From a virus: a DNA stretch of 64,000 nucleotides. A program made the translations under genes and the position numbers. Location: positions 1 to 64,000 of the IMG/VR virus record IMGVR_UViG_3300032236_000109; one strand, written 5' to 3'. Position 1 is the first letter of the stretch. Each line of letters opens with the position of its first letter. This document shows, one piece after another, positions 1 through 64,000 of the stretch. Under the pieces are notes generated by a model. That model saw only the letters and a program-made list of their open reading frames with translations. It made no database searches and was not told where the DNA came from.

Positions 1-150
1 GCAGTTAAGCCCGGACTTTATGCCAATATCCATAAAAAGCAAGCACGTATTAAGGCTGGCTCTGGTGAGAGAATGCGTAAAGTTGGATCTAAGGGTGCGC
101 CTACTAAAGAAGCATTTATTCAATCTGCTAAAACAGCGAAGAAAAAATAA
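1..150 (+). CDS. C-terminal part of a small Lys-rich phage protein, cut by the left edge
   Basis: Open from the first base to a TAA at 148-150, leaving 49 residues of C-terminus. The product is strongly basic (Lys, Arg, Ala) with no membrane segment. The first codon is in phase with the gene that runs off the right edge at 63776-64000, and joining the two would give one continuous basic protein. Proteins of this kind often follow capsid genes in aquatic podoviruses, from general recall. Function unknown. Confidence 0.6.
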   Translation, partial: AVKPGLYANIHKKQARIKAGSGERMRKVGSKGAPTKEAFIQSAKTAKKK

Positions 151-326
151 TGGCTACTAAAAATTGGATTGCTGGTGCAATTAAAAAGCCCGGTGCTTTA
201 CGTGCCGAGTTAGGTGTTAAGGCTGGGCAAAAGATTCCTGCTAAAAAGCTAGAAGCTGCTGCCAAGAAACCCGGAAAAATTGGGCAACGTGCAAGATTAG
301 CTAAGACTCTAAAAGGCTTAAAATAA
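150..326 (+). CDS. Small basic hypothetical protein (58 aa)
   Basis: The start codon overlaps the previous stop (TAATG) and its own stop overlaps the next start in the same way, so it sits inside a translationally coupled chain. The product is rich in Lys and Ala with repeated Lys-Lys-Pro-Gly type turns and no hydrophobic segment. It lies between head genes (across the presumed circular junction) and the first head-tail adaptor. A minor DNA-binding or head component is possible, but nothing in the sequence decides this. Confidence 0.6.
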   Translation: MATKNWIAGAIKKPGALRAELGVKAGQKIPAKKLEAAAKKPGKIGQRARLAKTLKGLK

Positions 327-1261
327 TGGCAACAACCACTGGAACAAGTAGTTTTAACCTAGACGTAAATGACCTTATCGAAGAGGCATTTGAGCGTTGC
401 GGTAAAGAACTGCGTTCTGGTTATGATTTCAAAACAGCCCGCCGATCTTTAAATCTTTTAACGATTGAATGGGCTAACCGTGGAATCAATTTGTGGACGG
501 TAGAACAGGGCGTTATACCGATGGTAACTGGTCAGGCTATGTACCCTATACCAGTAGACACAATTGACCTTATGGACACGGTTATACGCCAAAATAACGG
601 TACTTCTAACCAGATTGATATCAACATCAGCCGTATTGCTGAGCCGACCTATATGAGCCTACCTAATAAGCTGGCTCAAGGGCGCCCAATTCAGGTATAT
701 ATCAACCGTCAATCAGGTCAAACAAACCCTACTTCTTCTGTATTAGCGGCTAATATTAGTTCTACAGATACCACAATCACGTTAAATACTACGTCTGGTT
801 TAGCATCTGCTGGATTTATTCAAATTGATTCAGAGACTATTAGTTACCCAAATATTAACGGCAACCAGTTGATTAACTGCGCTCGTGGTCAAAATGGCAC
901 TACTGCTACAGCTCACGTTACTGGAGCCGCTATTAGTGTTCAAAACCTACCATCCATCAATGTCTGGCCCACCCCCAATGCGCCGGGCAACCAGTATTTA
1001 TTTGTCTACTACCGATTGCGCCGTATTCAAGACGCCGGATCTGGTGTATACGTACAAGATATCCCATTTAGATTCATCCCATGTATGGTTGCAGGACTAG
1101 CTTATCAGCTATCTACCAAGTTACCAGATATGGATATGAACCGTATTCCAATGTTAAAAGCGGATTATGAACAACAGTTCCAATTGGCTGCAGATGAAGA
1201 TCGAGATAAGGCTCCTATACGTTTTGTGCCAAGGATGACGTTCTACGGTAGAGGAAGTTAA
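326..1261 (+). CDS. Head-tail adaptor / tail accessory factor, P22 gp4-like
   Basis: 311 residues. The first ~90 residues (an alpha-helical start, then a segment with NLLTIEWANRGINLW) have the organisation of P22 gp4-type adaptors that bind below the portal and stabilise packaged DNA. Residues ~135-205 form a Thr/Ser/Gly-rich beta module (SADSETISY-like core, then CARGQNGTTATAH) that looks inserted, because the adaptor-like sequence resumes with YYRLRRIQDAG. The same module occurs in the gp10-like protein at 15282. Longer than P22 gp4 because of this insert. Position before a second adaptor and the fibres fits the role. The family call rests on pattern and context, not on an alignment. Confidence 0.72.
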   Translation: MATTTGTSSFNLDVNDLIEEAFERCGKELRSGYDFKTARRSLNLLTIEWANRGINLWTVEQGVIPMVTGQAMYPIPVDTIDLMDTVIRQNNGTSNQIDINISRIAEPTYMSLPNKLAQGRPIQVYINRQSGQTNPTSSVLAANISSTDTTITLNTTSGLASAGFIQIDSETISYPNINGNQLINCARGQNGTTATAHVTGAAISVQNLPSINVWPTPNAPGNQYLFVYYRLRRIQDAGSGVYVQDIPFRFIPCMVAGLAYQLSTKLPDMDMNRIPMLKADYEQQFQLAADEDRDKAPIRFVPRMTFYGRGS

Positions 1262-1263
1262 AA

Positions 1264-1689
1264 ATGCCTAATCAGTTCGCTTCCGGCAAATGGGCAATTG
1301 CCGAATGTGACCGATGTGATCAAAGGTTTATGCTCAAATATTTACGGACGCAAACCGTAAAAACTAAACCTTATAAGATTAAGGTTTGTCGTGAATGTTG
1401 GGATCCAGATCATCCTCAGTTACAATTGGGGATGTACCCTGTAAATGACCCACAGGCGGTTAGAGAACCCCGTCCTGATGTAAGTTACTTGCAGTCTGGT
1501 ACGAATGGTTTGCAGATTAATTTAACTGGTATTGGTCCAGATGGTTTAGGTGGTCCAGACATGGGTAGTAGGGTATTCCAGTGGGGCTGGAATCCGGTTG
1601 GTGGTTCAAGACTATTTGACAATGCGTTAACGCCAAATGACTTGATAGGTAACACACAAATTGGTACAGTAACGGTAAGTATAACTTAG
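1264..1689 (+). CDS. Zinc-ribbon structural-region protein
   Basis: 141 residues. Two CxxC pairs, C15/C18 and C42/C45, form a likely zinc ribbon around a basic linker; the remainder is Gly/Pro-rich and beta-like. Encoded two bases after the gp4-like adaptor and just before small basic proteins, in the head-tail completion block. Similar zinc-ribbon proteins are frequent there in aquatic phages (recall). A role in neck assembly is inference; metal binding is the only function the sequence supports. Confidence 0.6.
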   Translation: MPNQFASGKWAIAECDRCDQRFMLKYLRTQTVKTKPYKIKVCRECWDPDHPQLQLGMYPVNDPQAVREPRPDVSYLQSGTNGLQINLTGIGPDGLGGPDMGSRVFQWGWNPVGGSRLFDNALTPNDLIGNTQIGTVTVSIT

Positions 1690-1698
1690 GAGTAAATT

Positions 1699-1896
1699 AT
1701 GGGATTCAAAACGGCGGCAGATGGTGTTACCAAAACAGGTAAAACCAAAGGTACAAATCTAGGTGATTCAGGTCCATCAGTGGGCATTGAAAAAGGTCCA
1801 ATTAAAGGTCCACAGAAATTGGGTAATTCCATGAAAGCTGTTGGACGCAATATGGCTCGTGCTATGTTGCAAAAATCTTCAGGCAGAGGTCGTTAA
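1699..1896 (+). CDS. Small basic hypothetical protein (65 aa)
   Basis: A good Shine-Dalgarno (AGGAG) precedes ATG. The chain is Gly/Lys-rich with repeats of a GPxKGPQK type and a basic C-terminal helix. No cysteine and no membrane segment. It lies between adaptor genes and is probably a minor virion or assembly protein; no family recognised. Confidence 0.6.
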   Translation: MGFKTAADGVTKTGKTKGTNLGDSGPSVGIEKGPIKGPQKLGNSMKAVGRNMARAMLQKSSGRGR

Positions 1897-1897
1897 T

Positions 1898-2173
1898 ATG
1901 GCTACCGCTAAAAACGTTAAAGCAACTCCAGCGGGATCTTATCCGCTAGGTCATGCTAAAGAAAACAAAGATGCATCTGCATACGTTAACAATGGTACTA
2001 GCGTAGCTGATGGTGAAAATGCAGTAGTGCTAAAAGGCAAACCTGTTGATGCATTACGTCCATCTATTGGCACATTGTTCAAAAGTCAGCCAGAAACTAA
2101 AACTGATGGCGTTACAATGCGTGGTTATGGTGCTGCAACTAAAGGCATCAAATCTAGAGGTCCGATGGCTTAA
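1898..2173 (+). CDS. Small hypothetical protein (91 aa)
   Basis: The ATG at 1898 is chosen because it follows the upstream stop by one base, whereas the longer open frame from 1841 overlaps the preceding gene. The stop overlaps the next start (TAATG). The product is polar and Gly/Ala/Lys-rich, with little predicted structure and a C-terminal Arg-Gly-Pro-Met tail. Possibly a minor capsid or neck protein from context only. Confidence 0.55.
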   Translation: MATAKNVKATPAGSYPLGHAKENKDASAYVNNGTSVADGENAVVLKGKPVDALRPSIGTLFKSQPETKTDGVTMRGYGAATKGIKSRGPMA

Positions 2174-2862
2174 TGGATTACAACACTCTTTTCGCTCAGA
2201 TACAGACGTACACGGAAAATATATTTCCGGATACGTATCTTGCTAATGGAAGTTCTATTTCTGCTACAACGCAGATTAATACTTTTATTCAGCAAGCGGA
2301 AGAACGTATATACAATACCGTTCAAATCCCGTCTTTGCGTAAGAATGTTACAGGCACATGCACTTCAGGAAATCAATACTTAGCTTGTCCTAATGATTAC
2401 TTATCTACTTATTCATTAGCAATTATTAATCCTGATGGAAGTTACGAATATTTGCTTAACAAAGATGTTAACTTTATTCGTCAATCTTATCCTACACCAA
2501 CTGCTACTGGTACACCCCGTTATTACGCTTTGTTTGGTTCACGTTTGAATGACCCTAATGAACTTACTTTCATTCTTGGACCAACCCCTGATCTTAGTTA
2601 CAACGCAGAGTTGCACTATTTTTACTATCCAGAATCTATTGTTACTGCTGGCACCTCATGGCTTGGTGATAATTACTCTCCTGTTCTTCTTTATGGTTCC
2701 CTCGTTGAGGCGTATACCTACATGAAGGGTGAGACAGATATGTTAAATATGTACAATACCAAGTATCAGGAAGCAATGCAGCAACTCAACAGACTTGGAA
2801 CTGGCTTAGAACGTGGCGATGCATATCGTGACGGTCAAGCTAAGATCAAAGTTAACCCATAA
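2173..2862 (+). CDS. Head-tail adaptor protein (SU10/gp6-like)
   Basis: 229 residues. An N-terminal helical part with FIQQAEERIYNTVQIPSLR is followed by a beta-rich middle and a C-terminal helix with a SLVEAYTYMKGE segment. This helix/beta-insert/helix layout and the QAEERIYN motif are those of podoviral adaptor proteins of the phage SU10 type, which dock on the portal ring. Together with the gp4-like gene at 326 it gives two neck components. Coupled to the upstream gene by TAATG. Confidence 0.72.
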   Translation: MDYNTLFAQIQTYTENIFPDTYLANGSSISATTQINTFIQQAEERIYNTVQIPSLRKNVTGTCTSGNQYLACPNDYLSTYSLAIINPDGSYEYLLNKDVNFIRQSYPTPTATGTPRYYALFGSRLNDPNELTFILGPTPDLSYNAELHYFYYPESIVTAGTSWLGDNYSPVLLYGSLVEAYTYMKGETDMLNMYNTKYQEAMQQLNRLGTGLERGDAYRDGQAKIKVNP

Positions 2863-2878
2863 TTTTTAGGAGCAACAA

Positions 2879-3313
2879 ATGGCAATCACTCAAGCAATGT
2901 GCGATTCGTTTAAGGTGCAAATCCTTAGCGGTCAACAAAATTTGGTTTCAGGCGCAAGCACTGTATATAAACTCGCTTTGTATACCAGCTCAGCAACATT
3001 AAGCAACGCAACTACAGCGTACACAACCGTTAACGAAGTAACAAGTTCAGGTTCAAACTATACTGCTGGTGGTAACACACTAACAGTTAGCACAAGCCCA
3101 ACTTCTACTGGTAACGTAGCGTTCTTGTCGTTTGCTAATAGCTCTTGGACTAACGCAAATATTACTGCTAACGGCGCTTTAATCTACAACTCAACTGCAA
3201 ATACGGCTGTTGCTGTGTTAGCTTTTGGTGCTGATAAAACCGCTACTAACGGTACATTTAGCGTGATTTTCCCAACTGCAGACGCAACAAACGCAATCAT
3301 CCGTATTGCTTAA
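2879..3313 (+). CDS. Thr/Ser/Asn-rich structural protein, fibre-associated
   Basis: 144 residues starting MAITQAMCDSFKVQIL, then almost entirely beta-prone repeats of Thr, Ser, Asn and Ala. Such proteins sit in front of fibre genes in many aquatic podo- and siphoviruses (recall) and are usually labelled structural. No enzymatic motif. It follows the adaptor with a clear AGGAG and precedes a larger fibre-type gene with another AGGAG, suggesting well-expressed virion components. Confidence 0.55.
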   Translation: MAITQAMCDSFKVQILSGQQNLVSGASTVYKLALYTSSATLSNATTAYTTVNEVTSSGSNYTAGGNTLTVSTSPTSTGNVAFLSFANSSWTNANITANGALIYNSTANTAVAVLAFGADKTATNGTFSVIFPTADATNAIIRIA

Positions 3314-3325
3314 TAGGAGCCTGAC

Positions 3326-4324
3326 ATGGCTCTTGTGCTGTTTGATAGGGTAAAAGAATCCAGTAATACCGCTGGTACTGGGACTATTGTTTTAGCTGGT
3401 GCGCAAACCGGCTATCAGTCCTTTGCTGTGGTGGGAAACGGAAATACAACTTACTACACCATTGCGGATCAACAAGGATCTAACTGGGAAGTAGGTATTG
3501 GTACGTACTATTCTGGCAACGTTTCTCTTGCTCGTACGACTATTCTTTCCTCATCAAACGCTAATGCTGCGGTTAACTTTAGTAACGCCACTAAAGATGT
3601 ATTTGTTACTTACCCAGCAGAAAAGTCTGTAAACCAAGACGCTACTGGTAACGTTACTGTACTTCAAACGGTTACTGCAAATAATATTGTATCTGTTGGA
3701 AATACCGCAGTTAGTTCTAATGCTGGTGCTTTTTCTCTTGGCGCTCTTAGTTATTCAGATACTGGCATTTTTGCTTCTTACGCAAATACAGCCAATACAT
3801 ATGTACAAATTATTGCTCAGAACTTAAGCAATGGAACTAATGCTTCTGTTGACTTTGTAGTAACAAACGATACTGGCACAGCATATGCAGACTTTGGTAT
3901 TACTTCTAGCAAATATACTGGATCTGGCGCACTTTCAGCAGCCAACGTAGCTTATATTTATGCTGGCGCTGCCGATCTTGTTGTTGGTACAGCAACTGCT
4001 AACTCGATTCACTTTGTTGTTAACAACTCTGCGGTTGATGCGTTTACTATTAATGCAAGCGGAGCTTTGGCAGCAAATGCTTCTTACGGTACATCTGGTC
4101 AAGTATTAACATCCCAAGGAAACGCCGCCGCTCCTACATGGGCAACACCAACCTCATCTGGTGCCTTGTCTGCTGGTAATAATTCAATCATCGTAAATAA
4201 CGTAAATATTACTTCAAATGCTACAATTGCTGCTGGTCAAAATGGATTCTCTGTAGGACCAGTAACAACCGCAAATGGCGTTACTGTAACAATTGGAGCT
4301 AATTCTACTTGGGTGGTTCTATGA
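3326..4324 (+). CDS. Tail fibre or tail-tip protein with conserved N-terminal fibre module
   Basis: 332 residues. The N-terminal ~95 residues (MALVLFDRVKESSNTAGTG, then GYQSF, TTYYTIADQ and a VFVTYPAEK end) form a module common at the start of phage fibre proteins, probably the virion-attachment part. The rest is a long beta-rich shaft of Ala/Asn/Thr/Gly. The stop overlaps the next fibre start (ATGA), so the two are translationally coupled and may assemble together. Confidence 0.65.
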   Translation: MALVLFDRVKESSNTAGTGTIVLAGAQTGYQSFAVVGNGNTTYYTIADQQGSNWEVGIGTYYSGNVSLARTTILSSSNANAAVNFSNATKDVFVTYPAEKSVNQDATGNVTVLQTVTANNIVSVGNTAVSSNAGAFSLGALSYSDTGIFASYANTANTYVQIIAQNLSNGTNASVDFVVTNDTGTAYADFGITSSKYTGSGALSAANVAYIYAGAADLVVGTATANSIHFVVNNSAVDAFTINASGALAANASYGTSGQVLTSQGNAAAPTWATPTSSGALSAGNNSIIVNNVNITSNATIAAGQNGFSVGPVTTANGVTVTIGANSTWVVL

Positions 4325-5379
4325 GTACTATATCTGCTGGGAATACCACTTCTACAACGCTTGTACAAACTGGCGATACTACTGGTAATTTAACGCTGAC
4401 CGCTATTGGTGGGGTTATTAATGCTCAATCAACTACTGGTGGTTTTGTAGTGCCTACTGGTACAACAGCGCAAAGACCCACTGCTAACGTAGCAGGAACA
4501 ATTCGTTATAACACTACTACCAATCAAACAGAGATTTACTCAGGAATTGCTTGGACAGGAATTACAAGCCAAACTTATACTGCAAGTTATTTTGTTGCGG
4601 CAGGTGGTGGTGGTGGCGCAGGAGTTCCTGCTAACTATGCCGCAGGTGGTGGCGGTGGAGCAGGCGGCTATTTAACTGGCACAACAACTTTAACTGGTGG
4701 TAATGTTTATTCTGTAACTGTTGGTGGCGGTGGTGCTGGTGCATCTCCAAGCTCAACTGTGAGCGCAAGTAGTGGCTCTAATTCAGTATTAGGCTCTATT
4801 GCAACGGCAATAGGCGGTGGTGGTGGCTCTCCTTACAATACAAACGGAGTTGCTGGTGGCTCTGGAGGTGGTGGTGGTGGAGCAACAAGTACAGGAGGTG
4901 CTGGAACTTCTGGTCAAGGATACGCAGGTGGTGGATGTTCTGGAAATGTAGGTGGAGGACCTGCTGGTGGAGGTGCATCTGCGGCTGGAGGTTCTGTTTC
5001 ATCATCTAATACTGGCGGTAATGGTGGCGCTGGTATATCTTCAAGTCTTTCTGGCTCTCCAGTAACGTATTGCGGTGGTGGTGCAGGTTCTGCTTTTACT
5101 GCTGGAACTGCTGGAACAGGTGGCGCAGGCGGTGGTGCAAATGGAGTTGTTGGAGCTAACAATGGAATTGCTGGTTCAACTAATACTGGAGGCGGTGGAA
5201 GTTCAGGCGGTGGTTCTGTTGGTGTTGCTTCTACTGGCGGTTCTGGTGGTTCAGGAATTGTTATTCTTTCCGTTCCTACAACCAATTATTCTGGAGTTAC
5301 AACAGGATCACCAACAGTAACAACATCAGGCAGTAATACAATTATGACGTTTAATAGTAGTGGAAGCTACACGGCTTAA
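4321..5379 (+). CDS. Glycine-rich tail fibre/adhesin, paralogue 1
   Basis: The ATG at 4321 overlaps the previous stop (ATGA) and is preferred over the in-frame ATG 12 bases upstream, which lies inside that gene. Layout: ~80-residue fibre module with PTGTTAQRP and RYNTTTNQTEIY, then ~240 residues of poly-Gly blocks (GGGGG runs with Ala, Ser, Asn), ending in a GSGIVILSVPTTNYSG beta cap and Ser-Tyr-Thr-Ala. Gly-rich tips of this type form polyglycine-II sandwiches in phage S16-like adhesins (known family behaviour); receptor binding here is inference. Confidence 0.75.
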   Translation: MSTISAGNTTSTTLVQTGDTTGNLTLTAIGGVINAQSTTGGFVVPTGTTAQRPTANVAGTIRYNTTTNQTEIYSGIAWTGITSQTYTASYFVAAGGGGGAGVPANYAAGGGGGAGGYLTGTTTLTGGNVYSVTVGGGGAGASPSSTVSASSGSNSVLGSIATAIGGGGGSPYNTNGVAGGSGGGGGGATSTGGAGTSGQGYAGGGCSGNVGGGPAGGGASAAGGSVSSSNTGGNGGAGISSSLSGSPVTYCGGGAGSAFTAGTAGTGGAGGGANGVVGANNGIAGSTNTGGGGSSGGGSVGVASTGGSGGSGIVILSVPTTNYSGVTTGSPTVTTSGSNTIMTFNSSGSYTA

Positions 5380-5394
5380 CAAAGGAGAAATTAC

Positions 5395-5742
5395 ATGAGC
5401 CATTTTGCAAAAGTAGTAGACGGCAAGGTCACTCAGGTGATCGTAGCCGAACAAGATTTTTTTGATACGTTTGTGGATTCAAGTCCCGGTACATGGATTC
5501 AAACTTCTTATAACACCCGTGCTAATCAGCATCCAGAAGGTCGCCCATTGCGTGGTAATTATGCTGGTATTGGTTATACATACGATGCTACGCATGACGT
5601 TTTTTATGCTCCGCAACCATATGCAAGTTGGGTATTAAACCAATCTACATGGTTATGGGAAGCACCAACACCAATCCCACAAGATGGCAAACCATATCGT
5701 TGGGATGAATCTACAGTAGCTTGGGTTGAAATAACCGCTTAA
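5395..5742 (+). CDS. Small fibre-associated phage protein (115 aa)
   Basis: Begins MSHFAKVVDGKVTQVIVAE and is rich in aromatic residues (Trp, Tyr), with a WLWEAPTPIPQDGKPYRWDE C-terminal part. I recognise this type as a conserved protein of cyanophage and other aquatic-phage fibre loci whose function is not settled; an accessory or tip protein is likely. It lies between fibre genes with a strong AAGGAG. Confidence 0.62.
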   Translation: MSHFAKVVDGKVTQVIVAEQDFFDTFVDSSPGTWIQTSYNTRANQHPEGRPLRGNYAGIGYTYDATHDVFYAPQPYASWVLNQSTWLWEAPTPIPQDGKPYRWDESTVAWVEITA

Positions 5743-5751
5743 GGATAAAAA

Positions 5752-6258
5752 ATGGCGGTCATAATCAACGGAACTAACGGTGTAGCAACTTCGGGAACAA
5801 ACTTAACTTCCACTAGTTTAATTTTAAATGGTGGTACTTCTGGAGCTATTACACTTGTTGCCAATGCAACGGCTGGTACAAACACGTTAACATTACCTGC
5901 ATCTACAGGCACCATTTTGAGTAACACAACTGCTGGAGTATGTGCTGCATGGGTAAATTTTGATGGTACTTTAACAACCCCCATAACCCCTAGAGCATCA
6001 TTTAATGTAACCAACATTACAAAAGTATCTACAGGTGTATATACAATAAACTTTACGAATGCTTTAGCAGATGCTAACTATGCTGCAACTTGTTCTGCCG
6101 CAGCAGCTTCTGGTGGGGTTACTGTTATAGCAGATACACAAACTAATGGTTCAGGTTCGATAGCGCCAACTGCAAGCAATGTAACGATAGCTATTGTTAA
6201 TAGGTCTGCTGGTGCTTTTGTTGATTCTCCATATGTCAATGTACAGGTATTTAGATAG
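5752..6258 (+). CDS. Short tail-fibre protein (168 aa)
   Basis: The N-terminus (MAVIINGTNGVATSGTNL, ending TLPASTGTILSN) is a repetitive beta module of phage fibres. Residues ~65-168 (WVNFDGT, then FTNALADANYAATCSAA and a SPYVNVQVFR end) form a compact domain that I recall as a common C-terminal fibre knob in prophage and aquatic-phage proteins. No enzymatic residues. Probably a short receptor-binding or accessory fibre next to the glycine-rich paralogues. Confidence 0.65.
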   Translation: MAVIINGTNGVATSGTNLTSTSLILNGGTSGAITLVANATAGTNTLTLPASTGTILSNTTAGVCAAWVNFDGTLTTPITPRASFNVTNITKVSTGVYTINFTNALADANYAATCSAAAASGGVTVIADTQTNGSGSIAPTASNVTIAIVNRSAGAFVDSPYVNVQVFR

Positions 6259-6266
6259 CATAATGT

Positions 6267-7586
6267 ATGCCAAGTACCATCAATGTCATTCCAGATAAAC
6301 AGATAGGACAGCTTCGTAAAAACGGCGCTGCTGATGGTAATCTTGCATTTCAAACAAATGGTACAAACGCAGTCGTAATAGACAGCAACCAAAACGCTAA
6401 CTTTGTTTCTACTGGTGCAATAACATTACCAAAAGGTACAATCGCACAAAGACCAGCAAGTCCAGTAAATGGGATGTGGAGATATAGCACTAGCTATGCT
6501 GGCGTAGAAGCCTACGCAAATGGTTCTTGGCTTAATTTAACGCCCATTCTTACCCCCATTAATTCTGCTGCGCCCGTATTATCTGGTTCTACTGTTGTAG
6601 GGTCTAATGTAAGTGTTAGTACAGGAACATGGAATAACTCTCCAACAAGCTATGGTTATCAGTGGCTTGCTAATTCTGTTGCCATATCAAACGCAACCGC
6701 AAACGTATTTACAATTACATCCTCACAAAACGGATCTAATCTTTCTTGTAATGTAACTGCAACTAATGGCGCAGGAAGCACTGGTATAGCCGCAACATCA
6801 AATACCGCTGGTCCAGTAACGTCTACATATAGTGCATCATATTTAGTGATTGCTGGCGGAGGCGGCGGCGGTAGTGGGCAAACCAATTCTTCAGGCGGCG
6901 GTGGGGGAGCTGGTGGGTACTTAGCAAATACTGCAACCTTTACTCCGGGAGTTGTTTATACAGCTACTGTAGGCGCTGGCGGCGGATCTGGTGGTGGTGG
7001 AACAAACTCCTCTCTTTCAGGAACTGGTTTAACTACAGTAACATCCATTGGTGGCGGTAATGGTGGAGGAAGCGGTGGTGGTGCTGGAGGATCAGGCGGT
7101 GGATCAGGATCTGGCTACGGAGGTTCACCCAATGGTGGTGCAGCAACTTCAGGTCAAGGAAACGGCGGATCTGGTACTGGATATGATGGACAAGTTGATC
7201 CCGGTGGTGGCGGTGGTGGAGCTGGCGGAAGTGGTAGTGGTTCAAGTGGTGGTGCAGCTGCCTCTAGTTCTATAACTGGTTCATCTGTATCAAGGGCTGG
7301 CGGAGGCGGCGGCGGAAAAGGCGGTTCAGGTGGCGGCGGCGGTGCTGGTAATGGTGGATATAGTAGCGGTGGTGGTAGCGGTTCAGCAAATACTGGTTCA
7401 GGCGGTGGTGGTGGAGGTCAAAATGGCGGCGGACCTCAAAGTGGTGGTTCAGGTGGTTCAGGAATAATTATTCTTTCCGTGCCTACTACAAACTATTCTG
7501 GTACAACTACAGGAAGCCCTACCGTAACTACATCAGGATCAAATACAATTATTACGTTCACATCTAGCGGGACATACACAGCATGA
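6267..7586 (+). CDS. Glycine-rich tail fibre/adhesin with Ig-like domain, paralogue 2
   Basis: 439 residues. After an N-terminal fibre module (PKGTIAQRP, MWRYS) there is an Ig/PKD-like domain at ~100-185 (PVLSGSTVVGSNVSVSTGTW, YQWLANSVAIS, LSCNVTATNGAG), then a ~200-residue poly-Gly tip and the same C-terminal cap as paralogue 1. The Ig-like domain is absent from the other four paralogues, so it is a module gain. The stop overlaps the next fibre start (ATGA). Confidence 0.75.
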   Translation: MPSTINVIPDKQIGQLRKNGAADGNLAFQTNGTNAVVIDSNQNANFVSTGAITLPKGTIAQRPASPVNGMWRYSTSYAGVEAYANGSWLNLTPILTPINSAAPVLSGSTVVGSNVSVSTGTWNNSPTSYGYQWLANSVAISNATANVFTITSSQNGSNLSCNVTATNGAGSTGIAATSNTAGPVTSTYSASYLVIAGGGGGGSGQTNSSGGGGGAGGYLANTATFTPGVVYTATVGAGGGSGGGGTNSSLSGTGLTTVTSIGGGNGGGSGGGAGGSGGGSGSGYGGSPNGGAATSGQGNGGSGTGYDGQVDPGGGGGGAGGSGSGSSGGAAASSSITGSSVSRAGGGGGGKGGSGGGGGAGNGGYSSGGGSGSANTGSGGGGGGQNGGGPQSGGSGGSGIIILSVPTTNYSGTTTGSPTVTTSGSNTIITFTSSGTYTA

Positions 7587-8683
7587 CAACCAAAATAAAC
7601 GCATCTACGGCTGGCTTAACTGAAACAGTTGATACTTCTGGAATTCTTGAATTTCAGACTGCAAATACATCTGCACTCATTATCGACACAAGCCAAAACG
7701 CAAACCTAGTGTCTACTGGCGCAGTAACTATTCCAAGAGGTACGACAGCCCAACGTCCTACTGGCGTTAATGGCATGGTTCGGTATAACAGCGATTCAAA
7801 CGTAGCAGCGATTGAGGCATATGCTAACGGAGCTTGGACTACTTTGGGTTCTGGTAGCAGCTCAAGTATTTATTCTGTTTCTTACTTGGTTGTGTCTGGG
7901 GGTGGTGGTGGAGGTGGTAATCCAACGAATAATAATGTTTGCGGTGGCGGTGGTGGTGCTGGTGGCTTGCTAACAAGTACGGCAAATTTAACCGCTGGTA
8001 CTAGCTATACAGTTACAGTAGGTGCTGGAGGATCTGGTGGTGTTAATGCTGCCGCAGCAACGTCTGGTGGAAATTCTTCTATGCAGTCAGTAGGCGCAAC
8101 TACTGGTGGTGGTTATGGCTTTGGTGGAATTTATGCTGGTAGCGCATATTATACAGCTGCAACTGGTGGTTCAGGTGGTGGCGGTGGTTATGGTACTCAA
8201 GCAGGAGCTGCTGGAATAGGCGGTCAAGGTAATACAGGTGGTAATGGTACTAACACTGGTAGCTTTGCTGGTGGTGGCGGGGGTGGAGCGGGTGGTGTTG
8301 GGGGTAATTATTCTGGCAATACTGGCGGCACTGGCGGAAGCTCTGCAAACTCTTCGATTACTGGAACAGTTGTTGCTTATGCTGGCGGTGGTGGTGGCGG
8401 TGGCGGAACTGGAGGCGCTGGTGGCGGTGCTGGTGCTGGCGCTGGTGGTAGTGGTTCCACACCGTCTAATGGAAATTCGGCTTCAGCAAATACTGGTTCA
8501 GGCGGTGGTGGTACTGGTGGCGGAGGAGGCACATTCGGAGCTACTGTAACGGCTGGAAACGGTGGTTCTGGAATAGTTATTATTACTTATGCTGGATCTC
8601 CTCGTGGAACTGGCGGAACAATTACGCAATATAACGGCTACACAATCCATTCCTTTACCTCTAGCGGTACTTACACAGCCTAA
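7583..8683 (+). CDS. Glycine-rich tail fibre/adhesin, paralogue 3
   Basis: 366 residues: N-terminal fibre module with PRGTTAQRP and MVRYNSDSN, then a poly-Gly tip with Asn/Ser/Ala interruptions and a different C-terminal end (YNGYTIHSFTSSGTYTA). It shares a 31-nt identical block with paralogue 2 (7382-7412 and 8482-8512) and a 33-nt block with paralogue 4 (7999-8031 and 10989-11021), direct signs of duplication or exchange within the locus. Confidence 0.75.
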   Translation: MTTKINASTAGLTETVDTSGILEFQTANTSALIIDTSQNANLVSTGAVTIPRGTTAQRPTGVNGMVRYNSDSNVAAIEAYANGAWTTLGSGSSSSIYSVSYLVVSGGGGGGGNPTNNNVCGGGGGAGGLLTSTANLTAGTSYTVTVGAGGSGGVNAAAATSGGNSSMQSVGATTGGGYGFGGIYAGSAYYTAATGGSGGGGGYGTQAGAAGIGGQGNTGGNGTNTGSFAGGGGGGAGGVGGNYSGNTGGTGGSSANSSITGTVVAYAGGGGGGGGTGGAGGGAGAGAGGSGSTPSNGNSASANTGSGGGGTGGGGGTFGATVTAGNGGSGIVIITYAGSPRGTGGTITQYNGYTIHSFTSSGTYTA

Positions 8684-8685
8684 TT

Positions 8686-9588
8686 ATGTTTGGATTTAGC
8701 CCATTTGCCTCAGCCCCATTTGCCGCTACTGGCGGGGCTACTTCAGTTAACGTACAGGTTAATGTTACTGGCGTACAGGCGGTTGGCTATCTTGGCACAG
8801 CATCTGTAACGGGCGCAGCTAATGTCTATGTAACAGGCATACAAGCTATTGGTTATGTCGGTACTGTAAATGTAGCCCAAGGCATAGGAGTTCTTGTTAC
8901 TGGAGTTCAAGCCGTTGGTCAAACAGGCACAGTCACTATAACTGCCGCAGCTAACGCCACAACCACAGGCGTTCAAGGTATTGGTCAGGTTGGTTCTGTA
9001 ACCACCCAAGTCGCTACAAATGTATATGTAACTGGCGTTCAAGGTGTAACCCAATTAGGAACTGCTTCTGTTCGGGCTGGCGCTAACGTTATCACAACTG
9101 GAGTTCAAGGTGTTGGTCAAACAGGTACTGCAACCGTAGCTGCTAGTGCTAATGTATCCGTAACAGGTGTTCAAGGTGTAGGAAAAATAGGTACTGTAAC
9201 TGTACAAATTGGTAATATTGTTTACCTGACAGGCGTTCAAGGAAACACCCAGCTTGGAACTGCAAGTGTCACAGGCGCAGCCAATGTATCTGTAACAGGT
9301 GTTCAAGCCCCAGCTCAGCTCGGTAATGTAAGCGTCCAATTAACCCAAAATATTCGTGTTACTGGGGTGCAAGCTGTAGGTTATGTGGGTAATGCAAGCG
9401 TTACAGGTAATGCCGTAATCTACTTAACAGGCGTTCAAGCACAGGGTATAATCGGACAAGTGTTAGTTTGGGGTCAAATTCCCGACAATTCTAGCCCAAA
9501 TTGGACAGGCATAAGTACATCCAATACAAGTAGCTGGACTCAAATTAACGACAACACAACCCCTAACTGGGACTTAATAGCGGCTTAA
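8686..9588 (+). CDS. 22-residue tandem-repeat structural protein
   Basis: 300 residues. After a Phe/Ala-rich start come 11 copies of a unit of about 22 residues with core VTGVQAVGQxGTASV. The unit has alternating beta character and regular Gly turns, suggesting a beta-solenoid or stacked-hairpin shaft. The C-terminus (NWTGISTSN, SWTQINDN, TTPNWDLI) repeats a Trp motif seen at the ends of other phage structural proteins. Location among fibre genes points to a shaft or linker component. No enzymatic motif. Confidence 0.7.
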   Translation: MFGFSPFASAPFAATGGATSVNVQVNVTGVQAVGYLGTASVTGAANVYVTGIQAIGYVGTVNVAQGIGVLVTGVQAVGQTGTVTITAAANATTTGVQGIGQVGSVTTQVATNVYVTGVQGVTQLGTASVRAGANVITTGVQGVGQTGTATVAASANVSVTGVQGVGKIGTVTVQIGNIVYLTGVQGNTQLGTASVTGAANVSVTGVQAPAQLGNVSVQLTQNIRVTGVQAVGYVGNASVTGNAVIYLTGVQAQGIIGQVLVWGQIPDNSSPNWTGISTSNTSSWTQINDNTTPNWDLIAA

Positions 9589-9589
9589 T

Positions 9590-10162
9590 ATGTTTGTATA
9601 CAAAATAACGAACAAAGTAAATGGAATGCTATATATCGGCATTACTACTCGTTCCGTACATAAACGTTGGTTGCAACACAAAAGCTGTGCTTTTAGAAAA
9701 ATTCAGTACCCATTGTATAACGCAATGAATAAGTATGGCTTTGATGCTTTTGAAATAGAAACTATTTATCATGGTCAAAGTCTAGAAGAGATTCAAAAAT
9801 TAGAGCGTCATTTAATTGAGCAATATGGTTCATATGTACGTAATGGCAACGGATACAATGCAACATATGGTGGAGATGGTGGATCATCCATGCCACGTGA
9901 AATTATTGAAAAAGTTCGGTTAGTTAGAATTGGTCAAAAAAGAACTGATGAGCAAAAAAAACGCATGTCAACTAATCGGATTGGTAAAGGTTTACTAAAT
10001 GACGCTCCAAGAAAACACCCAAAAGAAAAAGTTTTTATGGCGATAGAATTATTATCAAAGGGTGTAAAACAAATAGAAATAGCCTCTATTACTGGATTGA
10101 CTCAATCTTATATTAGCAACCTTAAAAATAAAAAACGTGGTCGTGCGTTGTTAGGGGTGTAA
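9590..10162 (+). CDS. GIY-YIG homing-type endonuclease, free-standing
   Basis: 190 residues. The N-terminal GIY-YIG nuclease domain shows the FVYKITNKVNGMLYIGIT signature, a conserved Arg/Trp helix (RSVHKRWLQHK) and ELxxIQKLERHLIEQYGS. A basic linker with NUMOD-like character leads to a C-terminal helix-turn-helix (IEIASITGLTQSYISNLKN). Lysine-rich coding unlike the flanking Gly/Thr-rich fibre genes. It sits between fibre genes with no intron visible, so it is a mobile intergenic endonuclease that probably cuts related phages at this locus. Confidence 0.88.
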   Translation: MFVYKITNKVNGMLYIGITTRSVHKRWLQHKSCAFRKIQYPLYNAMNKYGFDAFEIETIYHGQSLEEIQKLERHLIEQYGSYVRNGNGYNATYGGDGGSSMPREIIEKVRLVRIGQKRTDEQKKRMSTNRIGKGLLNDAPRKHPKEKVFMAIELLSKGVKQIEIASITGLTQSYISNLKNKKRGRALLGV

Positions 10163-10164
10163 CC

Positions 10165-11673
10165 ATGTCGTCAACTTACTCAACATCGCTTCGCATACAA
10201 CTGATTGATACAGGCACAGAGCTTGAAGCTTGGGGTACACCTACTGATAACAACTTAGGTACTATTATTGAGCAAGCTATTGTTGGCGCTAATTCTATTA
10301 GTCTGACTGGGGTTTCTACCTATACACTTTCTACCGCTAACGCTGCAGTAGATCAATCTCGTAATGCTGTATTGGTATTTACAGGAACGCCGACTGCTAA
10401 CTGCAACGTCATAGCGCCTAGCGTAAACAAAGTATATATTGTTAAAAACGGCACATCTGGTGGATATACGGTTAATATCAAAACTGCCAGTGGAAATGCT
10501 GTTGTTATTGCTGCTAATACCACGCAGCTTGTTTATTGCAACTCTGTTAGCTTTATTAGTGCCGTAAACATTAACAATGTAATTGGTAATTTAAATGTTA
10601 CAGGAGATGTAACAGTCAGCGGAAATGTAACGGTCAATACGACTGTTGGAAAAATATCTAATTCATCTGGCAATCTAACATTAACTTCTAGCGGAAACAC
10701 AGTAAACTTTTCACCAACTACAGGCGCTTTTATGGTTCCTGTAGGAAATACAGCACAACGTCCCGCTACACCAAAAAACGGTATGTCCCGTTGGAATTCT
10801 GAGCTTGGATATTACGAAATTTGGAATGGCGCTATTTGGCAAGCTGTTACAGGTTTATATAATATTCAATACGTTATTGTGGCTGGCGGCGGTGCTGGTG
10901 GTGGACATGACCCCGGAGGTGGTGCTAATGGTGGTGGGGGCGGTGCTGGTGGGCTATTGTCATCATCTTTTCAAAGCCCAGTAAATTCTACTAGCTATAC
11001 AGTTACAGTAGGTGCTGGAGGGGCTACTGGTCCTGATGGAGGTCCAGTCCAATCTGGATCTAATTCTTCCGTTGTTGGTGGGATTGTTTCTGCTATTGCT
11101 ATTGGCGGCGGTGGTGGTGGTAATGGTCGTGGTGGCGGATCTAGTTCTGGTCAAAGTGGTGGCTCTGGTGGCGGAGGATCTAGTTTTGAAGGTTCTTATG
11201 CAGGTTCAGGAACCGCAGGTCAAGGATATTCCGGTTCTACTAGCGGTGCTGGAGGTGGGGGTGGAGGAGCTGGTGTAGCTGGTTCTGGTTCTTCTGGCGG
11301 TAACGGAGTTGCTAATCCATTAACAGGCTCTACTGCGGGTCAAAACGTTTCTGGCACTTATTATCTTGCTGGCGGAGGTGGAGGCGGTTCCTATGGTACT
11401 GCTGGTATAGGCGGTGGCGGCTATGGTGGTTATCCCGGTTCTTATAACCAAGGCGGCTCTGGTCAAACCAACACTGGAGGAGGTGCCGGCGGTTCTGGTG
11501 GTGACGGCGGTGGTCAACAGTTACCAAGCGCTGGTGGTTCTGGTGTTGTTGTATTTAGATACCAATCACCTATTCAAAAAGCTACAGGCGGTACAGTTAC
11601 AAGTTACTCATCAGGTGGATACACCTACTGGATTCATACATTTACATCAAGTGGTACATTTACTACGAGCTAG
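10165..11673 (+). CDS. Glycine-rich tail fibre/adhesin, paralogue 4
   Basis: 502 residues. N-terminal ~150 residues starting MSSTYSTSLRIQLIDTG form a fibre attachment module closely similar to paralogue 5, then a PVGNTAQRP/MSRWNSELGYYEIWNG connector, a poly-Gly tip of ~200 residues and a distinct end (FRYQSPIQKATGGTV, then YWIHTFTSSGTF). Probable receptor-binding fibre. It follows the GIY-YIG gene directly. Confidence 0.77.
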   Translation: MSSTYSTSLRIQLIDTGTELEAWGTPTDNNLGTIIEQAIVGANSISLTGVSTYTLSTANAAVDQSRNAVLVFTGTPTANCNVIAPSVNKVYIVKNGTSGGYTVNIKTASGNAVVIAANTTQLVYCNSVSFISAVNINNVIGNLNVTGDVTVSGNVTVNTTVGKISNSSGNLTLTSSGNTVNFSPTTGAFMVPVGNTAQRPATPKNGMSRWNSELGYYEIWNGAIWQAVTGLYNIQYVIVAGGGAGGGHDPGGGANGGGGGAGGLLSSSFQSPVNSTSYTVTVGAGGATGPDGGPVQSGSNSSVVGGIVSAIAIGGGGGGNGRGGGSSSGQSGGSGGGGSSFEGSYAGSGTAGQGYSGSTSGAGGGGGGAGVAGSGSSGGNGVANPLTGSTAGQNVSGTYYLAGGGGGGSYGTAGIGGGGYGGYPGSYNQGGSGQTNTGGGAGGSGGDGGGQQLPSAGGSGVVVFRYQSPIQKATGGTVTSYSSGGYTYWIHTFTSSGTFTTS

Positions 11674-11682
11674 GAATTACAT

Positions 11683-13143
11683 ATGCCATCAACCTATTCA
11701 ACCTCATTAAAAATAGAACTTATCGGTAACGGCGAGCAGTCTGGTACTTGGGGTCAAACAACTAACAATAACCTTGGTACGCTTATTGAACAAGCCATTA
11801 CTGGAGTAGGCTCTCTGTCTTTATCTGGTGATTATGTTCTTACAAACTATAATGGCTTACCTGATGACGCACGTAATGCAGTGCTTGTATTTAACGGCTC
11901 TTTATCTGCACCTGCAAACGTTGTAGCTCCATCAGTTCAAAAAACGTACATTGTTACAAACAATGCTGGTGCTAACGTAACACTCAAAACTTCTGGCGGT
12001 AATGGTGTTGTAATCCAAAATGGGTTAAGCGCTTTGGTTTATTGTGATGGTACTGAGTTTTATACTGCTGTAAACGTAAACAATGTTATTGGCAATTTAA
12101 CCGTATCAGGCAACGAAGTTATTGGCGGCTCCGTATATTTAGGTAACAGCACGGTTTCTGGTGCAGCGGGTAATTTAACTTTGTTTGCTAATTCAAGCAT
12201 TATTGATATGTCTACCAATACTGGCGCTTTTGTTCCACCAACAGGAACTACTGCACAGCGTCCATCTAGCCCAATAACAGGTATGTCTCGCTGGAACTCA
12301 GATACCGGCATTTATGAAATTTGGAATGGTTTAACTTGGCAAGCAATTGCTGCTGGTAACTATACTGTTTCTTATTTAATCGCTGCTGGTGGCGGTGCCG
12401 GTGGTGGTGATTCAGGTGGTGGCGCAGGTGGTGGCGGCGCTGGTGGCGTTTTAACTGGTAGTACGTTAATTACTTCTGGAACTACATACACAATTACTGT
12501 CGGTTCTGGTGGCGCTGCCCAAACGTATAACCGTGGTTTAGCGGGTGGTAATTCATCATTTAGCACTTATACTGCAATTGGTGGTGGTGGCGGTGGCGGA
12601 CGTGATGGTCAAGGCGGTGGCACAGGCGGCTCAGGTGGTGGTGGATGTACTAATCAGTCTGGTGGAGCAGGTACTGGCGGACAAGGCAATACAGGTGGTA
12701 ATGCTTCTGGAGACAATGCTGGAGGCGGTGGCGGTGGAGCTGGTGGTTCTGGAGGCGCTGGTACTAACTACGGAATAGGCTCCGGTGCTGGTAATGGCGG
12801 TATAGGTGTTTCCTCTAGTATTACAGGAACTGCAACTTATTATGGCGGTGGCGGTGGTGGTGAATCTACAAACGGTTCAACTGGCAGCAATCAAGGTACT
12901 GGTGGTTTAGGTGGCGGCGGCACAACTACTGGTTCATATACTGGTGCTGGTAATGGTACGCCAAATACTGGCGGTGGTGGTGGCGGCTCTTTCCCATACG
13001 GTGGTACAGGTGGATCAGGCGTAGTTATTCTTTCTATTCCAACTGCAAGTTATACAGGAGCTACTACAGGCTCTCCAAGCGTAACTACAAATGGCAGCAA
13101 TACTATTCTTAAATATACATCTTCAGGAACTTACAGAGCATGA
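11683..13143 (+). CDS. Glycine-rich tail fibre/adhesin, paralogue 5
   Basis: 486 residues. The N-terminal module (MPSTYSTSLKIELIGNGEQS, TNNNLGTLIEQAITG) matches paralogue 4, while the C-terminal cap (GSGVVILSIPTASYTGATTG) matches paralogues 1 and 2. It is therefore a mosaic of the two fibre types, the pattern expected from domain exchange. The stop overlaps the next start (ATGA). Confidence 0.77.
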   Translation: MPSTYSTSLKIELIGNGEQSGTWGQTTNNNLGTLIEQAITGVGSLSLSGDYVLTNYNGLPDDARNAVLVFNGSLSAPANVVAPSVQKTYIVTNNAGANVTLKTSGGNGVVIQNGLSALVYCDGTEFYTAVNVNNVIGNLTVSGNEVIGGSVYLGNSTVSGAAGNLTLFANSSIIDMSTNTGAFVPPTGTTAQRPSSPITGMSRWNSDTGIYEIWNGLTWQAIAAGNYTVSYLIAAGGGAGGGDSGGGAGGGGAGGVLTGSTLITSGTTYTITVGSGGAAQTYNRGLAGGNSSFSTYTAIGGGGGGGRDGQGGGTGGSGGGGCTNQSGGAGTGGQGNTGGNASGDNAGGGGGGAGGSGGAGTNYGIGSGAGNGGIGVSSSITGTATYYGGGGGGESTNGSTGSNQGTGGLGGGGTTTGSYTGAGNGTPNTGGGGGGSFPYGGTGGSGVVILSIPTASYTGATTGSPSVTTNGSNTILKYTSSGTYRA

Positions 13144-13352
13144 TTATTGAAAACCAAGCAAAAGAGTTAGCTCCAGACGTTATGGAAGTGGCTCACAAGA
13201 TTGAAATTTACTGTCCTAATTGCAGTAAAGATGTGGATGAGGCTGAGCTATCAGCTTTGAAATGTAATGATTGTGGCGCTGATTTAACCGATCCAACACA
13301 GCACGTGGCGGTTGCAGTTACTTCAGTTCCTGTTATTGGAATTACTTGGTAA
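13140..13352 (+). CDS. Small zinc-ribbon protein (70 aa)
   Basis: Four cysteines, C25/C28 and C42/C45, in a YCPNC...CNDCG arrangement typical of a zinc ribbon. The rest is short, acidic and then hydrophobic at the C-terminus. Translationally coupled (ATGA) to the last fibre gene, so it may serve fibre folding or be a leftover small regulator. No specific family recognised. Confidence 0.6.
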   Translation: MIIENQAKELAPDVMEVAHKIEIYCPNCSKDVDEAELSALKCNDCGADLTDPTQHVAVAVTSVPVIGITW

Positions 13353-13369
13353 GGTGAAAAAAGTGTTTT

Positions 13370-13822
13370 ATGTCAGACGGATTCGGGTTCTCGGAAGGAG
13401 CAGAAGCTCTTAGCAAGAGTATGAATTCTAGCCTAGAGGCTAGTAAGAAGCTCACTAAGAGTATCGAAAACGTTCAACAAGACGCCGCACAAGTGGCACA
13501 ACACAAAGCCCAAGAGCGATTGAGGGCTGCAAGAGAAGCAGAGTTAAAGAAGGAAAAGGCGCTGATTAAAGCGCTTGAGCAGTGGAAGCATAAGAAGCAA
13601 ATCTCCGATGAGGAGGCGAATCTAAAGATTCAGTTTGTAAAGAAGTATGGAGCAAAAGAATGGGAAGCCGTTCTGAAGATTAAGTTAGATATAGAGAATA
13701 TGGAGCGTAAGAACAATGAAGAATTTCAGCATGATCTTAAAGCAGTTAGGCGAGTACAGTTCTATTGCTTTGCGTTGGCTGCAGTCATTGCTTGGTATCT
13801 TACTTGGGGCATTAAAGGTTAA
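13370..13822 (+). CDS. Coiled-coil protein with C-terminal membrane anchor
   Basis: 150 residues: a long charged helical region at ~20-125 (Glu/Lys/Arg heptads) followed by one transmembrane segment at ~130-146 (FYCFALAAVIAWYLTW). It is the first gene of the block that leads into holin, spanin and endolysin genes, so a lysis-timing or membrane role is plausible. No catalytic motif. Start preceded by a weak Shine-Dalgarno. Confidence 0.55.
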   Translation: MSDGFGFSEGAEALSKSMNSSLEASKKLTKSIENVQQDAAQVAQHKAQERLRAAREAELKKEKALIKALEQWKHKKQISDEEANLKIQFVKKYGAKEWEAVLKIKLDIENMERKNNEEFQHDLKAVRRVQFYCFALAAVIAWYLTWGIKG

Positions 13823-13825
13823 AAA

Positions 13826-14050
13826 ATGAACGATATTATTCAACACTTACTTACTGGTAAAGACAACAAAACCCACGATCTTGGTCGTTGGACATGGTTA
13901 ATTAGCTTGGTTGCGGTTATTGCCGTAGCATTGTGGGAAGTTATCCATACCAACCAAGTTAGCATTCGTGAACTTGCAGAAGCTTTAGGTATAGTATCTG
14001 CTGCTGGCGGCGCTTCTGTTGCAATGAAGCAAGGCTCCGAACCACAATGA
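13826..14050 (+). CDS. Small membrane protein, holin candidate A
   Basis: 74 residues with one clear transmembrane helix (TWLISLVAVIAVALWEVI) and a second weaker hydrophobic stretch (ALGIVSAAGGASVAM) after an amphipathic part; the start reads MNDIIQHLLTGKDNKTHDLG. Position directly before the spanin genes and small size suit a holin or pinholin. The second small membrane protein at 14466 competes for the role, and I cannot tell which is the holin. Confidence 0.55.
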   Translation: MNDIIQHLLTGKDNKTHDLGRWTWLISLVAVIAVALWEVIHTNQVSIRELAEALGIVSAAGGASVAMKQGSEPQ

Positions 14051-14466
14051 ACTTTCTCTTAAACATTCTTGGCGGTATTGGTGGACAAACTTACATATAT
14101 CTTGCTCTTGTATTCGGCGGTTTTAGCGCTGGCTTTTATGTGGAGCATTTGCGCTTTGCTGATTTTAAAAATCAAGTACAGATTGTTGCAGAAAAACAGA
14201 TTGCGCAAAACACTGCAAAAGAGAAAGAACAACAATTAGTTAACAAAGGAGTAGAAGATGCTTACAAGGCTAATCTTAGTAATATCCATAATTTTTATAA
14301 CGGGATGCTCAACACCGGTAGCAGTACCGTGTCCCCCAATGGCACAGCCTCCATCAATATTAATGGAGAAACCCATAACCTACTATCTGTTGCCGAGCAA
14401 TGCGCCAGCACAACAGAACAAGTAATAGCCTTACAGGACTGGATTAAACAACAGGCGGGCTTGTAA
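14047..14466 (+). CDS. Inner-membrane spanin, Rz-like
   Basis: 139 residues. An N-terminal transmembrane segment (YIYLALVFGGFSAGFYV) leads to a periplasmic coiled-coil-prone helical domain (KQIAQNTAKEKEQQLVNKG) and a C-terminal part with one cysteine (EQCASTTEQVIALQDW), the classic i-spanin layout. A proline-rich lipoprotein is encoded entirely inside it in another frame (14258-14425), as in lambda Rz/Rz1. This nested partner is the strongest evidence for the call. Confidence 0.85.
   Translation: MNFLLNILGGIGGQTYIYLALVFGGFSAGFYVEHLRFADFKNQVQIVAEKQIAQNTAKEKEQQLVNKGVEDAYKANLSNIHNFYNGMLNTGSSTVSPNGTASININGETHNLLSVAEQCASTTEQVIALQDWIKQQAGL
14258..14425 (+). CDS. Outer-membrane spanin lipoprotein, Rz1-like, nested in the Rz gene
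   Basis: 55 residues in the +1 frame inside the i-spanin gene. A strong AAAGGAG lies 6 bases before ATG. Signal peptide MLTRLILVISIIFITGC has a lipobox I-T-G-C, so processing would occur at Cys17. The mature part is short and Pro-rich (nine prolines, PVAVPCPPMAQPP), as in Rz1. Expected to be anchored in the outer membrane and to pair with the i-spanin across the periplasm to fuse membranes at lysis. Implies a Gram-negative host. Confidence 0.87.
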   Translation: MLTRLILVISIIFITGCSTPVAVPCPPMAQPPSILMEKPITYYLLPSNAPAQQNK

Positions 14467-14687
14467 TGAATAAAGATAAATTAACCTCTTATGTCACCCT
14501 CATCGCTACTATCACTCTTACTCTTATTCTTTTGTCTATGGTTCTTGTGTTATTGCTGGGTCTTTTCAATCCCGCAATAGACAATACAGAGATATTTAAA
14601 GCGATTACTCCAGCATTCCAAATGATTGTAGGTGCTTTTGTAGGTCTTGTAGCGGGTATAAAAATAGGGCAACAAGAAAATGAATAG
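14466..14687 (+). CDS. Two-helix membrane protein, holin candidate B
   Basis: 73 residues with two strong transmembrane helices (about 9-33 and 50-67) joined by a short polar loop and ending in a charged tail (IGQQENE). The start overlaps the Rz-like stop (TAATG) and the stop overlaps the endolysin start. Size, two-helix topology and direct coupling to the endolysin make it a good class II holin candidate. Confidence 0.62.
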   Translation: MNKDKLTSYVTLIATITLTLILLSMVLVLLLGLFNPAIDNTEIFKAITPAFQMIVGAFVGLVAGIKIGQQENE

Positions 14688-15273
14688 TGCGCAATTAGGA
14701 CAGCTTGGGATTGATGCCAAGTGGTTAGAACCATTGGAGGCTACCTTTGCTAAATACGATATCAACACACCACAACGTCAAGCAGCGTTTATTGGTCAGT
14801 GCGCTCATGAATCTAATAATTTCAAGACTCTTGAAGAAAACTTGCACTACAGCGCAAGTGCATTAATGAGGGTATGGTCTAGCAGGTTTACAACTCAAAT
14901 CGTTGCAGATGCCTATGCAAATAACCCTGAGAAAATAGCCAATAAGGTGTATGGCGGTAGAATGGGTAATGGTCCTGAAGAAACTGGCGATGGCTGGAAG
15001 TACCACGGTAGAGGTCTGATTCAGCTTACCGGAAAGGAAAACTATGTCAATTGCGGAACTGGTATTAATGTGGATCTTGTTAACAATCCTGATTACCTTC
15101 TTACTCCTGAGTATGCAGCTTTATCTGCCGGATGGTTCTGGAACAAAAAAGGACTAAACAGCTTGGCAGATGCCCAAGATTACGAGACAATGACGAAGAG
15201 AATAAATGGTGGTACTTTGGGGTTAGATGACCGCAAGGCTAAAATCGCTAAAGCAATATCTGTATTAGGGTAA
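14680..15273 (+). CDS. Endolysin, glycoside hydrolase family 19 (chitinase-class)
   Basis: 197 residues. GH19 signatures: AAFIGQCAHESNNFKTLEEN with candidate catalytic Glu44 and a Glu at 52/53, then YGGRMGN, GDGWKYHGRGLIQLTG and a KRINGG near the C-terminus. GH19 endolysins cut the beta-1,4 link in peptidoglycan glycan strands. No signal peptide or cell-wall-binding domain, so release depends on a holin. Overlaps the holin candidate by 8 bases. Confidence 0.92.
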   Translation: MNSAQLGQLGIDAKWLEPLEATFAKYDINTPQRQAAFIGQCAHESNNFKTLEENLHYSASALMRVWSSRFTTQIVADAYANNPEKIANKVYGGRMGNGPEETGDGWKYHGRGLIQLTGKENYVNCGTGINVDLVNNPDYLLTPEYAALSAGWFWNKKGLNSLADAQDYETMTKRINGGTLGLDDRKAKIAKAISVLG

Positions 15274-15281
15274 ACCATTAG

Positions 15282-17429
15282 ATGCCATTACAAAAAATAC
15301 AACTTAGACCCGGCTTAAATCGTGAAGGTACCGACTACTCAAACGAGGGTGGATACTATGACGGCGATAAGATTCGCTTTCGTTCAGGCTTTCCTGAGAA
15401 ATTGGGTGGTTGGATTCGTCTAAGCGCTTATAAGTTTTTAGGCGTTGCCAGATCTATATGGAACTGGGCAACGTTAGCGGGCGCTAACTATTTAGGTATT
15501 GGTACTAACCTTAAGTATTATATTGAGCAGGGCGGTCAGTATTACGACATTACGCCTATTGTTACTACAACATCTTATAACAACGTATTGTCTACTGGAT
15601 TTACCACTCTGGTAGCTAATATCACATCCAATTCAAATACCATATCGTTAACCAACACTACACATTTTGTACCCCAAAGTGGCGTTATGAAGATTGATAG
15701 TGAAGTTATTTTTTATTCTTCTATCGTGTCAAACGTAGCTTCTGGTTGCGTTCGTGGTTATGCCAATACTACGGCAGCCTCTCATACTGCTGGCGCTAAC
15801 GTAGCTTGTGGTTATTTTGAGTTCCATGATCTAGATAACGATTCTAATAATAGAGACTTTTTAATATTCTCTAACGTTTCAACATCTGTTGGCGGGCTAT
15901 CTAATACAGTCATCAATGGCGAACATCAAGTATTTAAATATGGATCTGGCTATAGCTATGCAATGTCTAGTACATCAGATAACAATCTAGCCAACATTAC
16001 CTACACTACTTCTTCTGCAATAAACGTAGGCGGCGTATTTACTGTTCAATATGAAGTACCATCTGGTAGTGATGTATATACAACAGGTTTAGGCTGGGGT
16101 GCTAGCTATTGGAATCGGGGTACTTGGGGATCTGCGGCAACAGTAGGTATTGGTAGCCAGCTTCGTCTATGGTCTGCTGATAACTATGGACAGAACCTTG
16201 TATTTGCTCCCCGTGGCGGTGGTATTTACTATTGGGATGCCAACCTAGGAACATCTTATCGTGGGCAAAAGCTTTCTGATTTAGCAAATAATGCATCTTA
16301 TAGCGGTCAATTTGTTCCACAAGCTACTAACCAAGTAATCGCATCTGCTATTCAACGCTTTGTTATTGCCTTTGGTGCTAATTCTTATTTAGCATCTAAT
16401 GCGTCTACAACTTTTGATTCTATGTTGGTACGTTGGTCAGACCAAGAAAATCCATTCCAATGGGTTCCAGATGTAACAAACCAAGCTGGAGAATTCCGTT
16501 TGACTAACGGTTCTTATATCATGGAAGCCAAGGCAACCCGCCAAGAGATTTTGGTTTGGACAGACTCTGCCATATATTCTATGCAGTATCTTGGACCGCC
16601 ATATGTTTGGGGATTCCAAATATTGATGGATAACATTTCCATCATGTCTCCTAATTCGGCAATTACTATTAACAACGTTACCTATTGGATGGGTACGGAT
16701 AAGTTCTATATGTACTCTGGTAGGGTAGAAACTTTGCCTTGTTCATTGCGCCAGTACATTTTTGCCGATATTAATAAAGACCAAGCATACCAAGTAACTT
16801 GCGGCGGCAATGAAGGTTTTAATGAAGTTTGGTGGTTTTATTGCTCTACCAATTCTACAGTAGTTGATAAGTATGTTATTTATAATTACTTAGATCGTGT
16901 ATGGTATTACGGTACTTTAAACCGTACTGCATGGCTAGATTCTGGTATTCGTCAAAATCCTATGGGTACATTTATTAACGGCGTTGATGATGTTGGCAAT
17001 CCAAAAGGAAACGTTATTTACCATGAGATAGGCACAGATGATCAATCTACCGCTACTCCGGCACCTATCGTTTCCTATGTACAGTCCTCAGACTTTGATA
17101 TTGGCGATGGTCACAACTTTGGTTTTGTATGGCGTTTGCTACCAGATATTAACTTTAACGGCTCTACGGTTAATCAGCCTAGTGTTGTGATGACTATTCG
17201 TCCTAGACAAAACAGTGGTAGCGCTTATCAACAAGCAGATACACCAGCAGTTCAAAGCGCCCAAAATTACACAGTTGCTCCTGAATATGTTGTTCAGCAG
17301 TTTACTGGTCAGATTTACACTAGATTGCGGGGTCGTCAATTAGCTATGAGAATTAGTTCAGACGGTCTTGGCGTAGCGTGGCAAATGGGTACACCTCGTA
17401 TTGATATTAGAAATGATGGTCGCAGATGA
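15282..17429 (+). CDS. Tail hub / packaged-DNA stabilisation protein, P22 gp10-like
   Basis: 715 residues starting MPLQKIQLRPGLNREGTDYS with a GYYDGDKIRFR motif, a hallmark of gp10-type proteins that close the portal channel and join the tail. Residues ~105-185 hold a beta module (NTISLTNTTHFVPQSGVMKI, EVIFYS, CVRGYANTTAASH) that is the counterpart of the insert in the gp4-like gene at 326. The rest is beta-propeller-like with repeated Trp/Tyr motifs (MGTDKFYMYSGR). Larger than P22 gp10 (about 470 residues) because of inserts. Confidence 0.75.
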   Translation: MPLQKIQLRPGLNREGTDYSNEGGYYDGDKIRFRSGFPEKLGGWIRLSAYKFLGVARSIWNWATLAGANYLGIGTNLKYYIEQGGQYYDITPIVTTTSYNNVLSTGFTTLVANITSNSNTISLTNTTHFVPQSGVMKIDSEVIFYSSIVSNVASGCVRGYANTTAASHTAGANVACGYFEFHDLDNDSNNRDFLIFSNVSTSVGGLSNTVINGEHQVFKYGSGYSYAMSSTSDNNLANITYTTSSAINVGGVFTVQYEVPSGSDVYTTGLGWGASYWNRGTWGSAATVGIGSQLRLWSADNYGQNLVFAPRGGGIYYWDANLGTSYRGQKLSDLANNASYSGQFVPQATNQVIASAIQRFVIAFGANSYLASNASTTFDSMLVRWSDQENPFQWVPDVTNQAGEFRLTNGSYIMEAKATRQEILVWTDSAIYSMQYLGPPYVWGFQILMDNISIMSPNSAITINNVTYWMGTDKFYMYSGRVETLPCSLRQYIFADINKDQAYQVTCGGNEGFNEVWWFYCSTNSTVVDKYVIYNYLDRVWYYGTLNRTAWLDSGIRQNPMGTFINGVDDVGNPKGNVIYHEIGTDDQSTATPAPIVSYVQSSDFDIGDGHNFGFVWRLLPDINFNGSTVNQPSVVMTIRPRQNSGSAYQQADTPAVQSAQNYTVAPEYVVQQFTGQIYTRLRGRQLAMRISSDGLGVAWQMGTPRIDIRNDGRR

Positions 17430-17743
17430 GTACTGGAACAACTAGATCCCCAAACTTACCGATTGCTCCAGTCGAGTATAGTCAACAGTACCAAGACCAG
17501 CTTAATAACGTTTTAAGGCTGTATTTTTCACAATTAGACAATGCTGGACCTTCAGCTATGTCCACCCAAAGAAACACGGTTAACGGGGTTACTAAGATCA
17601 TTTCAGCTCTAAACTTTAGTCAAGCTAACTCTACAGGGGTTCAGGTACTAAGTTTGCCTACTCAAGTGGACATATCTAATTTAAGGGTTGGTGATCTATA
17701 TGTAGATACTGCCAATGCCAATGTTTTGAAAGTAAAGGTTTAA
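17426..17743 (+). CDS. Conserved hypothetical protein near gp10-like gene (105 aa)
   Basis: Contains LPIAPVEYSQQYQDQLNNVLRLYF, which I recall as common in marine and freshwater podoviruses directly after the gp10-like gene. A helical N-terminal part is followed by a beta C-terminus ending VGDLYVDTANANVLKVKV. Coupled by ATGA to the gp10-like gene. Probably a small tail or fibre-attachment component; function not established. Confidence 0.58.
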   Translation: MSTGTTRSPNLPIAPVEYSQQYQDQLNNVLRLYFSQLDNAGPSAMSTQRNTVNGVTKIISALNFSQANSTGVQVLSLPTQVDISNLRVGDLYVDTANANVLKVKV

Positions 17744-17780
17744 ATGATAAACTCTACTAAATCCGTACCAAAAGGTCACT

Positions 17781-19400
17781 ATGGCGTTAACTAACATATT
17801 CGCACAGCAACAGCAGCCACAGGGCGGTATAGATCGGCTTGCCCAAAATGCCATGTTTCCACAGTCCCAGATGGACAAAACCCAATACGCCGTACCTAGC
17901 CAAATGCCAACTAGCGCAGAAGTCATCAATTCAGACTACGATCCACAGACCGATCCGTACACAGGGATGCCAGCAAAACCGTTTAAAAAGGGCGGGATTG
18001 CTACATTAAGATATAACGGCGCTGAAGATGGCAGCGATGTACAGGCATGGGATCCAGCGTCTGGTCAAGTAACATTGCAAAAATACAACACTCAAGACCC
18101 AAGCGCAGAACCTACGCAAGTTGCGTATAAAATCCCAAAAGATAGCATTAAAACTTTTGTTGCCAATACAAATGATAGCGGGCAAGAAGATCCCTCAATG
18201 GGCGGTAAATACATCTTAAACGATGGTTCTACTATGATTGTTGGTGGTGATGGCACAGTCCAAGCTGCTACCCCAGCAAGAAACGAATACACATTAAATC
18301 AAGACAAATACTACCAGCCAACAGGTGAAAATCTTAATTGGAATGGAGCAACAAGTTCGCTAACTAAAAACATTGGCGGCGTTGATGTTCAGGTTCCCGG
18401 TATGTATACCAAAGGTGGATACCAAGATCAACAAGGTAATCTACGTACAGACCAATATGGGGTACCGGTTCCATTGGCTCCTAATTATTTAGATAGCGGC
18501 GCTGGCAAAAGTGGTTTATCTGATGCTGCTCCATTAATGGCTATTGCTGCTATGGCTGCTATGACAGGCGGCGCTGCTGCACCAGAGGCACTTAGTAGTA
18601 TGGACGCTTATATGGCATCCGCTGGATTAGATGCAGGTACCTATGGTAGTGAATTCCTATCTCCTGAGTTTGCTTCAGTAGAAACTCCTATGGAGGGTTC
18701 TGGCTTGCCGCCAACCGAATCAAACCCATATACTCCAGAGCAAATGCAGTCTCAATATGAAGCTCAGGATATGATGGAGCAAGCAAGAAATGTTAATGCA
18801 CCTCCCGGATCGCCAGAAGCTTGGAATACTGCCACTGCAGCAAAAGGACTAACCGCAGCAAAAGCAGCTAAAGCTCTTGCTGGTCTTAACATGTTAACTT
18901 CTGGTATGAAAAGCACAGGAACACAACCCGGCGGTATTGCTGGCGGAACTCCTGTAGCTGCAGCCCCAACTATTTCTCCATCAGTAAACCAATTTGGCGT
19001 TACTGGTTATAGTGGTGATGCTCCAATTGGCTCTGGTTATGTTGGATATACCCCTACCCTTTCCAAGATTAGAGGCGCAACCGGCGAAATGGCTTTTGCT
19101 GCTGGTGGACCTACTGGTGGGATTGCAACCCTTGGAGCCTACTCAGATGGCGGTCAACTATTAAAGGGTCCCGGAGACGGTATGAGTGACAATATTCCAG
19201 CTAAAATAGGGGATCACCAGCCAGCTCGTTTGGCTGACGGAGAATTCGTAATCCCAGCAGATGTGGTTAGCCATCTAGGTAATGGCTCAACTGATGCTGG
19301 CGCTAAACAGTTATACGCAATGATGGATCGTATTCGCAAAGCCCGCACTGGAAACAAGAAGCAGGGTAAGCAAATTAATCCATCTAAGTTTTTACCTTAA
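17781..19400 (+). CDS. Internal virion / ejection-associated protein with DGEFV module
   Basis: 539 residues, low complexity (Ala, Gly, Pro, Gln), with a Met/Ala-rich hydrophobic stretch at ~255-280 and a conserved C-terminal module PARLADGEFVIPADVVSHLG followed by GAKQLYAMMDRIRKART. That module is widespread in podoviruses of aquatic bacteria, always before the ejection proteins. Start preceded by AAAAGG. Likely packaged with the ejection complex; biochemical role unknown. Confidence 0.65.
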   Translation: MALTNIFAQQQQPQGGIDRLAQNAMFPQSQMDKTQYAVPSQMPTSAEVINSDYDPQTDPYTGMPAKPFKKGGIATLRYNGAEDGSDVQAWDPASGQVTLQKYNTQDPSAEPTQVAYKIPKDSIKTFVANTNDSGQEDPSMGGKYILNDGSTMIVGGDGTVQAATPARNEYTLNQDKYYQPTGENLNWNGATSSLTKNIGGVDVQVPGMYTKGGYQDQQGNLRTDQYGVPVPLAPNYLDSGAGKSGLSDAAPLMAIAAMAAMTGGAAAPEALSSMDAYMASAGLDAGTYGSEFLSPEFASVETPMEGSGLPPTESNPYTPEQMQSQYEAQDMMEQARNVNAPPGSPEAWNTATAAKGLTAAKAAKALAGLNMLTSGMKSTGTQPGGIAGGTPVAAAPTISPSVNQFGVTGYSGDAPIGSGYVGYTPTLSKIRGATGEMAFAAGGPTGGIATLGAYSDGGQLLKGPGDGMSDNIPAKIGDHQPARLADGEFVIPADVVSHLGNGSTDAGAKQLYAMMDRIRKARTGNKKQGKQINPSKFLP

Positions 19401-19409
19401 GGATATACC

Positions 19410-20474
19410 ATGTCAATTTTCGACAGCATTTTTGGCGCCAGCTCAGCACCTACCAGTCCAACTGGAATGGTTAATACATCGGCTTCTATTCAGCCATGGG
19501 CGCAACCTTACATATTCAATTACCTTAACAAAGCGCAACAGTTAACCACTAACGCTCAGCCTACACCGTTTCAGAATCAAGTATATTCTAGCGCTCAAGG
19601 TATGGAGACTCCGGGTCAGTTTGCACAAGGTAGCGACTTAGCACAGCAAGCTGGTCAAGGTCAATTAAGCACTGCTCCTACAGCTTTAGGTTATGGTCAA
19701 CAAGGCGCTGGTATTGGCGCATTAGGTCAAATGTATGGCATGGGCGCTGGTGCTAATTATGCACAGCAAGCAACTAACCCATATGCGGTTGGTGCTTACA
19801 TGAACCCTTATATTCAACAATCACTTGCTCCACAGCTTGGATTATTGAATCAACAACAACAATTAGAACAACAGAAAGCACAAGGTCAGGCTACTGGTCA
19901 AGGTGCGTTTGGTGGTAATCGTGCCGCATTGCAACAAGGATTAATTGGTCAAAACTATGACTTAGCTAAGCAACAAGCTATTGGTCAAGGATACAACCAA
20001 GCATTTAATCAAGCCCAGCAAGCTCAACAGTTTGGTGCTAATCTAGGATTACAAGGCGCTATTCAAGGAACTCAAGCTGGTTTAGCTGGATTGCAAACTG
20101 GCTTACAAGGCGTACAAGGCGCCCAACAAGGTTATACAGGCGCTACTCAAGCTGGCGCAGCATTGGGTAACATTGGTTCACAGCTCGGTCAATTTAATCT
20201 TAACAAGCTTGCACTGCAAAACCAGATTGCAAATCAGCAATACAACTTACCATTCCAGCAACAGCAATACATGCAAGGTATGTTATCTGGTTTACCAATC
20301 TCTTCTCAGTCACAACAAACTTATGCAGCGCCTCCAAACGTAGCATCCCAGTTAGCTGGTTTAGGAACCGCAGGTCTTGGTGGTTATATGTTGTATAACG
20401 CTTTCAATAAAGGCGGCAAAGTTGGTAGTGACTTGGCTGACATTCAACTTCATAATTTAGTAGGTCAAGAATGA
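19410..20474 (+). CDS. Gln/Ala-rich internal virion protein
   Basis: 354 residues, extremely rich in Gln, Ala and Gly with repeats such as GQGAFGGNRAALQQGLIGQN and QAQQAQQFGANLGLQGA, and a Gly-rich hydrophobic end (LAGLGTAGLGGYMLYNAFN). This composition is typical of ejected proteins that line or cross the cell envelope in aquatic podoviruses (family-level recall). Its stop overlaps the transglycosylase protein start (ATGA). Confidence 0.65.
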   Translation: MSIFDSIFGASSAPTSPTGMVNTSASIQPWAQPYIFNYLNKAQQLTTNAQPTPFQNQVYSSAQGMETPGQFAQGSDLAQQAGQGQLSTAPTALGYGQQGAGIGALGQMYGMGAGANYAQQATNPYAVGAYMNPYIQQSLAPQLGLLNQQQQLEQQKAQGQATGQGAFGGNRAALQQGLIGQNYDLAKQQAIGQGYNQAFNQAQQAQQFGANLGLQGAIQGTQAGLAGLQTGLQGVQGAQQGYTGATQAGAALGNIGSQLGQFNLNKLALQNQIANQQYNLPFQQQQYMQGMLSGLPISSQSQQTYAAPPNVASQLAGLGTAGLGGYMLYNAFNKGGKVGSDLADIQLHNLVGQE

Positions 20475-22630
20475 ACATTACTCAGTTATCGGAACAGTTA
20501 AAAGACGTTCCACAGAATCGCCTAATAGATTACGCTAAGAATCCTAATAGCGTAGTTCCACAGTTCTTGGCTTTGGCAGAAATACAACGCCGCCAACAAT
20601 TAAGCGCACAAGCTCAGCCACCACAGTCTACTGTTGCGAATGACGTATTGTCACAAGCTGCTCCACAAGTTGATCCTACAATTGCAAGAGCGCAAATGAT
20701 GCAACAGCAACAACCACAATCAGCTCAAATGGCTCAGCAGTTGCCAGAGAATCAGCCCGGCGTTGCTCAGTTACCATCTGGTGTAGCTCCACAAGGATTT
20801 GCTAATGGCGGGATTGTAGCGTTTGCTAGTGGTGATTTAGTAGATGATGATGAAGAAGAAAGCCGTGAAATGGCTAAACTGTTTCCAAAGTCTAGGATTA
20901 CTATGGAAGATATTATGTCTCTTCCAAGACAAATTGGTTCTGGTATTAGCTCTTTGGCAGATAAACTTCCTAAGTCTTATGAAGCAACTAAAGCCGCTCA
21001 AGATCAAGCAGGTATAGCAAGTTTTGCAAGACCAAAAGCAATGCATCCATTAGAAGAAAAAGCTATTGCTGCGGCTGATAAACTTGGTTTAGATCGTAAT
21101 ATTATGTTGCATGCACTTTATAAGGAAACGGGCGGACACAAGGATCCAGAGCATGCAGTTTCAAAAGCTGGAGCATATGGTCCAATGCAGATTATGGAAG
21201 CAACAGCTAAAGACCTTGGTATAGATCGCAAAAATACAGAAGAAAATCTTTATGGTGGAGCAAAGTATTTAAAACAATTGCACGATAAATATGGAGATGC
21301 AAAATTAGCGTTAGCTGCATATAACGCTGGTCCCGGAAATGTTGATAAAGCACTTAAGCGTAAAGGCGGTTTAGATACCCTTGCTGGTGAAACTCGTAAC
21401 TATATTGCTGGTTTAGCTAAAGGCGGCGATATCAAGAGTTATGCTGGAAATGGTCCAGACGGTAGCGATGTACAAGATGATAGTTTAAAAGACAACGAAT
21501 ACATGAATCGTAGTCGTGGCGTAGTTGATTTGGTAAAAAGTGCTGGAGACGCATTAACTAACCCTAAAAACTATGACCTGTATGATATGTATCAACGTAA
21601 CATTGGTCAGCCATTTGCAAACAAAATCAATAGCATGATTAATGAAACACCAGAAGAACAGGCTGCAAAATTCCGTTCATACTCAATGACTCCAAACAAA
21701 GAGCCAGAGGTTGGATACAAAGTTCCTGTTGGATCTAATACGCCAGTTCCATCTGGACCTGCAACACCTTCTCCATATGGTGCTAGTGAAAATGAACGTC
21801 TACGTGCTCGTTATCCTGCTCCAATTGCTAGACCATCTGCTGGTCCAAGTGAACAAGATTTTAGAGACTTTGATCAGGCGGCTGCATTGTTCCAAGCAGA
21901 GAATGCAAATAAACAACCTATGCCTAGAACTACTGAGTCAAAATCTGATTTGTATGAAGAAGCTTTAGCTAAACAGATTGAAGACCAAGCTGCGTCATTA
22001 GCTAAGCAAGGCAAGATTGATCAAGCTCTTGCTGTTTTACAAACTGGCTTCGGCATTATGAAATCTGCTGGCACTGTTAAAGCTGGTGAAAGACGTACAT
22101 TCCTTGGAGACATTGCTGGCGGTGCAGAACAAGGTATTAACACTTATGCAGCGCTTGGTAAACAAAGGGCGGATACTGCTAAAGATATTATGGGCGCTCG
22201 CTTAGGATTGTTTAAGTATGGCGCATCTAAAGAAGCTTCTTTAAGAGAAGAAGAGAGAATGCAAAAAATGTATGCAGATCGTCTTGGTATGTCTAAAGAA
22301 GAACTTGCTGAAAAAATGCGAGCGCATAACATGTCTGAAAAACAACATGCTAATACTTTATTGCAACATGCCATAGGTTTAAAAGAAACTGCTTGGAGCA
22401 AAGATGCAATGAACGTTGGCAAGTCTGATGCAGAAAAAAATGCTTATATTTATGGCGACCCTTACATTCAACAACTTGCTCAAAATACTGGATTAGACTT
22501 ATCTAAACTAGTGCCATCTGTTGGCGTTCCCCAAGCAGCTATTGATGCTTTGAGAAAGGATCCTAGCAGAAAAGCGGAATTTGATGGAAAATACGGATCT
22601 GGAGCTGCTGATAGAATTCTAGGCAAATAA
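20471..22630 (+). CDS. Ejection protein with lytic transglycosylase (SLT) domain
   Basis: 719 residues. A Gln-rich helical N-terminus with a GGIVAFASGDLVDDDEEE stretch leads to an SLT domain at ~188-310: LHALYKETGG with catalytic Glu near 219, AYGPMQIMEATAKDLGI, and LALAAYNAGPGNVDKAL. The C-terminal half is helical and charged. Such virion-borne transglycosylases locally open peptidoglycan during DNA entry (as gp16-type proteins do). Followed by the giant polyvalent protein, overlapping by one base (TAATG). Confidence 0.88.
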   Translation: MNITQLSEQLKDVPQNRLIDYAKNPNSVVPQFLALAEIQRRQQLSAQAQPPQSTVANDVLSQAAPQVDPTIARAQMMQQQQPQSAQMAQQLPENQPGVAQLPSGVAPQGFANGGIVAFASGDLVDDDEEESREMAKLFPKSRITMEDIMSLPRQIGSGISSLADKLPKSYEATKAAQDQAGIASFARPKAMHPLEEKAIAAADKLGLDRNIMLHALYKETGGHKDPEHAVSKAGAYGPMQIMEATAKDLGIDRKNTEENLYGGAKYLKQLHDKYGDAKLALAAYNAGPGNVDKALKRKGGLDTLAGETRNYIAGLAKGGDIKSYAGNGPDGSDVQDDSLKDNEYMNRSRGVVDLVKSAGDALTNPKNYDLYDMYQRNIGQPFANKINSMINETPEEQAAKFRSYSMTPNKEPEVGYKVPVGSNTPVPSGPATPSPYGASENERLRARYPAPIARPSAGPSEQDFRDFDQAAALFQAENANKQPMPRTTESKSDLYEEALAKQIEDQAASLAKQGKIDQALAVLQTGFGIMKSAGTVKAGERRTFLGDIAGGAEQGINTYAALGKQRADTAKDIMGARLGLFKYGASKEASLREEERMQKMYADRLGMSKEELAEKMRAHNMSEKQHANTLLQHAIGLKETAWSKDAMNVGKSDAEKNAYIYGDPYIQQLAQNTGLDLSKLVPSVGVPQAAIDALRKDPSRKAEFDGKYGSGAADRILGK

Positions 22631-25600
22631 TGGCAAACTACTTCGATCAATTTGACCAGCCATCTGGTGGCAAAAACTTTTTTGATCAGTTTGATGAGCC
22701 AAAAGAAAAACGTGATACCGGGTTTACTGGTTCCGCTAAAGCGACCTTAGAAGACATAAAAGGTCAGGGCGCCCTTACTCTTGGCAAGATTGGTCTAATG
22801 GATAAGGCGGAAGCAGAACAATATGCTGCCGCTCAAAAAGCAAAATCAGAAAAAATATTCCAGCCTACACAAAAAGGTTGGACAGAAGCCTCCGGTGAGA
22901 AGATTCGTGAGATGCTTGGTAGCACTGCTGCCTATGCTGCAGCACCTTTAGCCGCTGCTGGTGCTACGGCATTACTTCCTGAGTTTGCGGTTGCTGGTAT
23001 TGGCGGAGCTACGTTGGCTGGTCTTGGCGTTGGCACAGCACAATATACTGGTACCAATTTAGCACGTCAGATGGAAACCGGTAAACGATTGGCAGATACT
23101 AGCTTGTTAAATGCTGGAGCTGCTGCGGTTGGTGAATCAGTATTGGATCGAGTTTCCTTTGGAATGATGCCCGGAATCCGTAAGATCTTTACTGCCGCTG
23201 GAAAAGACTTGTCTGAAGAGGCTGTAAAAACAATAGCCAAGAAAGGTCTCTTAGCAACCGCTGGAGAGTACGCTTTAGCGGGCGGTAAGGCGGCAGGTAC
23301 CGAAGGTGCAACGGAAGCAGCACAAGCGTTTTTAGAGCGTTTACAAGCTGGTTTAAATATATCCAATGCACAAGCCCGTGATGAATACTTCCAGAACTTT
23401 ATTGGTGGAGCTATTTTAGGTGGAGCTGTATCTGGTCCCGGTAGGTTTATTGAAAAAAGCTTTGCCCCTAAAGGCGCTGCTCCCGGTCAAGAGCCAGAAG
23501 AAAAGGCTCCAAAAGTATCTGAGATTTACCCAACTGCTGAGCCTGTTACATCTGCTGGATTACAACCGATTGTGCAACCAGCCCCAATTGCACCAGAAGC
23601 CCCTGTAGCGGCTCCTCCTTCTGCTCCAGCACCTATGCCATCACCTACTGCTGAAGTTGCTCTTGTAGAGGCTCCTGTAGAGGCTCCTGCAGCCCCTCCA
23701 ATGGTTCCAAAGTCTGCAATCCCAAGCGGTCAATTGGATATGGCAACTACTGTTCCAACTCAAGAAATTCCCGGTCAAGCATTAGACCAACACAACTTTG
23801 CCTTTATGGATAAGGGAAATATTCAAAGTGTTTATGGGAATATTGTAGATAAAAACGGCGTTCCATATATTGAATACACAACTAAAAGCGGCAACAAAGG
23901 ATCACGAAAATTTACCAATGATGTAGTGGTAAACCCTAATCCAGATCAAATGGATTTGCTTGAAGCATATCACGACAAAGAAAAAACAGAACGTGAAAGT
24001 GATGATTTTAAAAAGTGGCTGTTTAAGCAAAAGATAAACACTGCTGAAAAAGCAGACATGGGTTTAGATCCTAGATTTTTGTCCCCATACATTTCCGACA
24101 ATGGCAAATCTATAGATGAACTAACTGCTGATGCAATCTCTAATGGTATTTTAAATGAGAAAGACTTAACAGAAGGTGTTGGCGGCGTAGAGTCTATGCG
24201 TGAAATTTTGCATGATGTTTTGGTCAACGGCGCTCGTGCGCCATCTCCAGAAAATCAAGCATACGAACAAAGATTGGCTGGCGCTAAAGGTCGCATTGAA
24301 GCAATCGAAAGTCAATTAGAGCCTATCCCAGAAGAAGTTGATAGCGAACTAGCCCAGCAAAAAATGGCTGAGCTTGAAGAGCTTCCGTTGCAATATTCTA
24401 AAGCTACCGTAGAAGAGAAAAAAGCTGCAAGCGATGTAGCCGCTCATTACAAAGGTGATCTTGTTTGGCAAGAAGGACCATTAGCGCTTGTAAGAGATTA
24501 CGGAGTTCAAGAAAAATCTACTGGGCAGCCATTGTATCGTTTTGTTAAAAACAGATCTGCTGCAAACTATAGATTAGAAGACATGTCTCCAGCCTCTCTT
24601 GGAATTACTCAAGAGCAAAAAGACAGAATTGTTGGAATAAAAAACCAAATAGAAAAAGAAGCTCAAGAAAAGCACGATCAAAAACCATTTCTAACTATCA
24701 AGCAAGGTGTTACTGGATCACCGGACTTGCATAAAAACATTTTGCCAATTGCAAAAAATTGGGCAAAGATACTTGGTATCAATGCAAATGTCTATATTAC
24801 TACTAGCGAAGACGCTTTAGCAAACCGTGAAAATTATACGGGACCACATAGAATTATTGGTTACATGGGCGGTAAAGACGTACCCGGCGTGATGACCAAG
24901 ATTGATGACAATAACTATGCAATTGTTTTAAGAAAAACTACCAGTCCATCCAAAATGCTTGAAACATTAGCACACGAGATGGGTCACATTCACGAAAAAA
25001 ATGTATTTGATCAAGCGGATCCAGAAACAAAACAAGCGATTATCAAAGATTTTAACAAATGGATGAGCAGTCTTTCAAAGGAAACTTTGGCAAAAGAAAT
25101 GATTCATACAAATCTTCCAAAAACAATGGCACAAACTACTGAGATGCCAGAGGGATTGAAAGTAAAAAATGTAAACAATTTGCAGTATTGGACAAAGTTT
25201 GCTGAATGGTATGCAAACCAAGTGGCTAGATGGTCTGTAACTAGCGATAAACCTGTAAGCGTTGTAGAAAAGTTCTTTAAAAAACTTGCAGATGCGATGC
25301 GCAGATTTTACCAAACTGCTAAAGGTCAAAAGTATTTGCCAACAGAAAACATGAAGCAATTTTTGGATAACATTGCATCCAAAGTTACTTTTGCTGAGTA
25401 TGCAGAATCTAAAGAACCTAAAGGTCAAATGGCGCTTTTTGCCAAAGGAAAGGTTGAGGCTGCACCATCTGGCAAGTTAAGCAACGCTCCTCCTAAAACA
25501 TTTACTAAGATTACTCCACAGCAAACTGCTGGTGAGAAGCTGCAGACCATTAACGCTAATGTTAAGAATGCATGGAATGATGATAAGTTTTGGACCAAAA

Positions 25601-28227
25601 TACGTAATGAATGGATTGATCCTAGTTCCGGATTAACTAAGAGCTTGCAGTCTGAAGAGACATTTAAAGATGGTCAGTTACGTGCAGATATGCTGAACCA
25701 TGCCCAAGCTCAAAGCATTAACTTAATTAAGAATGGTCTACTAACCGGTATGCCAGTTCTCAATAAAGACGGCTCTATCGTTATTGACGAAAGCGAAAAC
25801 AATCTAGCTCGTTCTCAGACCATTGCTGACAGCATTGACAATAACTCATATGTTAGGTCTTCTGGATTAAGTGGACGTGCTTATATAGCTGAGATTGCCC
25901 GTGCGATGCGTGGTAAAGAGATTATGGAAGAGGATGCTGCTCGCCGTAAGCTAGGTATCCAGCAACTTAAACAAGCCAAGGAAGCCATTAAAGCGGCGCA
26001 AGAAGCCCGTGATGAGAAGCGCCCTATTGGTGAGATTCGCAATCATTTAAACCGTGCTAAAGACTTACGCAAGCAGGGATACGAAAACAAGTCCATGAAC
26101 CGTGAGCTACAGGTAGATCAAGCTCAAATTGATTGGGCAGAAAAACAACTTAAGAATGTACCAGAAGTAAAACAAGTTCTTGACATCTGGAAAAACGTAA
26201 ACGATAGCTTGGTTAAGTTATGGGAAAGCGTTGGTTTGTTGACCAAAGATCAGGCAGATAATTACCTAAGCAAGAAATCCTATGTTCCATTGTTTAAATC
26301 TCGTGAAGACTTAAGCGATAAGCCTACTGGATTTGGCGGCACTGGATTGAAAACCGCTAAAGAATTAAAGCGTTTAAAAGGTGCTGATATTGATCGCAAC
26401 ATTTGGGAAAACGTAGAGAAGCACTATGCATCTATGGTGGCATCTGCTTACCAGAACCAAACTCGTAAAGTAGGATCTGAGCAACTGAAGTCCCTTGGAT
26501 TAGCAGAAGTAACTGACGCTACGAATCCAGACGTTAACCTACGCTATCGTGATCCAACAAGTGAGTTTTCTGACAATCAAGGTATTGTCCATATGATCAT
26601 TGAGAACCCAAATGATTTAGCGGCGTTTCAAATGATGCATTATGAGCTTGGACCGATAATGAAGGGTATGGCTGCTGCCAATAACTTGCTACGTGCTGGA
26701 GCGTTATTAAACCCTATGTTCTGGATTAAGCAGTTAATCCGTGATCCAATACATGCAACATTGGTTACTAATAGCGGGATTGTTACTCCATTCCATTCAG
26801 CCAAAGGTTATTTAGATATCCTGCGTGGTGACTCTAGAGAAGCGGGCATTCTTGCCAGAGCTGGCGTAATCGGTCAAATGGATTCTACTATTGATATCCA
26901 TGACTTTTTAAAACAAGTAGGTCAAGAAAAGAAAACTCCATCTTTATTAGATAAAGCTATCCATAAAGCAATGAAGTTCCATGAGGCTTCTGATGCTGCA
27001 ACCCGTGTAGCTATATTTAAAGATCAAGAGAAACAAGCTTTAGCTAAAGGCATGAGCAAAGAAGATGCAGTGAACTATGCTGTATTTAAAGCTCGTGAGT
27101 CTATCAACTTTGCTATTCACGGTACTTCTCCAATAATCAATAATTTACGCAATATGATTCCATTCTTATCTGCGTCTATTAACAGTTTGGATACTGTGTA
27201 TCGTGCAGCAACTGGTTATGGCTTGCCTCCTGCAGAAAAGAAAGCCGCTCAGATGTTGTTTGTTAAGCGGGCTGCAATGATGTCTGTTATGGCTACAGCC
27301 TACGCAATGATGTACCAAGGCGATGAAGATTATAAGAAGTTGCCAGATTACACCAAAGATAATAACTTCCTGTTGCCTAATCCATTTGGTGATGGTCATA
27401 CGTTTATTAAGATTCCAGTGCCATTTGAAGTTGGATTCTTATTCAAGACTGTTCCAGAAGCGACTGTTCGTTACATGGCTGGCAATAGCACAGGAAAAGA
27501 AGTGCTTGGTTCTTACTTAAGCGGTATTACTAATACCATTCCCGGCAACGGTATCTTATTGCCACAAGCAGTTAAGCCCGCATTTGAAGTAGTTACTAAC
27601 CATTCATTCTTTACGCACCGTCCAATTGAGTCTATTGGTGAGCAGAATCTGCCAATAGCTATGCGTGGCGCTCGTGCTTCTGAAGTTTCTAAGCAATTAA
27701 GTTCTTTGGGATTAGATAAGGTTGGATTATCCCCAGCTAAGATTGATTATTTAATCCAAGGATATGCTGCCGAGCTTGGTACATTTACAACTGGTATGGC
27801 TAGCTCTGCTGTTGACTTGGCTACAGGTCAAGAACGTACCGCTAAGAATATTGAAGAGATGCCATTCTTTAAGTCGTTTATGACTAACCCTAAAGCTAGT
27901 AAGGCTATTGCTGACTTTTATGATTTAACGCATACCGCTCAAGAAACAGTTAATGAGTTTAATCAATATAAGAAATTTGGTGAAGTTGAAAAGATTAAAG
28001 AATTAATGGCTAATGAGCAGAACCGTAAATTAATTGCGGCTGCTCCTGAGCTGCGTGGTATCCAGTCTCAAATGACTAATTTGCGTACCCAAATGAAGGT
28101 AATAGATCAAAACCAAAATATGGATCCTGAAGTACGCCGTCAAAGATTAAATGATTTACAGACTGTTTATGAAAGATTAGCGCTGCAAGGTGAAAAAATA
28201 GCAACAGCTATGAAAATAGAAAGATAA
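22630..28227 (+). CDS. Giant polyvalent ejection protein with HExxH and LPD38-like region
   Basis: 1865 residues. The N-terminus carries a doubled FDQFDxP motif (NYFDQFDQP, NFFDQFDEP). Two hydrophobic regions (~95-145 and ~250-275) could insert in membrane. A Pro/Ala linker (~310-360) precedes domains with an HEMGH zinc-protease motif at about 782-786. The C-terminal third (FWIKQLIRDPIHATLVTNSG, then INFAIHGTSPIINNLRNMIP) resembles Large polyvalent protein-associated domain 38. These proteins are packed in the capsid and injected with DNA. Protease activity is inferred from the motif alone. Confidence 0.78.
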   Translation: MANYFDQFDQPSGGKNFFDQFDEPKEKRDTGFTGSAKATLEDIKGQGALTLGKIGLMDKAEAEQYAAAQKAKSEKIFQPTQKGWTEASGEKIREMLGSTAAYAAAPLAAAGATALLPEFAVAGIGGATLAGLGVGTAQYTGTNLARQMETGKRLADTSLLNAGAAAVGESVLDRVSFGMMPGIRKIFTAAGKDLSEEAVKTIAKKGLLATAGEYALAGGKAAGTEGATEAAQAFLERLQAGLNISNAQARDEYFQNFIGGAILGGAVSGPGRFIEKSFAPKGAAPGQEPEEKAPKVSEIYPTAEPVTSAGLQPIVQPAPIAPEAPVAAPPSAPAPMPSPTAEVALVEAPVEAPAAPPMVPKSAIPSGQLDMATTVPTQEIPGQALDQHNFAFMDKGNIQSVYGNIVDKNGVPYIEYTTKSGNKGSRKFTNDVVVNPNPDQMDLLEAYHDKEKTERESDDFKKWLFKQKINTAEKADMGLDPRFLSPYISDNGKSIDELTADAISNGILNEKDLTEGVGGVESMREILHDVLVNGARAPSPENQAYEQRLAGAKGRIEAIESQLEPIPEEVDSELAQQKMAELEELPLQYSKATVEEKKAASDVAAHYKGDLVWQEGPLALVRDYGVQEKSTGQPLYRFVKNRSAANYRLEDMSPASLGITQEQKDRIVGIKNQIEKEAQEKHDQKPFLTIKQGVTGSPDLHKNILPIAKNWAKILGINANVYITTSEDALANRENYTGPHRIIGYMGGKDVPGVMTKIDDNNYAIVLRKTTSPSKMLETLAHEMGHIHEKNVFDQADPETKQAIIKDFNKWMSSLSKETLAKEMIHTNLPKTMAQTTEMPEGLKVKNVNNLQYWTKFAEWYANQVARWSVTSDKPVSVVEKFFKKLADAMRRFYQTAKGQKYLPTENMKQFLDNIASKVTFAEYAESKEPKGQMALFAKGKVEAAPSGKLSNAPPKTFTKITPQQTAGEKLQTINANVKNAWNDDKFWTKIRNEWIDPSSGLTKSLQSEETFKDGQLRADMLNHAQAQSINLIKNGLLTGMPVLNKDGSIVIDESENNLARSQTIADSIDNNSYVRSSGLSGRAYIAEIARAMRGKEIMEEDAARRKLGIQQLKQAKEAIKAAQEARDEKRPIGEIRNHLNRAKDLRKQGYENKSMNRELQVDQAQIDWAEKQLKNVPEVKQVLDIWKNVNDSLVKLWESVGLLTKDQADNYLSKKSYVPLFKSREDLSDKPTGFGGTGLKTAKELKRLKGADIDRNIWENVEKHYASMVASAYQNQTRKVGSEQLKSLGLAEVTDATNPDVNLRYRDPTSEFSDNQGIVHMIIENPNDLAAFQMMHYELGPIMKGMAAANNLLRAGALLNPMFWIKQLIRDPIHATLVTNSGIVTPFHSAKGYLDILRGDSREAGILARAGVIGQMDSTIDIHDFLKQVGQEKKTPSLLDKAIHKAMKFHEASDAATRVAIFKDQEKQALAKGMSKEDAVNYAVFKARESINFAIHGTSPIINNLRNMIPFLSASINSLDTVYRAATGYGLPPAEKKAAQMLFVKRAAMMSVMATAYAMMYQGDEDYKKLPDYTKDNNFLLPNPFGDGHTFIKIPVPFEVGFLFKTVPEATVRYMAGNSTGKEVLGSYLSGITNTIPGNGILLPQAVKPAFEVVTNHSFFTHRPIESIGEQNLPIAMRGARASEVSKQLSSLGLDKVGLSPAKIDYLIQGYAAELGTFTTGMASSAVDLATGQERTAKNIEEMPFFKSFMTNPKASKAIADFYDLTHTAQETVNEFNQYKKFGEVEKIKELMANEQNRKLIAAAPELRGIQSQMTNLRTQMKVIDQNQNMDPEVRRQRLNDLQTVYERLALQGEKIATAMKIER

Positions 28228-28314
28228 GTGATTTCCCTTATAAATCAAATAAATGTAGTGCATTCTTAAAATAATTGTGGTAAAACCTTTCTAACAATAA
28301 GAGAGGAGCTGCAA

Positions 28315-29283
28315 TTGAGTAACTATTATTTAACCGATGATCAGTTTATTGCCGAGTGGAAGAAGTTTGGAAGCCCTCAAAAGTTTGCAGAACAGCACAA
28401 GATGTCTGTGCGTTCGGTATATAACCGCAGACGGGTTTTAGAAACTAGATTAAAAATAAGTCTGCCGACATTAAATGACAGCAGATACGATCCATTAAAA
28501 AAGTTACAACAAACTCCCGGTCATTCTCGCCGTGGAATTGAGATGGAAAAAGGTCGAGTGGTTGTATTCTCAGATGCCCATTTCTGGCCCGATGAAGTCA
28601 CTACCGCCTACAAAGCTCTTCTCTTAATCATTAAAGAATTTAAACCTAAAGTAATCGTAGCCAACGGCGATATGTTTGACGGCTCTCAAGCAAGCCGCCA
28701 TGCCCGTATCGGATGGGAAAAGACCCCAACAGTCAAAGAAGAATTGCAAGCCTGTCAGGAGATGATGGGCGGGATTGAGAAGGCTGCTGTAGGAGCAGGT
28801 GCAGAACTTATTTGGACACTGGGAAACCATGATGCCCGCTTTGAGACTTTCCTATCAGCCCAGATGGGAACCTATGAGGGAGTAGCAGGGTTTACCCTTA
28901 AAGACCATTTCCCTATGTGGAAGCCATGCTGGTCATATTGGATCAATGAAGACACCTGTATTAAGCACCGTTGGAAAGGTGGATTTGGAGCTGGTCGTGC
29001 CAATGCCCTTAATGCTGGCGTAAACATGGTTACAGGACACACACACAATTTGGCAGTGCAACCCATTACCGATTACAACGGAACCCGCTATGGCATCCAA
29101 ACGGGCTGCCTAGCCGATCCTAATGGGGAACAGTTCATGGCGTATACAGAAGACTCTCCAAAAGACTGGAGATCAGGGTTTACCCTTATGTCTTTTGAGC
29201 GTGGTAGACTAATGCTTCCAGAGTTAATACAGGTATGCGGTGAGGACGAATTTGAGTTCCGAGGCTGCATAAATAAAGTATGA
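28315..29283 (+). CDS. Metallophosphoesterase with N-terminal helix-turn-helix
   Basis: 322 residues from a TTG start, chosen because AGGAG lies six bases upstream and no ATG fits. Residues ~8-45 form an HTH (FGSPQKFAEQHKMSVRSVYN). The calcineurin-like domain shows all motifs: SDAHFW (D87, H89), NGDMFDG, GNHDAR and TGHTH. Predicted two-metal phosphatase or nuclease (SbcD/Mre11 or YfcE-like chemistry); the HTH suggests a DNA substrate. New transcription unit after an 87-base gap. Confidence 0.85.
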   Translation: MSNYYLTDDQFIAEWKKFGSPQKFAEQHKMSVRSVYNRRRVLETRLKISLPTLNDSRYDPLKKLQQTPGHSRRGIEMEKGRVVVFSDAHFWPDEVTTAYKALLLIIKEFKPKVIVANGDMFDGSQASRHARIGWEKTPTVKEELQACQEMMGGIEKAAVGAGAELIWTLGNHDARFETFLSAQMGTYEGVAGFTLKDHFPMWKPCWSYWINEDTCIKHRWKGGFGAGRANALNAGVNMVTGHTHNLAVQPITDYNGTRYGIQTGCLADPNGEQFMAYTEDSPKDWRSGFTLMSFERGRLMLPELIQVCGEDEFEFRGCINKV

Positions 29284-29627
29284 AGCTAAGTCCAGCAATC
29301 CTTAAGAATTTGTACAGTGCAATCTACTGTATGAAGCCCTTTGACCGCTGGGAAATGCCATTACCTGAAGAGATTAACTTTGTTGTTGATCAAGACCCAG
29401 AAGTGATGGGTACTTATTACTATGATGATGGCGGTGACTTTGAACATATCATCACCATTTCATCCAAGAAATGCGGTCATTTATCGACCGTAATCAGGGT
29501 TCTGTGCCATGAATGCGTCCACATGAGCAGACATAAGACGCATCGTTGGACCCACCATGACGCTGAATTCAGGCGGCGAACTAAACGTATTTCTGACGAG
29601 CTGGGGTTTGATCCGCTCGAATTGTGA
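29280..29627 (+). CDS. SprT-like zinc metallopeptidase-type protein
   Basis: 115 residues. Active-site motif CHECVH with H77-E78-x-x-H81, followed by HKTHRWTHHDAEF, where a further His can be the third zinc ligand, as in SprT/Spartan-like domains. N-terminal helix and beta strands precede it. Coupled by ATGA to the metallophosphoesterase; such pairs suggest DNA-end or protein-DNA-crosslink processing, but the substrate is unknown. Ends four bases before the convergent minus-strand operon. Confidence 0.7.
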   Translation: MKLSPAILKNLYSAIYCMKPFDRWEMPLPEEINFVVDQDPEVMGTYYYDDGGDFEHIITISSKKCGHLSTVIRVLCHECVHMSRHKTHRWTHHDAEFRRRTKRISDELGFDPLEL

Positions 29628-29631
29628 TACT

Positions 29632-29922
29632 TCATTTTCGTGCTGCGATCTCTCCCAGTTTCTGGTTGACTCGCTCCAGTAGCTCCTGTTGGGTAACTTT
29701 CCATTTATGCTCAAAACCTTTTGCACCCAGTCCGTGAACGCCACTGTTTCCCCGATGGTGTTCCGGGCAAAGTGGTATGACTGGGGATGAAGACCTTTTG
29801 CCACCAAACCGTCTGATGTGATGCAGTTCTGCTGGGCTACCTTCAAACCCAAGGACGGTGGAACAGAGAATACATCCGAGGCTTGCAATCTGGTTAAGTG
29901 CGTTCTTTTCATCTTTGGTCAT
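29632..29922 (-). CDS. HNH-type nuclease, Ref/DUF968-like
   Basis: 96 residues. C17 and C20 (SLGCILC), AELHHIRR, then IPLCPEHHRGNSGVHGLGAKGFE form the zinc/HNH core seen in the C-terminal nuclease domain of phage P1 Ref and DUF968 proteins. Ref is a RecA-filament-dependent nuclease; the matching part here is the small catalytic domain only. Last gene of the long minus-strand operon, coupled (ATGA) to a winged-helix gene. Confidence 0.75.
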   Translation of the reverse strand: MTKDEKNALNQIASLGCILCSTVLGFEGSPAELHHIRRFGGKRSSSPVIPLCPEHHRGNSGVHGLGAKGFEHKWKVTQQELLERVNQKLGEIAARK

Positions 29923-30173
29923 TTCAAATCAATCATCTTACGAATATGTTCGGCAGCAATATCAATTGGCGTAATTGCTTTGGGTTCTATTTTAATAATG
30001 TAACCATCAGCCACATGCCAGCCATGGTTAGTATCTCGGATTAACATTCCATGATCCATCAGCGCTCGTGTATGGGCGCCAATAGAAGCCCTTCCTAACC
30101 CTACATTGATGTCAATTGACTTGACCCCCGGATTCTGGGCTATGAACTGCAATATCAGCGTTTTCTTGTCCAT
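29919..30173 (-). CDS. Winged-helix DNA-binding protein (84 aa)
   Basis: Residues ~1-60 read as a compact winged HTH: KKTLILQFIAQNPGVKSIDI, then a recognition-like helix RASIGAHTRALMDHGMLIRD and a wing with GWHVADGYI. Short helical C-terminus. Likely a small transcriptional regulator or DNA-binding accessory of the adjacent nuclease. Its start lies inside an upstream small gene (30112-30270) in a different frame. Confidence 0.65.
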   Translation of the reverse strand: MDKKTLILQFIAQNPGVKSIDINVGLGRASIGAHTRALMDHGMLIRDTNHGWHVADGYIIKIEPKAITPIDIAAEHIRKMIDLK

Positions 30174-30270
30174 TGTAGAAATAATAGCTCCCGTCTTCCA
30201 ATATCTTATATTGCGGCGTAGACATTCCAGCCGCTTTAAGAGCTAGTATAACCTCTTCTATTTCATCCAT
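30112..30270 (-). CDS. Small acidic hypothetical protein (52 aa)
   Basis: Reads from an ATG at 30270 with an AAAGGA seven bases upstream to a TGA at 30112. The product starts MDEIEEVILALKAAGMS and is tyrosine-rich in the middle. It overlaps the upstream small membrane gene's stop and the downstream winged-helix start, the packing style of this operon. No family recognised. The 62-base overlap with the next gene lowers confidence. Confidence 0.45.
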   Translation of the reverse strand: MDEIEEVILALKAAGMSTPQYKILEDGSYYFYNGQENADIAVHSPESGGQVN

Positions 30271-30431
30271 GGTTGATTCCTTTTAGCTTGGGCGCAAGCT
30301 CGTTGTACGTCTGCTGGATCCTTGGTTGTAACCTCAGAGCAAGCATACACAGTGGGGTACTCTATCTGCGTGTTAAGAACCCATGCAAATAGAGCTATTA
30401 AAAATACTGTACAAGCCAAGATCCCATTCAT
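30258..30431 (-). CDS. Small membrane-anchored conserved phage protein (57 aa)
   Basis: The start overlaps the upstream stop (TAATG). One N-terminal transmembrane helix (GILACTVFLIALFAWVL) is followed by YPTVYACSEVTTKDPADVQR and a second Cys. The YP..V.ACSEV..DP.DVQ..C pattern is a recurring small phage protein I recall from freshwater phage genomes. Two periplasmic cysteines may form a disulfide. Function unknown. Confidence 0.62.
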   Translation of the reverse strand: MNGILACTVFLIALFAWVLNTQIEYPTVYACSEVTTKDPADVQRACAQAKRNQPWMK

Positions 30432-30652
30432 TATTCGGCGCTCCGGCGTTTACGCTTAGGAACAATATCAACAATCCCGCCAGTAGAAGATCCGCTCTCC
30501 AGTTCTTTAATCAAAGCATCGGCGCATTCAACTGACACTTGCGCTAGATACTCTTCAGTAAATTCTTTATGACTTTGGTATCCCTGCAGCAATCCATTCA
30601 TGGCAAAGCAGCTTGCCAAGAATCTCATGTGTTCTTTGTCTTTATTTTCCAT
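30431..30652 (-). CDS. Hypothetical helical protein (73 aa)
   Basis: The ATG at 30652 is preferred because a GGAG lies four bases upstream, just before the preceding stop; an upstream in-frame ATG would extend the overlap. The product is helical and acidic (EFTEEYLAQVSVECADALIK), ending with a basic KRKRRSAE tail. No family recognised. Confidence 0.55.
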   Translation of the reverse strand: MENKDKEHMRFLASCFAMNGLLQGYQSHKEFTEEYLAQVSVECADALIKELESGSSTGGIVDIVPKRKRRSAE

Positions 30653-30929
30653 GTTGCTCCAGCATATCAATGCGTTCTACCAGTATATCGCTAAGCCTAT
30701 CATTACCAATCAATAGGATGGACGCTTCTTTGGTTTCTCTGACTACATTAGATGCGTCTCTTAAACCTTTGTTGTAACCGCTAGTAAACTCATCGCCACC
30801 GTTAAAAGCCGTAATGAGAGCATCCCTAATAAAAGCAGATGCCCTACGGCTTTGAGATAACTTCTTAAGCTTATTGATTAAGCTCTGTGGCAGATAAATG
30901 CTATACGGCTTTAGCAATTCATCAGGCAT
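30642..30929 (-). CDS. Ribbon-helix-helix-like DNA-binding protein (95 aa)
   Basis: Start at 30929 overlaps the upstream stop and has AAGGAA upstream. Residues ~8-42 (KPYSIYLPQSLINKLKKLSQ, then RASAFIRDALITAF) look like a CopG/Arc ribbon-helix-helix with the beta strand before two helices. The C-terminal ~45 residues are coiled-coil-like (RLSDILVERIDMLEQ). A small repressor of the operon or of host genes is plausible. Confidence 0.6.
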   Translation of the reverse strand: MPDELLKPYSIYLPQSLINKLKKLSQSRRASAFIRDALITAFNGGDEFTSGYNKGLRDASNVVRETKEASILLIGNDRLSDILVERIDMLEQHGK

Positions 30930-31338
30930 TTTTCCATTCCTTATATTGTGCATATATTTCTTTAAACGCATTTTGAGCATTTGGATTGGTTTTGATATCT
31001 GACCTAGAACTAATTTCTAAATAAGACTGCATCCACTCAATACAAGCAGGTTCATTGCGTTCAAACAACTGACCATCTTCATACAGGAAGTTCCAAAACT
31101 CTTTATCCCTGCACAACATACCAGCCAACTTGACTAGCTGGGCGCCCGCATATTCTTCACGATTAAGCGGCGTTTCAGAATCAGCTAAACGAACCATGAC
31201 TACCATGTACCTAGCACCTACAAAGTCCCTTAGAATTTCTTCTGGAATCTCATCGGGATGGATTGCAAGCGTTAGGACATGACCGTCTTTAGTCTGCTTG
31301 AGAGCTACCTTCTTGGCTTCAAACTGACTGGTTTCCAT
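30922..31338 (-). CDS. Conserved hypothetical phage protein (138 aa)
   Basis: Contains DGHVLTLAIHPDEIPEEILR and GARYMVVMVRL, a segment I recall as common in the recombination block of aquatic phages. Mixed alpha/beta, with two cysteines that do not form a motif. It sits between the RHH-like gene and an AT-hook-type gene. Function unknown; a partner of the ERF/SSB system is possible by location only. Confidence 0.6.
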   Translation of the reverse strand: METSQFEAKKVALKQTKDGHVLTLAIHPDEIPEEILRDFVGARYMVVMVRLADSETPLNREEYAGAQLVKLAGMLCRDKEFWNFLYEDGQLFERNEPACIEWMQSYLEISSRSDIKTNPNAQNAFKEIYAQYKEWKNA

Positions 31339-31610
31339 TAGTATTTCCCAGTAACGACAAGCTTAACTCGTTGCCAAAAACCAAGGGTAGATATTGGTGT
31401 TGCTACCGTTTGAAACTCTTCAACCAGCTTCTCATACTGTTGAGTTTCTTTAATCTGGTTAGCCAATGCTTCCTGTAAACGCTTAGCTAAAGTTTCCCAA
31501 TCCACTTCTTTTGCAATTGGGAATGCAGGTAGCTTAGCTTTGTTCTTGGAACCAACTGGACGACCACGTTTCTTGGCTGCTACTGCTGGTTTCTTTTTAG
31601 TTACGCCCAT
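31338..31610 (-). CDS. AT-hook-containing basic protein (90 aa)
   Basis: The N-terminal 30 residues are very basic and contain KKRGRPVGSKNK, an AT-hook-type RGRP motif that binds the minor groove of A/T DNA. A helical middle (WETLAKRLQEALANQIKET) follows. Overlaps the preceding SSB-like gene by 10 bases. Likely a DNA-binding accessory in recombination or replication. Confidence 0.62.
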   Translation of the reverse strand: MGVTKKKPAVAAKKRGRPVGSKNKAKLPAFPIAKEVDWETLAKRLQEALANQIKETQQYEKLVEEFQTVATPISTLGFWQRVKLVVTGKY

Positions 31611-31861
31611 GGATCTTTCTCCTCTTGCTTAGGTGCTGCATCTTTCTTAACAAAGGTATCTACAGCGATAGACAAAAAGTTATTGCCCGCTTTGGATTGA
31701 CGTTTCCAGCCAGACAACTTAACTTCTACCAAACCATCACTCTTGGACATCAAGTCACGCAAATACGCCGGATCAATCTTGATGCTGCCAAAGAAATCAG
31801 GTGATTTGTCAGACTTACGAACTGTTGATGGTACTAATGAACCGCTATTTGGATACTCCAT
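31601..31861 (-). CDS. Single-strand-DNA-binding-like protein (86 aa)
   Basis: PDFFGSIKIDPAYLRDLMSK, then VEVKLSGWKRQSKAGNNFLS suggest a small OB-fold-type barrel with the SGWKR/NFLS strands found in short phage ssDNA-binding proteins. The acidic C-terminal tail ends DPWA, echoing the SSB interaction tip (DIPF-type). Directly downstream of the ERF gene, the usual position for its ssDNA-binding partner. Identification is by pattern and neighbourhood. Confidence 0.55.
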   Translation of the reverse strand: MEYPNSGSLVPSTVRKSDKSPDFFGSIKIDPAYLRDLMSKSDGLVEVKLSGWKRQSKAGNNFLSIAVDTFVKKDAAPKQEEKDPWA

Positions 31862-32569
31862 TTACTTCTCCTTTTTGAAAGTACTTCTTGCTTCTGAAAA
31901 TTTGGACATCAAGTCCTCGTAAAACTCTTTATCTAGCTCTTTTGCCCGATCAAACAATGGACGATTGACTGTAAAGATGTTCAATACATCCTGCTCTTTT
32001 GAGGCAAGCTGCAGTAAAGCTAGGCATCCAGCTTTAAAACCTTCTAACCATTGCTCTGCGGTTCCCTTGTCGCTAATAGGCTTTAATGACCATTCACCCG
32101 GTAATTCTCTTTTTTCTACCTTAACGGTAGCAACCACTGGTTTAGCAGTAGCCACGGCTGCGACTACTGCTTCAGGCTTTTTTGCTGGCTCATCCTTACC
32201 AGTCACTGCCTCTAATGCGTCATGCTCAACGATTTCAAAGGCATTAACCCAGAGATAACGGCGCAGATAGGTTTGTACCGCACCTAAGTTCTGGACGTCA
32301 TGGCAGCCCTTTAAAGCGGCGCTAGCCATAGGTGATGTAAACATAATGGAAGTACCATCTTCTGTGTCTATGATCTGCAAGAATGCCATCTCGTGGTTAA
32401 ACGATACGACACCGCATAAGCCCATCTGTGCGCAGATACCTTGAATAGCTGGTAAGAAATCACCTAGCTCAAAGTACTTATACCCAGCAAACTTATTGTG
32501 ACCAGACTTCCTTAGTTCCGTATTCTGCAGCTTGATACGGGCATCTTGTAACTTCTTATATACGCTCAT
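31862..32569 (-). CDS. erf: ERF-family single-strand annealing protein
   Basis: 235 residues. The N-terminal ~135 residues carry the ERF core: RKSGHNKFAGYKYFELGDFL, AIQGICAQMGLCGVV, then QNLGAVQTYLRRYLWVNAF, with the conserved SYaRRY-like element. An Ala/Lys-rich linker and a helical C-terminal region follow. ERF proteins anneal complementary single strands (P22 Erf, Red-beta analogues). Neighbours: an SSB-like protein downstream and a Cas4/RecB-like nuclease upstream. Supports recombination-based replication. Confidence 0.88.
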   Translation of the reverse strand: MSVYKKLQDARIKLQNTELRKSGHNKFAGYKYFELGDFLPAIQGICAQMGLCGVVSFNHEMAFLQIIDTEDGTSIMFTSPMASAALKGCHDVQNLGAVQTYLRRYLWVNAFEIVEHDALEAVTGKDEPAKKPEAVVAAVATAKPVVATVKVEKRELPGEWSLKPISDKGTAEQWLEGFKAGCLALLQLASKEQDVLNIFTVNRPLFDRAKELDKEFYEDLMSKFSEARSTFKKEK

Positions 32570-32757
32570 ACTTTACCCTTTAAATATGCATCTGCCATCA
32601 TTTCAGCTTTTGCGTAAATATCGTTTAACTCTTCTTGCAATACTTCTGGATTTCCCTCTTCTCTTTGGTACCATCTTAATAAATCTGCCAAATCTTCATG
32701 CAAACTTGGCGTCAATGCCAACATAAACTCATAAATCATTTCATCTCTAGTTTTCAT
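32566..32757 (-). CDS. Small acidic hypothetical protein (63 aa)
   Basis: Helical and acidic (MLALTPSLHEDLADLLRWYQ, then ELNDIYAKAEMMADAYL). Coupled by ATGA to the ERF gene and by one base to the DUF3310 gene upstream. No cysteine and no membrane segment. May be an annealing-protein cofactor or antihost factor; nothing in the sequence decides. Confidence 0.55.
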   Translation of the reverse strand: MKTRDEMIYEFMLALTPSLHEDLADLLRWYQREEGNPEVLQEELNDIYAKAEMMADAYLKGKV

Positions 32758-32758
32758 T

Positions 32759-32974
32759 TCACTTCTCCTCTTTAGTTGCTACTTCAATTAACTTTTCTGT
32801 GTAGTGGGCGACTTTTCTGAGGTCGTCAACTCCACCCTTGTCTCGCCATCTGGATATGTATTTGACAATATTACCTTCAAGGTATCCGAGGTTATTGGCA
32901 ACAATGTAATCCCATGGCTGTATAGCATGTCTAGCATAGTGTTTTCCTCCTACTTGATGATCATTGGCGCTCAT
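32759..32974 (-). CDS. DUF3310 (SaV-like) protein
   Basis: 71 residues: DHQVGGKHYARHAIQPWDYI, then LGYLEGNIVKYISRWRDKGG and LRKVAHYTEKLIE. This is the diagnostic DUF3310 pattern (HY..YEIQP.D.I, GN.IKYL.R...K.G). The family is sometimes labelled a nucleotide-kinase-like phage protein, but its activity is not settled. In the middle of the recombination block. Confidence 0.88.
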   Translation of the reverse strand: MSANDHQVGGKHYARHAIQPWDYIVANNLGYLEGNIVKYISRWRDKGGVDDLRKVAHYTEKLIEVATKEEK

Positions 32975-32975
32975 A

Positions 32976-33191
32976 TTAATTCCTTATGTACATCAAAACC
33001 ATAACTGTTACTACAAATGCTACGGCTATTTTGTAGGCAATATTGATCCAATGCTCCAAGCGTAGTCTGTCTGGATTGCCAATCATCCATTTCTGGATTT
33101 CTAGCATGTCTCGGTCTTGCTCGACATACTTTGGCGGCTGATAGTAAATTCCCATCTTGATCTTGCCGTTGTCATACGGGGGTGTTCTCAT
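32976..33191 (-). CDS. Small C-terminal-anchored membrane protein (71 aa)
   Basis: The start at 33191 has GAGGAG eight bases upstream. A soluble ~45-residue N-terminal part (YYQPPKYVEQDRDMLEIQKW) precedes one transmembrane helix at the C-terminus (AYKIAVAFVVTVMVLMYI). It overlaps the nuclease gene by 20 bases. Possibly an early inner-membrane antihost or exclusion protein; unproven. Confidence 0.55.
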   Translation of the reverse strand: MRTPPYDNGKIKMGIYYQPPKYVEQDRDMLEIQKWMIGNPDRLRLEHWINIAYKIAVAFVVTVMVLMYIRN

Positions 33192-34065
33192 TGCCCTGCT
33201 CCTCTAAGTAAAGTTTATATTGATCACAAAACTGATTAACTGGGCAATAGTTCTCACAACGGGTTCTCTCGCCCTTACGGGTCTCTATATAGAATCCTTT
33301 GCCCAACTTCTCTACTGCTTCTTCTGCTTCTTGCATCGTTGCATGTAACGACTTTGCTCTTACTGCTCCGTCTTTCTTAACTGCGTAGACCGGATCTTTT
33401 TCCCACATTTCGGAAGCCGTACAGGACGGTAAGACTCCTCCAGTTTCTTCTGAGAAACGGGCTTCGGAGTGTGCCAGAATGCGTTGACGGATGTATGCTT
33501 CACGTTTATCCATACTCCATACAGGAATGTCAATTGTGACCACGCCCGACTTTGGATAGTTGGCACGATACTTTGACTCTTTTGCACTAAAGTCTCGTAA
33601 GAACGCAATGATCTTAAGTGTTGTAACTGGAGTCTTTTTAATCTCTTCAACCAACCATGCGTATACATTTAGCTGCTCCTCCCATTCTGGTTTAGGATTT
33701 TGGACAGACCATACTCCTACGTTCTTGTAATCGTTAATCTCAATGCCCGCATCGCTGACAATCTGCAGATCAATAGCGCCAGAAATAGTCCAGCCATCAA
33801 ACTCTGCATAAAGACGCTCTTCAACAATATGGTTCTCGTCTGCACCTTTCTCAAGGATGTTATGCAGCGCAGTACCAGCCATTGAATACAACATATCGGA
33901 TACATCAATCTCAATCTGGTCATCGTACTTCTTACGCAGAATAGATATCTTCGGGCTATTCATCATCTCCGTTACGGATAGATTAGCGTTGCCCTTTGAA
34001 TACTGTGGTCTATTTACAACATTGACCAGCGTCTGCGGTAAATTGTACTTATTGGTTATGATCAT
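33172..34065 (-). CDS. PD-(D/E)XK nuclease, Cas4/RecB-like, with Cys cluster
   Basis: 297 residues. The core SGAIDLQIV (D99) and EINDYKN (D112-x-K114) with QLNVYAWL gives the PD-(D/E)XK active site of RecB/Cas4-type exonucleases. The C-terminus has CENYCPVNQFCDQY plus an upstream Cys (LPSCTASE), a four-cysteine set compatible with a 4Fe-4S cluster as in Cas4/AddB. Expected to produce single strands for the ERF annealing protein nearby. Start overlaps the following gene's reading by 17 bases. Confidence 0.83.
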   Translation of the reverse strand: MIITNKYNLPQTLVNVVNRPQYSKGNANLSVTEMMNSPKISILRKKYDDQIEIDVSDMLYSMAGTALHNILEKGADENHIVEERLYAEFDGWTISGAIDLQIVSDAGIEINDYKNVGVWSVQNPKPEWEEQLNVYAWLVEEIKKTPVTTLKIIAFLRDFSAKESKYRANYPKSGVVTIDIPVWSMDKREAYIRQRILAHSEARFSEETGGVLPSCTASEMWEKDPVYAVKKDGAVRAKSLHATMQEAEEAVEKLGKGFYIETRKGERTRCENYCPVNQFCDQYKLYLEEQGNENTPV

Positions 34066-34219
34066 TTTGTTTCCTCAACCACCATTTCAAATCAACCAAA
34101 TCAGCAATCATTTGATCTACTGCATGGGTTGCTTCCTCAAACTTCTTCTTTAGCAATAGGTCGTCTAATTTTTTCTTACCTGTTTGCAATGCGATTGTAG
34201 TCTCTACATAGTCAATCAT
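34049..34219 (-). CDS. Small helical hypothetical protein (56 aa)
   Basis: The ATG at 34219 is chosen because AGAGGAAAAG sits directly upstream, in preference to an earlier in-frame ATG without one. Helical, Lys-rich (TIALQTGKKKLDDLLLKKKF), then a Trp pair (LKWWLRKQ). Overlaps the nuclease start. No family recognised. Confidence 0.5.
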   Translation of the reverse strand: MIDYVETTIALQTGKKKLDDLLLKKKFEEATHAVDQMIADLVDLKWWLRKQNDHNQ

Positions 34220-34233
34220 CTTTTCCTCTTTTA

Positions 34234-34380
34234 TTATTTTGTTGCCAACATCCACAGTCCAACATTAGCACCTGCATAGCAGATGTAACATATGAACATG
34301 GCAAGATTTCCCTTGGTCATTTGCTCTATGGCAATGTATGCATAAATCAAGCCAGTTACGATAATTAGATTAGCGCTCAT
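34234..34380 (-). CDS. Small two-helix membrane protein (48 aa)
   Basis: The start overlaps the upstream stop (ATGA). Two hydrophobic helices, LIIVTGLIYAYIAI and LAMFICYICYAGANVGLWML, are separated by a short polar EQMTKGN turn. One of several tiny membrane genes in this operon. Function unknown. Confidence 0.5.
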   Translation of the reverse strand: MSANLIIVTGLIYAYIAIEQMTKGNLAMFICYICYAGANVGLWMLATK

Positions 34381-34919
34381 CTAAAGCCTGATATCCTCGG
34401 CGAGAAAACGAATGTCGCTTGATAGCGTCTTTGAGGCGGTACGTTAGGATCCACCAAAGCACGGATATTCCAACCAAGATTAACCATAAAGCACCGACTA
34501 AAGCCAATAGGGGTAATAAACACAAATTGAAATAGTCCACTAGACTTAACGAGTAGATGCCCCGCTTTCGCATTATCATTGTCTTTAATCTCCCGATCAC
34601 CACTCCAAGTTACTGGAGCTAAACCATCAATGTACTGTATTCCATAGCTATAGGCTGGATTACGCCACAGCCATAGCACTTGAGACCAGTAGCTATGCGG
34701 ATGGATAGACTGAAACGTAAAGTCTCCCCAAAGGTTGTTATCGGGCGTCTGGAACCAGTTTAACCATGTAGGCAACCAAGGACCCGGACCATAGCCGCTA
34801 TTGTTGTTAATTGGTCCATCCTTGATGCTGGCAAACTTCGGTAGGATTGGCGCTAATACCATCGCTAAAGCAGTCACCACTAATGATACTAAAACCATAA
34901 ATGCATATCTAAAATACAT
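34377..34919 (-). CDS. Conserved membrane-anchored phage protein, DUF7338-like
   Basis: 180 residues from an ATG with AAGGAG upstream; a longer frame would run back into the preceding glycosyltransferase gene. N-terminal membrane helices (YFRYAFMVLVSLVVTALAMVL) are followed by GPWLPTWLNWFQTPDNNLWG and VLWLWRNPAYSYG, a Trp-rich pattern I recall from uncharacterised phage proteins annotated DUF7338. No catalytic motif. Adjacent to the glycosyltransferases, so an envelope or glycan link is possible. Confidence 0.65.
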   Translation of the reverse strand: MYFRYAFMVLVSLVVTALAMVLAPILPKFASIKDGPINNNSGYGPGPWLPTWLNWFQTPDNNLWGDFTFQSIHPHSYWSQVLWLWRNPAYSYGIQYIDGLAPVTWSGDREIKDNDNAKAGHLLVKSSGLFQFVFITPIGFSRCFMVNLGWNIRALVDPNVPPQRRYQATFVFSPRISGFR

Positions 34920-34921
34920 AA

Positions 34922-35701
34922 TTAACTCCTTGGAAGTGCGCCAGTGAAACCGTAAGTTCCGGTATGAGTAAAGTGCGCCCATGGTGCTGCATAGACTTTA
35001 AAGCCCGCTTCTCTAGCAATCTTGCAGAAGTGATAGTCTTCTGACAATAAACGGTTAGACTCTTCGTCAATGCTGGTAGCAAAGAATTCTTTAATGACTT
35101 TTACTTCACGAACGGTATCTACGGCGTGATACATATCATTGGTGTAACTAGGTACTTTGTCTGCCAAAGCTTCAAAGACTTTACGTTTGATCAGCATAAA
35201 CCCTGTACCGCCGTTAGCAATCTCCAATGGCTCGTTGATGCTGCCAGATGTTGTAGTTTGACCATGTGGTAAATTTACAACAAAAGCTCCAGTGTGGGTT
35301 TGCAGCTCTTGCGGTGGAACGCCACGTTTAACAGCCTCAGTAACTTCTACCCAGTTGATCTCTTTCTTTGGATATAAGCCGCAGATAATATCTTTGTCTG
35401 CTTGAACCATGCGTGGAATGTCTTGTGGATTAAAACCAATGTCGGCGTCAATAAACATTAGGTGAGTAGCATCAGACTTAAGGAAGTCATATGCCATACT
35501 GTTTCTAGCACGGGTAATCAATGACTCATTCATCATAAAGCTATAGTACATCTGGATCCCGTTTTGCCCCATAACTCCTACAGTTTGCATAATTGCTGAG
35601 CAATACAAACCAGTACACATACCGCCGTACATTGGTGTAGCTACAAATAATGCAGCCTTTGGCGCCTGTTTGACTACCAATTTATCTTTTTTAAAACTCA
35701 T
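34922..35701 (-). CDS. GT-A fold glycosyltransferase-like protein
   Basis: 259 residues. The N-terminal nucleotide-sugar fold (KAALFVATPMYGGMCTGLYC) is followed by SLITRARNSMAYDFLKS and HLMFIDADIGF, whose D-A-D is the metal-binding DxD. Further on, GGTGFMLIKRKVFE and SEDYHFCKIAREAGFKVYA complete a glycosyltransferase pattern. The sugar and acceptor are unknown. Together with the next four genes it forms a glycan or small-molecule cassette. Confidence 0.8.
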   Translation of the reverse strand: MSFKKDKLVVKQAPKAALFVATPMYGGMCTGLYCSAIMQTVGVMGQNGIQMYYSFMMNESLITRARNSMAYDFLKSDATHLMFIDADIGFNPQDIPRMVQADKDIICGLYPKKEINWVEVTEAVKRGVPPQELQTHTGAFVVNLPHGQTTTSGSINEPLEIANGGTGFMLIKRKVFEALADKVPSYTNDMYHAVDTVREVKVIKEFFATSIDEESNRLLSEDYHFCKIAREAGFKVYAAPWAHFTHTGTYGFTGALPRS

Positions 35702-36381
35702 TTATTTCTCCAAGGTAAGGGTTGATTATATGCTTTCTTCATTTGTTCATTGCCTTCTCTAAACATTTCAAATAATCGTTCGGGCGCTCGGTAATTAACT
35801 GTAGCCTCGCCTGTGCATCCAAAGGAAGGCAGATGTTTGGCGGCAGCTTTATAGAACTGGCGGTCTGCACCCCATTGCCCGTAGAAAGCATGAGCAATAT
35901 TGACCAGATACTCACGCTTAAAGCAATAACAGTTAGTATCGACAAAATTGAGTAGATGATCGTAAAACGCCGGGTAGCGACCGAGTGACTCGCAATCATC
36001 GTCACAAACATATTGTCCTCGTTCATCACAGATTCTCCTCAAGCTGTATGACCACATCAGGTCTTTTGATTTAATTTTATTAATCATGGTTTCCACATGA
36101 TTTGGTTCGTACCAATTATCCTCATCTAAAAATAAAATGTAATCAGCGTTTACCATTAGTGGCATAGCGGCATAGACTCGGTGTCCATACCAGTTATTAG
36201 CGCCTACATTCTCAGGTAAAACAATACGGTGTACGGAAGAGAAAAAGTGAGGGTTATTTGTTGCATCTTTACCATCAGCCACAAGTAAATGCTCCACCGG
36301 AATAGTCTGATTAGCTACGCTTTCTACTGCATCTTTAAGTGTATCTTTCCCAGTAGTTGGGGTAATGACCATTATTCGCAT
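35698..36381 (-). CDS. Family 2-like glycosyltransferase
   Basis: 227 residues: RIMVITPTTGKDTLKDAVES is the GT2 start, YILFLDEDNWYEPNHVE carries the DxD, and a later part (DTNCYCFKREYLV, QWGADRQFYKAA) fits the acceptor side. No membrane segment. Coupled by ATGA to the GT-A gene and overlapping the nuclease-like gene upstream. Acts on cytoplasmic nucleotide-sugar donors; target could be virion protein, DNA or host surface glycan (inference). Confidence 0.82.
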   Translation of the reverse strand: MRIMVITPTTGKDTLKDAVESVANQTIPVEHLLVADGKDATNNPHFFSSVHRIVLPENVGANNWYGHRVYAAMPLMVNADYILFLDEDNWYEPNHVETMINKIKSKDLMWSYSLRRICDERGQYVCDDDCESLGRYPAFYDHLLNFVDTNCYCFKREYLVNIAHAFYGQWGADRQFYKAAAKHLPSFGCTGEATVNYRAPERLFEMFREGNEQMKKAYNQPLPWRNK

Positions 36382-36803
36382 GCTAACTCCGTGCCGTAAG
36401 AAAACAACATATCTTTCTTTATTAAAAATGCTTTTTTACTCACCTTATCACCTTTACCAGTAAATTCTACTGTGCGCAATTTATTGTCATCAATACAGTT
36501 ATGAATGTTTTGTTTTTTCATCATAACAAACACATGATCATCATAGAATAACCAATAATCTGCAGTGCTTGCAGATAAAGCAGATGGCTTTCCATTCATC
36601 TCAACTTCAATAACAATGTTTCCAGTTTCGTTACTCTTCGGGTCATACTTCACTTCTACAGATTTATGTATCTCTGGCACCCAAATATCGTAACCTTGAA
36701 ATGCGTTAATCAATACTGCACAAGGATGCCTTCTTTGAATGATTGCTAAAGCTTTTCTCTCTACTGCTTTGCCACGCTCTAGGTCTTCAAAAAAACTGTT
36801 CAT
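36372..36803 (-). CDS. Putative restriction-type PD-(D/E)XK nuclease fold protein
   Basis: 143 residues. GYDIWVPEIHKSVEVKYDPK contains D...E-V-K spaced as in PD-(D/E)XK nucleases, preceded by a helix with RKALAIIQRRHP. Length suits a small resolvase or restriction-like domain. No DNA-binding domain is obvious. It sits between glycosyltransferase and radical SAM genes, which is odd for a nuclease, so the fold call is uncertain. Confidence 0.55.
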   Translation of the reverse strand: MNSFFEDLERGKAVERKALAIIQRRHPCAVLINAFQGYDIWVPEIHKSVEVKYDPKSNETGNIVIEVEMNGKPSALSASTADYWLFYDDHVFVMMKKQNIHNCIDDNKLRTVEFTGKGDKVSKKAFLIKKDMLFSYGTELACE

Positions 36804-37675
36804 ACGCCTAGCTCAAGTACGTTTTCACAAGACTTACAGATGCTGCACTTATTAAACTCTGGAGACTCATTGATATCAATTAAATCTTGTAAGGGTTTAC
36901 CCTGCATAACTTCTTCATAAGACTGGGTTAACAAGTTGCCGATCACGTGCTTAAGGTTATAGTCCATGCAGCATAGAACGACATCACCGTTAGGCAGTAG
37001 CACATTGCGGTCATAGAACGGCGTACTTTTGCAAGTCAACGAAAAAGCATTGTGCGGCGTTATGCTGATTGGTTGTCCTTTAATCTGCTCTAAGTCCAAG
37101 CTATCTGCTCTGGTATGACCTTGCCAGCTAGGGAGTCGCCCAACAAAGTCTTGCAGCTCTGGATGTACAAAGCCCGACTTATCCATAGTCATAGCGCCCA
37201 CTCCACAAGGCACCTTTGTATTGGTCATAATCGCTGCAGCCCGCTGCCACTCCTCACTATTCTTCCAGCCCTTCATGTTTCCATTGGCATCAGGAAAGTG
37301 AAACATCATTACTTCTACTTGGTCTGGGTGATCTTCCAAGACTTTACGGACTCGCTCAGGATCTGTCATCCCGTACAGGGTCGTGTATATAGCAACGTGA
37401 TATCCCATGTATAGAGTCTCTTCTAGCATTGCCGTACACTCTGGGTTAGCCCAAGGTTCAGACATGCCGGAAAAATCAATACGGGTGTTTTTAGGCAGCT
37501 TTACGAGCATCTTTGTAAAGTCGGTCTGTGTCATGTACTTAGTCTTTTTGCCATACTCTGTGCGTAGATTATCTTGCGGGCAAAATGTACACATCAGCGG
37601 GCAGCCGATCATTGTGGTCAACTCCATGACAGGACCATCTGCATGAATTATTCCGTATTTTTCTCTCATAATCAT
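36800..37675 (-). CDS. Radical SAM protein with SPASM-like C-terminus
   Basis: 291 residues from the ATG at 37675 (near a weak AAGG). MELTTMIGCPLMCTFCPQDN carries the Cx3Cx2C that binds the 4Fe-4S cluster and SAM; FSGMSEPWANPE is the Gly/Glu motif 2. The C-terminal part has LLPNGDVVLCCMDYN and KCSICKSC, extra cysteines as in SPASM domains, which hold auxiliary clusters. Such enzymes modify peptides, sugars or cofactors. Substrate unknown; lies among glycosyl- and methyltransferases. Confidence 0.88.
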   Translation of the reverse strand: MIMREKYGIIHADGPVMELTTMIGCPLMCTFCPQDNLRTEYGKKTKYMTQTDFTKMLVKLPKNTRIDFSGMSEPWANPECTAMLEETLYMGYHVAIYTTLYGMTDPERVRKVLEDHPDQVEVMMFHFPDANGNMKGWKNSEEWQRAAAIMTNTKVPCGVGAMTMDKSGFVHPELQDFVGRLPSWQGHTRADSLDLEQIKGQPISITPHNAFSLTCKSTPFYDRNVLLPNGDVVLCCMDYNLKHVIGNLLTQSYEEVMQGKPLQDLIDINESPEFNKCSICKSCENVLELGV

Positions 37676-37683
37676 TTTAAACC

Positions 37684-37929
37684 TTATCTGTAACGTGGCA
37701 TGCAAGTGACTTCTACTGGAATGTCAGTAGTGTGTCCATTAATCCTTCGTTTGGTGGTAATCACATACGGGCGCAATCCTGATCCTTCGCATTCTGTAAC
37801 GCCGTTAATGACTTCGTTACGGGTTAGCGGAGAAATCTCTTTATCCAAAATTAACTCTTGGCTAGGCGCTTCTCTGGATGTACCGCAAGCGGTTAATAAT
37901 AATGCAGCTAATACAATTATATATTTCAT
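37684..37929 (-). CDS. Small lipoprotein (81 aa)
   Basis: Signal peptide MKYIIVLAALLLTAC with lipobox L-T-A-C (Cys15), then a polar mature part with two further cysteines (TECEG, VTCMP) that may form a disulfide. Preceded by GAGGAG. Secreted and lipid-anchored, so it may alter the cell surface, for example in superinfection exclusion, in line with the surrounding glycan genes. Family unknown. Confidence 0.75.
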   Translation of the reverse strand: MKYIIVLAALLLTACGTSREAPSQELILDKEISPLTRNEVINGVTECEGSGLRPYVITTKRRINGHTTDIPVEVTCMPRYR

Positions 37930-38664
37930 TTATGACTCCTCTTGATAAAACATTGCTGGTGGTAATGGGCGATTAGGTTTATCCAATACGTTTGGTTGGT
38001 CTAATGGATGCGGGAACTCTGTTGCATATCCCTCTGGCTCAGCACGGTCTTTGCGCAGCAACGTTAATTCAAATACCGTAGGCATCAACATACCTTCTAC
38101 TTCAATAAATTCGCAGTTGTTGTTGGGATGGCTGTGAACTACATGGAAGTCTTGTAATAACTTGGCAAAGAAAGTCTGTACTACTTCCCAAGCAAGCGGC
38201 GTAAACCAAGTATGAGCATTATGTATCTCAATGGCTATGATTCTAAAGCGGCGCAAGATGTCAATCGGCGTAGCTAGAATGGTTGTATATTCGCTACCTT
38301 CAATATCCATCTGCAAGATTAAATCACCAAACTCATTAGCTTTATTTCTTACCCAAAACTCTAGTGTCATGTAGCCATCAGTATTGATGCCATCCAAATA
38401 CTTTTTGGTGAAGGACGCTACCTCTAGTCCTGCTGGCGGTGCATCTACAGAAGCATCCGCAAGGTGAGACCGTATGCCCCGTTTAAGAAGATCTTGCTCA
38501 AAGGTGGCAATAACGTCTACCCCCGGAGAGAAGCACGTTGAAATGCCGCTTAAATCGTCTGGAATCAGGTATCCGCCATCGTTATTTCCGCCAATACGTA
38601 CCAGATCGTATTTGGTTTTAACTGGATACAGCGACTCCAAAAGACTTTGTAGTTGCTCAATCAT
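37930..38664 (-). CDS. FkbM-family methyltransferase
   Basis: 244 residues. RIGGNNDGGYLIPDDL (SAM-binding start), CFSPGVDVIATFEQDLLKRG, and LQMDIEGSEYTTIL are the FkbM signatures; the D-I-E-G-S-E segment is diagnostic. FkbM enzymes methylate sugar or polyketide hydroxyls; in polysaccharide loci they act on glycans. Coupled by ATGA to the fucosyltransferase-like gene. Confidence 0.88.
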   Translation of the reverse strand: MIEQLQSLLESLYPVKTKYDLVRIGGNNDGGYLIPDDLSGISTCFSPGVDVIATFEQDLLKRGIRSHLADASVDAPPAGLEVASFTKKYLDGINTDGYMTLEFWVRNKANEFGDLILQMDIEGSEYTTILATPIDILRRFRIIAIEIHNAHTWFTPLAWEVVQTFFAKLLQDFHVVHSHPNNNCEFIEVEGMLMPTVFELTLLRKDRAEPEGYATEFPHPLDQPNVLDKPNRPLPPAMFYQEES

Positions 38665-39518
38665 TTAACTATTCCTCTGACAAATTCCATGGCGTTATTT
38701 AGACTTGGTTCTTCCCATAGTAACGGGCGATTATACATAGCCTCATACAGCTCCATGCTTTCGTCATATGCTTGAATGGTTGTAACAAACCAACTCAAGT
38801 CTTTGGTGTTCATATAGTTTAGATAAGCTCCCTCATGGAAGTCGCAGTCCACGGATAACGTACCACTGTATATCGGTACAGTACCGCCCGCATAGGCGTC
38901 AATCAGCTTCTCGGTTACATAGCCATCGTAAACAGAGTTCTCTGGACATAAGCAAAACTTATAGTCTGGCAAGATATCAAACTTAGAATTACGTAAAGAC
39001 CTACCAAACATATTGCCGTATCCATCTACGGGTTTATACTTAGATATAGAGTTATAAAGGTTTACCCTTAGTCCTTCAGGGTTGCCAGCAATCATAGCGC
39101 AAAAGCGATCTTTCTTACTCAGATCAAGAGTTCTTTGCTGTGTTAGCGGTTTAATCGGAATCAATGGTTCATAACCATGATTGTGGGAATTTGGTTTGCG
39201 TGGTTTTTGTTCAAATCCATCCCAAGCAAGCCTAGCGTACCACAACGGTAATCTAAAGTTCCGCCCGCCATAACTATCATAGTCAAACGATAGAGAGTAA
39301 TCATACCCAATATAACTGGGGCGCATATTCTCACCAATGTACTGAATAGTTTTCTTTGGATCAGTCTGCACATTACCAAAGACAGAACTAACAATCAGGT
39401 CTGCAGTATGCGGGTTGTGAGTATATTCAAATCCACCCAAGGCTTCCTTAAAAAAGAACTCAAAAAAGTCTCCGTCAAAAGCCCCGTCCCAAAAGTTCAC
39501 TACGCATATTTTTTTCAT
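38661..39518 (-). CDS. GT10 alpha-fucosyltransferase-like protein
   Basis: 285 residues. The C-terminal donor-binding motif CPENSVYDGYVTEKL with GGTVPIYSG is the hallmark of family GT10 alpha-1,3/4-fucosyltransferases using GDP-fucose. The N-terminal half has DGDFFEFFFKEALGG and a SFDYDSYGGRNFRLP stretch usual in the family. No membrane tail as in bacterial homologues. Predicted to add fucose (or a related 6-deoxy sugar) to an acceptor that cannot be named from sequence. Confidence 0.85.
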   Translation of the reverse strand: MKKICVVNFWDGAFDGDFFEFFFKEALGGFEYTHNPHTADLIVSSVFGNVQTDPKKTIQYIGENMRPSYIGYDYSLSFDYDSYGGRNFRLPLWYARLAWDGFEQKPRKPNSHNHGYEPLIPIKPLTQQRTLDLSKKDRFCAMIAGNPEGLRVNLYNSISKYKPVDGYGNMFGRSLRNSKFDILPDYKFCLCPENSVYDGYVTEKLIDAYAGGTVPIYSGTLSVDCDFHEGAYLNYMNTKDLSWFVTTIQAYDESMELYEAMYNRPLLWEEPSLNNAMEFVRGIVK

Positions 39519-39802
39519 TAGCAGCGCCCATCATCATCTTGAACGTCTTTATTTTTCTTGCCCTTCTTCGTTTCCAACGTAGCTATAACCTTCTGTTGCT
39601 GGCGATTTACAGCCATAATATGTGCCGCTAACTCTTCTAGTTCTTCGCTATATTGCTGAAGTATTTCTGTTGCAGCCCACAATGCACCGCTCTCAGCATT
39701 ATCTGTAATACGATCTGCCACCAGTTCCACAATCATTGCGGCGCTGTGAATCTTGTAACCAATCTCGCTAACTCGGTTAGCTTTCTCCCAAAGTCCGTCC
39801 AT
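39518..39802 (-). CDS. Conserved small helical phage protein (94 aa)
   Basis: Start MDGLWEKANRVSEIGYKIHS at 39802 is chosen because GAGGAG lies six bases upstream; an earlier ATG lacks one. The core AAMIVELVADRITDNAESGALW is a recurrent small-protein motif I recall from other phages. Helical throughout, ends basic then acidic. Stop overlaps the GT10 start region (TAATG). Function unknown. Confidence 0.6.
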   Translation of the reverse strand: MDGLWEKANRVSEIGYKIHSAAMIVELVADRITDNAESGALWAATEILQQYSEELEELAAHIMAVNRQQQKVIATLETKKGKKNKDVQDDDGRC

Positions 39803-39959
39803 CTTTTTCTCCTCGTAGTAAAGTGTGTCCAAATATGTAGTAAAGTTGTCCGCTGCTTTTTTCAATAAGCTTGCGTTTTTTGTGTATAGAGTCTTCATCT
39901 TTTAAGTACCAAGTGATATGGTTATCTAGCTTAAACATTTCTTCTTTGCGCTTACGCAT
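39777..39959 (-). CDS. Small basic hypothetical protein (60 aa)
   Basis: Start at 39959 overlaps the stop of the tiny upstream gene (TGATG). Very basic N-terminus (MRKRKEEMFKLDNHITWYL), then Lys-rich helix. The stop overlaps the next gene. No family recognised; a nucleic-acid-binding role is possible from charge. Confidence 0.45.
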   Translation of the reverse strand: MRKRKEEMFKLDNHITWYLKDEDSIHKKRKLIEKSSGQLYYIFGHTLLRGEKDGRTLGES

Positions 39960-40033
39960 CATCTGCCTTTCATAAACAGAAAGACTGCATAGCAAACAGC
40001 AAACACCAGCGCCGCAACAATCAGCTCAATCAT
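39959..40033 (-). CDS. Tiny membrane peptide (24 aa)
   Basis: ATGA overlap with the upstream stop and TGATG overlap with the downstream start. The whole product (MIELIVAALVFAVCYAVFLF, then MKGR) is one transmembrane helix. Size makes it easy to dismiss, but the exact coupling at both ends and similar peptides at 41003 and 47899 support it. Function unknown. Confidence 0.4.
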   Translation of the reverse strand: MIELIVAALVFAVCYAVFLFMKGR

Positions 40034-40061
40034 TTCTCTTGTGCCTTTCTTAGTATTGCTC
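40030..40061 (-). repeat. 31-nt gene-junction repeat, copy 1
   Basis: On the minus strand it encodes (A)ILRKAQEK, contains the AAGAAAGG ribosome-binding region, and ends in the AATGA stop/start overlap of the next gene. The same sequence recurs at 40523-40553 and 40753-40783, so each junction carries identical C-terminal codons, RBS and start. Confidence 0.85.
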
Positions 40062-40317
40062 TAGCAAATTCAATAACTCCTGTTTGCCAATCCATGTCTA
40101 AATGTTCTTCAGATAATTCTTCTATTTCCTCATCTGTTAGTGTCTTTTCAGATTCTTGCGTAAAGTCAAACAGTCGTTGTAATGCAGCTTCCTTTTTCAA
40201 CGCCTCTATTTCAGCTTGTTGCTGGCGTAGCATGGCAACGGCATCGCCAATATAACCAAGGCAAAAACCATCAACCATTTCTTTTTCCATTGTGTCAGCT
40301 AGTTCTAATGCGTTCAT
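40030..40317 (-). CDS. Small acidic protein, LTDEEI/ILRKAQEK family, copy 1
   Basis: 95 residues from the ATG at 40317, overlapping the upstream stop (ATGA). Layout: MNALELADTMEKEM start, a RQQQAEIEAL coiled-coil, then a TLTDEEIEEL...FARAILRKAQEK end. The start resembles the MNANELADKL genes at 41095 and 41312; the tail is shared with 40523. The last codons are part of a 31-nt repeat (see repeat entries). Function unknown. Confidence 0.6.
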   Translation of the reverse strand: MNALELADTMEKEMVDGFCLGYIGDAVAMLRQQQAEIEALKKEAALQRLFDFTQESEKTLTDEEIEELSEEHLDMDWQTGVIEFARAILRKAQEK

Positions 40318-40526
40318 TCTGTCAATGCCTCCGTATCCTCTACCCAGCCAAAATATCCAGCCGCTTCGCCACAAGCAGCGCAACGCAAGCGTGGAAAGTT
40401 ACTTCCTCTTACGCCATACTCAGCAGTCCAAGTTTTATTATTACATCCACCGCATACAAGTACTTCTGTCATAGCCGTTGGTGTGTCATTCCTGTGGGCA
40501 AGAAACACGACTTTGTTTTCGTTCAT
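40314..40526 (-). CDS. Small zinc-ribbon-like protein (70 aa)
   Basis: Four cysteines in two pairs, CGGC (EVLVCGGCNNKTW) and CAAC (LRCAACGEAAGYF), make a zinc ribbon around a short TAEYGVRGSNFPR loop. Acidic end (GWVEDTEALTE). Coupled to genes on both sides by ATGA-type overlaps. Possibly a small regulator or nucleic-acid binder. Confidence 0.62.
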   Translation of the reverse strand: MNENKVVFLAHRNDTPTAMTEVLVCGGCNNKTWTAEYGVRGSNFPRLRCAACGEAAGYFGWVEDTEALTE

Positions 40527-40553
40527 TTCTCTTGTGCCTTTCTTAGTATTGCT
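40523..40553 (-). repeat. 31-nt gene-junction repeat, copy 2
   Basis: Identical to copies 1 and 3. Forms the end of the gene at 40523-40756 and the start of the zinc-ribbon gene at 40314-40526. Confidence 0.85.
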
Positions 40554-40756
40554 TTAGCAAAACCCAATAGTTCTAAATCATCAGGATAAACATTGCCTGA
40601 CTCTTTGCTTTTCCAAGCGCCATTTTCAACAGCTAAAGAGTATATTTCCTCATCTGTTAGTGTCTTTGCTGGACTATATGTAGTTTCACATGAATGTCCT
40701 GCGCCATTTTCCATTTTCATCTCTTCTCCGCAAAAACAACAAGTCATCTTTATCAT
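40523..40756 (-). CDS. Small protein, LTDEEI/ILRKAQEK family, copy 2 (77 aa)
   Basis: Starts MIKMTCCFCGEEMKMENG with a Cys cluster (TCCFCGEE) resembling a short zinc knuckle, then TLTDEEIYSLAVEN and the same tail FAKAILRKAQEK as copy 1. Mosaic of a zinc-binding head and the LTDEEI tail, which suggests assembly by recombination at the junction repeats. Confidence 0.6.
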   Translation of the reverse strand: MIKMTCCFCGEEMKMENGAGHSCETTYSPAKTLTDEEIYSLAVENGAWKSKESGNVYPDDLELLGFAKAILRKAQEK

Positions 40757-40783
40757 TTCTCTTGTGCCTTTCTTAGTATTGCT
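40753..40783 (-). repeat. 31-nt gene-junction repeat, copy 3
   Basis: Identical to copies 1 and 2; with copy 1 identity extends two bases further. A degenerate fourth copy lies at 40984-41005, at the next junction. Confidence 0.85.
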
Positions 40784-40986
40784 CTACGCATTTGTCCTGT
40801 TGAACGATTATTTCGTCTTGCTCTAAACACAATTGCTTTACCTAATCCACGCTTGAGCAAATCAAACTGCATATCATGGACAAGTCCGCAATCACAGCAA
40901 GCAAACTTGTATTTAATCCTATTTGGATAAACCCATTCTGACCAATCTCCATCTTTTTCTACTTCATGTTTTTTAAATCGGCTCAT
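40753..40986 (-). CDS. Conserved small phage protein with CCxC motif and ILRKAQEK tail (77 aa)
   Basis: Start MSRFKKHEVEKDGDWSEWVY at 40986 has an AAAGG-type site upstream. ACCDCGLVHDMQF and VFRARRNNRSTGQMRR form a small conserved phage protein I recall from other genomes; there the protein ends after the NNRSTGQ(V/M)RR region. Here it continues into AILRKAQEK, the tail of unrelated neighbours, so the junction repeat has been fused to its end. Confidence 0.65.
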   Translation of the reverse strand: MSRFKKHEVEKDGDWSEWVYPNRIKYKFACCDCGLVHDMQFDLLKRGLGKAIVFRARRNNRSTGQMRRAILRKAQEK

Positions 40987-41002
40987 TTCTTTCGTGCCTT
41001 TC

Positions 41003-41098
41003 TTAAATATGCAAACTAACCCAAACCAACACAATCAAAATTCCTATTGCTGGAACGGCTGGCATTAACGCATCCATAAACATTTCTAATTTATTCAT
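41003..41098 (-). CDS. Tiny membrane peptide (31 aa)
   Basis: ATGA overlap with the upstream stop. MNKLEMFMDALMPAVPAIGI then LIVLVWVSLHI is a single hydrophobic helix with a short polar head. Same style as the peptides at 39959 and 47899. Function unknown. Confidence 0.42.
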   Translation of the reverse strand: MNKLEMFMDALMPAVPAIGILIVLVWVSLHI

Positions 41099-41325
41099 TT
41101 TTCTTGCACTTTTTTTAATAATTCGTCAAGCATCATATTTCCTAAGTTTTCGTAACTTTTTATTTTGTTTTTCAACGCCTCAATTTCAGCTTGTTGCTGG
41201 CGTACCAAGGATTCAAGTTGGTCAATGTAGTGCTTTCTATTTCCGTAATAAACAGAGTCCATGTTAAACAAATCAACTTCTCGTAAATCCTCAAGCAATT
41301 TATCAGCTAGTTCATTTGCGTTCAT
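41095..41325 (-). CDS. Small coiled-coil protein, MNANELADKL family, copy A (76 aa)
   Basis: MNANELADKLLEDLREVDLF followed by VRQQQAEIEALKNKIK coiled-coil and a VQEK tail. Shares its start with 41312-41587 and its RQQQAEIEALK segment with 40030-40317. Function unknown. Confidence 0.58.
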   Translation of the reverse strand: MNANELADKLLEDLREVDLFNMDSVYYGNRKHYIDQLESLVRQQQAEIEALKNKIKSYENLGNMMLDELLKKVQEK

Positions 41326-41587
41326 TGCTCAGCTCCTTTGCTACCTCATTGCCACGCTCGGCGTATACCAGTTTGAACGCAAGGTCAACAATGTGTTTGT
41401 CTTGTGCTTTCATGTACTCTTTTTGCGCCTCAATAACATCAAGGTGGCGCTTTTGCCATTGCTCTAGGTTGTTGATTTTCTCTGCTTGCTGGCGTAGCAT
41501 GGTGGCTGCTTGTTCCATGTACTCATCGCAGTCATATTCCATAGTAAGGCTGGACATCAATTTATCAGCTAATTCATTTGCGTTCAT
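41312..41587 (-). CDS. Small coiled-coil protein, MNANELADKL family, copy B (91 aa)
   Basis: MNANELADKLMSSLTMEYDC, then MLRQQAEKINNLEQW coiled-coil. Start at 41587, two bases after the upstream stop. Overlaps copy A by 14 bases. Paralogue of copy A; the family appears in other phage accessory operons (recall) without known function. Confidence 0.58.
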   Translation of the reverse strand: MNANELADKLMSSLTMEYDCDEYMEQAATMLRQQAEKINNLEQWQKRHLDVIEAQKEYMKAQDKHIVDLAFKLVYAERGNEVAKELSNERK

Positions 41588-41588
41588 A

Positions 41589-41780
41589 TCAATGCGCCGT
41601 TGGAATGTTTTCAATCTCACGCTCTGCAAGCATGGCATCTGCAATCTCATAAGCCCGTCTTGCTGCTACCTCATCCCAGTTTTTGCCGCTGGATAAATCA
41701 AACTTCCAGTCGCCGGAACACATACCGCTCATTACTTTGGCGGCAAAATAATCTCTTAATCTACGTTGTCTATCAGTCAT
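41589..41780 (-). CDS. LRDYFAAK-family small protein, copy 1 (63 aa)
   Basis: LRDYFAAKVMSGM and AARRAYEIADAMLAERE are the two conserved segments of a small phage protein family I recall; a second member is at 48332-48553 on the other minus-strand operon. Helical, no membrane segment. Function unknown. Confidence 0.65.
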   Translation of the reverse strand: MTDRQRRLRDYFAAKVMSGMCSGDWKFDLSSGKNWDEVAARRAYEIADAMLAEREIENIPTAH

Positions 41781-41956
41781 ACTGTTTCCTCATATTTGGC
41801 TAATTGTTTTTTTAACTCTTTAATTTCAGCACATTTTTCGTTGTAATTTTTCATCCAAATATTTCTCTTGTAGGCAAAGTATTGAACTCTCCTACCTAAT
41901 ACATGTAAATCGTGCCTAAAGGCTTCAACCTCGTTTTGAAAATCATCTTGTGTCAT
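41777..41956 (-). CDS. First gene of the left minus-strand operon, small helical protein (59 aa)
   Basis: The ATG at 41956 follows a strong GAGGAG and is preferred to upstream in-frame codons. Helical, mixed charge (TQDDFQNEVEAFRHDLHVLG, YNEKCAEIKELKKQLAKYEE). Lies about 16 bases downstream of the predicted transcription start of the promoter at 41979-42007. Confidence 0.6.
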   Translation of the reverse strand: MTQDDFQNEVEAFRHDLHVLGRRVQYFAYKRNIWMKNYNEKCAEIKELKKQLAKYEETV

Positions 41957-41978
41957 ATACCTCTCCTCTTTTTTTAAG

Positions 41979-42007
41979 ACTATAATCATTACTATCAGAA
42001 ATGTAAA
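41979..42007 (-). promoter_or_regulatory. Sigma-70 promoter for the 12-kb minus-strand operon
   Basis: On the minus strand: TTTACA (42007-42002), a 17-base spacer, then TATAGT (41984-41979); each hexamer is one base from consensus. Predicted start near 41972, just ahead of the first gene with a GAGGAG site. No terminator was seen between the closely packed genes down to 29632. Confidence 0.75.
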
Positions 42008-42042
42008 TAGGTTGTTCCCATTTTTTTCACATATATTGATTA

Positions 42043-42441
42043 GTGATTACCCTTAAACTACCTTATCCATGCAGCGTGAACTCTTACTGGCTGACGTCAG
42101 GTAAGCGCCGCTATATATCGAAACGTGGAATGGCGTTTAAAGCTGCAGCAGCAGAGGCGTGTAATGGACTAACTGGATTTGGAAGTGATCCAGTAGAAGT
42201 GTCAATCGTGTTGTATCCAAGAGACAAACGGCTGCTTGACATAGATAACATTTGTAAATGTATTCTAGATTCATTACAAGGGTATCTGTATGAGGACGAT
42301 CAACAGGTCTGGAAGCTGACCGTTGAACGAGCCGAAAAGATTAAAGGCGGAGGATGTGACGTGACCGTCAAAGAATATAGTAAGCATGATCCTACTGTAA
42401 CGGATCGCATGGCTGCGCTTATACAAGACTTAACTGATTAG
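42043..42441 (+). CDS. rusA: RusA-family Holliday junction resolvase
   Basis: 132 residues from a GTG at 42043; the start MITLKLPYPCSVNSYW matches the RusA N-terminus. Acidic catalytic residues: LLDIDNICKCILDSL (D66, D68, D76) and YEDDQQVW (D85/D86). RusA is a homodimeric, metal-dependent resolvase cutting four-way junctions. First gene of the divergent plus-strand unit. No Shine-Dalgarno is visible; a TATATT at 42033-42038 would start transcription near the GTG, so a leaderless message is possible. Confidence 0.9.
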   Translation: MITLKLPYPCSVNSYWLTSGKRRYISKRGMAFKAAAAEACNGLTGFGSDPVEVSIVLYPRDKRLLDIDNICKCILDSLQGYLYEDDQQVWKLTVERAEKIKGGGCDVTVKEYSKHDPTVTDRMAALIQDLTD

Positions 42442-42455
42442 GTGCGCTATGCACT

Positions 42456-42633
42456 TTCATGCGGCATGAATGCATGAATTTTCAATAAATGATGCATCTC
42501 ATTCTTATTTATAGGTTCCCTTTTGGTACCTTTAGGTATTAATTTTCTATATACATTGATACCTATAGGTATAAAAAATGCTAATAAGTATGCATATATA
42601 GGGTAAACCCTAATTGCTGTCAACGGCTGACAG
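42456..42633. promoter_or_regulatory. Intergenic hub with five inverted repeats; candidate replication/control region
   Basis: In the stretch between rusA and the next gene: TTCATGCGGCATGAA (42456-42470, perfect around a central G); TACCTTTAGGTA (42527-42538); ATACCTATAGGTAT (42559-42572, perfect); TAGGGTAAACCCTA (42599-42612, perfect); CTGTCAACGGCTGACAG (42617-42633). 42481-42600 is very A/T-rich. Followed by a TATAAT at 42639. Neighbours are resolvase, ParB-like, helicase and primase genes, so it could be an origin, an operator array or both. Confidence 0.6.
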
Positions 42634-42638
42634 CGTTG

Positions 42639-42644
42639 TATAAT
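42639..42644 (+). promoter_or_regulatory. TATAAT -10 box of the hairpin RNA gene
   Basis: Perfect TATAAT ending six bases before 42651. A clear -35 is missing (TTGCTG at 42614 would need a 19-base spacer), and the TGTCAACGG palindrome occupies the -20 to -33 region, suggesting regulation by its binding protein. Confidence 0.55.
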
Positions 42645-42650
42645 AGCAAC

Positions 42651-42730
42651 AATGCCCTCCTCGGCATCCTTGGTGCAACTCCTCATTGCACCCCCCTTTG
42701 GGAGCGTGAGTATACCGCTCCCATCTTTTT
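42651..42730 (+). ncRNA. Candidate small RNA with two anti-Shine-Dalgarno loops
   Basis: From the predicted start at ~42651 three hairpins follow: ATGCC/GGCAT with loop CTCCTC (42652-42667); GGTGCAA/TTGCACC with loop CTCCTCA (42672-42692); and an intrinsic terminator GGGAGCG/CGCTCCC (42700-42722) followed by ATCTTTTT. The two loops are exact complements of GAGGAG, the Shine-Dalgarno used repeatedly in the minus-strand operons. No reading frame of substance. Compact promoter-hairpins-terminator layout is that of a trans-acting small RNA; function is inference. Confidence 0.62.
42700..42730 (+). terminator. Intrinsic terminator of the hairpin RNA
   Basis: 7-bp perfect GC-rich stem GGGAGCG/CGCTCCC, 9-base loop, then ATCTTTTTA. 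Lies before the phasin-like gene, which has its own promoter. Confidence 0.75.
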
Positions 42731-42731
42731 A

Positions 42732-42740
42732 TGCTACAAT
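42732..42740 (+). promoter_or_regulatory. Extended -10 promoter of the phasin-like gene
   Basis: TGCTACAAT (TG-n-TACAAT) placed directly after the terminator. Predicted start ~42747, leader of ~27 bases with TAAGGAGAT before ATG 42774. No -35 box is obvious, as usual for extended -10 promoters. Confidence 0.55.
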
Positions 42741-42773
42741 TGCTGCATTGCAACATATCTTAAGGAGATAACC

Positions 42774-42914
42774 ATGTTTACATCTGAATTTGAAAAACAG
42801 TACAAAGATGCAGTAGCTAAGTTTGAAGTAGTAGCTGAGCATATTAAGCAAGCCAATGAGTTTTGGTTCAATGCTATACTCTCCAGCTTCAAGTCTTTCT
42901 CAAAGACTAAGTAA
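42774..42914 (+). CDS. Small phasin-like protein (46 aa)
   Basis: MFTSEFEKQYKDAVAKFEVV then AEHIKQANEFWFNAILSSFK: an amphipathic helical protein whose start resembles the N-terminus of short phasins, which coat polyhydroxyalkanoate granules in Burkholderiales-type bacteria. Strong AAGGAG upstream; a longer frame would run through the terminator. It is monocistronic, between its own promoter and the terminator at 42932. Very short, so the family link is tentative. Confidence 0.6.
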   Translation: MFTSEFEKQYKDAVAKFEVVAEHIKQANEFWFNAILSSFKSFSKTK

Positions 42915-42931
42915 TCGGTCTTAGACCGCAG

Positions 42932-42966
42932 GGGGTGAGCAGAAACTGCTTGCCCCTTTTCTTTTT
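42932..42966 (+). terminator. Intrinsic terminator after the phasin-like gene
   Basis: 11-pair stem GGGGTGAGCAG/CTGCTTGCCCC (two G-U pairs) with an AAA loop, then TTTTCTTTTT. A small CGGTC-TTA-GACCG hairpin (42916-42928) lies between it and the stop codon. Confidence 0.85.
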
Positions 42967-43011
42967 GTGTTACACTAATTGCGCAGATTGGAACTTTGGA
43001 CGGTTCCTTGA

Positions 43012-43140
43012 TGTTATAATCAGCCACGAAACCCTATACACATGGGGTCTGTCATAGTTTTCTTATGCTTGGTTCGTGGCTTGACAAACATAAGCGAATG
43101 TCCAAAACAGACTCCAGTTGTATGGGGTTTTTTCTTTTCT
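43012..43140 (+). ncRNA. Candidate small RNA 2 (extended -10 promoter to terminator)
   Basis: TGTTATAAT (43012-43020) is a perfect extended -10. Downstream are AGCCACGAA/TTCGTGGCT (43022-43030 with 43073-43081, 9 bp) enclosing ACCC/GGGT and CATA/TATG hairpins, a GACA/TGTC hairpin (43083-43102), and a terminator AGACTCCA/TGGGGTTT (43109-43130) plus a T-run. The 9-bp stem begins two bases after the -10, so a start at 43027 would cut it; an upstream extended -10 (TGTTACACT, 42968-42976) would include it. No coding frame. Exact 5' end uncertain. Confidence 0.5.
43109..43140 (+). terminator. Intrinsic terminator of candidate small RNA 2
   Basis: 8-pair stem AGACTCCA/TGGGGTTT (with G-U pairs), six-base loop GTTGTA, then TTTTTTCTTTT overlapping the stem end. 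Confidence 0.65.
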
Positions 43141-43386
43141 GCGGTCTATTCCGGACGCTTGAAACTTACACCAGCGGAATAGGTCTCAGCGCTACTGGGG
43201 GTTTAGTAGATGGAACAGCGCAATATCGGTGGCGAAGCTAGAGCCGATACTACGAACGTCTGGCGGGTGCTGTGGCTCCGAACGGGTAACAGTTGAAGGC
43301 ATCTAGGTAAGGCTAGGTGCGTTCACCAAACGGGTAACATGCGGCATTATAGTATTACATGTTATATACGGGTATATGAGGATAGT
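43141..43386 (+). promoter_or_regulatory. Multi-stem structured leader before the ParB-like operon
   Basis: 246 bases without a gene. Stems seen: CTATTCC/GGAATAG (43146-43152 with 43176-43182); CTACT/AGTAG (43192-43196 with 43205-43209) inside GCG/CGC; TATCGG/CCGATA (43224-43229 with 43244-43249); CTGT/ACAG (43270-43273 with 43289-43292); GCATCTAG/CTAGGTGC (43299-43306 with 43313-43320, one G-U). AACGGGTAAC occurs twice (43281 and 43329). Could be a structured leader, riboswitch-like element or part of a longer RNA; no known class recognised. Confidence 0.45.
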
Positions 43387-43572
43387 ATGGACATAAGAGA
43401 AGAAATCAAAAAAGCAACTGGGGTAATCCCCGATTCAGTTAAATACGGATCAGTGCAACAATCAATCAGGTGGAAAGAGCGGGCGATGAGTGCTATACGT
43501 ACTGCAGATAACCCAAAATCCACACAATATGAATTAAAAATGGCATTGGCATCACTAACGAGGAACGCATGA
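43387..43572 (+). CDS. Small hypothetical protein coupled to the ParB-like gene (61 aa)
   Basis: ATG at 43387 with GAGGA just upstream is preferred to an earlier ATG without one. MDIREEIKKATGVIPDSVKY, then a basic helical part (RWKERAMSAIRTADNPKS). The stop overlaps the next start (ATGA). No family recognised. Confidence 0.55.
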   Translation: MDIREEIKKATGVIPDSVKYGSVQQSIRWKERAMSAIRTADNPKSTQYELKMALASLTRNA

Positions 43573-44453
43573 AGTTATCCCAAATAACACTAGACACGAC
43601 CCTGCAAATGCGGGAAAAGATTGACGAAGAAGTAGTATCAGAGTATAGCCAAGCATTACTAGACGGCGCTAAGTTTCCGCCAGTAGTTTTATTCCATGAC
43701 GGTAAAAATTATTACATCGGTGATGGCTGGACACGCATTCTTGCTCATCAATTAGCGGGCTTTGAAATAATCAACGCTGACGTTCGCATGGGCAGCTACG
43801 ATGATGCATTTGACTACGCTCTCAAGGACGCTAACAAAGATCATGGACAAAGATATACCAACGCAGATAAGCGTAAAAAAGTATTAAAGGCAGTCCATAC
43901 TCCACGTTATGAGAAAGAGAGCAGCCGTAAGATTGGTGAGATCTGCAACGTGTCTCATGCTTTTGTAGCTAAGGTTCGTGAAGAGACTGGAACCAAACCA
44001 AACGTCATCAAGACCGTACAAAACGGTAAAGAAGTAATGATGACCAACACCAAAAAAGATATCAAGAAAGATGAGCTAGTTGAGGATCCCATTGAAGAGA
44101 ATCAAGTCATCACTGAGCTATCGCACACCGTACAAGAACTTGCGGAAGAGAATAAAAAACTTGAAGCAAGGGTCGCTGTGGCTGCGATGGACGCTACCGA
44201 AGAAGAGAAGTCTAGCGCACATCAAATTATTTCTGATCTACAAGAGCAAGTTAGAATGCTTGAAGCGGACAATCGAGTATTAAAAGCATCTCGTGATTCA
44301 TTCCAAGCCGAAGCATCTGAAGCTAAGAAGCAAGCTCTATATGGAAAGCGCCGTTACGAAAAGGCGGAGAAAGAAATAGAAGAGCTACGCAAAAAGTTAG
44401 CAGATATAAAAATGAAGTTGGATTTTGCAGAAGCAGATTTAGCAATACGTTAG
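43569..44453 (+). CDS. ParB/Srx-fold protein with helix-turn-helix and coiled coil
   Basis: 294 residues. N-terminal ParB-like nuclease fold: QMREKIDEEVVSEYSQALLD, FPPVVLFHDGKNYYIGDGWT, then ANKDHGQRYTNADKR. A HTH follows (SRKIGEICNVSHAFVAKVRE, ~115-140), and residues ~185-290 form a long coiled coil. Plasmid/phage ParB-like proteins of this sort bind DNA and some cut it or hydrolyse CTP; none of these is provable here. Position before the helicase suggests a role in replication initiation or gene control. Confidence 0.82.
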   Translation: MKLSQITLDTTLQMREKIDEEVVSEYSQALLDGAKFPPVVLFHDGKNYYIGDGWTRILAHQLAGFEIINADVRMGSYDDAFDYALKDANKDHGQRYTNADKRKKVLKAVHTPRYEKESSRKIGEICNVSHAFVAKVREETGTKPNVIKTVQNGKEVMMTNTKKDIKKDELVEDPIEENQVITELSHTVQELAEENKKLEARVAVAAMDATEEEKSSAHQIISDLQEQVRMLEADNRVLKASRDSFQAEASEAKKQALYGKRRYEKAEKEIEELRKKLADIKMKLDFAEADLAIR

Positions 44454-44586
44454 TTTTACGGGGGGAAAGCAGGTCGGCTCGGCGACCTTAAATAACCTGT
44501 AGGTATTAATTAAAAGTTAATGCTCCTTCACATTGTTAGTACCCCCACCCGATACCAAGCGGTTCTTGGCAGACAAAGGAGAGAAG
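44454..44586 (+). promoter_or_regulatory. Spacer with hairpin and third ACCTnTAGGTAT motif
   Basis: 133 bases between the ParB-like and helicase genes. AGGTCG/CGACCT hairpin (44471-44488) followed by ACCTGTAGGTAT (44495-44506), the motif also present at 42528 and 42561. TTAATTAAAAGTTAA follows. The AAAGGAGAG site for the helicase is at the end. May be a second operator or an attenuator. Confidence 0.45.
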
Positions 44587-46065
44587 ATGTTACAGTTGCG
44601 CCCGCACCAGCAAGAAGTAGTGGAAAAACTACGGGATGGGTTTAAAGCAGGACATATGTGCCAGTTGTTGTATGCACCGACTGGCTTTGGTAAAACAGAG
44701 GTAGCAATGGCAATTATGAAAGCCGTTGCAGAGAAGTATAAGAAGTGCGCCATAGTTTTAGATCGTATCGTTCTGGTCGATCAAACAAGCAGACGTTTAG
44801 ATAAATATGGGATCTCTCATGGGGTTATGCAAGCCGGACATTGGCGTGATAAACCAGAAGAGCATATCCAAGTCTGCTCATCTCAGACGCTAGAGCTACG
44901 CAAATCATTTCCAGAGATTGATCTATTGATCGTGGACGAGTGCCACGTCACCCGCAAGGGATTGGTTCAGTTTATTAAAAACAATCCTCACATCAGAGTG
45001 ATTGGATTGACTGCTACCCCGTTTACAAAAGGTCTCGGCGATCTTTATACCCACGTTGTTGGCGCTACTCCTACTGGAGAATTGATAGACAAGGGATGGT
45101 TAGTACCATTGAAAGTTTATGTTGCCAAAGAGATAGACATGACTGGCATCAAGAAGCGGGCTGGTGAATGGGCTGCAGAAGACGTAACCCTCCAAGGTAT
45201 CAAGATCGTTGGAGATGTAGTGGATGAGTGGCACAAGAAAACCCACGCCATCTTTGGTAAACCAGTAAAAACCATTGTCTTTTCAGCAGGGGTAGAGCAT
45301 AGTAGGGAGTTGGTAAAGCGGTTCGCAGATGCGGGCTATAACTTTGTTTCTATTTCCTACAAAGAAGATGACCAGTTCAAAAAAGACACTATCGAAGAAT
45401 TCAGTAAGCCTGACACTGATATTCACGGTCTTATTGCCACTGATATTCTCACTCGTGGTTTCGATGTTAGCGATGTTCTTATAGGCGTATCCGCCCGCCC
45501 GTTTTCCAAGTCCTTTAGCAGTCACGTCCAACAGATGGGTAGGGTTATGCGCTCCCATGAAGGTAAGACCTTTGGCGTTTGGCTAGATCACTCTGGTAAT
45601 TTTTTGCGGTTCCGTAATGACTGGGACAAGATCTTCTACGAAGGGGTTACAGAACTTAAGGAAGGCGGAGAGAAAGCTAAGAAAGAGCCGACAGTCAAAG
45701 AAAAGAAAGAAGCTATCTGCCCAGCTTGTAAGGTCTTATGGACGTTTTCTGGAAAAATCTGCGGCGCTTGTGGGTTTGAAAAGAAAAAGCCGACTGGCGT
45801 AGATATGGTAAATGGAGAGCTGCTAGAGCTGGTGGCTAACAATCAGAAGCTAATGATTGATAACAAACAGTTTTATGCTGAGCTGCTCTATTACTGCAAG
45901 GCAAAAGGATACAAGGATGGTTGGGCTGCCAATAAGTATCGAGAGAAGTTTGGCGTGTTCCCAAGATCAATCCCGCAAGATATTGCGCCGCCATCCCCAA
46001 GCACAATGAAGTGGATACAAAGCCGCAACATAGCCTATGCCAAGGCTAAGCGAGTAGCAGCATGA
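44587..46065 (+). CDS. Superfamily 2 DNA/RNA helicase with C-terminal zinc ribbon
   Basis: 492 residues from the ATG at 44587 with AAAGGAGAG upstream. Motifs: Q-type RPHQQEVVEKL, Walker A APTGFGKT (30-37), DECH (117-120), GLTATPF, then ATDILTRGFDV and QQMGRVMRS (motifs V/VI). A C-terminal four-Cys ribbon (C378, C381, C392, C395) follows. Resembles phage replicative or branch-migration SF2 helicases (UvsW/RecG-like use is possible). With the TOPRIM gene it makes the replication core. Confidence 0.88.
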   Translation: MLQLRPHQQEVVEKLRDGFKAGHMCQLLYAPTGFGKTEVAMAIMKAVAEKYKKCAIVLDRIVLVDQTSRRLDKYGISHGVMQAGHWRDKPEEHIQVCSSQTLELRKSFPEIDLLIVDECHVTRKGLVQFIKNNPHIRVIGLTATPFTKGLGDLYTHVVGATPTGELIDKGWLVPLKVYVAKEIDMTGIKKRAGEWAAEDVTLQGIKIVGDVVDEWHKKTHAIFGKPVKTIVFSAGVEHSRELVKRFADAGYNFVSISYKEDDQFKKDTIEEFSKPDTDIHGLIATDILTRGFDVSDVLIGVSARPFSKSFSSHVQQMGRVMRSHEGKTFGVWLDHSGNFLRFRNDWDKIFYEGVTELKEGGEKAKKEPTVKEKKEAICPACKVLWTFSGKICGACGFEKKKPTGVDMVNGELLELVANNQKLMIDNKQFYAELLYYCKAKGYKDGWAANKYREKFGVFPRSIPQDIAPPSPSTMKWIQSRNIAYAKAKRVAA

Positions 46066-46181
46066 GCTTTACCATATATCAACAAGACGGTCTTAAAGTA
46101 ATTCAATGGTTCAAGAATGCCGATGAGTTGCTTGCAAGTATGTTAAATAACCCTAAAGATGTTTACTGGAGAAATACATGA
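46062..46181 (+). CDS. Small hypothetical protein (39 aa)
   Basis: ATGA overlaps at both ends tie it into the operon. MSFTIYQQDGLKVIQWFKNA then DELLASMLNNPKDVYWRN: short alpha/beta, aromatic-rich. No family recognised. Confidence 0.45.
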   Translation: MSFTIYQQDGLKVIQWFKNADELLASMLNNPKDVYWRNT

Positions 46182-46447
46182 AGTTAAAAGTTACAAAGCC
46201 CGCAATAAAACATAAAGACGGCACGATTACCAAAGCACCTAATGCATCTTGGAATCACGATGAGATCATTGAAAAAGCTGGCAAGTCAGGTCAGCATGGT
46301 TTCATGTTATCCGATGGCACGTTTGCCACCAGAGCTAAGGCGGCAAAAATCGCAGAAGCAATCCATGAGGTTCCAAAGTCTGCAGGAAAGAAATTACACT
46401 CCCACGAATTGCGTCAAGCATTACATTTAAAAAAGGCAAAAGTATGA
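46178..46447 (+). CDS. Small basic hypothetical protein (89 aa)
   Basis: Lys/His-rich with a GKSGQHGFMLSDGTFATRAK segment and a C-terminal basic helix. ATGA overlap at both ends. May bind nucleic acid by charge. Part of the replication operon. Confidence 0.55.
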   Translation: MKLKVTKPAIKHKDGTITKAPNASWNHDEIIEKAGKSGQHGFMLSDGTFATRAKAAKIAEAIHEVPKSAGKKLHSHELRQALHLKKAKV

Positions 46448-46623
46448 GAAAAGAAAAAACACCTTACCATGATTTCCATATGACCCAAGAGCAAGTCGGC
46501 GATTATTTTGGTATCAGTCGTGCTGCTGCCGGACAATTAGAGACCCAAGCATTACAAAACTTTCGCAGAGAATTAGAAAAGCGTGGTATCAAGATGGAAG
46601 ATTTAATGGGGAGCATGCAATGA
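46444..46623 (+). CDS. Sigma-70 region-4-like helix-turn-helix miniprotein (59 aa)
   Basis: Residues 13-50 (MTQEQVGDYFGISRAAAGQL, then ETQALQNFRRELEKRG) follow the sigma-70 region 4.2 pattern: EIG..LGISR..V.QIE..AL..LR. There is no region 2 or 3, so it cannot be a full sigma factor. Short region-4-like proteins could bind a -35 element or the beta flap and act as a transcription switch. ATGA-coupled to neighbours in the replication operon. Confidence 0.7.
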   Translation: MRKEKTPYHDFHMTQEQVGDYFGISRAAAGQLETQALQNFRRELEKRGIKMEDLMGSMQ

Positions 46624-46787
46624 GAGACGGCGGCAAAGGGGATGTAAGACGTCCGTTAGTTGTATCAGAAGAGCAGTTCAACAATAACTGGGACGCTATC
46701 TTTAAAAAGGTGGTCAATGAGATTGTAGAAAAAGAAGCATTCAAAGGTGATGTTGGTGGAGTTCCATTGATCAAGGAAAAGAAATGA
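46620..46787 (+). CDS. Small hypothetical protein (55 aa)
   Basis: MRDGGKGDVRRPLVVSEEQF then WDAIFKKVVNEIVEKEAF: polar, helical centre, flexible ends. ATGA overlaps with the sigma-like gene upstream and the TOPRIM gene downstream. No family recognised. Confidence 0.5.
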   Translation: MRDGGKGDVRRPLVVSEEQFNNNWDAIFKKVVNEIVEKEAFKGDVGGVPLIKEKK

Positions 46788-47581
46788 GCTTTCAAGAGTT
46801 TGCACAGCAGCATGGTTTGATCATAGATCACTTGGTATCTGATCGTTGGACTAGGGTTCCGACTACTGATAAGCCGCAATCCCGCAATGGCTCTTACATA
46901 TTTGATGGAAACTCTGGAGCAGTCCAGAACTGGGCTATCCATGAGAAGCCGATTGGCTATCGTGGCAATCGTGACCCTCAATTTAGGGAAAAGATTAAAG
47001 TTGCACAAGTTAGCAGGGCAGAGGAAAACAAAAACGCCGCATCTAAAGCAGCATGGATTATGAATCAGGCTACCAAGAAAAAGCATAAATACCTAACGTC
47101 TAAGGGTTTCGCTAACTCCGAAGGCTATGTATGGAATGACAGTCTTTTAATTCCCATGAGAATAGATCAAAAACTCGTTGGTCTTCAGATGATTAAGCCC
47201 GATGGTAAAAAGACTTTCTTGCGTGGTCAGATTACCAAGGGAGCTGAGTATCAGATTGACGCTAAAGGCGCTCATATACTGTGCGAAGGGGTTGCTACTG
47301 GTCTATCCATAAGACGGGCTTTGAAAGCCGTTAATACCCGCTATACAGTCCATGTATGCTTCTCTGCTGGCAATATTAAGGCGATGGCTGCCAAGTATCC
47401 TGATTGCGTGATCGTTGCAGACCATGATCCAGTAGGAATTAAGGTAGCCAAAGAATCAGGACGTCCGTTTTGGGTATCACCTAACGTCAAAGAGGATTTC
47501 AATGACTATGAGCTAAGAGTAGGTGCTGCCGTTGCTGGTAAATCTCTTACTGCACTAGGTCTGTCGGTGGCTGCTGCGTAA
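46784..47581 (+). CDS. TOPRIM-domain primase-like protein
   Basis: 265 residues. An N-terminal part (FAQQHGLIIDHLVSDRWTRV, then a Gly-rich ssDNA-type strand GSYIFDGNSGAVQNW) precedes LIPMRIDQKLVGLQMI and a TOPRIM domain: LCEGVATGLSI with E168 and VADHDPVG with D213 and D215. Related to P4 alpha/phage primase N-terminal regions; no helicase domain fused, which is supplied by the SF2 gene instead. Converges with the next minus-strand gene, overlapping 35 bases. Confidence 0.82.
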   Translation: MSFQEFAQQHGLIIDHLVSDRWTRVPTTDKPQSRNGSYIFDGNSGAVQNWAIHEKPIGYRGNRDPQFREKIKVAQVSRAEENKNAASKAAWIMNQATKKKHKYLTSKGFANSEGYVWNDSLLIPMRIDQKLVGLQMIKPDGKKTFLRGQITKGAEYQIDAKGAHILCEGVATGLSIRRALKAVNTRYTVHVCFSAGNIKAMAAKYPDCVIVADHDPVGIKVAKESGRPFWVSPNVKEDFNDYELRVGAAVAGKSLTALGLSVAAA

Positions 47582-47738
47582 ACTCGTTGTTTACAAATAC
47601 GGTTTGATCTAAGTCATATAGGTTCTTGATAATGGCGTTCCCGACTAGAAATGACTGGCTGGGATCGCCTATGAGTTCCATACTAACTTCAATCTTGCCG
47701 TTTTTGCCGTCTTTGAGGTAGATAATTGTTGCGTCCAT
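47547..47738 (-). CDS. Small hypothetical protein, last gene of the right minus-strand operon (63 aa)
   Basis: MDATIIYLKDGKNGKIEVSM: short beta-rich, acidic. Preceded by GGAG. Its 3' end overlaps the primase-like gene tail to tail, and its 5' part overlaps the upstream 80-residue frame by 70 bases. No family recognised. Confidence 0.5.
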   Translation of the reverse strand: MDATIIYLKDGKNGKIEVSMELIGDPSQSFLVGNAIIKNLYDLDQTVFVNNEFTQQPPTDLVQ

Positions 47739-47911
47739 TGGTTCTCCAAAGCCTGACCCTCAATAAATAACTTGGGGAAGGTGTTTACTAATAGTTCTAA
47801 GTTAGTTTCATCAGCCAATAACGCTGCTTCTCCTATTCTACCAGCAAAACCCCCCTGCTTTATCAGTTTATGGATAACTGGAATTAGCTTGTTTCGGTCT
47901 ATATAAAGCAT
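47669..47911 (-). CDS. Small hypothetical protein (80 aa)
   Basis: MLYIDRNKLIPVIHKLIKQG, then GRIGEAALLADETNLELLVN: helical with a GEAALLADETNLELL core I recall in other phage small proteins. The C-terminal ~25 residues overlap the next gene in another frame and contain the 18-base leader repeat (47748-47765), so they may not be conserved. Confidence 0.55.
   Translation of the reverse strand: MLYIDRNKLIPVIHKLIKQGGFAGRIGEAALLADETNLELLVNTFPKLFIEGQALENQWTQQLSTSKTAKTARLKLVWNS
47748..47765 (-). repeat. 18-nt leader repeat, copy 1
   Basis: Minus-strand TATTGAGGGTCAGGCTTT. It lies just upstream of ATG 47738, as its exact copy at 50444-50461 lies upstream of ATG 50428. Confidence 0.6.
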
Positions 47912-47976
47912 AAAGCTATCACCATCAGACCAAATAAGAAGGTGCAGATAATGTCTTCAGATTTTAGTTCGTCCAT
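47899..47976 (-). CDS. Tiny membrane peptide (25 aa)
   Basis: MDELKSEDIICTFLFGLMVI then ALCFI: one hydrophobic helix with an acidic head. Overlaps the stop of the upstream gene and the start of the downstream one, in the tight style of this operon. Third peptide of this sort in the genome. Confidence 0.4.
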   Translation of the reverse strand: MDELKSEDIICTFLFGLMVIALCFI

Positions 47977-48163
47977 GTTTAACCCCTATTCCATGTGCTT
48001 GTTCAATGCGTTTAACAAACTCAAAGAGCTGAACTCGATGAGCATATTTGCGTGATACATCCATGTAAATTTGCATAATCTCGAACGGCTCAAGGGGTGG
48101 GGATACTTCAATATCCTCCATCTCCCTGAGACCATCAAAGAATGCTTTTTCGTTATTAGTCAT
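47957..48163 (-). CDS. Small acidic hypothetical protein (68 aa)
   Basis: The ATG at 48163 overlaps the upstream stop; longer in-frame starts would cover that gene. MTNNEKAFFDGLREMEDIEV, then IYMDVSRKYAHRVQLFEFVK: acidic first half, helical second half. No family recognised. Confidence 0.5.
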   Translation of the reverse strand: MTNNEKAFFDGLREMEDIEVSPPLEPFEIMQIYMDVSRKYAHRVQLFEFVKRIEQAHGIGVKHGRTKI

Positions 48164-48335
48164 TGTCCAGTTCTGATTCAATATCGGTAATCTCAGTATA
48201 TTCTCCCAAATCTCCGATGTCATTCCCAAATTCATCACTGGCTACATCTTCGGCTTCCCCGTAGTCTGGCGATTCTACAAAGTAGGTCTTTGACCCTCTA
48301 AAGTAAATAGTGACTGCGTATCCCTTCTGTCTCAT
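48156..48335 (-). CDS. Small acidic hypothetical protein (59 aa)
   Basis: Start overlaps the upstream stop (ATGA). MRQKGYAVTIYFRGSKTYFV then a very acidic half (GEAEDVASDEFGNDIGDLGE). Net charge strongly negative, a profile seen in DNA mimics, although nothing else supports that. Confidence 0.5.
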   Translation of the reverse strand: MRQKGYAVTIYFRGSKTYFVESPDYGEAEDVASDEFGNDIGDLGEYTEITDIESELDND

Positions 48336-48553
48336 GCGTTGATCTCCCTTCCATAGTCTGCGGGATCCATGTCCCTGATTACCATCATGGCATCTGCGTA
48401 TTGATAAGCTAGTTCAGCAGCTCCAATAGGGCTGGCACTTGTCCATTTGTCAATTACTTGCGTCAAAGCCTTGGCAGCAAAATAATCACGCAAATCCATT
48501 CCTTGCCATTTATCAATGCTGGCTGTGTTTACATCTATTGGAAATGCTTTCAT
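48332..48553 (-). CDS. LRDYFAAK-family small protein, copy 2 (73 aa)
   Basis: ATG at 48553 overlaps the upstream stop (ATGA). DLRDYFAAKALTQV and AAELAYQYADAMMVIRD match the family seen at 41589-41780. The two operons therefore share a paralogous gene. Function unknown. Confidence 0.62.
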   Translation of the reverse strand: MKAFPIDVNTASIDKWQGMDLRDYFAAKALTQVIDKWTSASPIGAAELAYQYADAMMVIRDMDPADYGREINA

Positions 48554-48834
48554 ACATCCTCCTCGCATCTGCATCCAAAACCATCTTTAGCTGGGCAGTT
48601 ATGTTTATGGTATTTCTCTCCAATCAGTTTGCCCGTATCCACTTTATAGTTGTGGGCTAGCTCATCCATAAGCCTAGATAAGCTATAAGCTACATCCTCA
48701 TACGCATTCATATTTAAAATGTCATGTATGCGTTGATAGATATACTTGGTGGCTACTCTGCTAGCTCCCCATCCATTGGTATCGTCATCCATATACTGGT
48801 CAATCTGATTTAAAAAGTATTCTTTATTAATCAT
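48550..48834 (-). CDS. Small Cys/His-containing hypothetical protein (94 aa)
   Basis: Helical (NQIDQYMDDDTNGWGASRVA, LSRLMDELAHNYKVDTGKLI), ending with HKHNCPAKDGFGCRCEEDV, a His/Cys-rich tail that could bind metal. Overlaps neighbours at both ends. Function unknown. Confidence 0.55.
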   Translation of the reverse strand: MINKEYFLNQIDQYMDDDTNGWGASRVATKYIYQRIHDILNMNAYEDVAYSLSRLMDELAHNYKVDTGKLIGEKYHKHNCPAKDGFGCRCEEDV

Positions 48835-49003
48835 GGCTCACCTCGTTGATGTCATCAATCTCAAAATCACCTTCTCCGCACTCTGTCCACTCAATCTCGC
48901 CTTGATCTTCTTGCACCATCTCTTGGGCTTCTTCTTCAGAATCAGCACGAATAAAGGTCTCATACCAAATTAACTGGCTGCAAATTACTTTGTAAGTATT
49001 CAT
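48827..49003 (-). CDS. Small acidic protein, E-rich paralogue 1 (58 aa)
   Basis: MNTYKVICSQLIWYETFIRA, then DSEEEAQEMVQEDQGEIEWT: a beta strand, then a very acidic helix. Similar in plan to 49847-50023 and 49277-49453 (strand, aromatic, acid-rich helix), a small paralogue group in this operon. ATGA overlap with the upstream stop. Confidence 0.55.
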   Translation of the reverse strand: MNTYKVICSQLIWYETFIRADSEEEAQEMVQEDQGEIEWTECGEGDFEIDDINEVSHD

Positions 49004-49284
49004 ACTGTTTCCCTTTCGTCAATGACTGATTGCTGCCATACATTTATTGCATCCCAATTGATGCCTATTTCTGGATTTCCGTATTTATCCATCATCTCCA
49101 AAACAGATTGTGCTTCCTCATCTGTCAAAGTGATGTATTCTCCGTCTCCCGCATAGTATTCTTGGACGTCCTCAATATGCCACCAGTCCGCATGCCAATT
49201 AGGATCAGTAAGACGGATAATGTCTCTAGGATCAGGGATAGCCTGACCCTCTGGTAGATCAAATTCAACGATAACTTTAGGCAT
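49000..49284 (-). CDS. Small acidic hypothetical protein (94 aa)
   Basis: MPKVIVEFDLPEGQAIPDPR, then Trp/His-rich WHADWWHIEDVQEYYAG and a TLTDEEAQSVLEMMDKYG segment. Acidic overall. Overlaps neighbours at both ends. Function unknown. Confidence 0.55.
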   Translation of the reverse strand: MPKVIVEFDLPEGQAIPDPRDIIRLTDPNWHADWWHIEDVQEYYAGDGEYITLTDEEAQSVLEMMDKYGNPEIGINWDAINVWQQSVIDERETV

Positions 49285-49453
49285 TTTCTGTCTCCTTTAC
49301 TTCTTCAATATCGTAAATTTCCCAGTCAATATCTACTGGCTCGTCATCGAGATCAGCGTCCCATGCCTTTTCTCTTGCTTCTTCCCAGCTATTTGCTTCT
49401 ACTTCTATCAAGAAGTATTCTTTTTTAATAACCCATCCTTTGTATATAGCCAT
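49277..49453 (-). CDS. Small acidic protein, E-rich paralogue 2 (58 aa)
   Basis: ATG at 49453 sits after GAGGAGAATTGAA, the junction cassette shared with 49646. MAIYKGWVIKKEYFLIEVEA, then SWEEAREKAWDADLDDEPVD. Same plan as 48827-49003: strand pair then acidic helix. Ends KETENA, encoded by the second junction cassette. Confidence 0.57.
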   Translation of the reverse strand: MAIYKGWVIKKEYFLIEVEANSWEEAREKAWDADLDDEPVDIDWEIYDIEEVKETENA

Positions 49454-49454
49454 T

Positions 49455-49646
49455 TCAATTCTCCTCAAATCCAAGGTAATCAATAAGTTCTTGTTCAATA
49501 GCAAAATACAAAGCCTGACCTTTTTCTGTATTTCTAGTGCCGCCAATATTGTCTGGATCGGGTTCTATATATTCTCTATCCGTATCTAACGACACTTCTC
49601 TAACTACTGCCCAATATACTGCGTCTGCCATGTCATAAACATTCAT
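49455..49646 (-). CDS. Small hypothetical protein (63 aa)
   Basis: ATG at 49646 after GAGGAGAATTGAA. MNVYDMADAVYWAVVREVSL, then EKGQALYFAIEQELIDYLGF: helical, acidic. Ends FEEN and its stop is part of the same cassette as the next gene's start. Confidence 0.55.
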   Translation of the reverse strand: MNVYDMADAVYWAVVREVSLDTDREYIEPDPDNIGGTRNTEKGQALYFAIEQELIDYLGFEEN

Positions 49647-49647
49647 T

Positions 49648-49854
49648 TCAATTCTCCTCAATTTCAGTAATTACAAAACTATCTGCAACAATTGCGCCGA
49701 CCTTTAATGGCTCTCCGTCCATGTAAAAGAAAATCTTTTCGTCTGCGTAATCCTCTTTACCATCCCAATCACCTAATGCAATAGTGACTGGATAGATATT
49801 ATCGGGTTCGTCCGTCCAATAGCCCTCGCAATACTTGGTCTGGTATTTAGACAT
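49648..49854 (-). CDS. Small acidic hypothetical protein (68 aa)
   Basis: ATG at 49854 after GGAGACAG, inside the junction cassette shared with 49284. MSKYQTKYCEGYWTDEPDNI, then DWDGKEDYADEKIFFYMDGE: beta-rich, acidic. Ends IEEN. No family recognised. Confidence 0.55.
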   Translation of the reverse strand: MSKYQTKYCEGYWTDEPDNIYPVTIALGDWDGKEDYADEKIFFYMDGEPLKVGAIVADSFVITEIEEN

Positions 49855-50023
49855 TTTCTGTCTCCTTTTCCCATTGTTTAACTTGCATATAAACATTCTG
49901 AATGTATCCGCAGAATGGTATTGCCTTGCACATTTCTACTGCTTCAAACTGATCTTCGGCTAAAAATTCCTCATATTTATAACCTTCTGAATCATGGTGA
50001 TACTCAATCAAATAGTAATTCAT
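49847..50023 (-). CDS. Small acidic protein, E-rich paralogue 3 (58 aa)
   Basis: MNYYLIEYHHDSEGYKYEEF, then LAEDQFEAVEMCKAIPFCGY: same plan as the proteins at 48827 and 49277. Two cysteines. Start overlaps the upstream stop (ATGA) after GGGGGAGG. Ends KETENV, from the junction cassette. Confidence 0.55.
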   Translation of the reverse strand: MNYYLIEYHHDSEGYKYEEFLAEDQFEAVEMCKAIPFCGYIQNVYMQVKQWEKETENV

Positions 50024-50169
50024 AATTCCTCCCCCATAAGTAAAGTAATCAATACTCCGCTAAACAACATCCCAAATACTAAAAACCAATTTACTGCGTA
50101 GAGCTGCGTCTGTCCATAAAAACAAGTTATAAATATAAGCCCGTATATAAAAAACAACAGTCTATTCAT
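50020..50169 (-). CDS. Small two-helix membrane protein (49 aa)
   Basis: MNRLLFFIYGLIFITCFYGQ, then WFLVFGMLFSGVLITLLMGE: two transmembrane helices with a short TQLYAV turn. AAGGATAAG upstream. Function unknown; an early membrane effector is possible. Confidence 0.52.
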   Translation of the reverse strand: MNRLLFFIYGLIFITCFYGQTQLYAVNWFLVFGMLFSGVLITLLMGEEL

Positions 50170-50173
50170 GGTC

Positions 50174-50428
50174 TTATCCTTCACGAGCTAAGCGAACATA
50201 AGGTCTAACAAAACCTTTGCATGGGATTGAGGACTTAGGTTCATCCACGAAAACCCGTTCTGCTAAATCGGATGGTCTCAAAAACTTATGGCGTTCCTCT
50301 GACATAATTTGATCAATCAATTCATTCAATGGTTGGTTTACTAATCCAAATTCAGGATTGAGCTTTCCGTTAATCATCGGTTTACGGGCTAATGCTTTGA
50401 GTTTGTTTTGGTTCTTAATGCTCAACAT
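50174..50428 (-). CDS. Small basic hypothetical protein (84 aa)
   Basis: MLSIKNQNKLKALARKPMIN, then LNELIDQIMSEERHKFLRPS and SIPCKGFVRPYVRLAREG. Mixed charge, basic ends. Starts after the only sizeable gap in this operon, behind the 18-nt leader repeat, so it may have its own promoter. No family recognised. Confidence 0.57.
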   Translation of the reverse strand: MLSIKNQNKLKALARKPMINGKLNPEFGLVNQPLNELIDQIMSEERHKFLRPSDLAERVFVDEPKSSIPCKGFVRPYVRLAREG

Positions 50429-50612
50429 GGTAAATCTCCTATAAAAGCCTGACCCTCAATAGCAAAATGCTACCTTGCGTCTCAGCTAAAGTTAAAAAAT
50501 AATTCTCAACACTTAAGTGATGAATTCATACCCCCGTTAATTCAACGGGTAAAACATAGGGTAAACCCTACTCCAAAATACCCCCTTTAAATGAGGTATT
50601 TCAGGGAAGTGT
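50429..50612 (-). promoter_or_regulatory. Intra-operon gap with leader repeat, hairpin and TAGGGTAAACCCTA palindrome
   Basis: 184 bases without a gene. Contains the second copy of the 18-nt leader repeat (50444-50461), a TAGCA-TTT-TGCTA hairpin just upstream on the minus strand, CCCGTT/AACGGG (50533-50549) and the perfect palindrome TAGGGTAAACCCTA (50557-50570), also found in the hub at 42599. Probably an internal control point. No clean promoter hexamers recognised. Confidence 0.5.
50444..50461 (-). repeat. 18-nt leader repeat, copy 2
   Basis: Exact copy of 47748-47765, placed about 15 bases upstream of the start at 50428, followed by an AGGAG site. Confidence 0.6.
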
Positions 50613-50819
50613 CTATTCTGTGAAAAAATCCTCTTCTTTCCCGTTCATGGTTGTGCCATCCCGCCAAGTAAGCCCTATGGTGTGGTCATTCTGTAAGCAC
50701 GTTATATTCCACCACTGCTCCCCATCGTCATAAAAGCCCGTAAACACTTCATAGCCCTTGTGATGCTGGAATACCCTCTTGCCCTCTGCTAGTGCCGCTT
50801 TAATCTCGCTTAGTGTCAT
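50613..50819 (-). CDS. Small hypothetical protein (68 aa)
   Basis: MTLSEIKAALAEGKRVFQHH, then GYEVFTGFYDDGEQWWNITC and GLTWRDGTTMNGKEEDFF. An N-terminal helix and a small beta sheet; Trp-rich. Ends before the gap at 50612. No family recognised. Confidence 0.57.
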   Translation of the reverse strand: MTLSEIKAALAEGKRVFQHHKGYEVFTGFYDDGEQWWNITCLQNDHTIGLTWRDGTTMNGKEEDFFTE

Positions 50820-50968
50820 TTCAAACCCCTATTAAAGTTTTGCAAATACTCCATGATCGGTAAAACTTGGTATTTCTTAAGGTTTACTGCCTGCGCTACT
50901 TTCTCGCTGAATGTTTCCAATACTGCTACCTTATCGGCTCGCCTAACAATTACCCATGATGTAGTCAT
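50816..50968 (-). CDS. Small hypothetical protein (50 aa)
   Basis: MTTSWVIVRRADKVAVLETF, then EKVAQAVNLKKYQVLPIMEY. Alpha/beta, basic. Start after TAGGGGCTTGAA, stop within TAGGGGTTTGAAATGA, two near-identical junction cassettes. I recall similar short proteins in other phage operons. Confidence 0.57.
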   Translation of the reverse strand: MTTSWVIVRRADKVAVLETFSEKVAQAVNLKKYQVLPIMEYLQNFNRGLK

Positions 50969-51075
50969 TTCAAGCCCCTATAAATGGCTATAAACTCGGC
51001 TACTTGCTGGGCGGTCAATATGCCCTTAGCGTAAGCCCTTGTAAGTGTGTAGTGTGTCCACTGGTGGTTTGTCAT
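50965..51075 (-). CDS. Tiny hypothetical protein (36 aa)
   Basis: MTNHQWTHYTLTRAYAKGIL then TAQQVAEFIAIYRGLK: two short helices. ATGA overlaps at both ends. Ends YRGLK, close to the NRGLK end of the next gene because of the repeated junction. Confidence 0.45.
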   Translation of the reverse strand: MTNHQWTHYTLTRAYAKGILTAQQVAEFIAIYRGLK

Positions 51076-51443
51076 GCTGTAATCTCCTCTAGGTTTACTG
51101 CTTCGGCTGTAATCTTTTCAATCTGGAAGGTATAAATACAATCCCACAATTGAATGTCTGCTTCTTTCCATGATTCAATTTCCCATTCTGCGGCTTTGCA
51201 GCCGTCTGCATTTTCCATAATTGAAATATCTACTCTGCCCGCTTCATCACAAGAATTCAGCTCCATGCAGCTACTATCGCCGCCTGTAAAGTCTAAGAGC
51301 TGCTGCAAAAGCCCGTCTAGGGTCTCTGCCTTGAATAGCTGGTTTCCGTCAATAATCCCGCCAGTGTGCGGAATGCATCCCTCTTGATAGATATCTTCCT
51401 CGTAAAACTTTACCCATCCATTAGCTTGATAGTATGTGTTCAT
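51072..51443 (-). CDS. Hypothetical acidic protein (123 aa)
   Basis: MNTYYQANGWVKFYEEDIYQ, GGIIDGNQLFKAETLDGLLQ, then EADIQLWDCIYTFQIEKITA. Acidic alpha/beta protein with four cysteines not in a recognisable motif. Overlaps neighbours by ATGA. Function unknown. Confidence 0.57.
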   Translation of the reverse strand: MNTYYQANGWVKFYEEDIYQEGCIPHTGGIIDGNQLFKAETLDGLLQQLLDFTGGDSSCMELNSCDEAGRVDISIMENADGCKAAEWEIESWKEADIQLWDCIYTFQIEKITAEAVNLEEITA

Positions 51444-51646
51444 GCTGCTTCCTCGCTTTCGTTGTAGTCTTCTCGTTCAATGCTGCGTAATTCGTCTAGC
51501 TCGTTTAAGTAGATTTGTAATTCATCGTTTAAGGCTTCTGGTAGGTCTGGCGCTAAATCCTCTACCATTCCATCATTCCAAATTGCAATAACCTTGTATT
51601 CAATAATTCCAAAATCCCCGTCTGCTATTGTGTTGGTTCTTTTCAT
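51440..51646 (-). CDS. Small acidic hypothetical protein (68 aa)
   Basis: MKRTNTIADGDFGIIEYKVI, then LPEALNDELQIYLNELDELR and SIEREDYNESEEAA. Short beta part followed by a strongly acidic helix. Stop shares GCAGCATGA with the neighbouring junction. Confidence 0.55.
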   Translation of the reverse strand: MKRTNTIADGDFGIIEYKVIAIWNDGMVEDLAPDLPEALNDELQIYLNELDELRSIEREDYNESEEAA

Positions 51647-51996
51647 GCTGCACCCTCCTCTTGTGGGTCAAATTGCTCCAAATATTCAACATCATCAGGA
51701 TGTAGGCTATCCCTGTCTAAGTCTTGAAGATCAAAAATGAATCCTTCTTCTCCGCTATAAGGCAAGGAATGCCAAACTTCTAGCGTGTCAGGTGTGCCGC
51801 TACATAGCATGGCTACTTGATACTCGCTATTAACTAGGAAAACATAGCCCGAATTCATGTTAAAAGCTGGGCGCACTTCGTTATCCCAAAAATCGGACGG
51901 AAGCCCGCTTTCATTCCATGCGTGAAGGATCTTTTCCAGCTCTACCCGTTCACGATAGCCAAATTTACTCAAGTCCTCTGTATATGCGTTTTGCAT
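51643..51996 (-). CDS. Hypothetical acidic protein (117 aa)
   Basis: MQNAYTEDLSKFGYRERVEL, then SGYVFLVNSEYQVAMLCSGT and DRDSLHPDDVEYLEQFDPQE. Alpha then beta then acidic tail. No family recognised; net charge very negative, as for most genes of this operon. Confidence 0.57.
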   Translation of the reverse strand: MQNAYTEDLSKFGYRERVELEKILHAWNESGLPSDFWDNEVRPAFNMNSGYVFLVNSEYQVAMLCSGTPDTLEVWHSLPYSGEEGFIFDLQDLDRDSLHPDDVEYLEQFDPQEEGAA

Positions 51997-51998
51997 AA

Positions 51999-52307
51999 TT
52001 AAGCCGCCTTTCTGATTTGTACGTCATTGAATCGGACTGCATCTAAACCTCTTATAAAAGCATGCATAGCGTTAAATAACTCCCGCTTTGTTGTGTGATA
52101 GCTTATAAGTGGAGTATTTACCCCGCCACTTGTGTTGCTCATGCGATGCAAACAAACTCCCCCGTATGCGTGGCTTATATGATAGTTGCCAATATTGGCG
52201 CAAAATTTTCCGTTTTGATCCTTAGAATATGGCTCCAATGGGCTATTAGTTAGCTCGTTCAAGTATGTTGCTAGACTGTCCAGTTGTTTATCTGTGATTC
52301 TTTGCAA
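51999..52307 (-). CDS. Hypothetical protein (102 aa)
   Basis: MQRITDKQLDSLATYLNELT, then HISHAYGGVCLHRMSNTSGG and KRELFNAMHAFIRGLDAVRF. I recall the plan (RITDKQL...LN...Y..SHAYGG..L..) from other phage and plasmid small proteins. Alpha/beta, near neutral. Function unknown. Confidence 0.6.
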   Translation of the reverse strand: MQRITDKQLDSLATYLNELTNSPLEPYSKDQNGKFCANIGNYHISHAYGGVCLHRMSNTSGGVNTPLISYHTTKRELFNAMHAFIRGLDAVRFNDVQIRKAA

Positions 52308-52326
52308 GATAATTCTCCTCGGTTTA

Positions 52327-52503
52327 TTAGTTTGTTGCGGTTTTTTGGTCGGCTGCGCTGCGCTTTTCTGCTGCCGTATTTACTTGGTTGATGATTCTAA
52401 GCCCGCCATTACTCCAGCCAATGGCTGAAGCTCTGGCATCCTTCAAAGTCTTAAAACTATGGATAGTGCCGTCTGCTGCTTTAATGGTGTATTTAATTGC
52501 CAT
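52327..52503 (-). CDS. Small hypothetical protein (58 aa)
   Basis: ATG at 52503 with AAGGAG seven bases upstream; an earlier in-frame start lacks this. MAIKYTIKAADGTIHSFKTL, then RASAIGWSNGGLRIINQVNT: short beta-rich domain, basic C-terminus. No family recognised. Confidence 0.55.
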   Translation of the reverse strand: MAIKYTIKAADGTIHSFKTLKDARASAIGWSNGGLRIINQVNTAAEKRSAADQKTATN

Positions 52504-52576
52504 AATCACTCCTTCAATTGTTGATCTCATCAGTAAGGGCTTAACCCTCAGACGGGATTGCTCCCGTTTCGATCTG

Positions 52577-52801
52577 TTAAGCGTGTTGCAGTTGCCATAC
52601 TGCTTCTGCTTCTGCTTGCTCTTTTAAAAGCCCGTCATAATGCTTAATCCAGTCTAAACAGTCAGATACGCTAGTAAGATATACGCATCCATTAGGGTGC
52701 ATTAGTGCGTATGGGTTTGTAGATGGAAAATCTCTGCTAGTCTTTAAGTCAATGTAATAAGTAGCGTATTCGGTCTGAATGGTTGCGGTAAATGTTTTCA
52801 T
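52577..52801 (-). CDS. First gene of the right minus-strand operon (74 aa)
   Basis: MKTFTATIQTEYATYYIDLK, then CVYLTSVSDCLDWIKHYDGL: small alpha/beta protein with two cysteines. AAGGAG ten bases upstream. Its promoter must lie between here and the terminator at 52922, the area holding the FNR-like box. Confidence 0.58.
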   Translation of the reverse strand: MKTFTATIQTEYATYYIDLKTSRDFPSTNPYALMHPNGCVYLTSVSDCLDWIKHYDGLLKEQAEAEAVWQLQHA

Positions 52802-52872
52802 GGTATAGCTCCTTCATGGTTGTGGGTTGTGCTGCTATGTATGAATTAGATCACCAGTAAATAGACAAAATC

Positions 52873-52886
52873 TTGACCTAGATCAA
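52873..52886 (-). promoter_or_regulatory. FNR/CRP-type box upstream of the right minus-strand operon
   Basis: TTGACCTAGATCAA matches the FNR consensus TTGAT-N4-ATCAA at nine of ten positions. It lies 72 bases upstream of the first start codon of the operon. CRP/FNR-family proteins are widespread in the presumed hosts. Chance occurrence is possible; no unambiguous -10 was found nearby. Confidence 0.4.
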
Positions 52887-52921
52887 GAAAATGACAAATA
52901 GTTTTCCACAATGTGAGAAAG

Positions 52922-52948
52922 TTTAAGAAAAGCGGGTTATTAGCCCGC
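52922..52948 (-). terminator. Intrinsic terminator after the TTG-start small gene
   Basis: On the minus strand GCGGG-CTAATAA-CCCGC followed by TTTTCTT. It ends the transcript of 52958-53113 and insulates the operon promoter downstream. Confidence 0.78.
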
Positions 52949-52957
52949 CTTCCTTTG

Positions 52958-53113
52958 CTACTTGCTACGGATTAGGTCATGCGATCTTAGCAAGGCACAA
53001 GCAAATAACTCTTTGGCTAAGTCTGGCATCTCCTGATACTTTGGATCATCCTCAAATACTGTCGCCAGCGTGTCTAGTGCTAATTGAATCTCTTGTTCTG
53101 TGTATGTGTTCAA
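52958..53113 (-). CDS. Small hypothetical protein with TTG start (51 aa)
   Basis: Read from TTG at 53113 (GGAG ten bases upstream), ending just before the terminator. NTYTEQEIQLALDTLATVFE, then PDLAKELFACALLRSHDLIR: a well-formed helical protein. Monocistronic on the minus strand, divergent from the terminase operon. No ATG fits; TTG is also used at 28315. Confidence 0.55.
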   Translation of the reverse strand: MNTYTEQEIQLALDTLATVFEDDPKYQEMPDLAKELFACALLRSHDLIRSK

Positions 53114-53405
53114 GATGTTAATTCTCCAGTTGTTTAAGGTTGCGGTATTGCTTCCTTAACTACAAGACGATTGAAAACCCCAAAAGTCAGGGCAAGATAC
53201 AAAATATTTTTTCGGCTGCCTAGGGGTTTTCTGCTGCAAAAAGTCGGGGCGCTGCCGTCATCCTGACAAATTTAAAAGCCCGCTATTTGTTCCGACTGGA
53301 TAGCTTGGATCAATCTCATGTAAGGGAAGATAGAGTTCATAGAGGGAATATAAGAGGGTAAGTATCTGCCTAGAGTTAAAGCATGACATCCTAGTGCATC
53401 ATTAC

Positions 53406-53439
53406 TACTGTGTTTATATACAGTAATCTATGCTATCAT
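53406..53439 (+). promoter_or_regulatory. LexA (SOS) box over an extended -10 promoter of the terminase operon
   Basis: TACTGTGTTTATATACAGTA (53406-53425) differs from the E. coli LexA consensus at two central positions only. TGCTATCAT (53431-53439) is an extended -10, predicting a start near 53446. The box covers the -35 side, the usual place for repression. The stretch 53114-53405 before it has no gene and no other feature that I can support. Confidence 0.78.
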
Positions 53440-53468
53440 CTAGCTATACTCAATTCATACCCTATTCA

Positions 53469-54161
53469 ATGAGACTGCCGAAGTTAAGTAAAGCCCAAAT
53501 AAAAGAAAGCCTAGAGCAGACGCCAGCTCATGTCATTCTAGCGGGTAAGAGACAGCTAACCCATAAGCAGAAGCAATATTGCAAAGGGATTGTAGAGGGA
53601 TTGACCAAGACAGAAGCCTATGCAAGAGCTTACAAACACAAGGGAAAGCGTAAAACAATGTCAGACAATGCTAGCAGACTGAGCAACGATAGCAGAATAA
53701 AAGCAGAGGTCGAAGCTCTAGAGAGGGCTAAACAGTTCGAAGCGATGTATTCTCTTGGACAATTAAGGACACTTGTTATTTCACAATTGACAAAGGAAGC
53801 AGTCGATCCCCAGTCCAAGCCCGCAGAACGGATTAGCGCACTGTCTAAGCTAGGACAAGTCGCAGAGCTCGGAGTATTCGTAGCACGCACTGAGACCAAG
53901 ATCATCAAGGATAGTGAGACCGCTAAGAATGAACTAATGGAGCAGCTTAAGCAAGCCCTAGCAGATGACGCAAGGACAATAGACTCAGATGTCGATGAGC
54001 TAATGGCACAGATCAACAAGCCCGCCGCCATCGCAGATGCCGACCCAGCGACCCCACCTATCCCCGACCCCACCTCTGAGCAAATTGACGGGTCCCCTGC
54101 ATTACATAGTACTCCAGACAAACGATCCGTAGAGACAGACAAACAATCCCATGACGCATAA
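53469..54161 (+). CDS. terS: Terminase small subunit
   Basis: 230 residues from ATG 53469, the first after the predicted transcription start; the earlier in-frame ATG at 53430 lies inside the promoter. KRQLTHKQKQYCKGIVEGLT, then KTEAYARAYKHKGKRKTMSD and NASRLSNDSRIKAEVEAL form the DNA-binding HTH of small terminases. Helical oligomerisation region ~90-150, Pro/Asp-rich tail. Binds the packaging start and loads the large subunit two genes on. Confidence 0.82.
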   Translation: MRLPKLSKAQIKESLEQTPAHVILAGKRQLTHKQKQYCKGIVEGLTKTEAYARAYKHKGKRKTMSDNASRLSNDSRIKAEVEALERAKQFEAMYSLGQLRTLVISQLTKEAVDPQSKPAERISALSKLGQVAELGVFVARTETKIIKDSETAKNELMEQLKQALADDARTIDSDVDELMAQINKPAAIADADPATPPIPDPTSEQIDGSPALHSTPDKRSVETDKQSHDA

Positions 54162-54184
54162 TTCCTGTTGCAAAAAAACAACGC

Positions 54185-54199
54185 TGTCAACGGTTGACA
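54185..54199. promoter_or_regulatory. Perfect TGTCAACGGTTGACA palindrome, second copy of the hub motif
   Basis: Lies between the terminase small subunit and the wHTH gene. Shares 17 of 18 bases (GCTGTCAACGG-y-TGACA core) with 42616-42633. TTGACA within it could serve as a -35 but no -10 stands at the right distance, so I treat it as a protein-binding site. The remainder of 54162-54263 holds a C-run/G-run pair and a T-run. Confidence 0.6.
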
Positions 54200-54263
54200 C
54201 TTTTTATAGGGAAAGGCACCCCCTTGTGTTTCTAAACGCATAGGGTGGGGGGTATATTTTTTT

Positions 54264-54494
54264 ATGACAGAGAAACAGGCTTACATCTACGACATCATTA
54301 ATAAGTGGTGGATTAAACATGGGTTCGCCCCCTCTATAGATGACATCATGGATATCACTGGAGATAAGGGTAGAGGGAACGTTCATAGGACAATGAAGAG
54401 ATTAGTAGAGTTAGGGCATTGCAAGATGCTACCCCGCCGGGCGAGGAGTATTCGTCCCTCTTATCTTAGAGTGAATAAACTGGACGCTGAATGA
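54264..54494 (+). CDS. LexA N-terminal-domain-like winged-helix protein (76 aa)
   Basis: MTEKQAYIYDIINKWWIKHG, then FAPSIDDIMDITG and RGNVHRTMKRLVELGHCKML: the three-helix-plus-wing fold of the LexA DNA-binding domain (LTxxQ..IL.FI...G..PS..EI), without the autoprotease domain. Could bind a LexA-like operator, such as the box at 53406, or a phage palindrome. ATGA-coupled to the terminase large subunit. Confidence 0.75.
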   Translation: MTEKQAYIYDIINKWWIKHGFAPSIDDIMDITGDKGRGNVHRTMKRLVELGHCKMLPRRARSIRPSYLRVNKLDAE

Positions 54495-55978
54495 ACTTAG
54501 ATGCTCTTCTAGCTAAACTGCCCCCAAGTGAGCAAGCGGACTTCTTGGAAAAGGCGCAAGCCTACATATCGTCTATTAAGCGGGAAAAGAGCCAAGAAGA
54601 CTTTATGAAGTTTGTTCATACGCTCTGGCACGGGTTTGTAGATGGCGCCCACCACAAGATTATGGCTAAGAAATTTCAGGAGATTGCAGATGGCAAATGT
54701 AAGCGTCTTATTATTAATATGCCTCCTCGTCACACAAAGTCTGAGTTTGCTAGTTACCTTCTACCTGCTTGGTTCCTTGGAAAATTCCCTAAGAAGAAAG
54801 TCATTCAGACGTCTCATACGGCGGAGCTTGCGGTGGGGTTTGGGCGGAAGGTGAGGAACCTTGTTGGTTCCGAGGCTTATGCCGAAATTTTCCCGGGTGT
54901 GGGGCTAAAAAGCGATTCAAAAGCAGCGGGGCGCTGGGCAACTAACAAGGGGGGAGACTATTTTGCGATCGGTGTTGGCGGTACTGTAACTGGTAAAGGT
55001 GCGGATCTTCTGATTATTGACGATCCCCATTCTGAGCAAGAAGCGGCGATTGCCTCTACTAATCCAGAAGTCTATGACAAGGTTTATGAGTGGTACTCCT
55101 CTGGTCCACGCCAGCGTTTACAGCCGGGCGGCGCAATTGTAGTCGTTATGACCCGTTGGAGTCTGAGGGATTTAACGGGGCGGATTTTAAAATCTTCCAT
55201 AGAGCGAGACGGCGATGAGTGGGAAGTCATTAACTTTCCAGCAATCCTAGATAACAATAAACCTCTCTGGCCCGCATTCTGGCCCATAGAAGAACTGTTA
55301 GCTCTGAAGGAAGAATTGCCTGTTTCCAAGTGGAATGCCCAGTACCAACAAAGCCCTACGAGTGAAGAGGGTGCGCTAGTAAAAAGAGAGTGGTGGCAAA
55401 CATGGAAGGGCGATAGGGCGCCCGCCTGTGAATTTATCATCCAATCTTGGGATACCGCTTTTACTAAAAACGAGCGCAGCGACTACTCTGCCTGTACTAC
55501 GTGGGGAGTCTTTTATAAAGATGAAGACCAAAAAGACCCCAATATTATTCTCTTGGATGCTTTTAAAGAACGCCTAGAGTTCCCTGAATTAAAGAAGCGG
55601 GCTTTAGAGGAATACAAACACTGGGAACCAGATGCATTCGTGATTGAGGGAAAGGCGTCAGGACTGCCGTTAATCTTTGAATTGCGAAGGATGGGTATAC
55701 CCGTACAAGAGTTTACACCTACTCGTGGCAATGATAAGATAGCTCGACTGAACTCTGTAACAGATTTATTTGCATCCGGCAAGGTCTGGGCGCCGGGAAC
55801 AAGATGGGCTGATGAAGTGATGGAAGAGATGGCGGCGTTTCCAAACTCGGAACATGACGACTTAGTGGATAGTGCCACTCAAGCGTTAATCCGGTTTCGA
55901 AAGGGCGGTTTCATTTCACTCCCATCAGATGATGATGATGACGAACCAATTTATAGACGCAAAGCTGCGTATTACTAG
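54491..55978 (+). CDS. terL: Terminase large subunit
   Basis: 495 residues. ATPase: NMPPRHTKS (Walker A, ~77-84), GADLLIIDDP (Walker B, Asp177/178), VVMTRWS coupling motif. Nuclease: QSWDTAF, FVIEGKASG and SEHDDLVDSATQAL supply the acidic metal-binding residues. Of the phage-type family related to psiM2 ORF9 and P22-like packaging enzymes. Motor translocates DNA into the procapsid and cuts concatemers. Followed by the portal with an 8-base gap. Confidence 0.95.
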   Translation: MNLDALLAKLPPSEQADFLEKAQAYISSIKREKSQEDFMKFVHTLWHGFVDGAHHKIMAKKFQEIADGKCKRLIINMPPRHTKSEFASYLLPAWFLGKFPKKKVIQTSHTAELAVGFGRKVRNLVGSEAYAEIFPGVGLKSDSKAAGRWATNKGGDYFAIGVGGTVTGKGADLLIIDDPHSEQEAAIASTNPEVYDKVYEWYSSGPRQRLQPGGAIVVVMTRWSLRDLTGRILKSSIERDGDEWEVINFPAILDNNKPLWPAFWPIEELLALKEELPVSKWNAQYQQSPTSEEGALVKREWWQTWKGDRAPACEFIIQSWDTAFTKNERSDYSACTTWGVFYKDEDQKDPNIILLDAFKERLEFPELKKRALEEYKHWEPDAFVIEGKASGLPLIFELRRMGIPVQEFTPTRGNDKIARLNSVTDLFASGKVWAPGTRWADEVMEEMAAFPNSEHDDLVDSATQALIRFRKGGFISLPSDDDDDEPIYRRKAAYY

Positions 55979-55986
55979 GAACCACT

Positions 55987-58458
55987 ATGGCAATTGAAAA
56001 AGGTTTATACCAAGCCCCTGAAGGGATTGAATCTCTAGCTCAAGCAGAGCCAGAATTTGAAATAGAGATCGAGGATCCTGAGTCTGTAACAATTGGCATT
56101 GATGGCATGGAAATATCCTTAGAGCCAGAAGTCGAGACCGCTGATACTTTTGACGCTAACTTAGCGGAGTACATGAGTGATGCAGAGTTATCTTCTGTAG
56201 CTGGCGATTTAATCGGCGAATACGAAGCTGACGTAGCATCTAGAAAAGACTGGATCCAAACTTATGTAGACGGTCTAGAACTCTTGGGTCTAAAAATCGA
56301 AGAGAGAACCGAACCATGGGAAGGCGCATGCGGCGTTTACCATCCAATTCTTTCCGAAGCAGTAGTGAAGTTCCAAGCAGAAATGATTATGGAAACTTTC
56401 CCTGCCGCTGGTCCTGTAAAGACAGAGATTATTGGTAAAGAAACTACAGAGAAAAAAGAATCTGCATCTCGTGTTCAAGCTGACATGAATTACCAGTTAA
56501 CAGATGTAATGCAAGAATACCGTCCTGAGCATGAGCGTTTGCTCTGGGGCTTGGGGATTGCAGGTAACGCCTTTAAGAAGGTGTACTTTGATCCTTCTTT
56601 AAACCGCCAAGTAGCCATGTTTGTACCGGCAGAAGATATGGTGGTTCCTTACGGCGCATCTAATCTAGAGTCGGCAGAGCGTGTTACTCACGTTATGCGT
56701 AAGACTGAAAACGATATTGCCCGCTTACAAGCTGCAGGTTTTTACCGTGATATTGATCTTGGTACACCAGACAATGTATTAGACGAAGTAGAGAAAAAGA
56801 TTGCTGAGAAGCTAGGCTTTAGAGCTACCTCGGATGACCGCTATAAAGTTTTGGAGATGCACGTTAATCTGGATCTACCCGGATTTGAGCATACTGATGA
56901 AGATGGTGAGATGACTGGCATTGGATTGCCGTATGTTGTCTCGATTGAAAAAGGATCTGGCTCTGTATTAGCCATCCGCCGCAACTGGAACCCAGACGAT
57001 GAGACACATCAAAAACGCCAGCACTTTGTTCATTACGGTTACATTCCGGGCTTTGGTTTCTATTGCTTTGGTCTTATTCATCTTATTGGAGCTTTTGCCA
57101 AGTCTGGTACTTCTATCCTTAGACAGCTCGTGGATGCGGGATCCCTCGCTAACTTGCCGGGCGGCTTTAAGACCCGTGGCATGCGAATCAAAGGTGACGA
57201 CACACCGATAGCACCGGGCGAATTCCGTGACGTAGATGTACCAAGCGGAACCATGAAGGACAATATTCTTCCTCTGCCATACAAAGAGCCATCATTAGTA
57301 TTAGCTCAATTGCTAGATAAAGTTGTTGACGAAGGACGCCGCTTTGCTTCTGCAGCAGATCTCAAAGTTGCCGACATGTCAGGGAATACCCCAGTAGGGA
57401 CAACCCTAGCAATCTTGGAAAGAACTCTCAAAGTAATGTCTGCGGTACAAGCCCGTGTTCATTATTCTATGAAGCAAGAGTTCCGTTTACTAAAGCGCAT
57501 TATCGCTGACTACACACCAGAAGACTATAGCTATGAGCCATCTGACGGTCGCCGTTCTGCTAAGCGTTCTGACTATGACAACGTTGACGTTATCCCAGTA
57601 AGCGATCCTAATGCAGCGACAATGAGTCAAAAGATTATGCAGTATCAAGCTGCTCTTCAATTGTCTCAAGGCGCTCCACAGTTATATAACTTACCGCTAT
57701 TACACCGTGAGATGCTAGATGCTTTAGGTATTAAAAATGCAGCCAAGTTAGTTCCATTACCAGACGATCAAAAGCCACGGGATCCAATTTCGGAAAACAT
57801 GGCGGCGTTCAAAATGGAACCGCTAAAAGCATTCTTGTACCAAGACCACGAAGCGCACATTGCCGTTCATATGGCTGCAATGCAAGATCCAAAGATCATG
57901 GCAACAATGGGTCAAAACCCAAATGCCCAAATGATTCTTGGCGCTATGATGTCTCACATTCAAGAACACGTTGGATACGAATACCGCCGTCAGATGGAAG
58001 AGATGATCGGCGTTCCAATTCCATACGATGAAGAAAACGAAGATGGAATTCCACAAGAGATGGAACTCCAGATCGCAAGATTGGCAGCACCTGCAGCTCA
58101 GAAATTACTGCAGCTCAGCCAGTCACAAGCTGCTCAACAGCAAGCACAGCAACAGGCTCAGGATCCGTTGATCCAGATCCAACAAGCTGAACTAGCCGTT
58201 AAGCAACAAGACGCTGCGACTAAGCAGCAAAAAGTCCAGATGGATGCGCAAGCGAAAGCCCAGCAAATTGCAATTGAGCAAGAACGAATTGCTTCTCAAG
58301 AGCGTATTGCGGCTATGCAAAACCAAACGAAGATGGATAAGGATAGAACCCAAATGGCTATCCAAAGTGATATTGAACATGCACGACTTGCGGTGGACAT
58401 CGGCAAGCATGAACAACAGATGTCCGTACAGAAGGAGAAACCAACGAAAGGTAAATGA
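55987..58458 (+). CDS. Portal protein, large podovirus type
   Basis: 823 residues, long as in P22-like portals. After an acidic N-terminus (EFEIEIEDPESVTIGIDGME) come the wing and stem parts: TEPWEGACGVYHPILSEAVV, SASRVQADMNYQLTDVMQEY, MVVPYGASNLESAERVTHVM, and GTTLAILERTLKVMSAVQAR. The C-terminal ~160 residues are Gln/Ala-rich helical (QAAQQQAQQQAQDPLIQIQQ), like the barrel of P22 portals. Forms the dodecameric ring at the capsid vertex. Confidence 0.88.
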   Translation: MAIEKGLYQAPEGIESLAQAEPEFEIEIEDPESVTIGIDGMEISLEPEVETADTFDANLAEYMSDAELSSVAGDLIGEYEADVASRKDWIQTYVDGLELLGLKIEERTEPWEGACGVYHPILSEAVVKFQAEMIMETFPAAGPVKTEIIGKETTEKKESASRVQADMNYQLTDVMQEYRPEHERLLWGLGIAGNAFKKVYFDPSLNRQVAMFVPAEDMVVPYGASNLESAERVTHVMRKTENDIARLQAAGFYRDIDLGTPDNVLDEVEKKIAEKLGFRATSDDRYKVLEMHVNLDLPGFEHTDEDGEMTGIGLPYVVSIEKGSGSVLAIRRNWNPDDETHQKRQHFVHYGYIPGFGFYCFGLIHLIGAFAKSGTSILRQLVDAGSLANLPGGFKTRGMRIKGDDTPIAPGEFRDVDVPSGTMKDNILPLPYKEPSLVLAQLLDKVVDEGRRFASAADLKVADMSGNTPVGTTLAILERTLKVMSAVQARVHYSMKQEFRLLKRIIADYTPEDYSYEPSDGRRSAKRSDYDNVDVIPVSDPNAATMSQKIMQYQAALQLSQGAPQLYNLPLLHREMLDALGIKNAAKLVPLPDDQKPRDPISENMAAFKMEPLKAFLYQDHEAHIAVHMAAMQDPKIMATMGQNPNAQMILGAMMSHIQEHVGYEYRRQMEEMIGVPIPYDEENEDGIPQEMELQIARLAAPAAQKLLQLSQSQAAQQQAQQQAQDPLIQIQQAELAVKQQDAATKQQKVQMDAQAKAQQIAIEQERIASQERIAAMQNQTKMDKDRTQMAIQSDIEHARLAVDIGKHEQQMSVQKEKPTKGK

Positions 58459-58646
58459 TGGATCCTTTAGCAGTAGTACTCATAGAGGCGAAAGACCGCC
58501 TTGCAATGCTCAGTGAGGCATTACAAAAAGGTCATTGCGCATCTTACGATGAGTACAAATACATATGTGGACAGATTCGAGGTCTAGAGTCTGCATGTGG
58601 AATCATACTAGACCTTCAGAAAAAAATGGAGACCTCCGATGAGTGA
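58455..58646 (+). CDS. Small helical head-region protein (63 aa)
   Basis: MDPLAVVLIEAKDRLAMLSE, then YKYICGQIRGLESACGIILD: two helices, two cysteines. ATG 58455 overlaps the portal stop; an ATG at 58458 would give one residue less. Similar short proteins lie between portal and GroES-like genes in related phages (recall). Function unknown. Confidence 0.58.
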   Translation: MMDPLAVVLIEAKDRLAMLSEALQKGHCASYDEYKYICGQIRGLESACGIILDLQKKMETSDE

Positions 58647-59040
58647 TCTTAAGTTAGACCAAGCAGTAGATTTATCCGCATTACTCAACAAAGACGCAGA
58701 TGACAAAGCCCGTCAATTGCCTCAACCAACTGGTTATCGCATTCTTTGCGCTATTCCAGAGGTAGAAGCAGAGTACGAAAGTGGCTTAATAAAAGCAGAC
58801 GCAACCATTAACTATGAAGAAAAGCTGGCAACAGTCCTTTTCGTGGTAGATCTTGGTCCAGATTGCTATTTAGATAAAACAAGGTTCCCAAATGGACCTT
58901 GGTGCCAACGTGGTGACTTTGTAATCGTAAGACCAAACGCTGGAACACGCCTGTTAATTCATGGTCGTGAGTTCAGATTGATCAATGATGATTCCGTAGA
59001 GTCCGTAGTCCAAGACCCTCGTGGAATTAAACGTGCTTAA
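58639..59040 (+). CDS. GroES-like (Cpn10-fold) cochaperonin
   Basis: 133 residues. PTGYRILCAIPEVEAEYESG, LATVLFVVDLGPDCYLD, QRGDFVIVRPNAGTRLLIHG and REFRLINDDSV follow the GroES barrel order (P..DRVLV, VG.G, GD.V....Y.G, E....IV..D). Phage-encoded versions such as T4 gp31 work with host GroEL to fold the capsid protein, and the capsid gene lies 2 kb downstream. A mobile loop is less clear here. Confidence 0.78.
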   Translation: MSDLKLDQAVDLSALLNKDADDKARQLPQPTGYRILCAIPEVEAEYESGLIKADATINYEEKLATVLFVVDLGPDCYLDKTRFPNGPWCQRGDFVIVRPNAGTRLLIHGREFRLINDDSVESVVQDPRGIKRA

Positions 59041-59050
59041 GGAGTAATAA

Positions 59051-60007
59051 ATGCCACAAGAACTAAAACAGTTCGAATTTCCAGACGAAATTGAAGTTGA
59101 AGGTACTAATACTGAAAACGCCAATCAAGATGGATTCGAAATTGAGATTGAAAACGATACTCCTCCACAGGATCGTAATCGTAAACCCGTAGATCCTGAA
59201 GTTGCTGAAGCAGTAGAGGAAGAAAACCTCGAAAAATTCAACAATGATCAGAATGAAGCTATCAAAGCAGCTAAAAAACTCTGGCACCAAGAGCGCCGTG
59301 AGAAGGATGCTGCAGTTCGAGAGCAGCAAGAAGCCCTGAAATTGGCAAAAATTGCGCTTGAAGAGAACAAAAAGCTCAAAGAACGTCTACATAATGGTGA
59401 AAACGCTTTTGTTGACACGGTAAAACAGTCCGCTCAACAAGAATTGGAGTCAGCAAAGGTAGCATTTAAGGCTGCATATGAGTCTGGTGACGCAGATAAG
59501 CTGTTAGAAGCCCAAGAGCGCATGACAAATGCAAAGATTAAGGCAGATAGAGCAGAAAACTATCGTCCTCAACCTGAAAAGGCTTTACAACTACCAGAAG
59601 CTGATGTACAAATACAACAACCGCAAGTAAATGCGCCCGATAAGAAGGCTCTTAAATGGCAAAAACGCAATCAATGGTTTGGTCAAGACGAAGAGATGAC
59701 TAGCTTAGCGCTTGGCTTGCATGAGAAATTGGTACGTAACGGGGTCCCGGCTGGATCAAGTGAATACTACGAAAGCATTGATAAAACGATGCGCAAACGC
59801 TTCCCTGAGAATTTCGAGGAAGAAGAAGTAGAGGTAGAAGAACCCGAAAAGGTTCAGAAACCTAAAGCTAGTACGGTAGTCGCTCCGGCAACACGAAGTA
59901 CGTCTCCGAAAAAGATTCGTATGAGCAAAACCCAAGTCCTGCTTGCGAAAAAGCTAGGTCTTACCCCAGAGCAGTACGCCCGTGAACTAACTAAATTGGA
60001 GTCTTAA
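59051..60007 (+). CDS. Scaffold-like coiled-coil head protein
   Basis: 318 residues, highly charged and helical. Acidic N-terminus (ETTPPQDRN-type), coiled coil at ~60-175 (HQERREKDAAVREQQEALKL), then a Pro/Val linker and a basic C-terminal helix (SKTQVLLAKKLGLTPEQYAR), the usual capsid-binding end of scaffolding proteins. Position between portal and capsid genes is that of scaffold genes. Identification is by composition and order. Confidence 0.75.
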   Translation: MPQELKQFEFPDEIEVEGTNTENANQDGFEIEIENDTPPQDRNRKPVDPEVAEAVEEENLEKFNNDQNEAIKAAKKLWHQERREKDAAVREQQEALKLAKIALEENKKLKERLHNGENAFVDTVKQSAQQELESAKVAFKAAYESGDADKLLEAQERMTNAKIKADRAENYRPQPEKALQLPEADVQIQQPQVNAPDKKALKWQKRNQWFGQDEEMTSLALGLHEKLVRNGVPAGSSEYYESIDKTMRKRFPENFEEEEVEVEEPEKVQKPKASTVVAPATRSTSPKKIRMSKTQVLLAKKLGLTPEQYARELTKLES

Positions 60008-60008
60008 A

Positions 60009-60458
60009 ATGGCTGAAGTAAGAAAAACTCGTGAGCTTGAAACCCGTGTAACAATGGAGCGCCCTAACAGTTGGCAGCAACCAGAATTACTCCCTGAACC
60101 TGATAAACAGGCTGGGTTTGCTTATCGCTGGATTCGTGTCGCAACACTGAACAACCCAGATCCACGTAATCTTTCAGGAAAACTGAGAGAAGGATGGGAA
60201 CCTGTTCGTATTGAGGAACAACCTAAATTCCAACTGTTAGTCGATCCGACAAGTCGCTTTAAGGACAACATCGAAATCGGCGGTTTGTTGCTTTGCAAAA
60301 CCCCAGAAGAGTTTGTCGCACAGCGTAACGCTTATTACGCTAACCAAACACAAGCCCAGACGGATGCTGTAGACAACAATCTCATGCGCCAGAGCGATCC
60401 TCGTATGCCACTCTTTAAAGAGAGTAAGTCTACGAGTACCAAAGGCGTTACAAATTAA
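60009..60458 (+). CDS. Conserved head-region hypothetical protein (149 aa)
   Basis: RPNSWQQPELLPEPDKQAGF, then YRWIRVATLNNPDPRNLSGK and GLLLCKTPEEFVAQRNAYYA: this protein type recurs between scaffold and capsid genes of aquatic podoviruses (recall). Alpha/beta, neutral. Probably a minor capsid or assembly factor. Confidence 0.65.
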   Translation: MAEVRKTRELETRVTMERPNSWQQPELLPEPDKQAGFAYRWIRVATLNNPDPRNLSGKLREGWEPVRIEEQPKFQLLVDPTSRFKDNIEIGGLLLCKTPEEFVAQRNAYYANQTQAQTDAVDNNLMRQSDPRMPLFKESKSTSTKGVTN

Positions 60459-60479
60459 CTTTTATTAATGGAGATTTAA

Positions 60480-61106
60480 ATGGCTTATCCAACCGTTTCT
60501 GCTCCCTACGGCTTAGACCCTGTTAACCGTGCTGACTTTATGCCTTATGCGGGCGCAACTCAGCAATTGCCAATCGCTAGTACTTATAACACTGCGATTT
60601 TCAATGGTGACATCGTTATGGTCAAAGGTGGCAATATCATCAAATCAAACGTAACTGTAGACGCTACTACTGACAATACCGCTAACTTAACATACGGTGT
60701 TTTCATGGGCGTTCAATACGTTAACACTCAAGGTCAAACAGTTCAGGCTCAGTACTATCCCGGTAATGCTGCTGCTACTTCTGCTATTGCTTATGTTGTT
60801 AGCGATCCTATGGCTGCGTTTAAAGTTGCTATTACCTATTCAGCTAATACAACTATCACTACTGCCAACTCTTCTGTTGTTGGTACTAACATGACTATCC
60901 TGCAATCTACAGGTTCTACTACTACTGGTGACTCAGCAATTTCTGTTGTTGCTCCAGTAATCGGAACCGGTAACGCTGCAGCATTGCCTGTTAAATGTAT
61001 CGCCGTAGTTCCAGAGACTGCTACTGGTAATAACGCCTACACGGAAGTTATCGTGAAGTTGAATAACCCACAGATGCTGGCAACTGCAGCACAAAACTAC
61101 GTATAA
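60480..61106 (+). CDS. Capsid-associated (decoration-type) protein
   Basis: 208 residues. MAYPTVSAPYGLDPVNRADF, then a beta-rich Thr/Ala/Val protein with FNGDIVMVKGG and GVFMGVQYVN. Proteins of this type precede the capsid gene in related phages and are found in virions. Preceded by GGAG. Likely a capsid decoration or stabilising protein. Confidence 0.68.
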   Translation: MAYPTVSAPYGLDPVNRADFMPYAGATQQLPIASTYNTAIFNGDIVMVKGGNIIKSNVTVDATTDNTANLTYGVFMGVQYVNTQGQTVQAQYYPGNAAATSAIAYVVSDPMAAFKVAITYSANTTITTANSSVVGTNMTILQSTGSTTTGDSAISVVAPVIGTGNAAALPVKCIAVVPETATGNNAYTEVIVKLNNPQMLATAAQNYV

Positions 61107-61119
61107 AGGAGCTAATTAA

Positions 61120-62028
61120 ATGGCTATTTCTCGTGCCCAACTATTAAAAGAGCTTCTGCCCGGTTTGAACGCATTGTTCGGATTGGAATACGCTCGCTAC
61201 GGTGAAGAACATAAAGAAGTTTATGAAACAGAGACTTCTGAGCGTTCTTTTGAAGAAGAAACCAAATTGTCTGGCTTTAGCGCAGCACCTGTCAAAAACG
61301 AAGGCTCAGCCATCGCTTATGACAATGCGCAAGAAGCATGGACAGCTCGCTACAACCATCAAACTATCGCCCTTGGCTTTAGCTTGACAGAAGAGGCGAT
61401 CGAAGATAACTTGTATGACTCTTTGTCTGCTCGTTACACTAAAGCTTTAGCTCGTGCTATGGCTTACACTAAGCAAGTTAAAGCTGCTGCTGTATTGAAC
61501 AACGGCTTCACCACTGGTTACAACGGTGGCGATGGCGTTCCATTGTTCTCTACTGCACATCCTTTGGTTTCTGGTGGTACAAACAGCAACACTCCATCTG
61601 TTGCCGCTGACTTGAATGAGACTTCTTTGGAGTCTGCTGTTATTCAAATCGCTGCTTGGACAGATGAGCGTGGTCTGTTGATCGCTGCTAAACCTAAGAA
61701 ATTGGTTGTTCCACCTGCACTCCAGTTCGTTGCAACTCGCTTGCTCGAAACTGAATTGCGTGTTGGTACAAACGATAACGACATCAACGCAATCAAGAAC
61801 AATGGTTCCGTTGCTGAAGGTTACGCTATCAACCACTTCTTGACTGACACAAACGGCTGGTTCTTGACAACTGATGTTCCAAACGGTATGAAGCATTTCG
61901 TTCGTACTCCTTTGAGCAACAGCATGGACGGCGACTTCGATACTGGTAACGTTCGTTACAAGTCTCGTGAGCGTTATTCATTTGGTTGGTCTGATCCTCT
62001 TGGTATGTTCGGCAGCCCCGGCGCCTAA
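61120..62028 (+). CDS. Major capsid protein (Mu gpT/HK97-fold type)
   Basis: 302 residues. RSFEEETKLSGFSAAPVKNE, YNHQTIALGFSLTEEAIEDN, GDGVPLFSTAHPLVSGGTNS and FGWSDPLGMFGSPGA are signatures I associate with Mu-T-like major head subunits in aquatic phages. The N-terminal helix, E-loop-like and A-domain segments fit the HK97 fold. Strong AAGGAG and a terminator straight after fit high expression. Probably folded with the GroES-like protein and the scaffold. Confidence 0.85.
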   Translation: MAISRAQLLKELLPGLNALFGLEYARYGEEHKEVYETETSERSFEEETKLSGFSAAPVKNEGSAIAYDNAQEAWTARYNHQTIALGFSLTEEAIEDNLYDSLSARYTKALARAMAYTKQVKAAAVLNNGFTTGYNGGDGVPLFSTAHPLVSGGTNSNTPSVAADLNETSLESAVIQIAAWTDERGLLIAAKPKKLVVPPALQFVATRLLETELRVGTNDNDINAIKNNGSVAEGYAINHFLTDTNGWFLTTDVPNGMKHFVRTPLSNSMDGDFDTGNVRYKSRERYSFGWSDPLGMFGSPGA

Positions 62029-62051
62029 TACCTTAAAACCCACGGTTTTAG

Positions 62052-62080
62052 ACCCCGCCCAAAAAGTGGGGTTTTTTCTT
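62052..62080 (+). terminator. Intrinsic terminator after the capsid gene
   Basis: ACCCC/GGGGT stem (62052-62056 with 62068-62072) closed by GCCCAAAAAGT, followed by TTTTTTCTTT. Limits read-through from the capsid gene into the decoration genes, which have their own promoter. Confidence 0.8.
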
Positions 62081-62089
62081 TATAAAAGC

Positions 62090-62117
62090 TTGTAAATACT
62101 TTTACTTGTAGTATTAT
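62090..62117 (+). promoter_or_regulatory. Sigma-70 promoter for the gene at 62208
   Basis: TTGTAA (62090-62095), 16-base spacer, TATTAT (62112-62117). Predicted start ~62124, giving a leader of ~84 bases before ATG 62208. Confidence 0.55.
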
Positions 62118-62127
62118 TGGGGTAAAC

Positions 62128-62180
62128 CAGAGTTTTGGTCTATCAAACTGATCTGGCAGACGACATACCGATTGATAGAC
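62128..62180 (+). promoter_or_regulatory. Structured 5' leader with two competing stems
   Basis: GTCTATCAA (62138-62146) pairs perfectly with TTGATAGAC (62172-62180). A CCAGA/TCTGG pair (62128-62132 with 62152-62156) would exclude it. Short leader before AAGGACAATTT and ATG 62208. Could affect mRNA stability or be a control switch. Confidence 0.45.
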
Positions 62181-62207
62181 TTATCTTGTATGTAAGGACA
62201 ATTTATC

Positions 62208-62717
62208 ATGGCATTAGCAACAACCTCAGCCGTATGGCGCTCAACAGGTGGTGATCAGACTCGTACAGCTTACGCTGGTTCGATGGACATGGTTGCCCAG
62301 TTTTATATTGCAAACACATCTTCAACAACCGCAAACGTAGTAGTTTCTTCTACTAACAACGCTGCTGTTATTCTTCCAGCAAACGCTGTAGTTTTGACTG
62401 TAAATATTACTAACCCATCTACTGGCGCTAACTCTACAGCTAACATTGGTTACACACCTTTGGTTTCTGTTGGTCCCGGTCAAACAACTACTTTAGGCAC
62501 AAACGTTCCTAATGCATTTGTAAACAATGCAAACTTAACAACCCGTCAAGTAATTAATATTGCTGGTACAGGCGCTGGTGCTTCATTGGGTAACGTAGCT
62601 AACGCAACTAACCTCATCGTTCTTACTTCTGCTATCGGTACTGCTGGTGCAGTTGGTGGTCCAGTTACTGGCTCTATCCGTTACTACATCGCAGACAACG
62701 GTCAGCAAAACGTTTAA
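62208..62717 (+). CDS. Virion decoration-type protein (169 aa)
   Basis: MALATTSAVWRSTGGDQTRT, then TAYAGSMDMVAQFYIANTSS followed by beta-rich Ala/Thr/Asn sequence with GPGQTTTLGTN. Composition resembles capsid decoration or head-fibre proteins. It has its own promoter and terminator-bounded leader, which suggests separately set dose. No enzymatic motif. Confidence 0.6.
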   Translation: MALATTSAVWRSTGGDQTRTAYAGSMDMVAQFYIANTSSTTANVVVSSTNNAAVILPANAVVLTVNITNPSTGANSTANIGYTPLVSVGPGQTTTLGTNVPNAFVNNANLTTRQVINIAGTGAGASLGNVANATNLIVLTSAIGTAGAVGGPVTGSIRYYIADNGQQNV

Positions 62718-62725
62718 TTAATCTA

Positions 62726-62741
62726 GGGGGATTCGTCCCCC
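62726..62741 (+). promoter_or_regulatory. GGGGGA-TTCG-TCCCCC hairpin in the intergenic leader
   Basis: A perfect six-pair stem with a TTCG tetraloop between 62208-62717 and 62766. It is not followed by a T-run, so an RNA-stability or processing element is more likely than a terminator. Confidence 0.5.
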
Positions 62742-62765
62742 GCTTAAATCTTTAGGAGATTAATT

Positions 62766-63278
62766 ATGACAATGCAATATGACGTAAAAGGCTCGCACCT
62801 TAGCGGTTCTGGCTTTTTATATGTTGGTCGAGTTCGTATGAAAAACTTGGTATATCAAGGTAACGGCACTGCTGGCGCTATTGATATTTTTGATACTAAC
62901 GCTGCACCTAATGCAGCTACATACGCACGTACTGGATATGTTGTTACAGTAACTAGTACGGGACATGGTTTAGGTAACGGGCAAACAGTTGGTATTACTT
63001 TTGCGCCACTTTCAAACGTGTCAGCTACTGCTGGTAATTACCAAATAGGCAATGCAACTGCCAATACATTTACTATTACTGATATTAATACTGGTTCAAT
63101 TGCTAACACCGCAAACTGTACTTATGTTTATGGCGGTAATGAATGGCTTACTAGCTACAATACTGGTACTGCAATACAACCTTTCCAAGTTATTTTTTCT
63201 GGTGAAGGCGTATTAGCAAGAAACGGTGTCTATGCAAACGTAACTAACATATCGTATCAAACTATTCAGTATGGCTAA
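62766..63278 (+). CDS. Virion beta protein with FCCH-like module (170 aa)
   Basis: MTMQYDVKGSHLSGSGFLYV, then YVVTVTSTGHGLGNGQTVGI and NTFTITDINTGSIAN: the TVTVTSTGHGL...G..V.I..NTFTIT pattern is the small beta domain that phage annotations call an E1-FCCH-like or tail-beta module. Likely a second decoration or head-tip protein. Preceded by AGGAG. Confidence 0.62.
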   Translation: MTMQYDVKGSHLSGSGFLYVGRVRMKNLVYQGNGTAGAIDIFDTNAAPNAATYARTGYVVTVTSTGHGLGNGQTVGITFAPLSNVSATAGNYQIGNATANTFTITDINTGSIANTANCTYVYGGNEWLTSYNTGTAIQPFQVIFSGEGVLARNGVYANVTNISYQTIQYG

Positions 63279-63528
63279 TAAGAAAACCCCTTCTCTAGCA
63301 GTAGGTAGAGGCGAAAAATTACCAGTATCTAAGGGTGCTGGTCTTACCGCCAAAGGTAGAGCAAAGTACAATGCTGCAACTGGCTCAAACCTTAAAGCCC
63401 CACAGCCAGAAGGCGGAGCAAGAAAGAAATCTTTCTGCGCTCGCATGTCTGGTATGCCGGGTCCAATGAAGGATGAAAAAGGACGCCCTACTCGTAAGGC
63501 GGCTAGCTTAGCAAGATGGAAATGTTAA
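63271..63528 (+). CDS. Small basic protein, DUF6321-like (85 aa)
   Basis: LPVSKGAGLTAKGRAKYNAA, then KKSFCARMSGMPGPMKDEKG and RKAASLARWKC: the SFCARM.GM......KDGRPT.KA.SL..W.C pattern is DUF6321, a protein found near capsid genes. Very basic, with two cysteines. Overlaps the next start (TAATG). Function unknown; DNA contact in the head is possible. Confidence 0.7.
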   Translation: MANKKTPSLAVGRGEKLPVSKGAGLTAKGRAKYNAATGSNLKAPQPEGGARKKSFCARMSGMPGPMKDEKGRPTRKAASLARWKC

Positions 63529-63776
63529 TGAACGATATAGATCCAATTTCAACAGCAAGAGAATTGGCTACACATGCTAATGACATTTCCCATTTACAGT
63601 CGGATATGGACAAAATGGTACAAGAAATGCAGGAGATAAAAGCCTGTATCCAGAAGATTGAAAAAACCCTATCCGAAGCTAAAGGTGGTTGGAAAACATT
63701 GATGGCTATTGGTGGCGCTATTAGTATTGTTACCGGCATTGTTGGTGTAATCGTAGGATATTGGAGTGCCAAGTAA
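63528..63776 (+). CDS. Coiled-coil membrane protein, XhlA-like (82 aa)
   Basis: ATG 63528 overlaps the previous stop. An acidic helical part with LQSDMDKMVQEMQEIKACIQ heptads and one C-terminal transmembrane helix (TLMAIGGAISIVTGIVGVIV) make the XhlA/hemolysin-like plan. In other phages such proteins act with holins, but here it is far from the lysis genes, so the role is open. Stop overlaps the next start (TAATG). Confidence 0.58.
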   Translation: MNDIDPISTARELATHANDISHLQSDMDKMVQEMQEIKACIQKIEKTLSEAKGGWKTLMAIGGAISIVTGIVGVIVGYWSAK

Positions 63777-64000
63777 TGCCAAGTGTCTCTAAAAAACAAC
63801 ACAATTTTATGGAAGCTATTGCCCATAGCGCCAAGTTTGCCAAAAAAGTTGGAGTTCCTCAATCTGTTGGCAAAGACTTTGCTGCTGCTGACAAAGGTAA
63901 AAAATTCAAGAAAGGTGGCGTTATGGCACACAGCGAAAAAGGCGAAATGAAGAAAGATATTGCGCAAGACAAAAAGCTCATTAAAAAAGCTTTTGGCATG
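63776..64000 (+). CDS. N-terminal part of a small Lys-rich protein, cut by the right edge
   Basis: 75 codons to the window end with no stop. MPSVSKKQHNFMEAIAHSAK, then KVGVPQSVGKDFAAADKGKK and IAQDKKLIKKAFGM: basic with a SKKQHNFMEAIAHS start that is common after capsid genes in aquatic phages. Its phase matches the open frame at 1-150; joined, they would be one protein of at least 124 residues. The join is inference. Confidence 0.65.
   Translation, partial: MPSVSKKQHNFMEAIAHSAKFAKKVGVPQSVGKDFAAADKGKKFKKGGVMAHSEKGEMKKDIAQDKKLIKKAFGM

What the first reader, a model, noticed from the sequence alone, without database searches (positions are those of the whole stretch)
42639..42730. Candidate phage small RNA with two anti-Shine-Dalgarno hairpin loops
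A TATAAT box, then exactly at the expected start three consecutive hairpins, ending in a strong intrinsic terminator, in ~80 bases without a protein. The first two loops are CTCCTC and CTCCTCA, exact complements of GAGGAG, which is the ribosome site of many genes in both minus-strand operons. Loops displaying CUCC-type motifs are how several known bacterial small RNAs block translation. A phage-coded global silencer (of phage early or host mRNAs) would fit.
Basis: partly seen in the sequence, partly recalled or inferred. Interest (0 to 1): 0.82.

Follow-up and report, generated by a model that had tools for sequence, protein, structure and literature searches.

The report
Conserved phage RNA mimicking ribosome anti-site
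A family of uncultured phages carries a short, apparently independently transcribed RNA whose two hairpin loops keep the sequence UCCUC while their stems mutate in matched pairs, so it probably blocks ribosome-binding sites, most likely those of the phage's own opposite-strand early-type genes.

Summary
Window 42639-42730 (+) holds a sigma-70-like promoter, three hairpins starting about 7 bases after the -10 box, and an intrinsic terminator, with no conserved protein. Eight further phages carry the same RNA downstream of a RusA gene, mostly followed by Rfam RNA RF02932. Across the nine, stems covary (26 double-change cells against 6.5 in shuffles; 99% paired) while the loops keep UCCUC (17 of 18), so the loops are the selected part. 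It is not simply a leader of the next small gene: two members lack that gene. No Rfam family matches; RF02278, functionally close, scores 11 bits at best (cut-off 50). GAGGAG ribosome sites, the exact complement, lie mostly on the opposite strand (54 of 214 genes against 6 of 158). That favours silencing of the phage's own early-type operons over, or besides, host mRNAs. Two cautions: sister phages whose slot holds a different RNA without these loops show the same ribosome-site bias, and no transcript or host is known. Best reading: a new phage sRNA family working like NmsR, Burkholderia double-hairpin RNAs and P1 c4 RNA. The silencing itself is inferred, not shown.

The parts
42600..42611 (+). 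palindrome AGGGTAAACCCT, or a near form, upstream of the promoter in most class A and several class B loci; candidate operator
   Evidence: function inferred
42617..42633 (+). inverted repeat CTGTCAACGGCTGACAG overlapping the -35 region; differing palindromes near this place in several relatives; candidate operator
   Evidence: function inferred
42617..42644 (+). sigma-70-like promoter: CTGTCA, spacer 16, TATAAT; -10-like box kept in relatives 6-8 nt before HP1
42652..42667 (+). hairpin 1, loop CUCCUC (42657-42662); stem covaries AUGCC/GGCAU to AUACC/GGUAU
42672..42692 (+). hairpin 2, loop CUCCUCA (42679-42685); all four inner pairs show compensatory changes
42700..42730 (+). hairpin 3 plus T-run: intrinsic terminator with covarying stem and a conserved loop of the UGAGUAUAC type
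29481..41989 (-). first minus-strand operon region, candidate target mRNAs; GAGGAG ribosome sites at several genes (e.g. those starting near 31610, 32757, 33191, 37929, 39802, 41956)
   Evidence: target role inferred
47669..52307 (-). second minus-strand operon region, candidate target mRNAs; GAGGAG ribosome sites (e.g. genes starting near 48553, 49453, 49646, 51646, 52307)
   Evidence: target role inferred

Best explanation
It is an independently transcribed phage small RNA of about 80 nt (42651/2-42730). A sigma-70-like promoter, probably controlled by adjacent palindromic operators, starts it directly at hairpin 1, and hairpin 3 terminates it. The loops of hairpins 1 and 2 present UCCUC and base-pair with GAGGA(G) Shine-Dalgarno sequences, so that ribosomes cannot bind. 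The most likely targets are the phage's own opposite-strand (early-type) genes, whose ribosome sites are often GAGGAG, while same-strand structural genes mostly use (A/T)AGGAG and pair one base less. Host mRNAs with GAGGAG sites would be hit too. Shown by computation: anatomy, conservation, covariation, loop invariance, ribosome-site bias. Inferred: transcription, pairing in the cell, silencing, targets and timing.
For: Fold z -5.2. Nine members in one syntenic slot. 99.1% of pair cells standard, 26 double-change cells against 6.5 in shuffles and 1-4 in slid versions. UCCUC kept in 8 of 9 HP1 loops and 9 of 9 HP2 loops although all HP2 inner pairs changed. A -10-like box always 6-8 nt before HP1. 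GAGGAG ribosome sites 54/214 on the opposite strand against 6/158 on the RNA's strand, p = 4e-9; on the opposite strand AGGAG is preceded by G more at start sites than elsewhere, p = 6e-8. Loop-to-ribosome-site pairing energy is stronger for minus-strand genes, p = 0.002. Precedents: NmsR, whose two anti-SD stretches were tested by mutation (PMC5362039), and Burkholderia ncS27, whose overexpression attenuates growth (PMC5688073).
Against: No expression data and no known host. Class B relatives have the same GAGGAG bias (26/118 against 1/58) without these loops, so the bias is not caused by this RNA. HP1 of L413 has lost the motif. A complement of UCCUC is expected in any mRNA with strong ribosome sites, so target specificity is weakly constrained. 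The most diverged analogue (L130/L132) is uncertain because its MFE fold pairs it differently. 'Early' is inferred from gene content only.
Confidence: 0.6

Rival explanations
1. The RNA acts mainly on host mRNAs: a phage counterpart of the widespread betaproteobacterial anti-SD RNAs, slowing host translation or metabolism to favour the phage; effects on phage genes are secondary.
For: RF02278 double-hairpin RNAs, with CU-rich stretches complementary to ribosome sites, are common in Burkholderiales (26 of 41 genomes), and ncS27 attenuates growth when overexpressed (PMC5688073). RF02932 next to the phage RNA also occurs in a few Burkholderiales genomes, which suggests such hosts.
Against: No host is known. 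The phage's own GAGGAG sites are an obvious and abundant complement. The phage RNA is not an RF02278 member.
Confidence: 0.2
2. It is a cis element: a leader or attenuator of the downstream small ORF (42774-42914) or genes beyond, and the loops serve termination control or protein binding.
For: It sits directly upstream of a small conserved ORF and ends in a terminator.
Against: L418 and L419 keep the RNA but have no small ORF; most members with the ORF have a -10-like box between terminator and ORF; in L421 the small ORF lies on the opposite strand. The ORF's ribosome site is (A/T)AGGAGA, not GAGGA.
Confidence: 0.08
3. The UCCUC loops bind a protein or another RNA, and complementarity to Shine-Dalgarno sites is coincidental.
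For: Two near-identical loops could be a dimeric protein site; the HP3 loop (UGAGUAUAC) is also conserved and unexplained.
Against: The loop's variable first base is C or U in most members, both of which pair with the G of GAGGAG; no recognised protein motif; direct precedents for anti-SD loops exist.
Confidence: 0.12

Closest known systems
NmsRA/NmsRB (Neisseria meningitidis sibling sRNAs)
   Same: Two UC-rich anti-SD stretches in one short sRNA acting by pairing over the Shine-Dalgarno site (PMC5362039)
   Different: Bacterial and metabolic, tandem siblings; here the RNA is phage-encoded and each motif sits in its own hairpin loop
RF02278 Betaproteobacteria toxic small RNA / Burkholderia double-hairpin RNAs (ncS03, ncS05, ncS27, ncS62)
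   Same: Very short, hairpins plus terminator, CU-rich stretches complementary to ribosome sites (PMC5688073)
   Different: RF02278 members have a 5' CUCCUCC stretch and a CU-rich loop, then the terminator; the phage RNA has two loop-borne motifs and a third hairpin; CM score far below cut-off
c4 RNA of phages P1/P7
   Same: Phage-encoded RNA blocking translation by pairing at the ribosome site, complementary sequences likely in loops (PMC12197685)
   Different: c4 targets one mRNA (ant) by sequence-specific pairing; no c4 match here in Rfam scans
AbcR1/2 and CcsR (cuckoo) RNAs of alphaproteobacteria
   Same: CU-rich anti-SD motifs (AbcR: lead from a paper abstract search, PMC8844928; the CcsR loop motif is from own knowledge and not confirmed in the text read)
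   Different: Other hosts and structures; CcsR is cut from a 3' UTR (PMC8625941), whereas this RNA has its own promoter-like site

Membership tests
RF02278 Betaproteobacteria toxic small RNA | covariance-model score at or above 50 bits | tested here: not met
   best class A score 11.4 bits, in L122's contig; no hit on the window RNA
RF02278 Betaproteobacteria toxic small RNA | 5' UGUCUCCUCC-type stretch plus one CU-rich loop, then terminator | tested here: not met
   RF02278 members read; the phage RNA begins with a hairpin and has two motif loops
RF02278 Betaproteobacteria toxic small RNA | inhibits growth when expressed | not testable with these tools
   needs expression
Trans-acting anti-SD sRNA (functional class) | own promoter-like site and intrinsic terminator, no conserved ORF | tested here: met
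   by sequence only
Trans-acting anti-SD sRNA (functional class) | unpaired, conserved motif complementary to Shine-Dalgarno sites | tested here: met
   UCCUC in 17 of 18 loops, stems covarying
Trans-acting anti-SD sRNA (functional class) | represses target translation by pairing | not testable with these tools
   needs reporters and compensatory mutations
c4 antisense RNA | match to an Rfam c4 family | tested here: not met
   no such match in Rfam scans up to E = 10

The most novel reading that the evidence does not exclude
The phage uses one small RNA as a strand-wide translational switch: early-type operons carry GAGGAG ribosome sites, late genes (A/T)AGGAG, and a two-loop UCCUC RNA shuts off the former as a set, a general early-to-late translational shut-off encoded in the ribosome site itself.
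Probability: 0.28. Interest if true: 0.85.

Novelty: new variant of a known kind. Interest (0 to 1): 0.6.

Why it matters
If true, it would be a phage-encoded RNA that silences a whole class of genes through the ribosome site rather than one antisense target, with the target code visible in the genome as a split between two operon sets. The RNA family has no match in Rfam release 15. It makes a simple reporter experiment possible on a question usually addressed at transcription: how phages turn off early genes.

Tried and rejected
A 14-base hairpin 1 pattern in viral contigs gave 120 stretches, nearly all chance. DNA search of phage and plasmid records found nothing. A search of 399 genomes of a Burkholderiales-type order with model R1 gave only chance-level scores (about 20-22 bits). 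RF02278 membership was rejected. The leader/attenuator reading was rejected on synteny. The idea that GAGGAG usage co-evolved with the RNA was weakened by class B phages having the same bias. The minus strand (GAGGA loops, CsrA-like) was rejected because the promoter-like site and terminators are on the plus strand in all members. The alignment was made by hand from stem and loop segments (HP2 and HP3 trimmed to inner pairs, some loops trimmed by a base or more); the full segments were verified in the sequences first. The original 'toxic genes' paper (Kimelman 2012) is not held and could not be read.

Full report
What is there. The window is nearly all of a 65,015-base IMG/VR virus record. The + strand carries structural genes (large terminase at 54491-55978) and replication genes (RusA, ParB-like, helicase, primase). 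Two minus-strand operons (about 29.5-42.0 and 47.7-52.3 kb) carry many small genes, an Erf-like annealing protein and a fucosyltransferase. The finding sits on the + strand between RusA and a 46-aa ORF.

Chance. The fold is far better than shuffles (z = -5.2). A pair of anti-SD-loop hairpins within 40 nt would appear in about 5% of random 64-kb windows, so by itself it is not decisive.

Relatives. Searching with the helicase, a two-gap DNA pattern and the 61-aa protein downstream of RF02932 gave eight further contigs with the same RNA: L122, L123, L133, L237, L413, L415, L418, L419. Their RusA proteins are 59-97% and ParB-like proteins 44-88% identical to the window's, so most are not near-copies, although L122 is close and L418/L419 resemble each other. 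The order is RusA, the RNA, usually the small ORF, a second structured RNA in most, RF02932 in all but one (not detected at the gathering score in L413), the 61-aa protein, ParB-like, helicase.

Covariation. With stems and loops taken by hand and checked in the sequences, 99.1% of pair cells are standard. There are 26 cells with changes on both sides (6.5 in shuffles; 1-4 when the partner is slid), and 8 of 13 pairs show such changes. UCCUC is kept in 8 of 9 HP1 loops and all HP2 loops although every HP2 inner pair changed. Stems drift, loops do not: the loops are what is selected. The exception is HP1 of L413 (loop CAGC); its HP2 loop is lengthened to UCCUCCUCU.

Own transcription unit. A -10-like box lies 6-8 nt before HP1 in all nine, so transcription would start at the base of HP1. 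Palindromes lie upstream in most members. L418 and L419 have no small ORF after the RNA, and in L421 the small ORF is on the other strand, so it is not simply that ORF's leader.

Targets. In class A contigs, GAGGAG ribosome sites occur at 54 of 214 genes on the opposite strand and 6 of 158 on the RNA's strand (p = 4e-9); on the opposite strand, AGGAG is preceded by G more often at start sites than elsewhere (p = 6e-8). Minus-strand genes also pair better with the loops (p = 0.002). UCCUC pairs fully with GAGGA but loses the last base against (A/T)AGGA. Caveat: class B phages, in which the slot holds a different RNA (a UCUCGUGAGGA hairpin plus terminator, no UCCUC loops), show the same bias (26/118 against 1/58), so the split predates or is independent of this RNA. 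Strand is also only a proxy for timing, and related contigs are not independent samples, so the p-values are upper estimates of the evidence.

Possible third form. L130 and L132 (nearly the same sequence) have, in the same slot, local hairpins with loops ACCUCC, CUCC and UCCUCC; the MFE fold pairs the first two differently, so this is only suggestive.

Known systems. No Rfam family matches. RF02278 reaches 11.4 bits on L122's copy and nothing on the window copy (cut-off 50), so the RNA is not a member, but it works like one on paper: RF02278 RNAs are short, carry CU-rich stretches complementary to ribosome sites and are common in Burkholderiales (PMC5688073). NmsR in Neisseria gives the best tested mechanism (PMC5362039). 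P1 c4 RNA is the phage precedent for translation blocking by loops (PMC12197685).

Verdict. A real, conserved, covarying phage small RNA with functional UCCUC loops (confidence about 0.9). Action by occluding GAGGA(G) ribosome sites is the best mechanism (about 0.6). A dedicated early-operon switch is the attractive but unproven form.

Noticed in passing
window 42986-43136 (+); also L133, L237, L123, L415, L418, L419, L428, L429, L430, L421, L434: A second structured RNA, wider spread than the finding: a hairpin whose loop UUUGGAC pairs with a downstream GUCCAAA (pseudoknot, covarying), further helices CUUAUG/CAUAAG, GGUCUG/CAGACU and CCUAUAC/GUAUGGG, ending in a T-run; no Rfam match. Pairs counted on 12 sequences: 23 double-change cells against 7.5 in shuffles for four helices.
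   Followed up: partly
window 43144-43268 (+): Rfam RF02932 'Betaproteobacteria-1' RNA (93 bits), conserved in most of these phages and over cut-off in 4 of 300 Burkholderiales-type genomes; the one paper search for its name found nothing.
   Followed up: partly
L421 3180-3265, L428-L432, L435: In sister phages the slot holds another short RNA: a hairpin with nearly invariant UCUCGUGAGGA (possible GUGA tetraloop with a bulged U) plus terminator.
   Followed up: partly
L122 2140-2553: A gene for a protein resembling an HNH endonuclease (by eye) lies where the other phages have the second structured RNA.
   Followed up: no
window 42774-42914: A small conserved ORF (41-49 aa, MFxF(D/E)KQ...-like), no Pfam or PHROG match, absent in L418/L419 and on the opposite strand in L421.
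   Followed up: no
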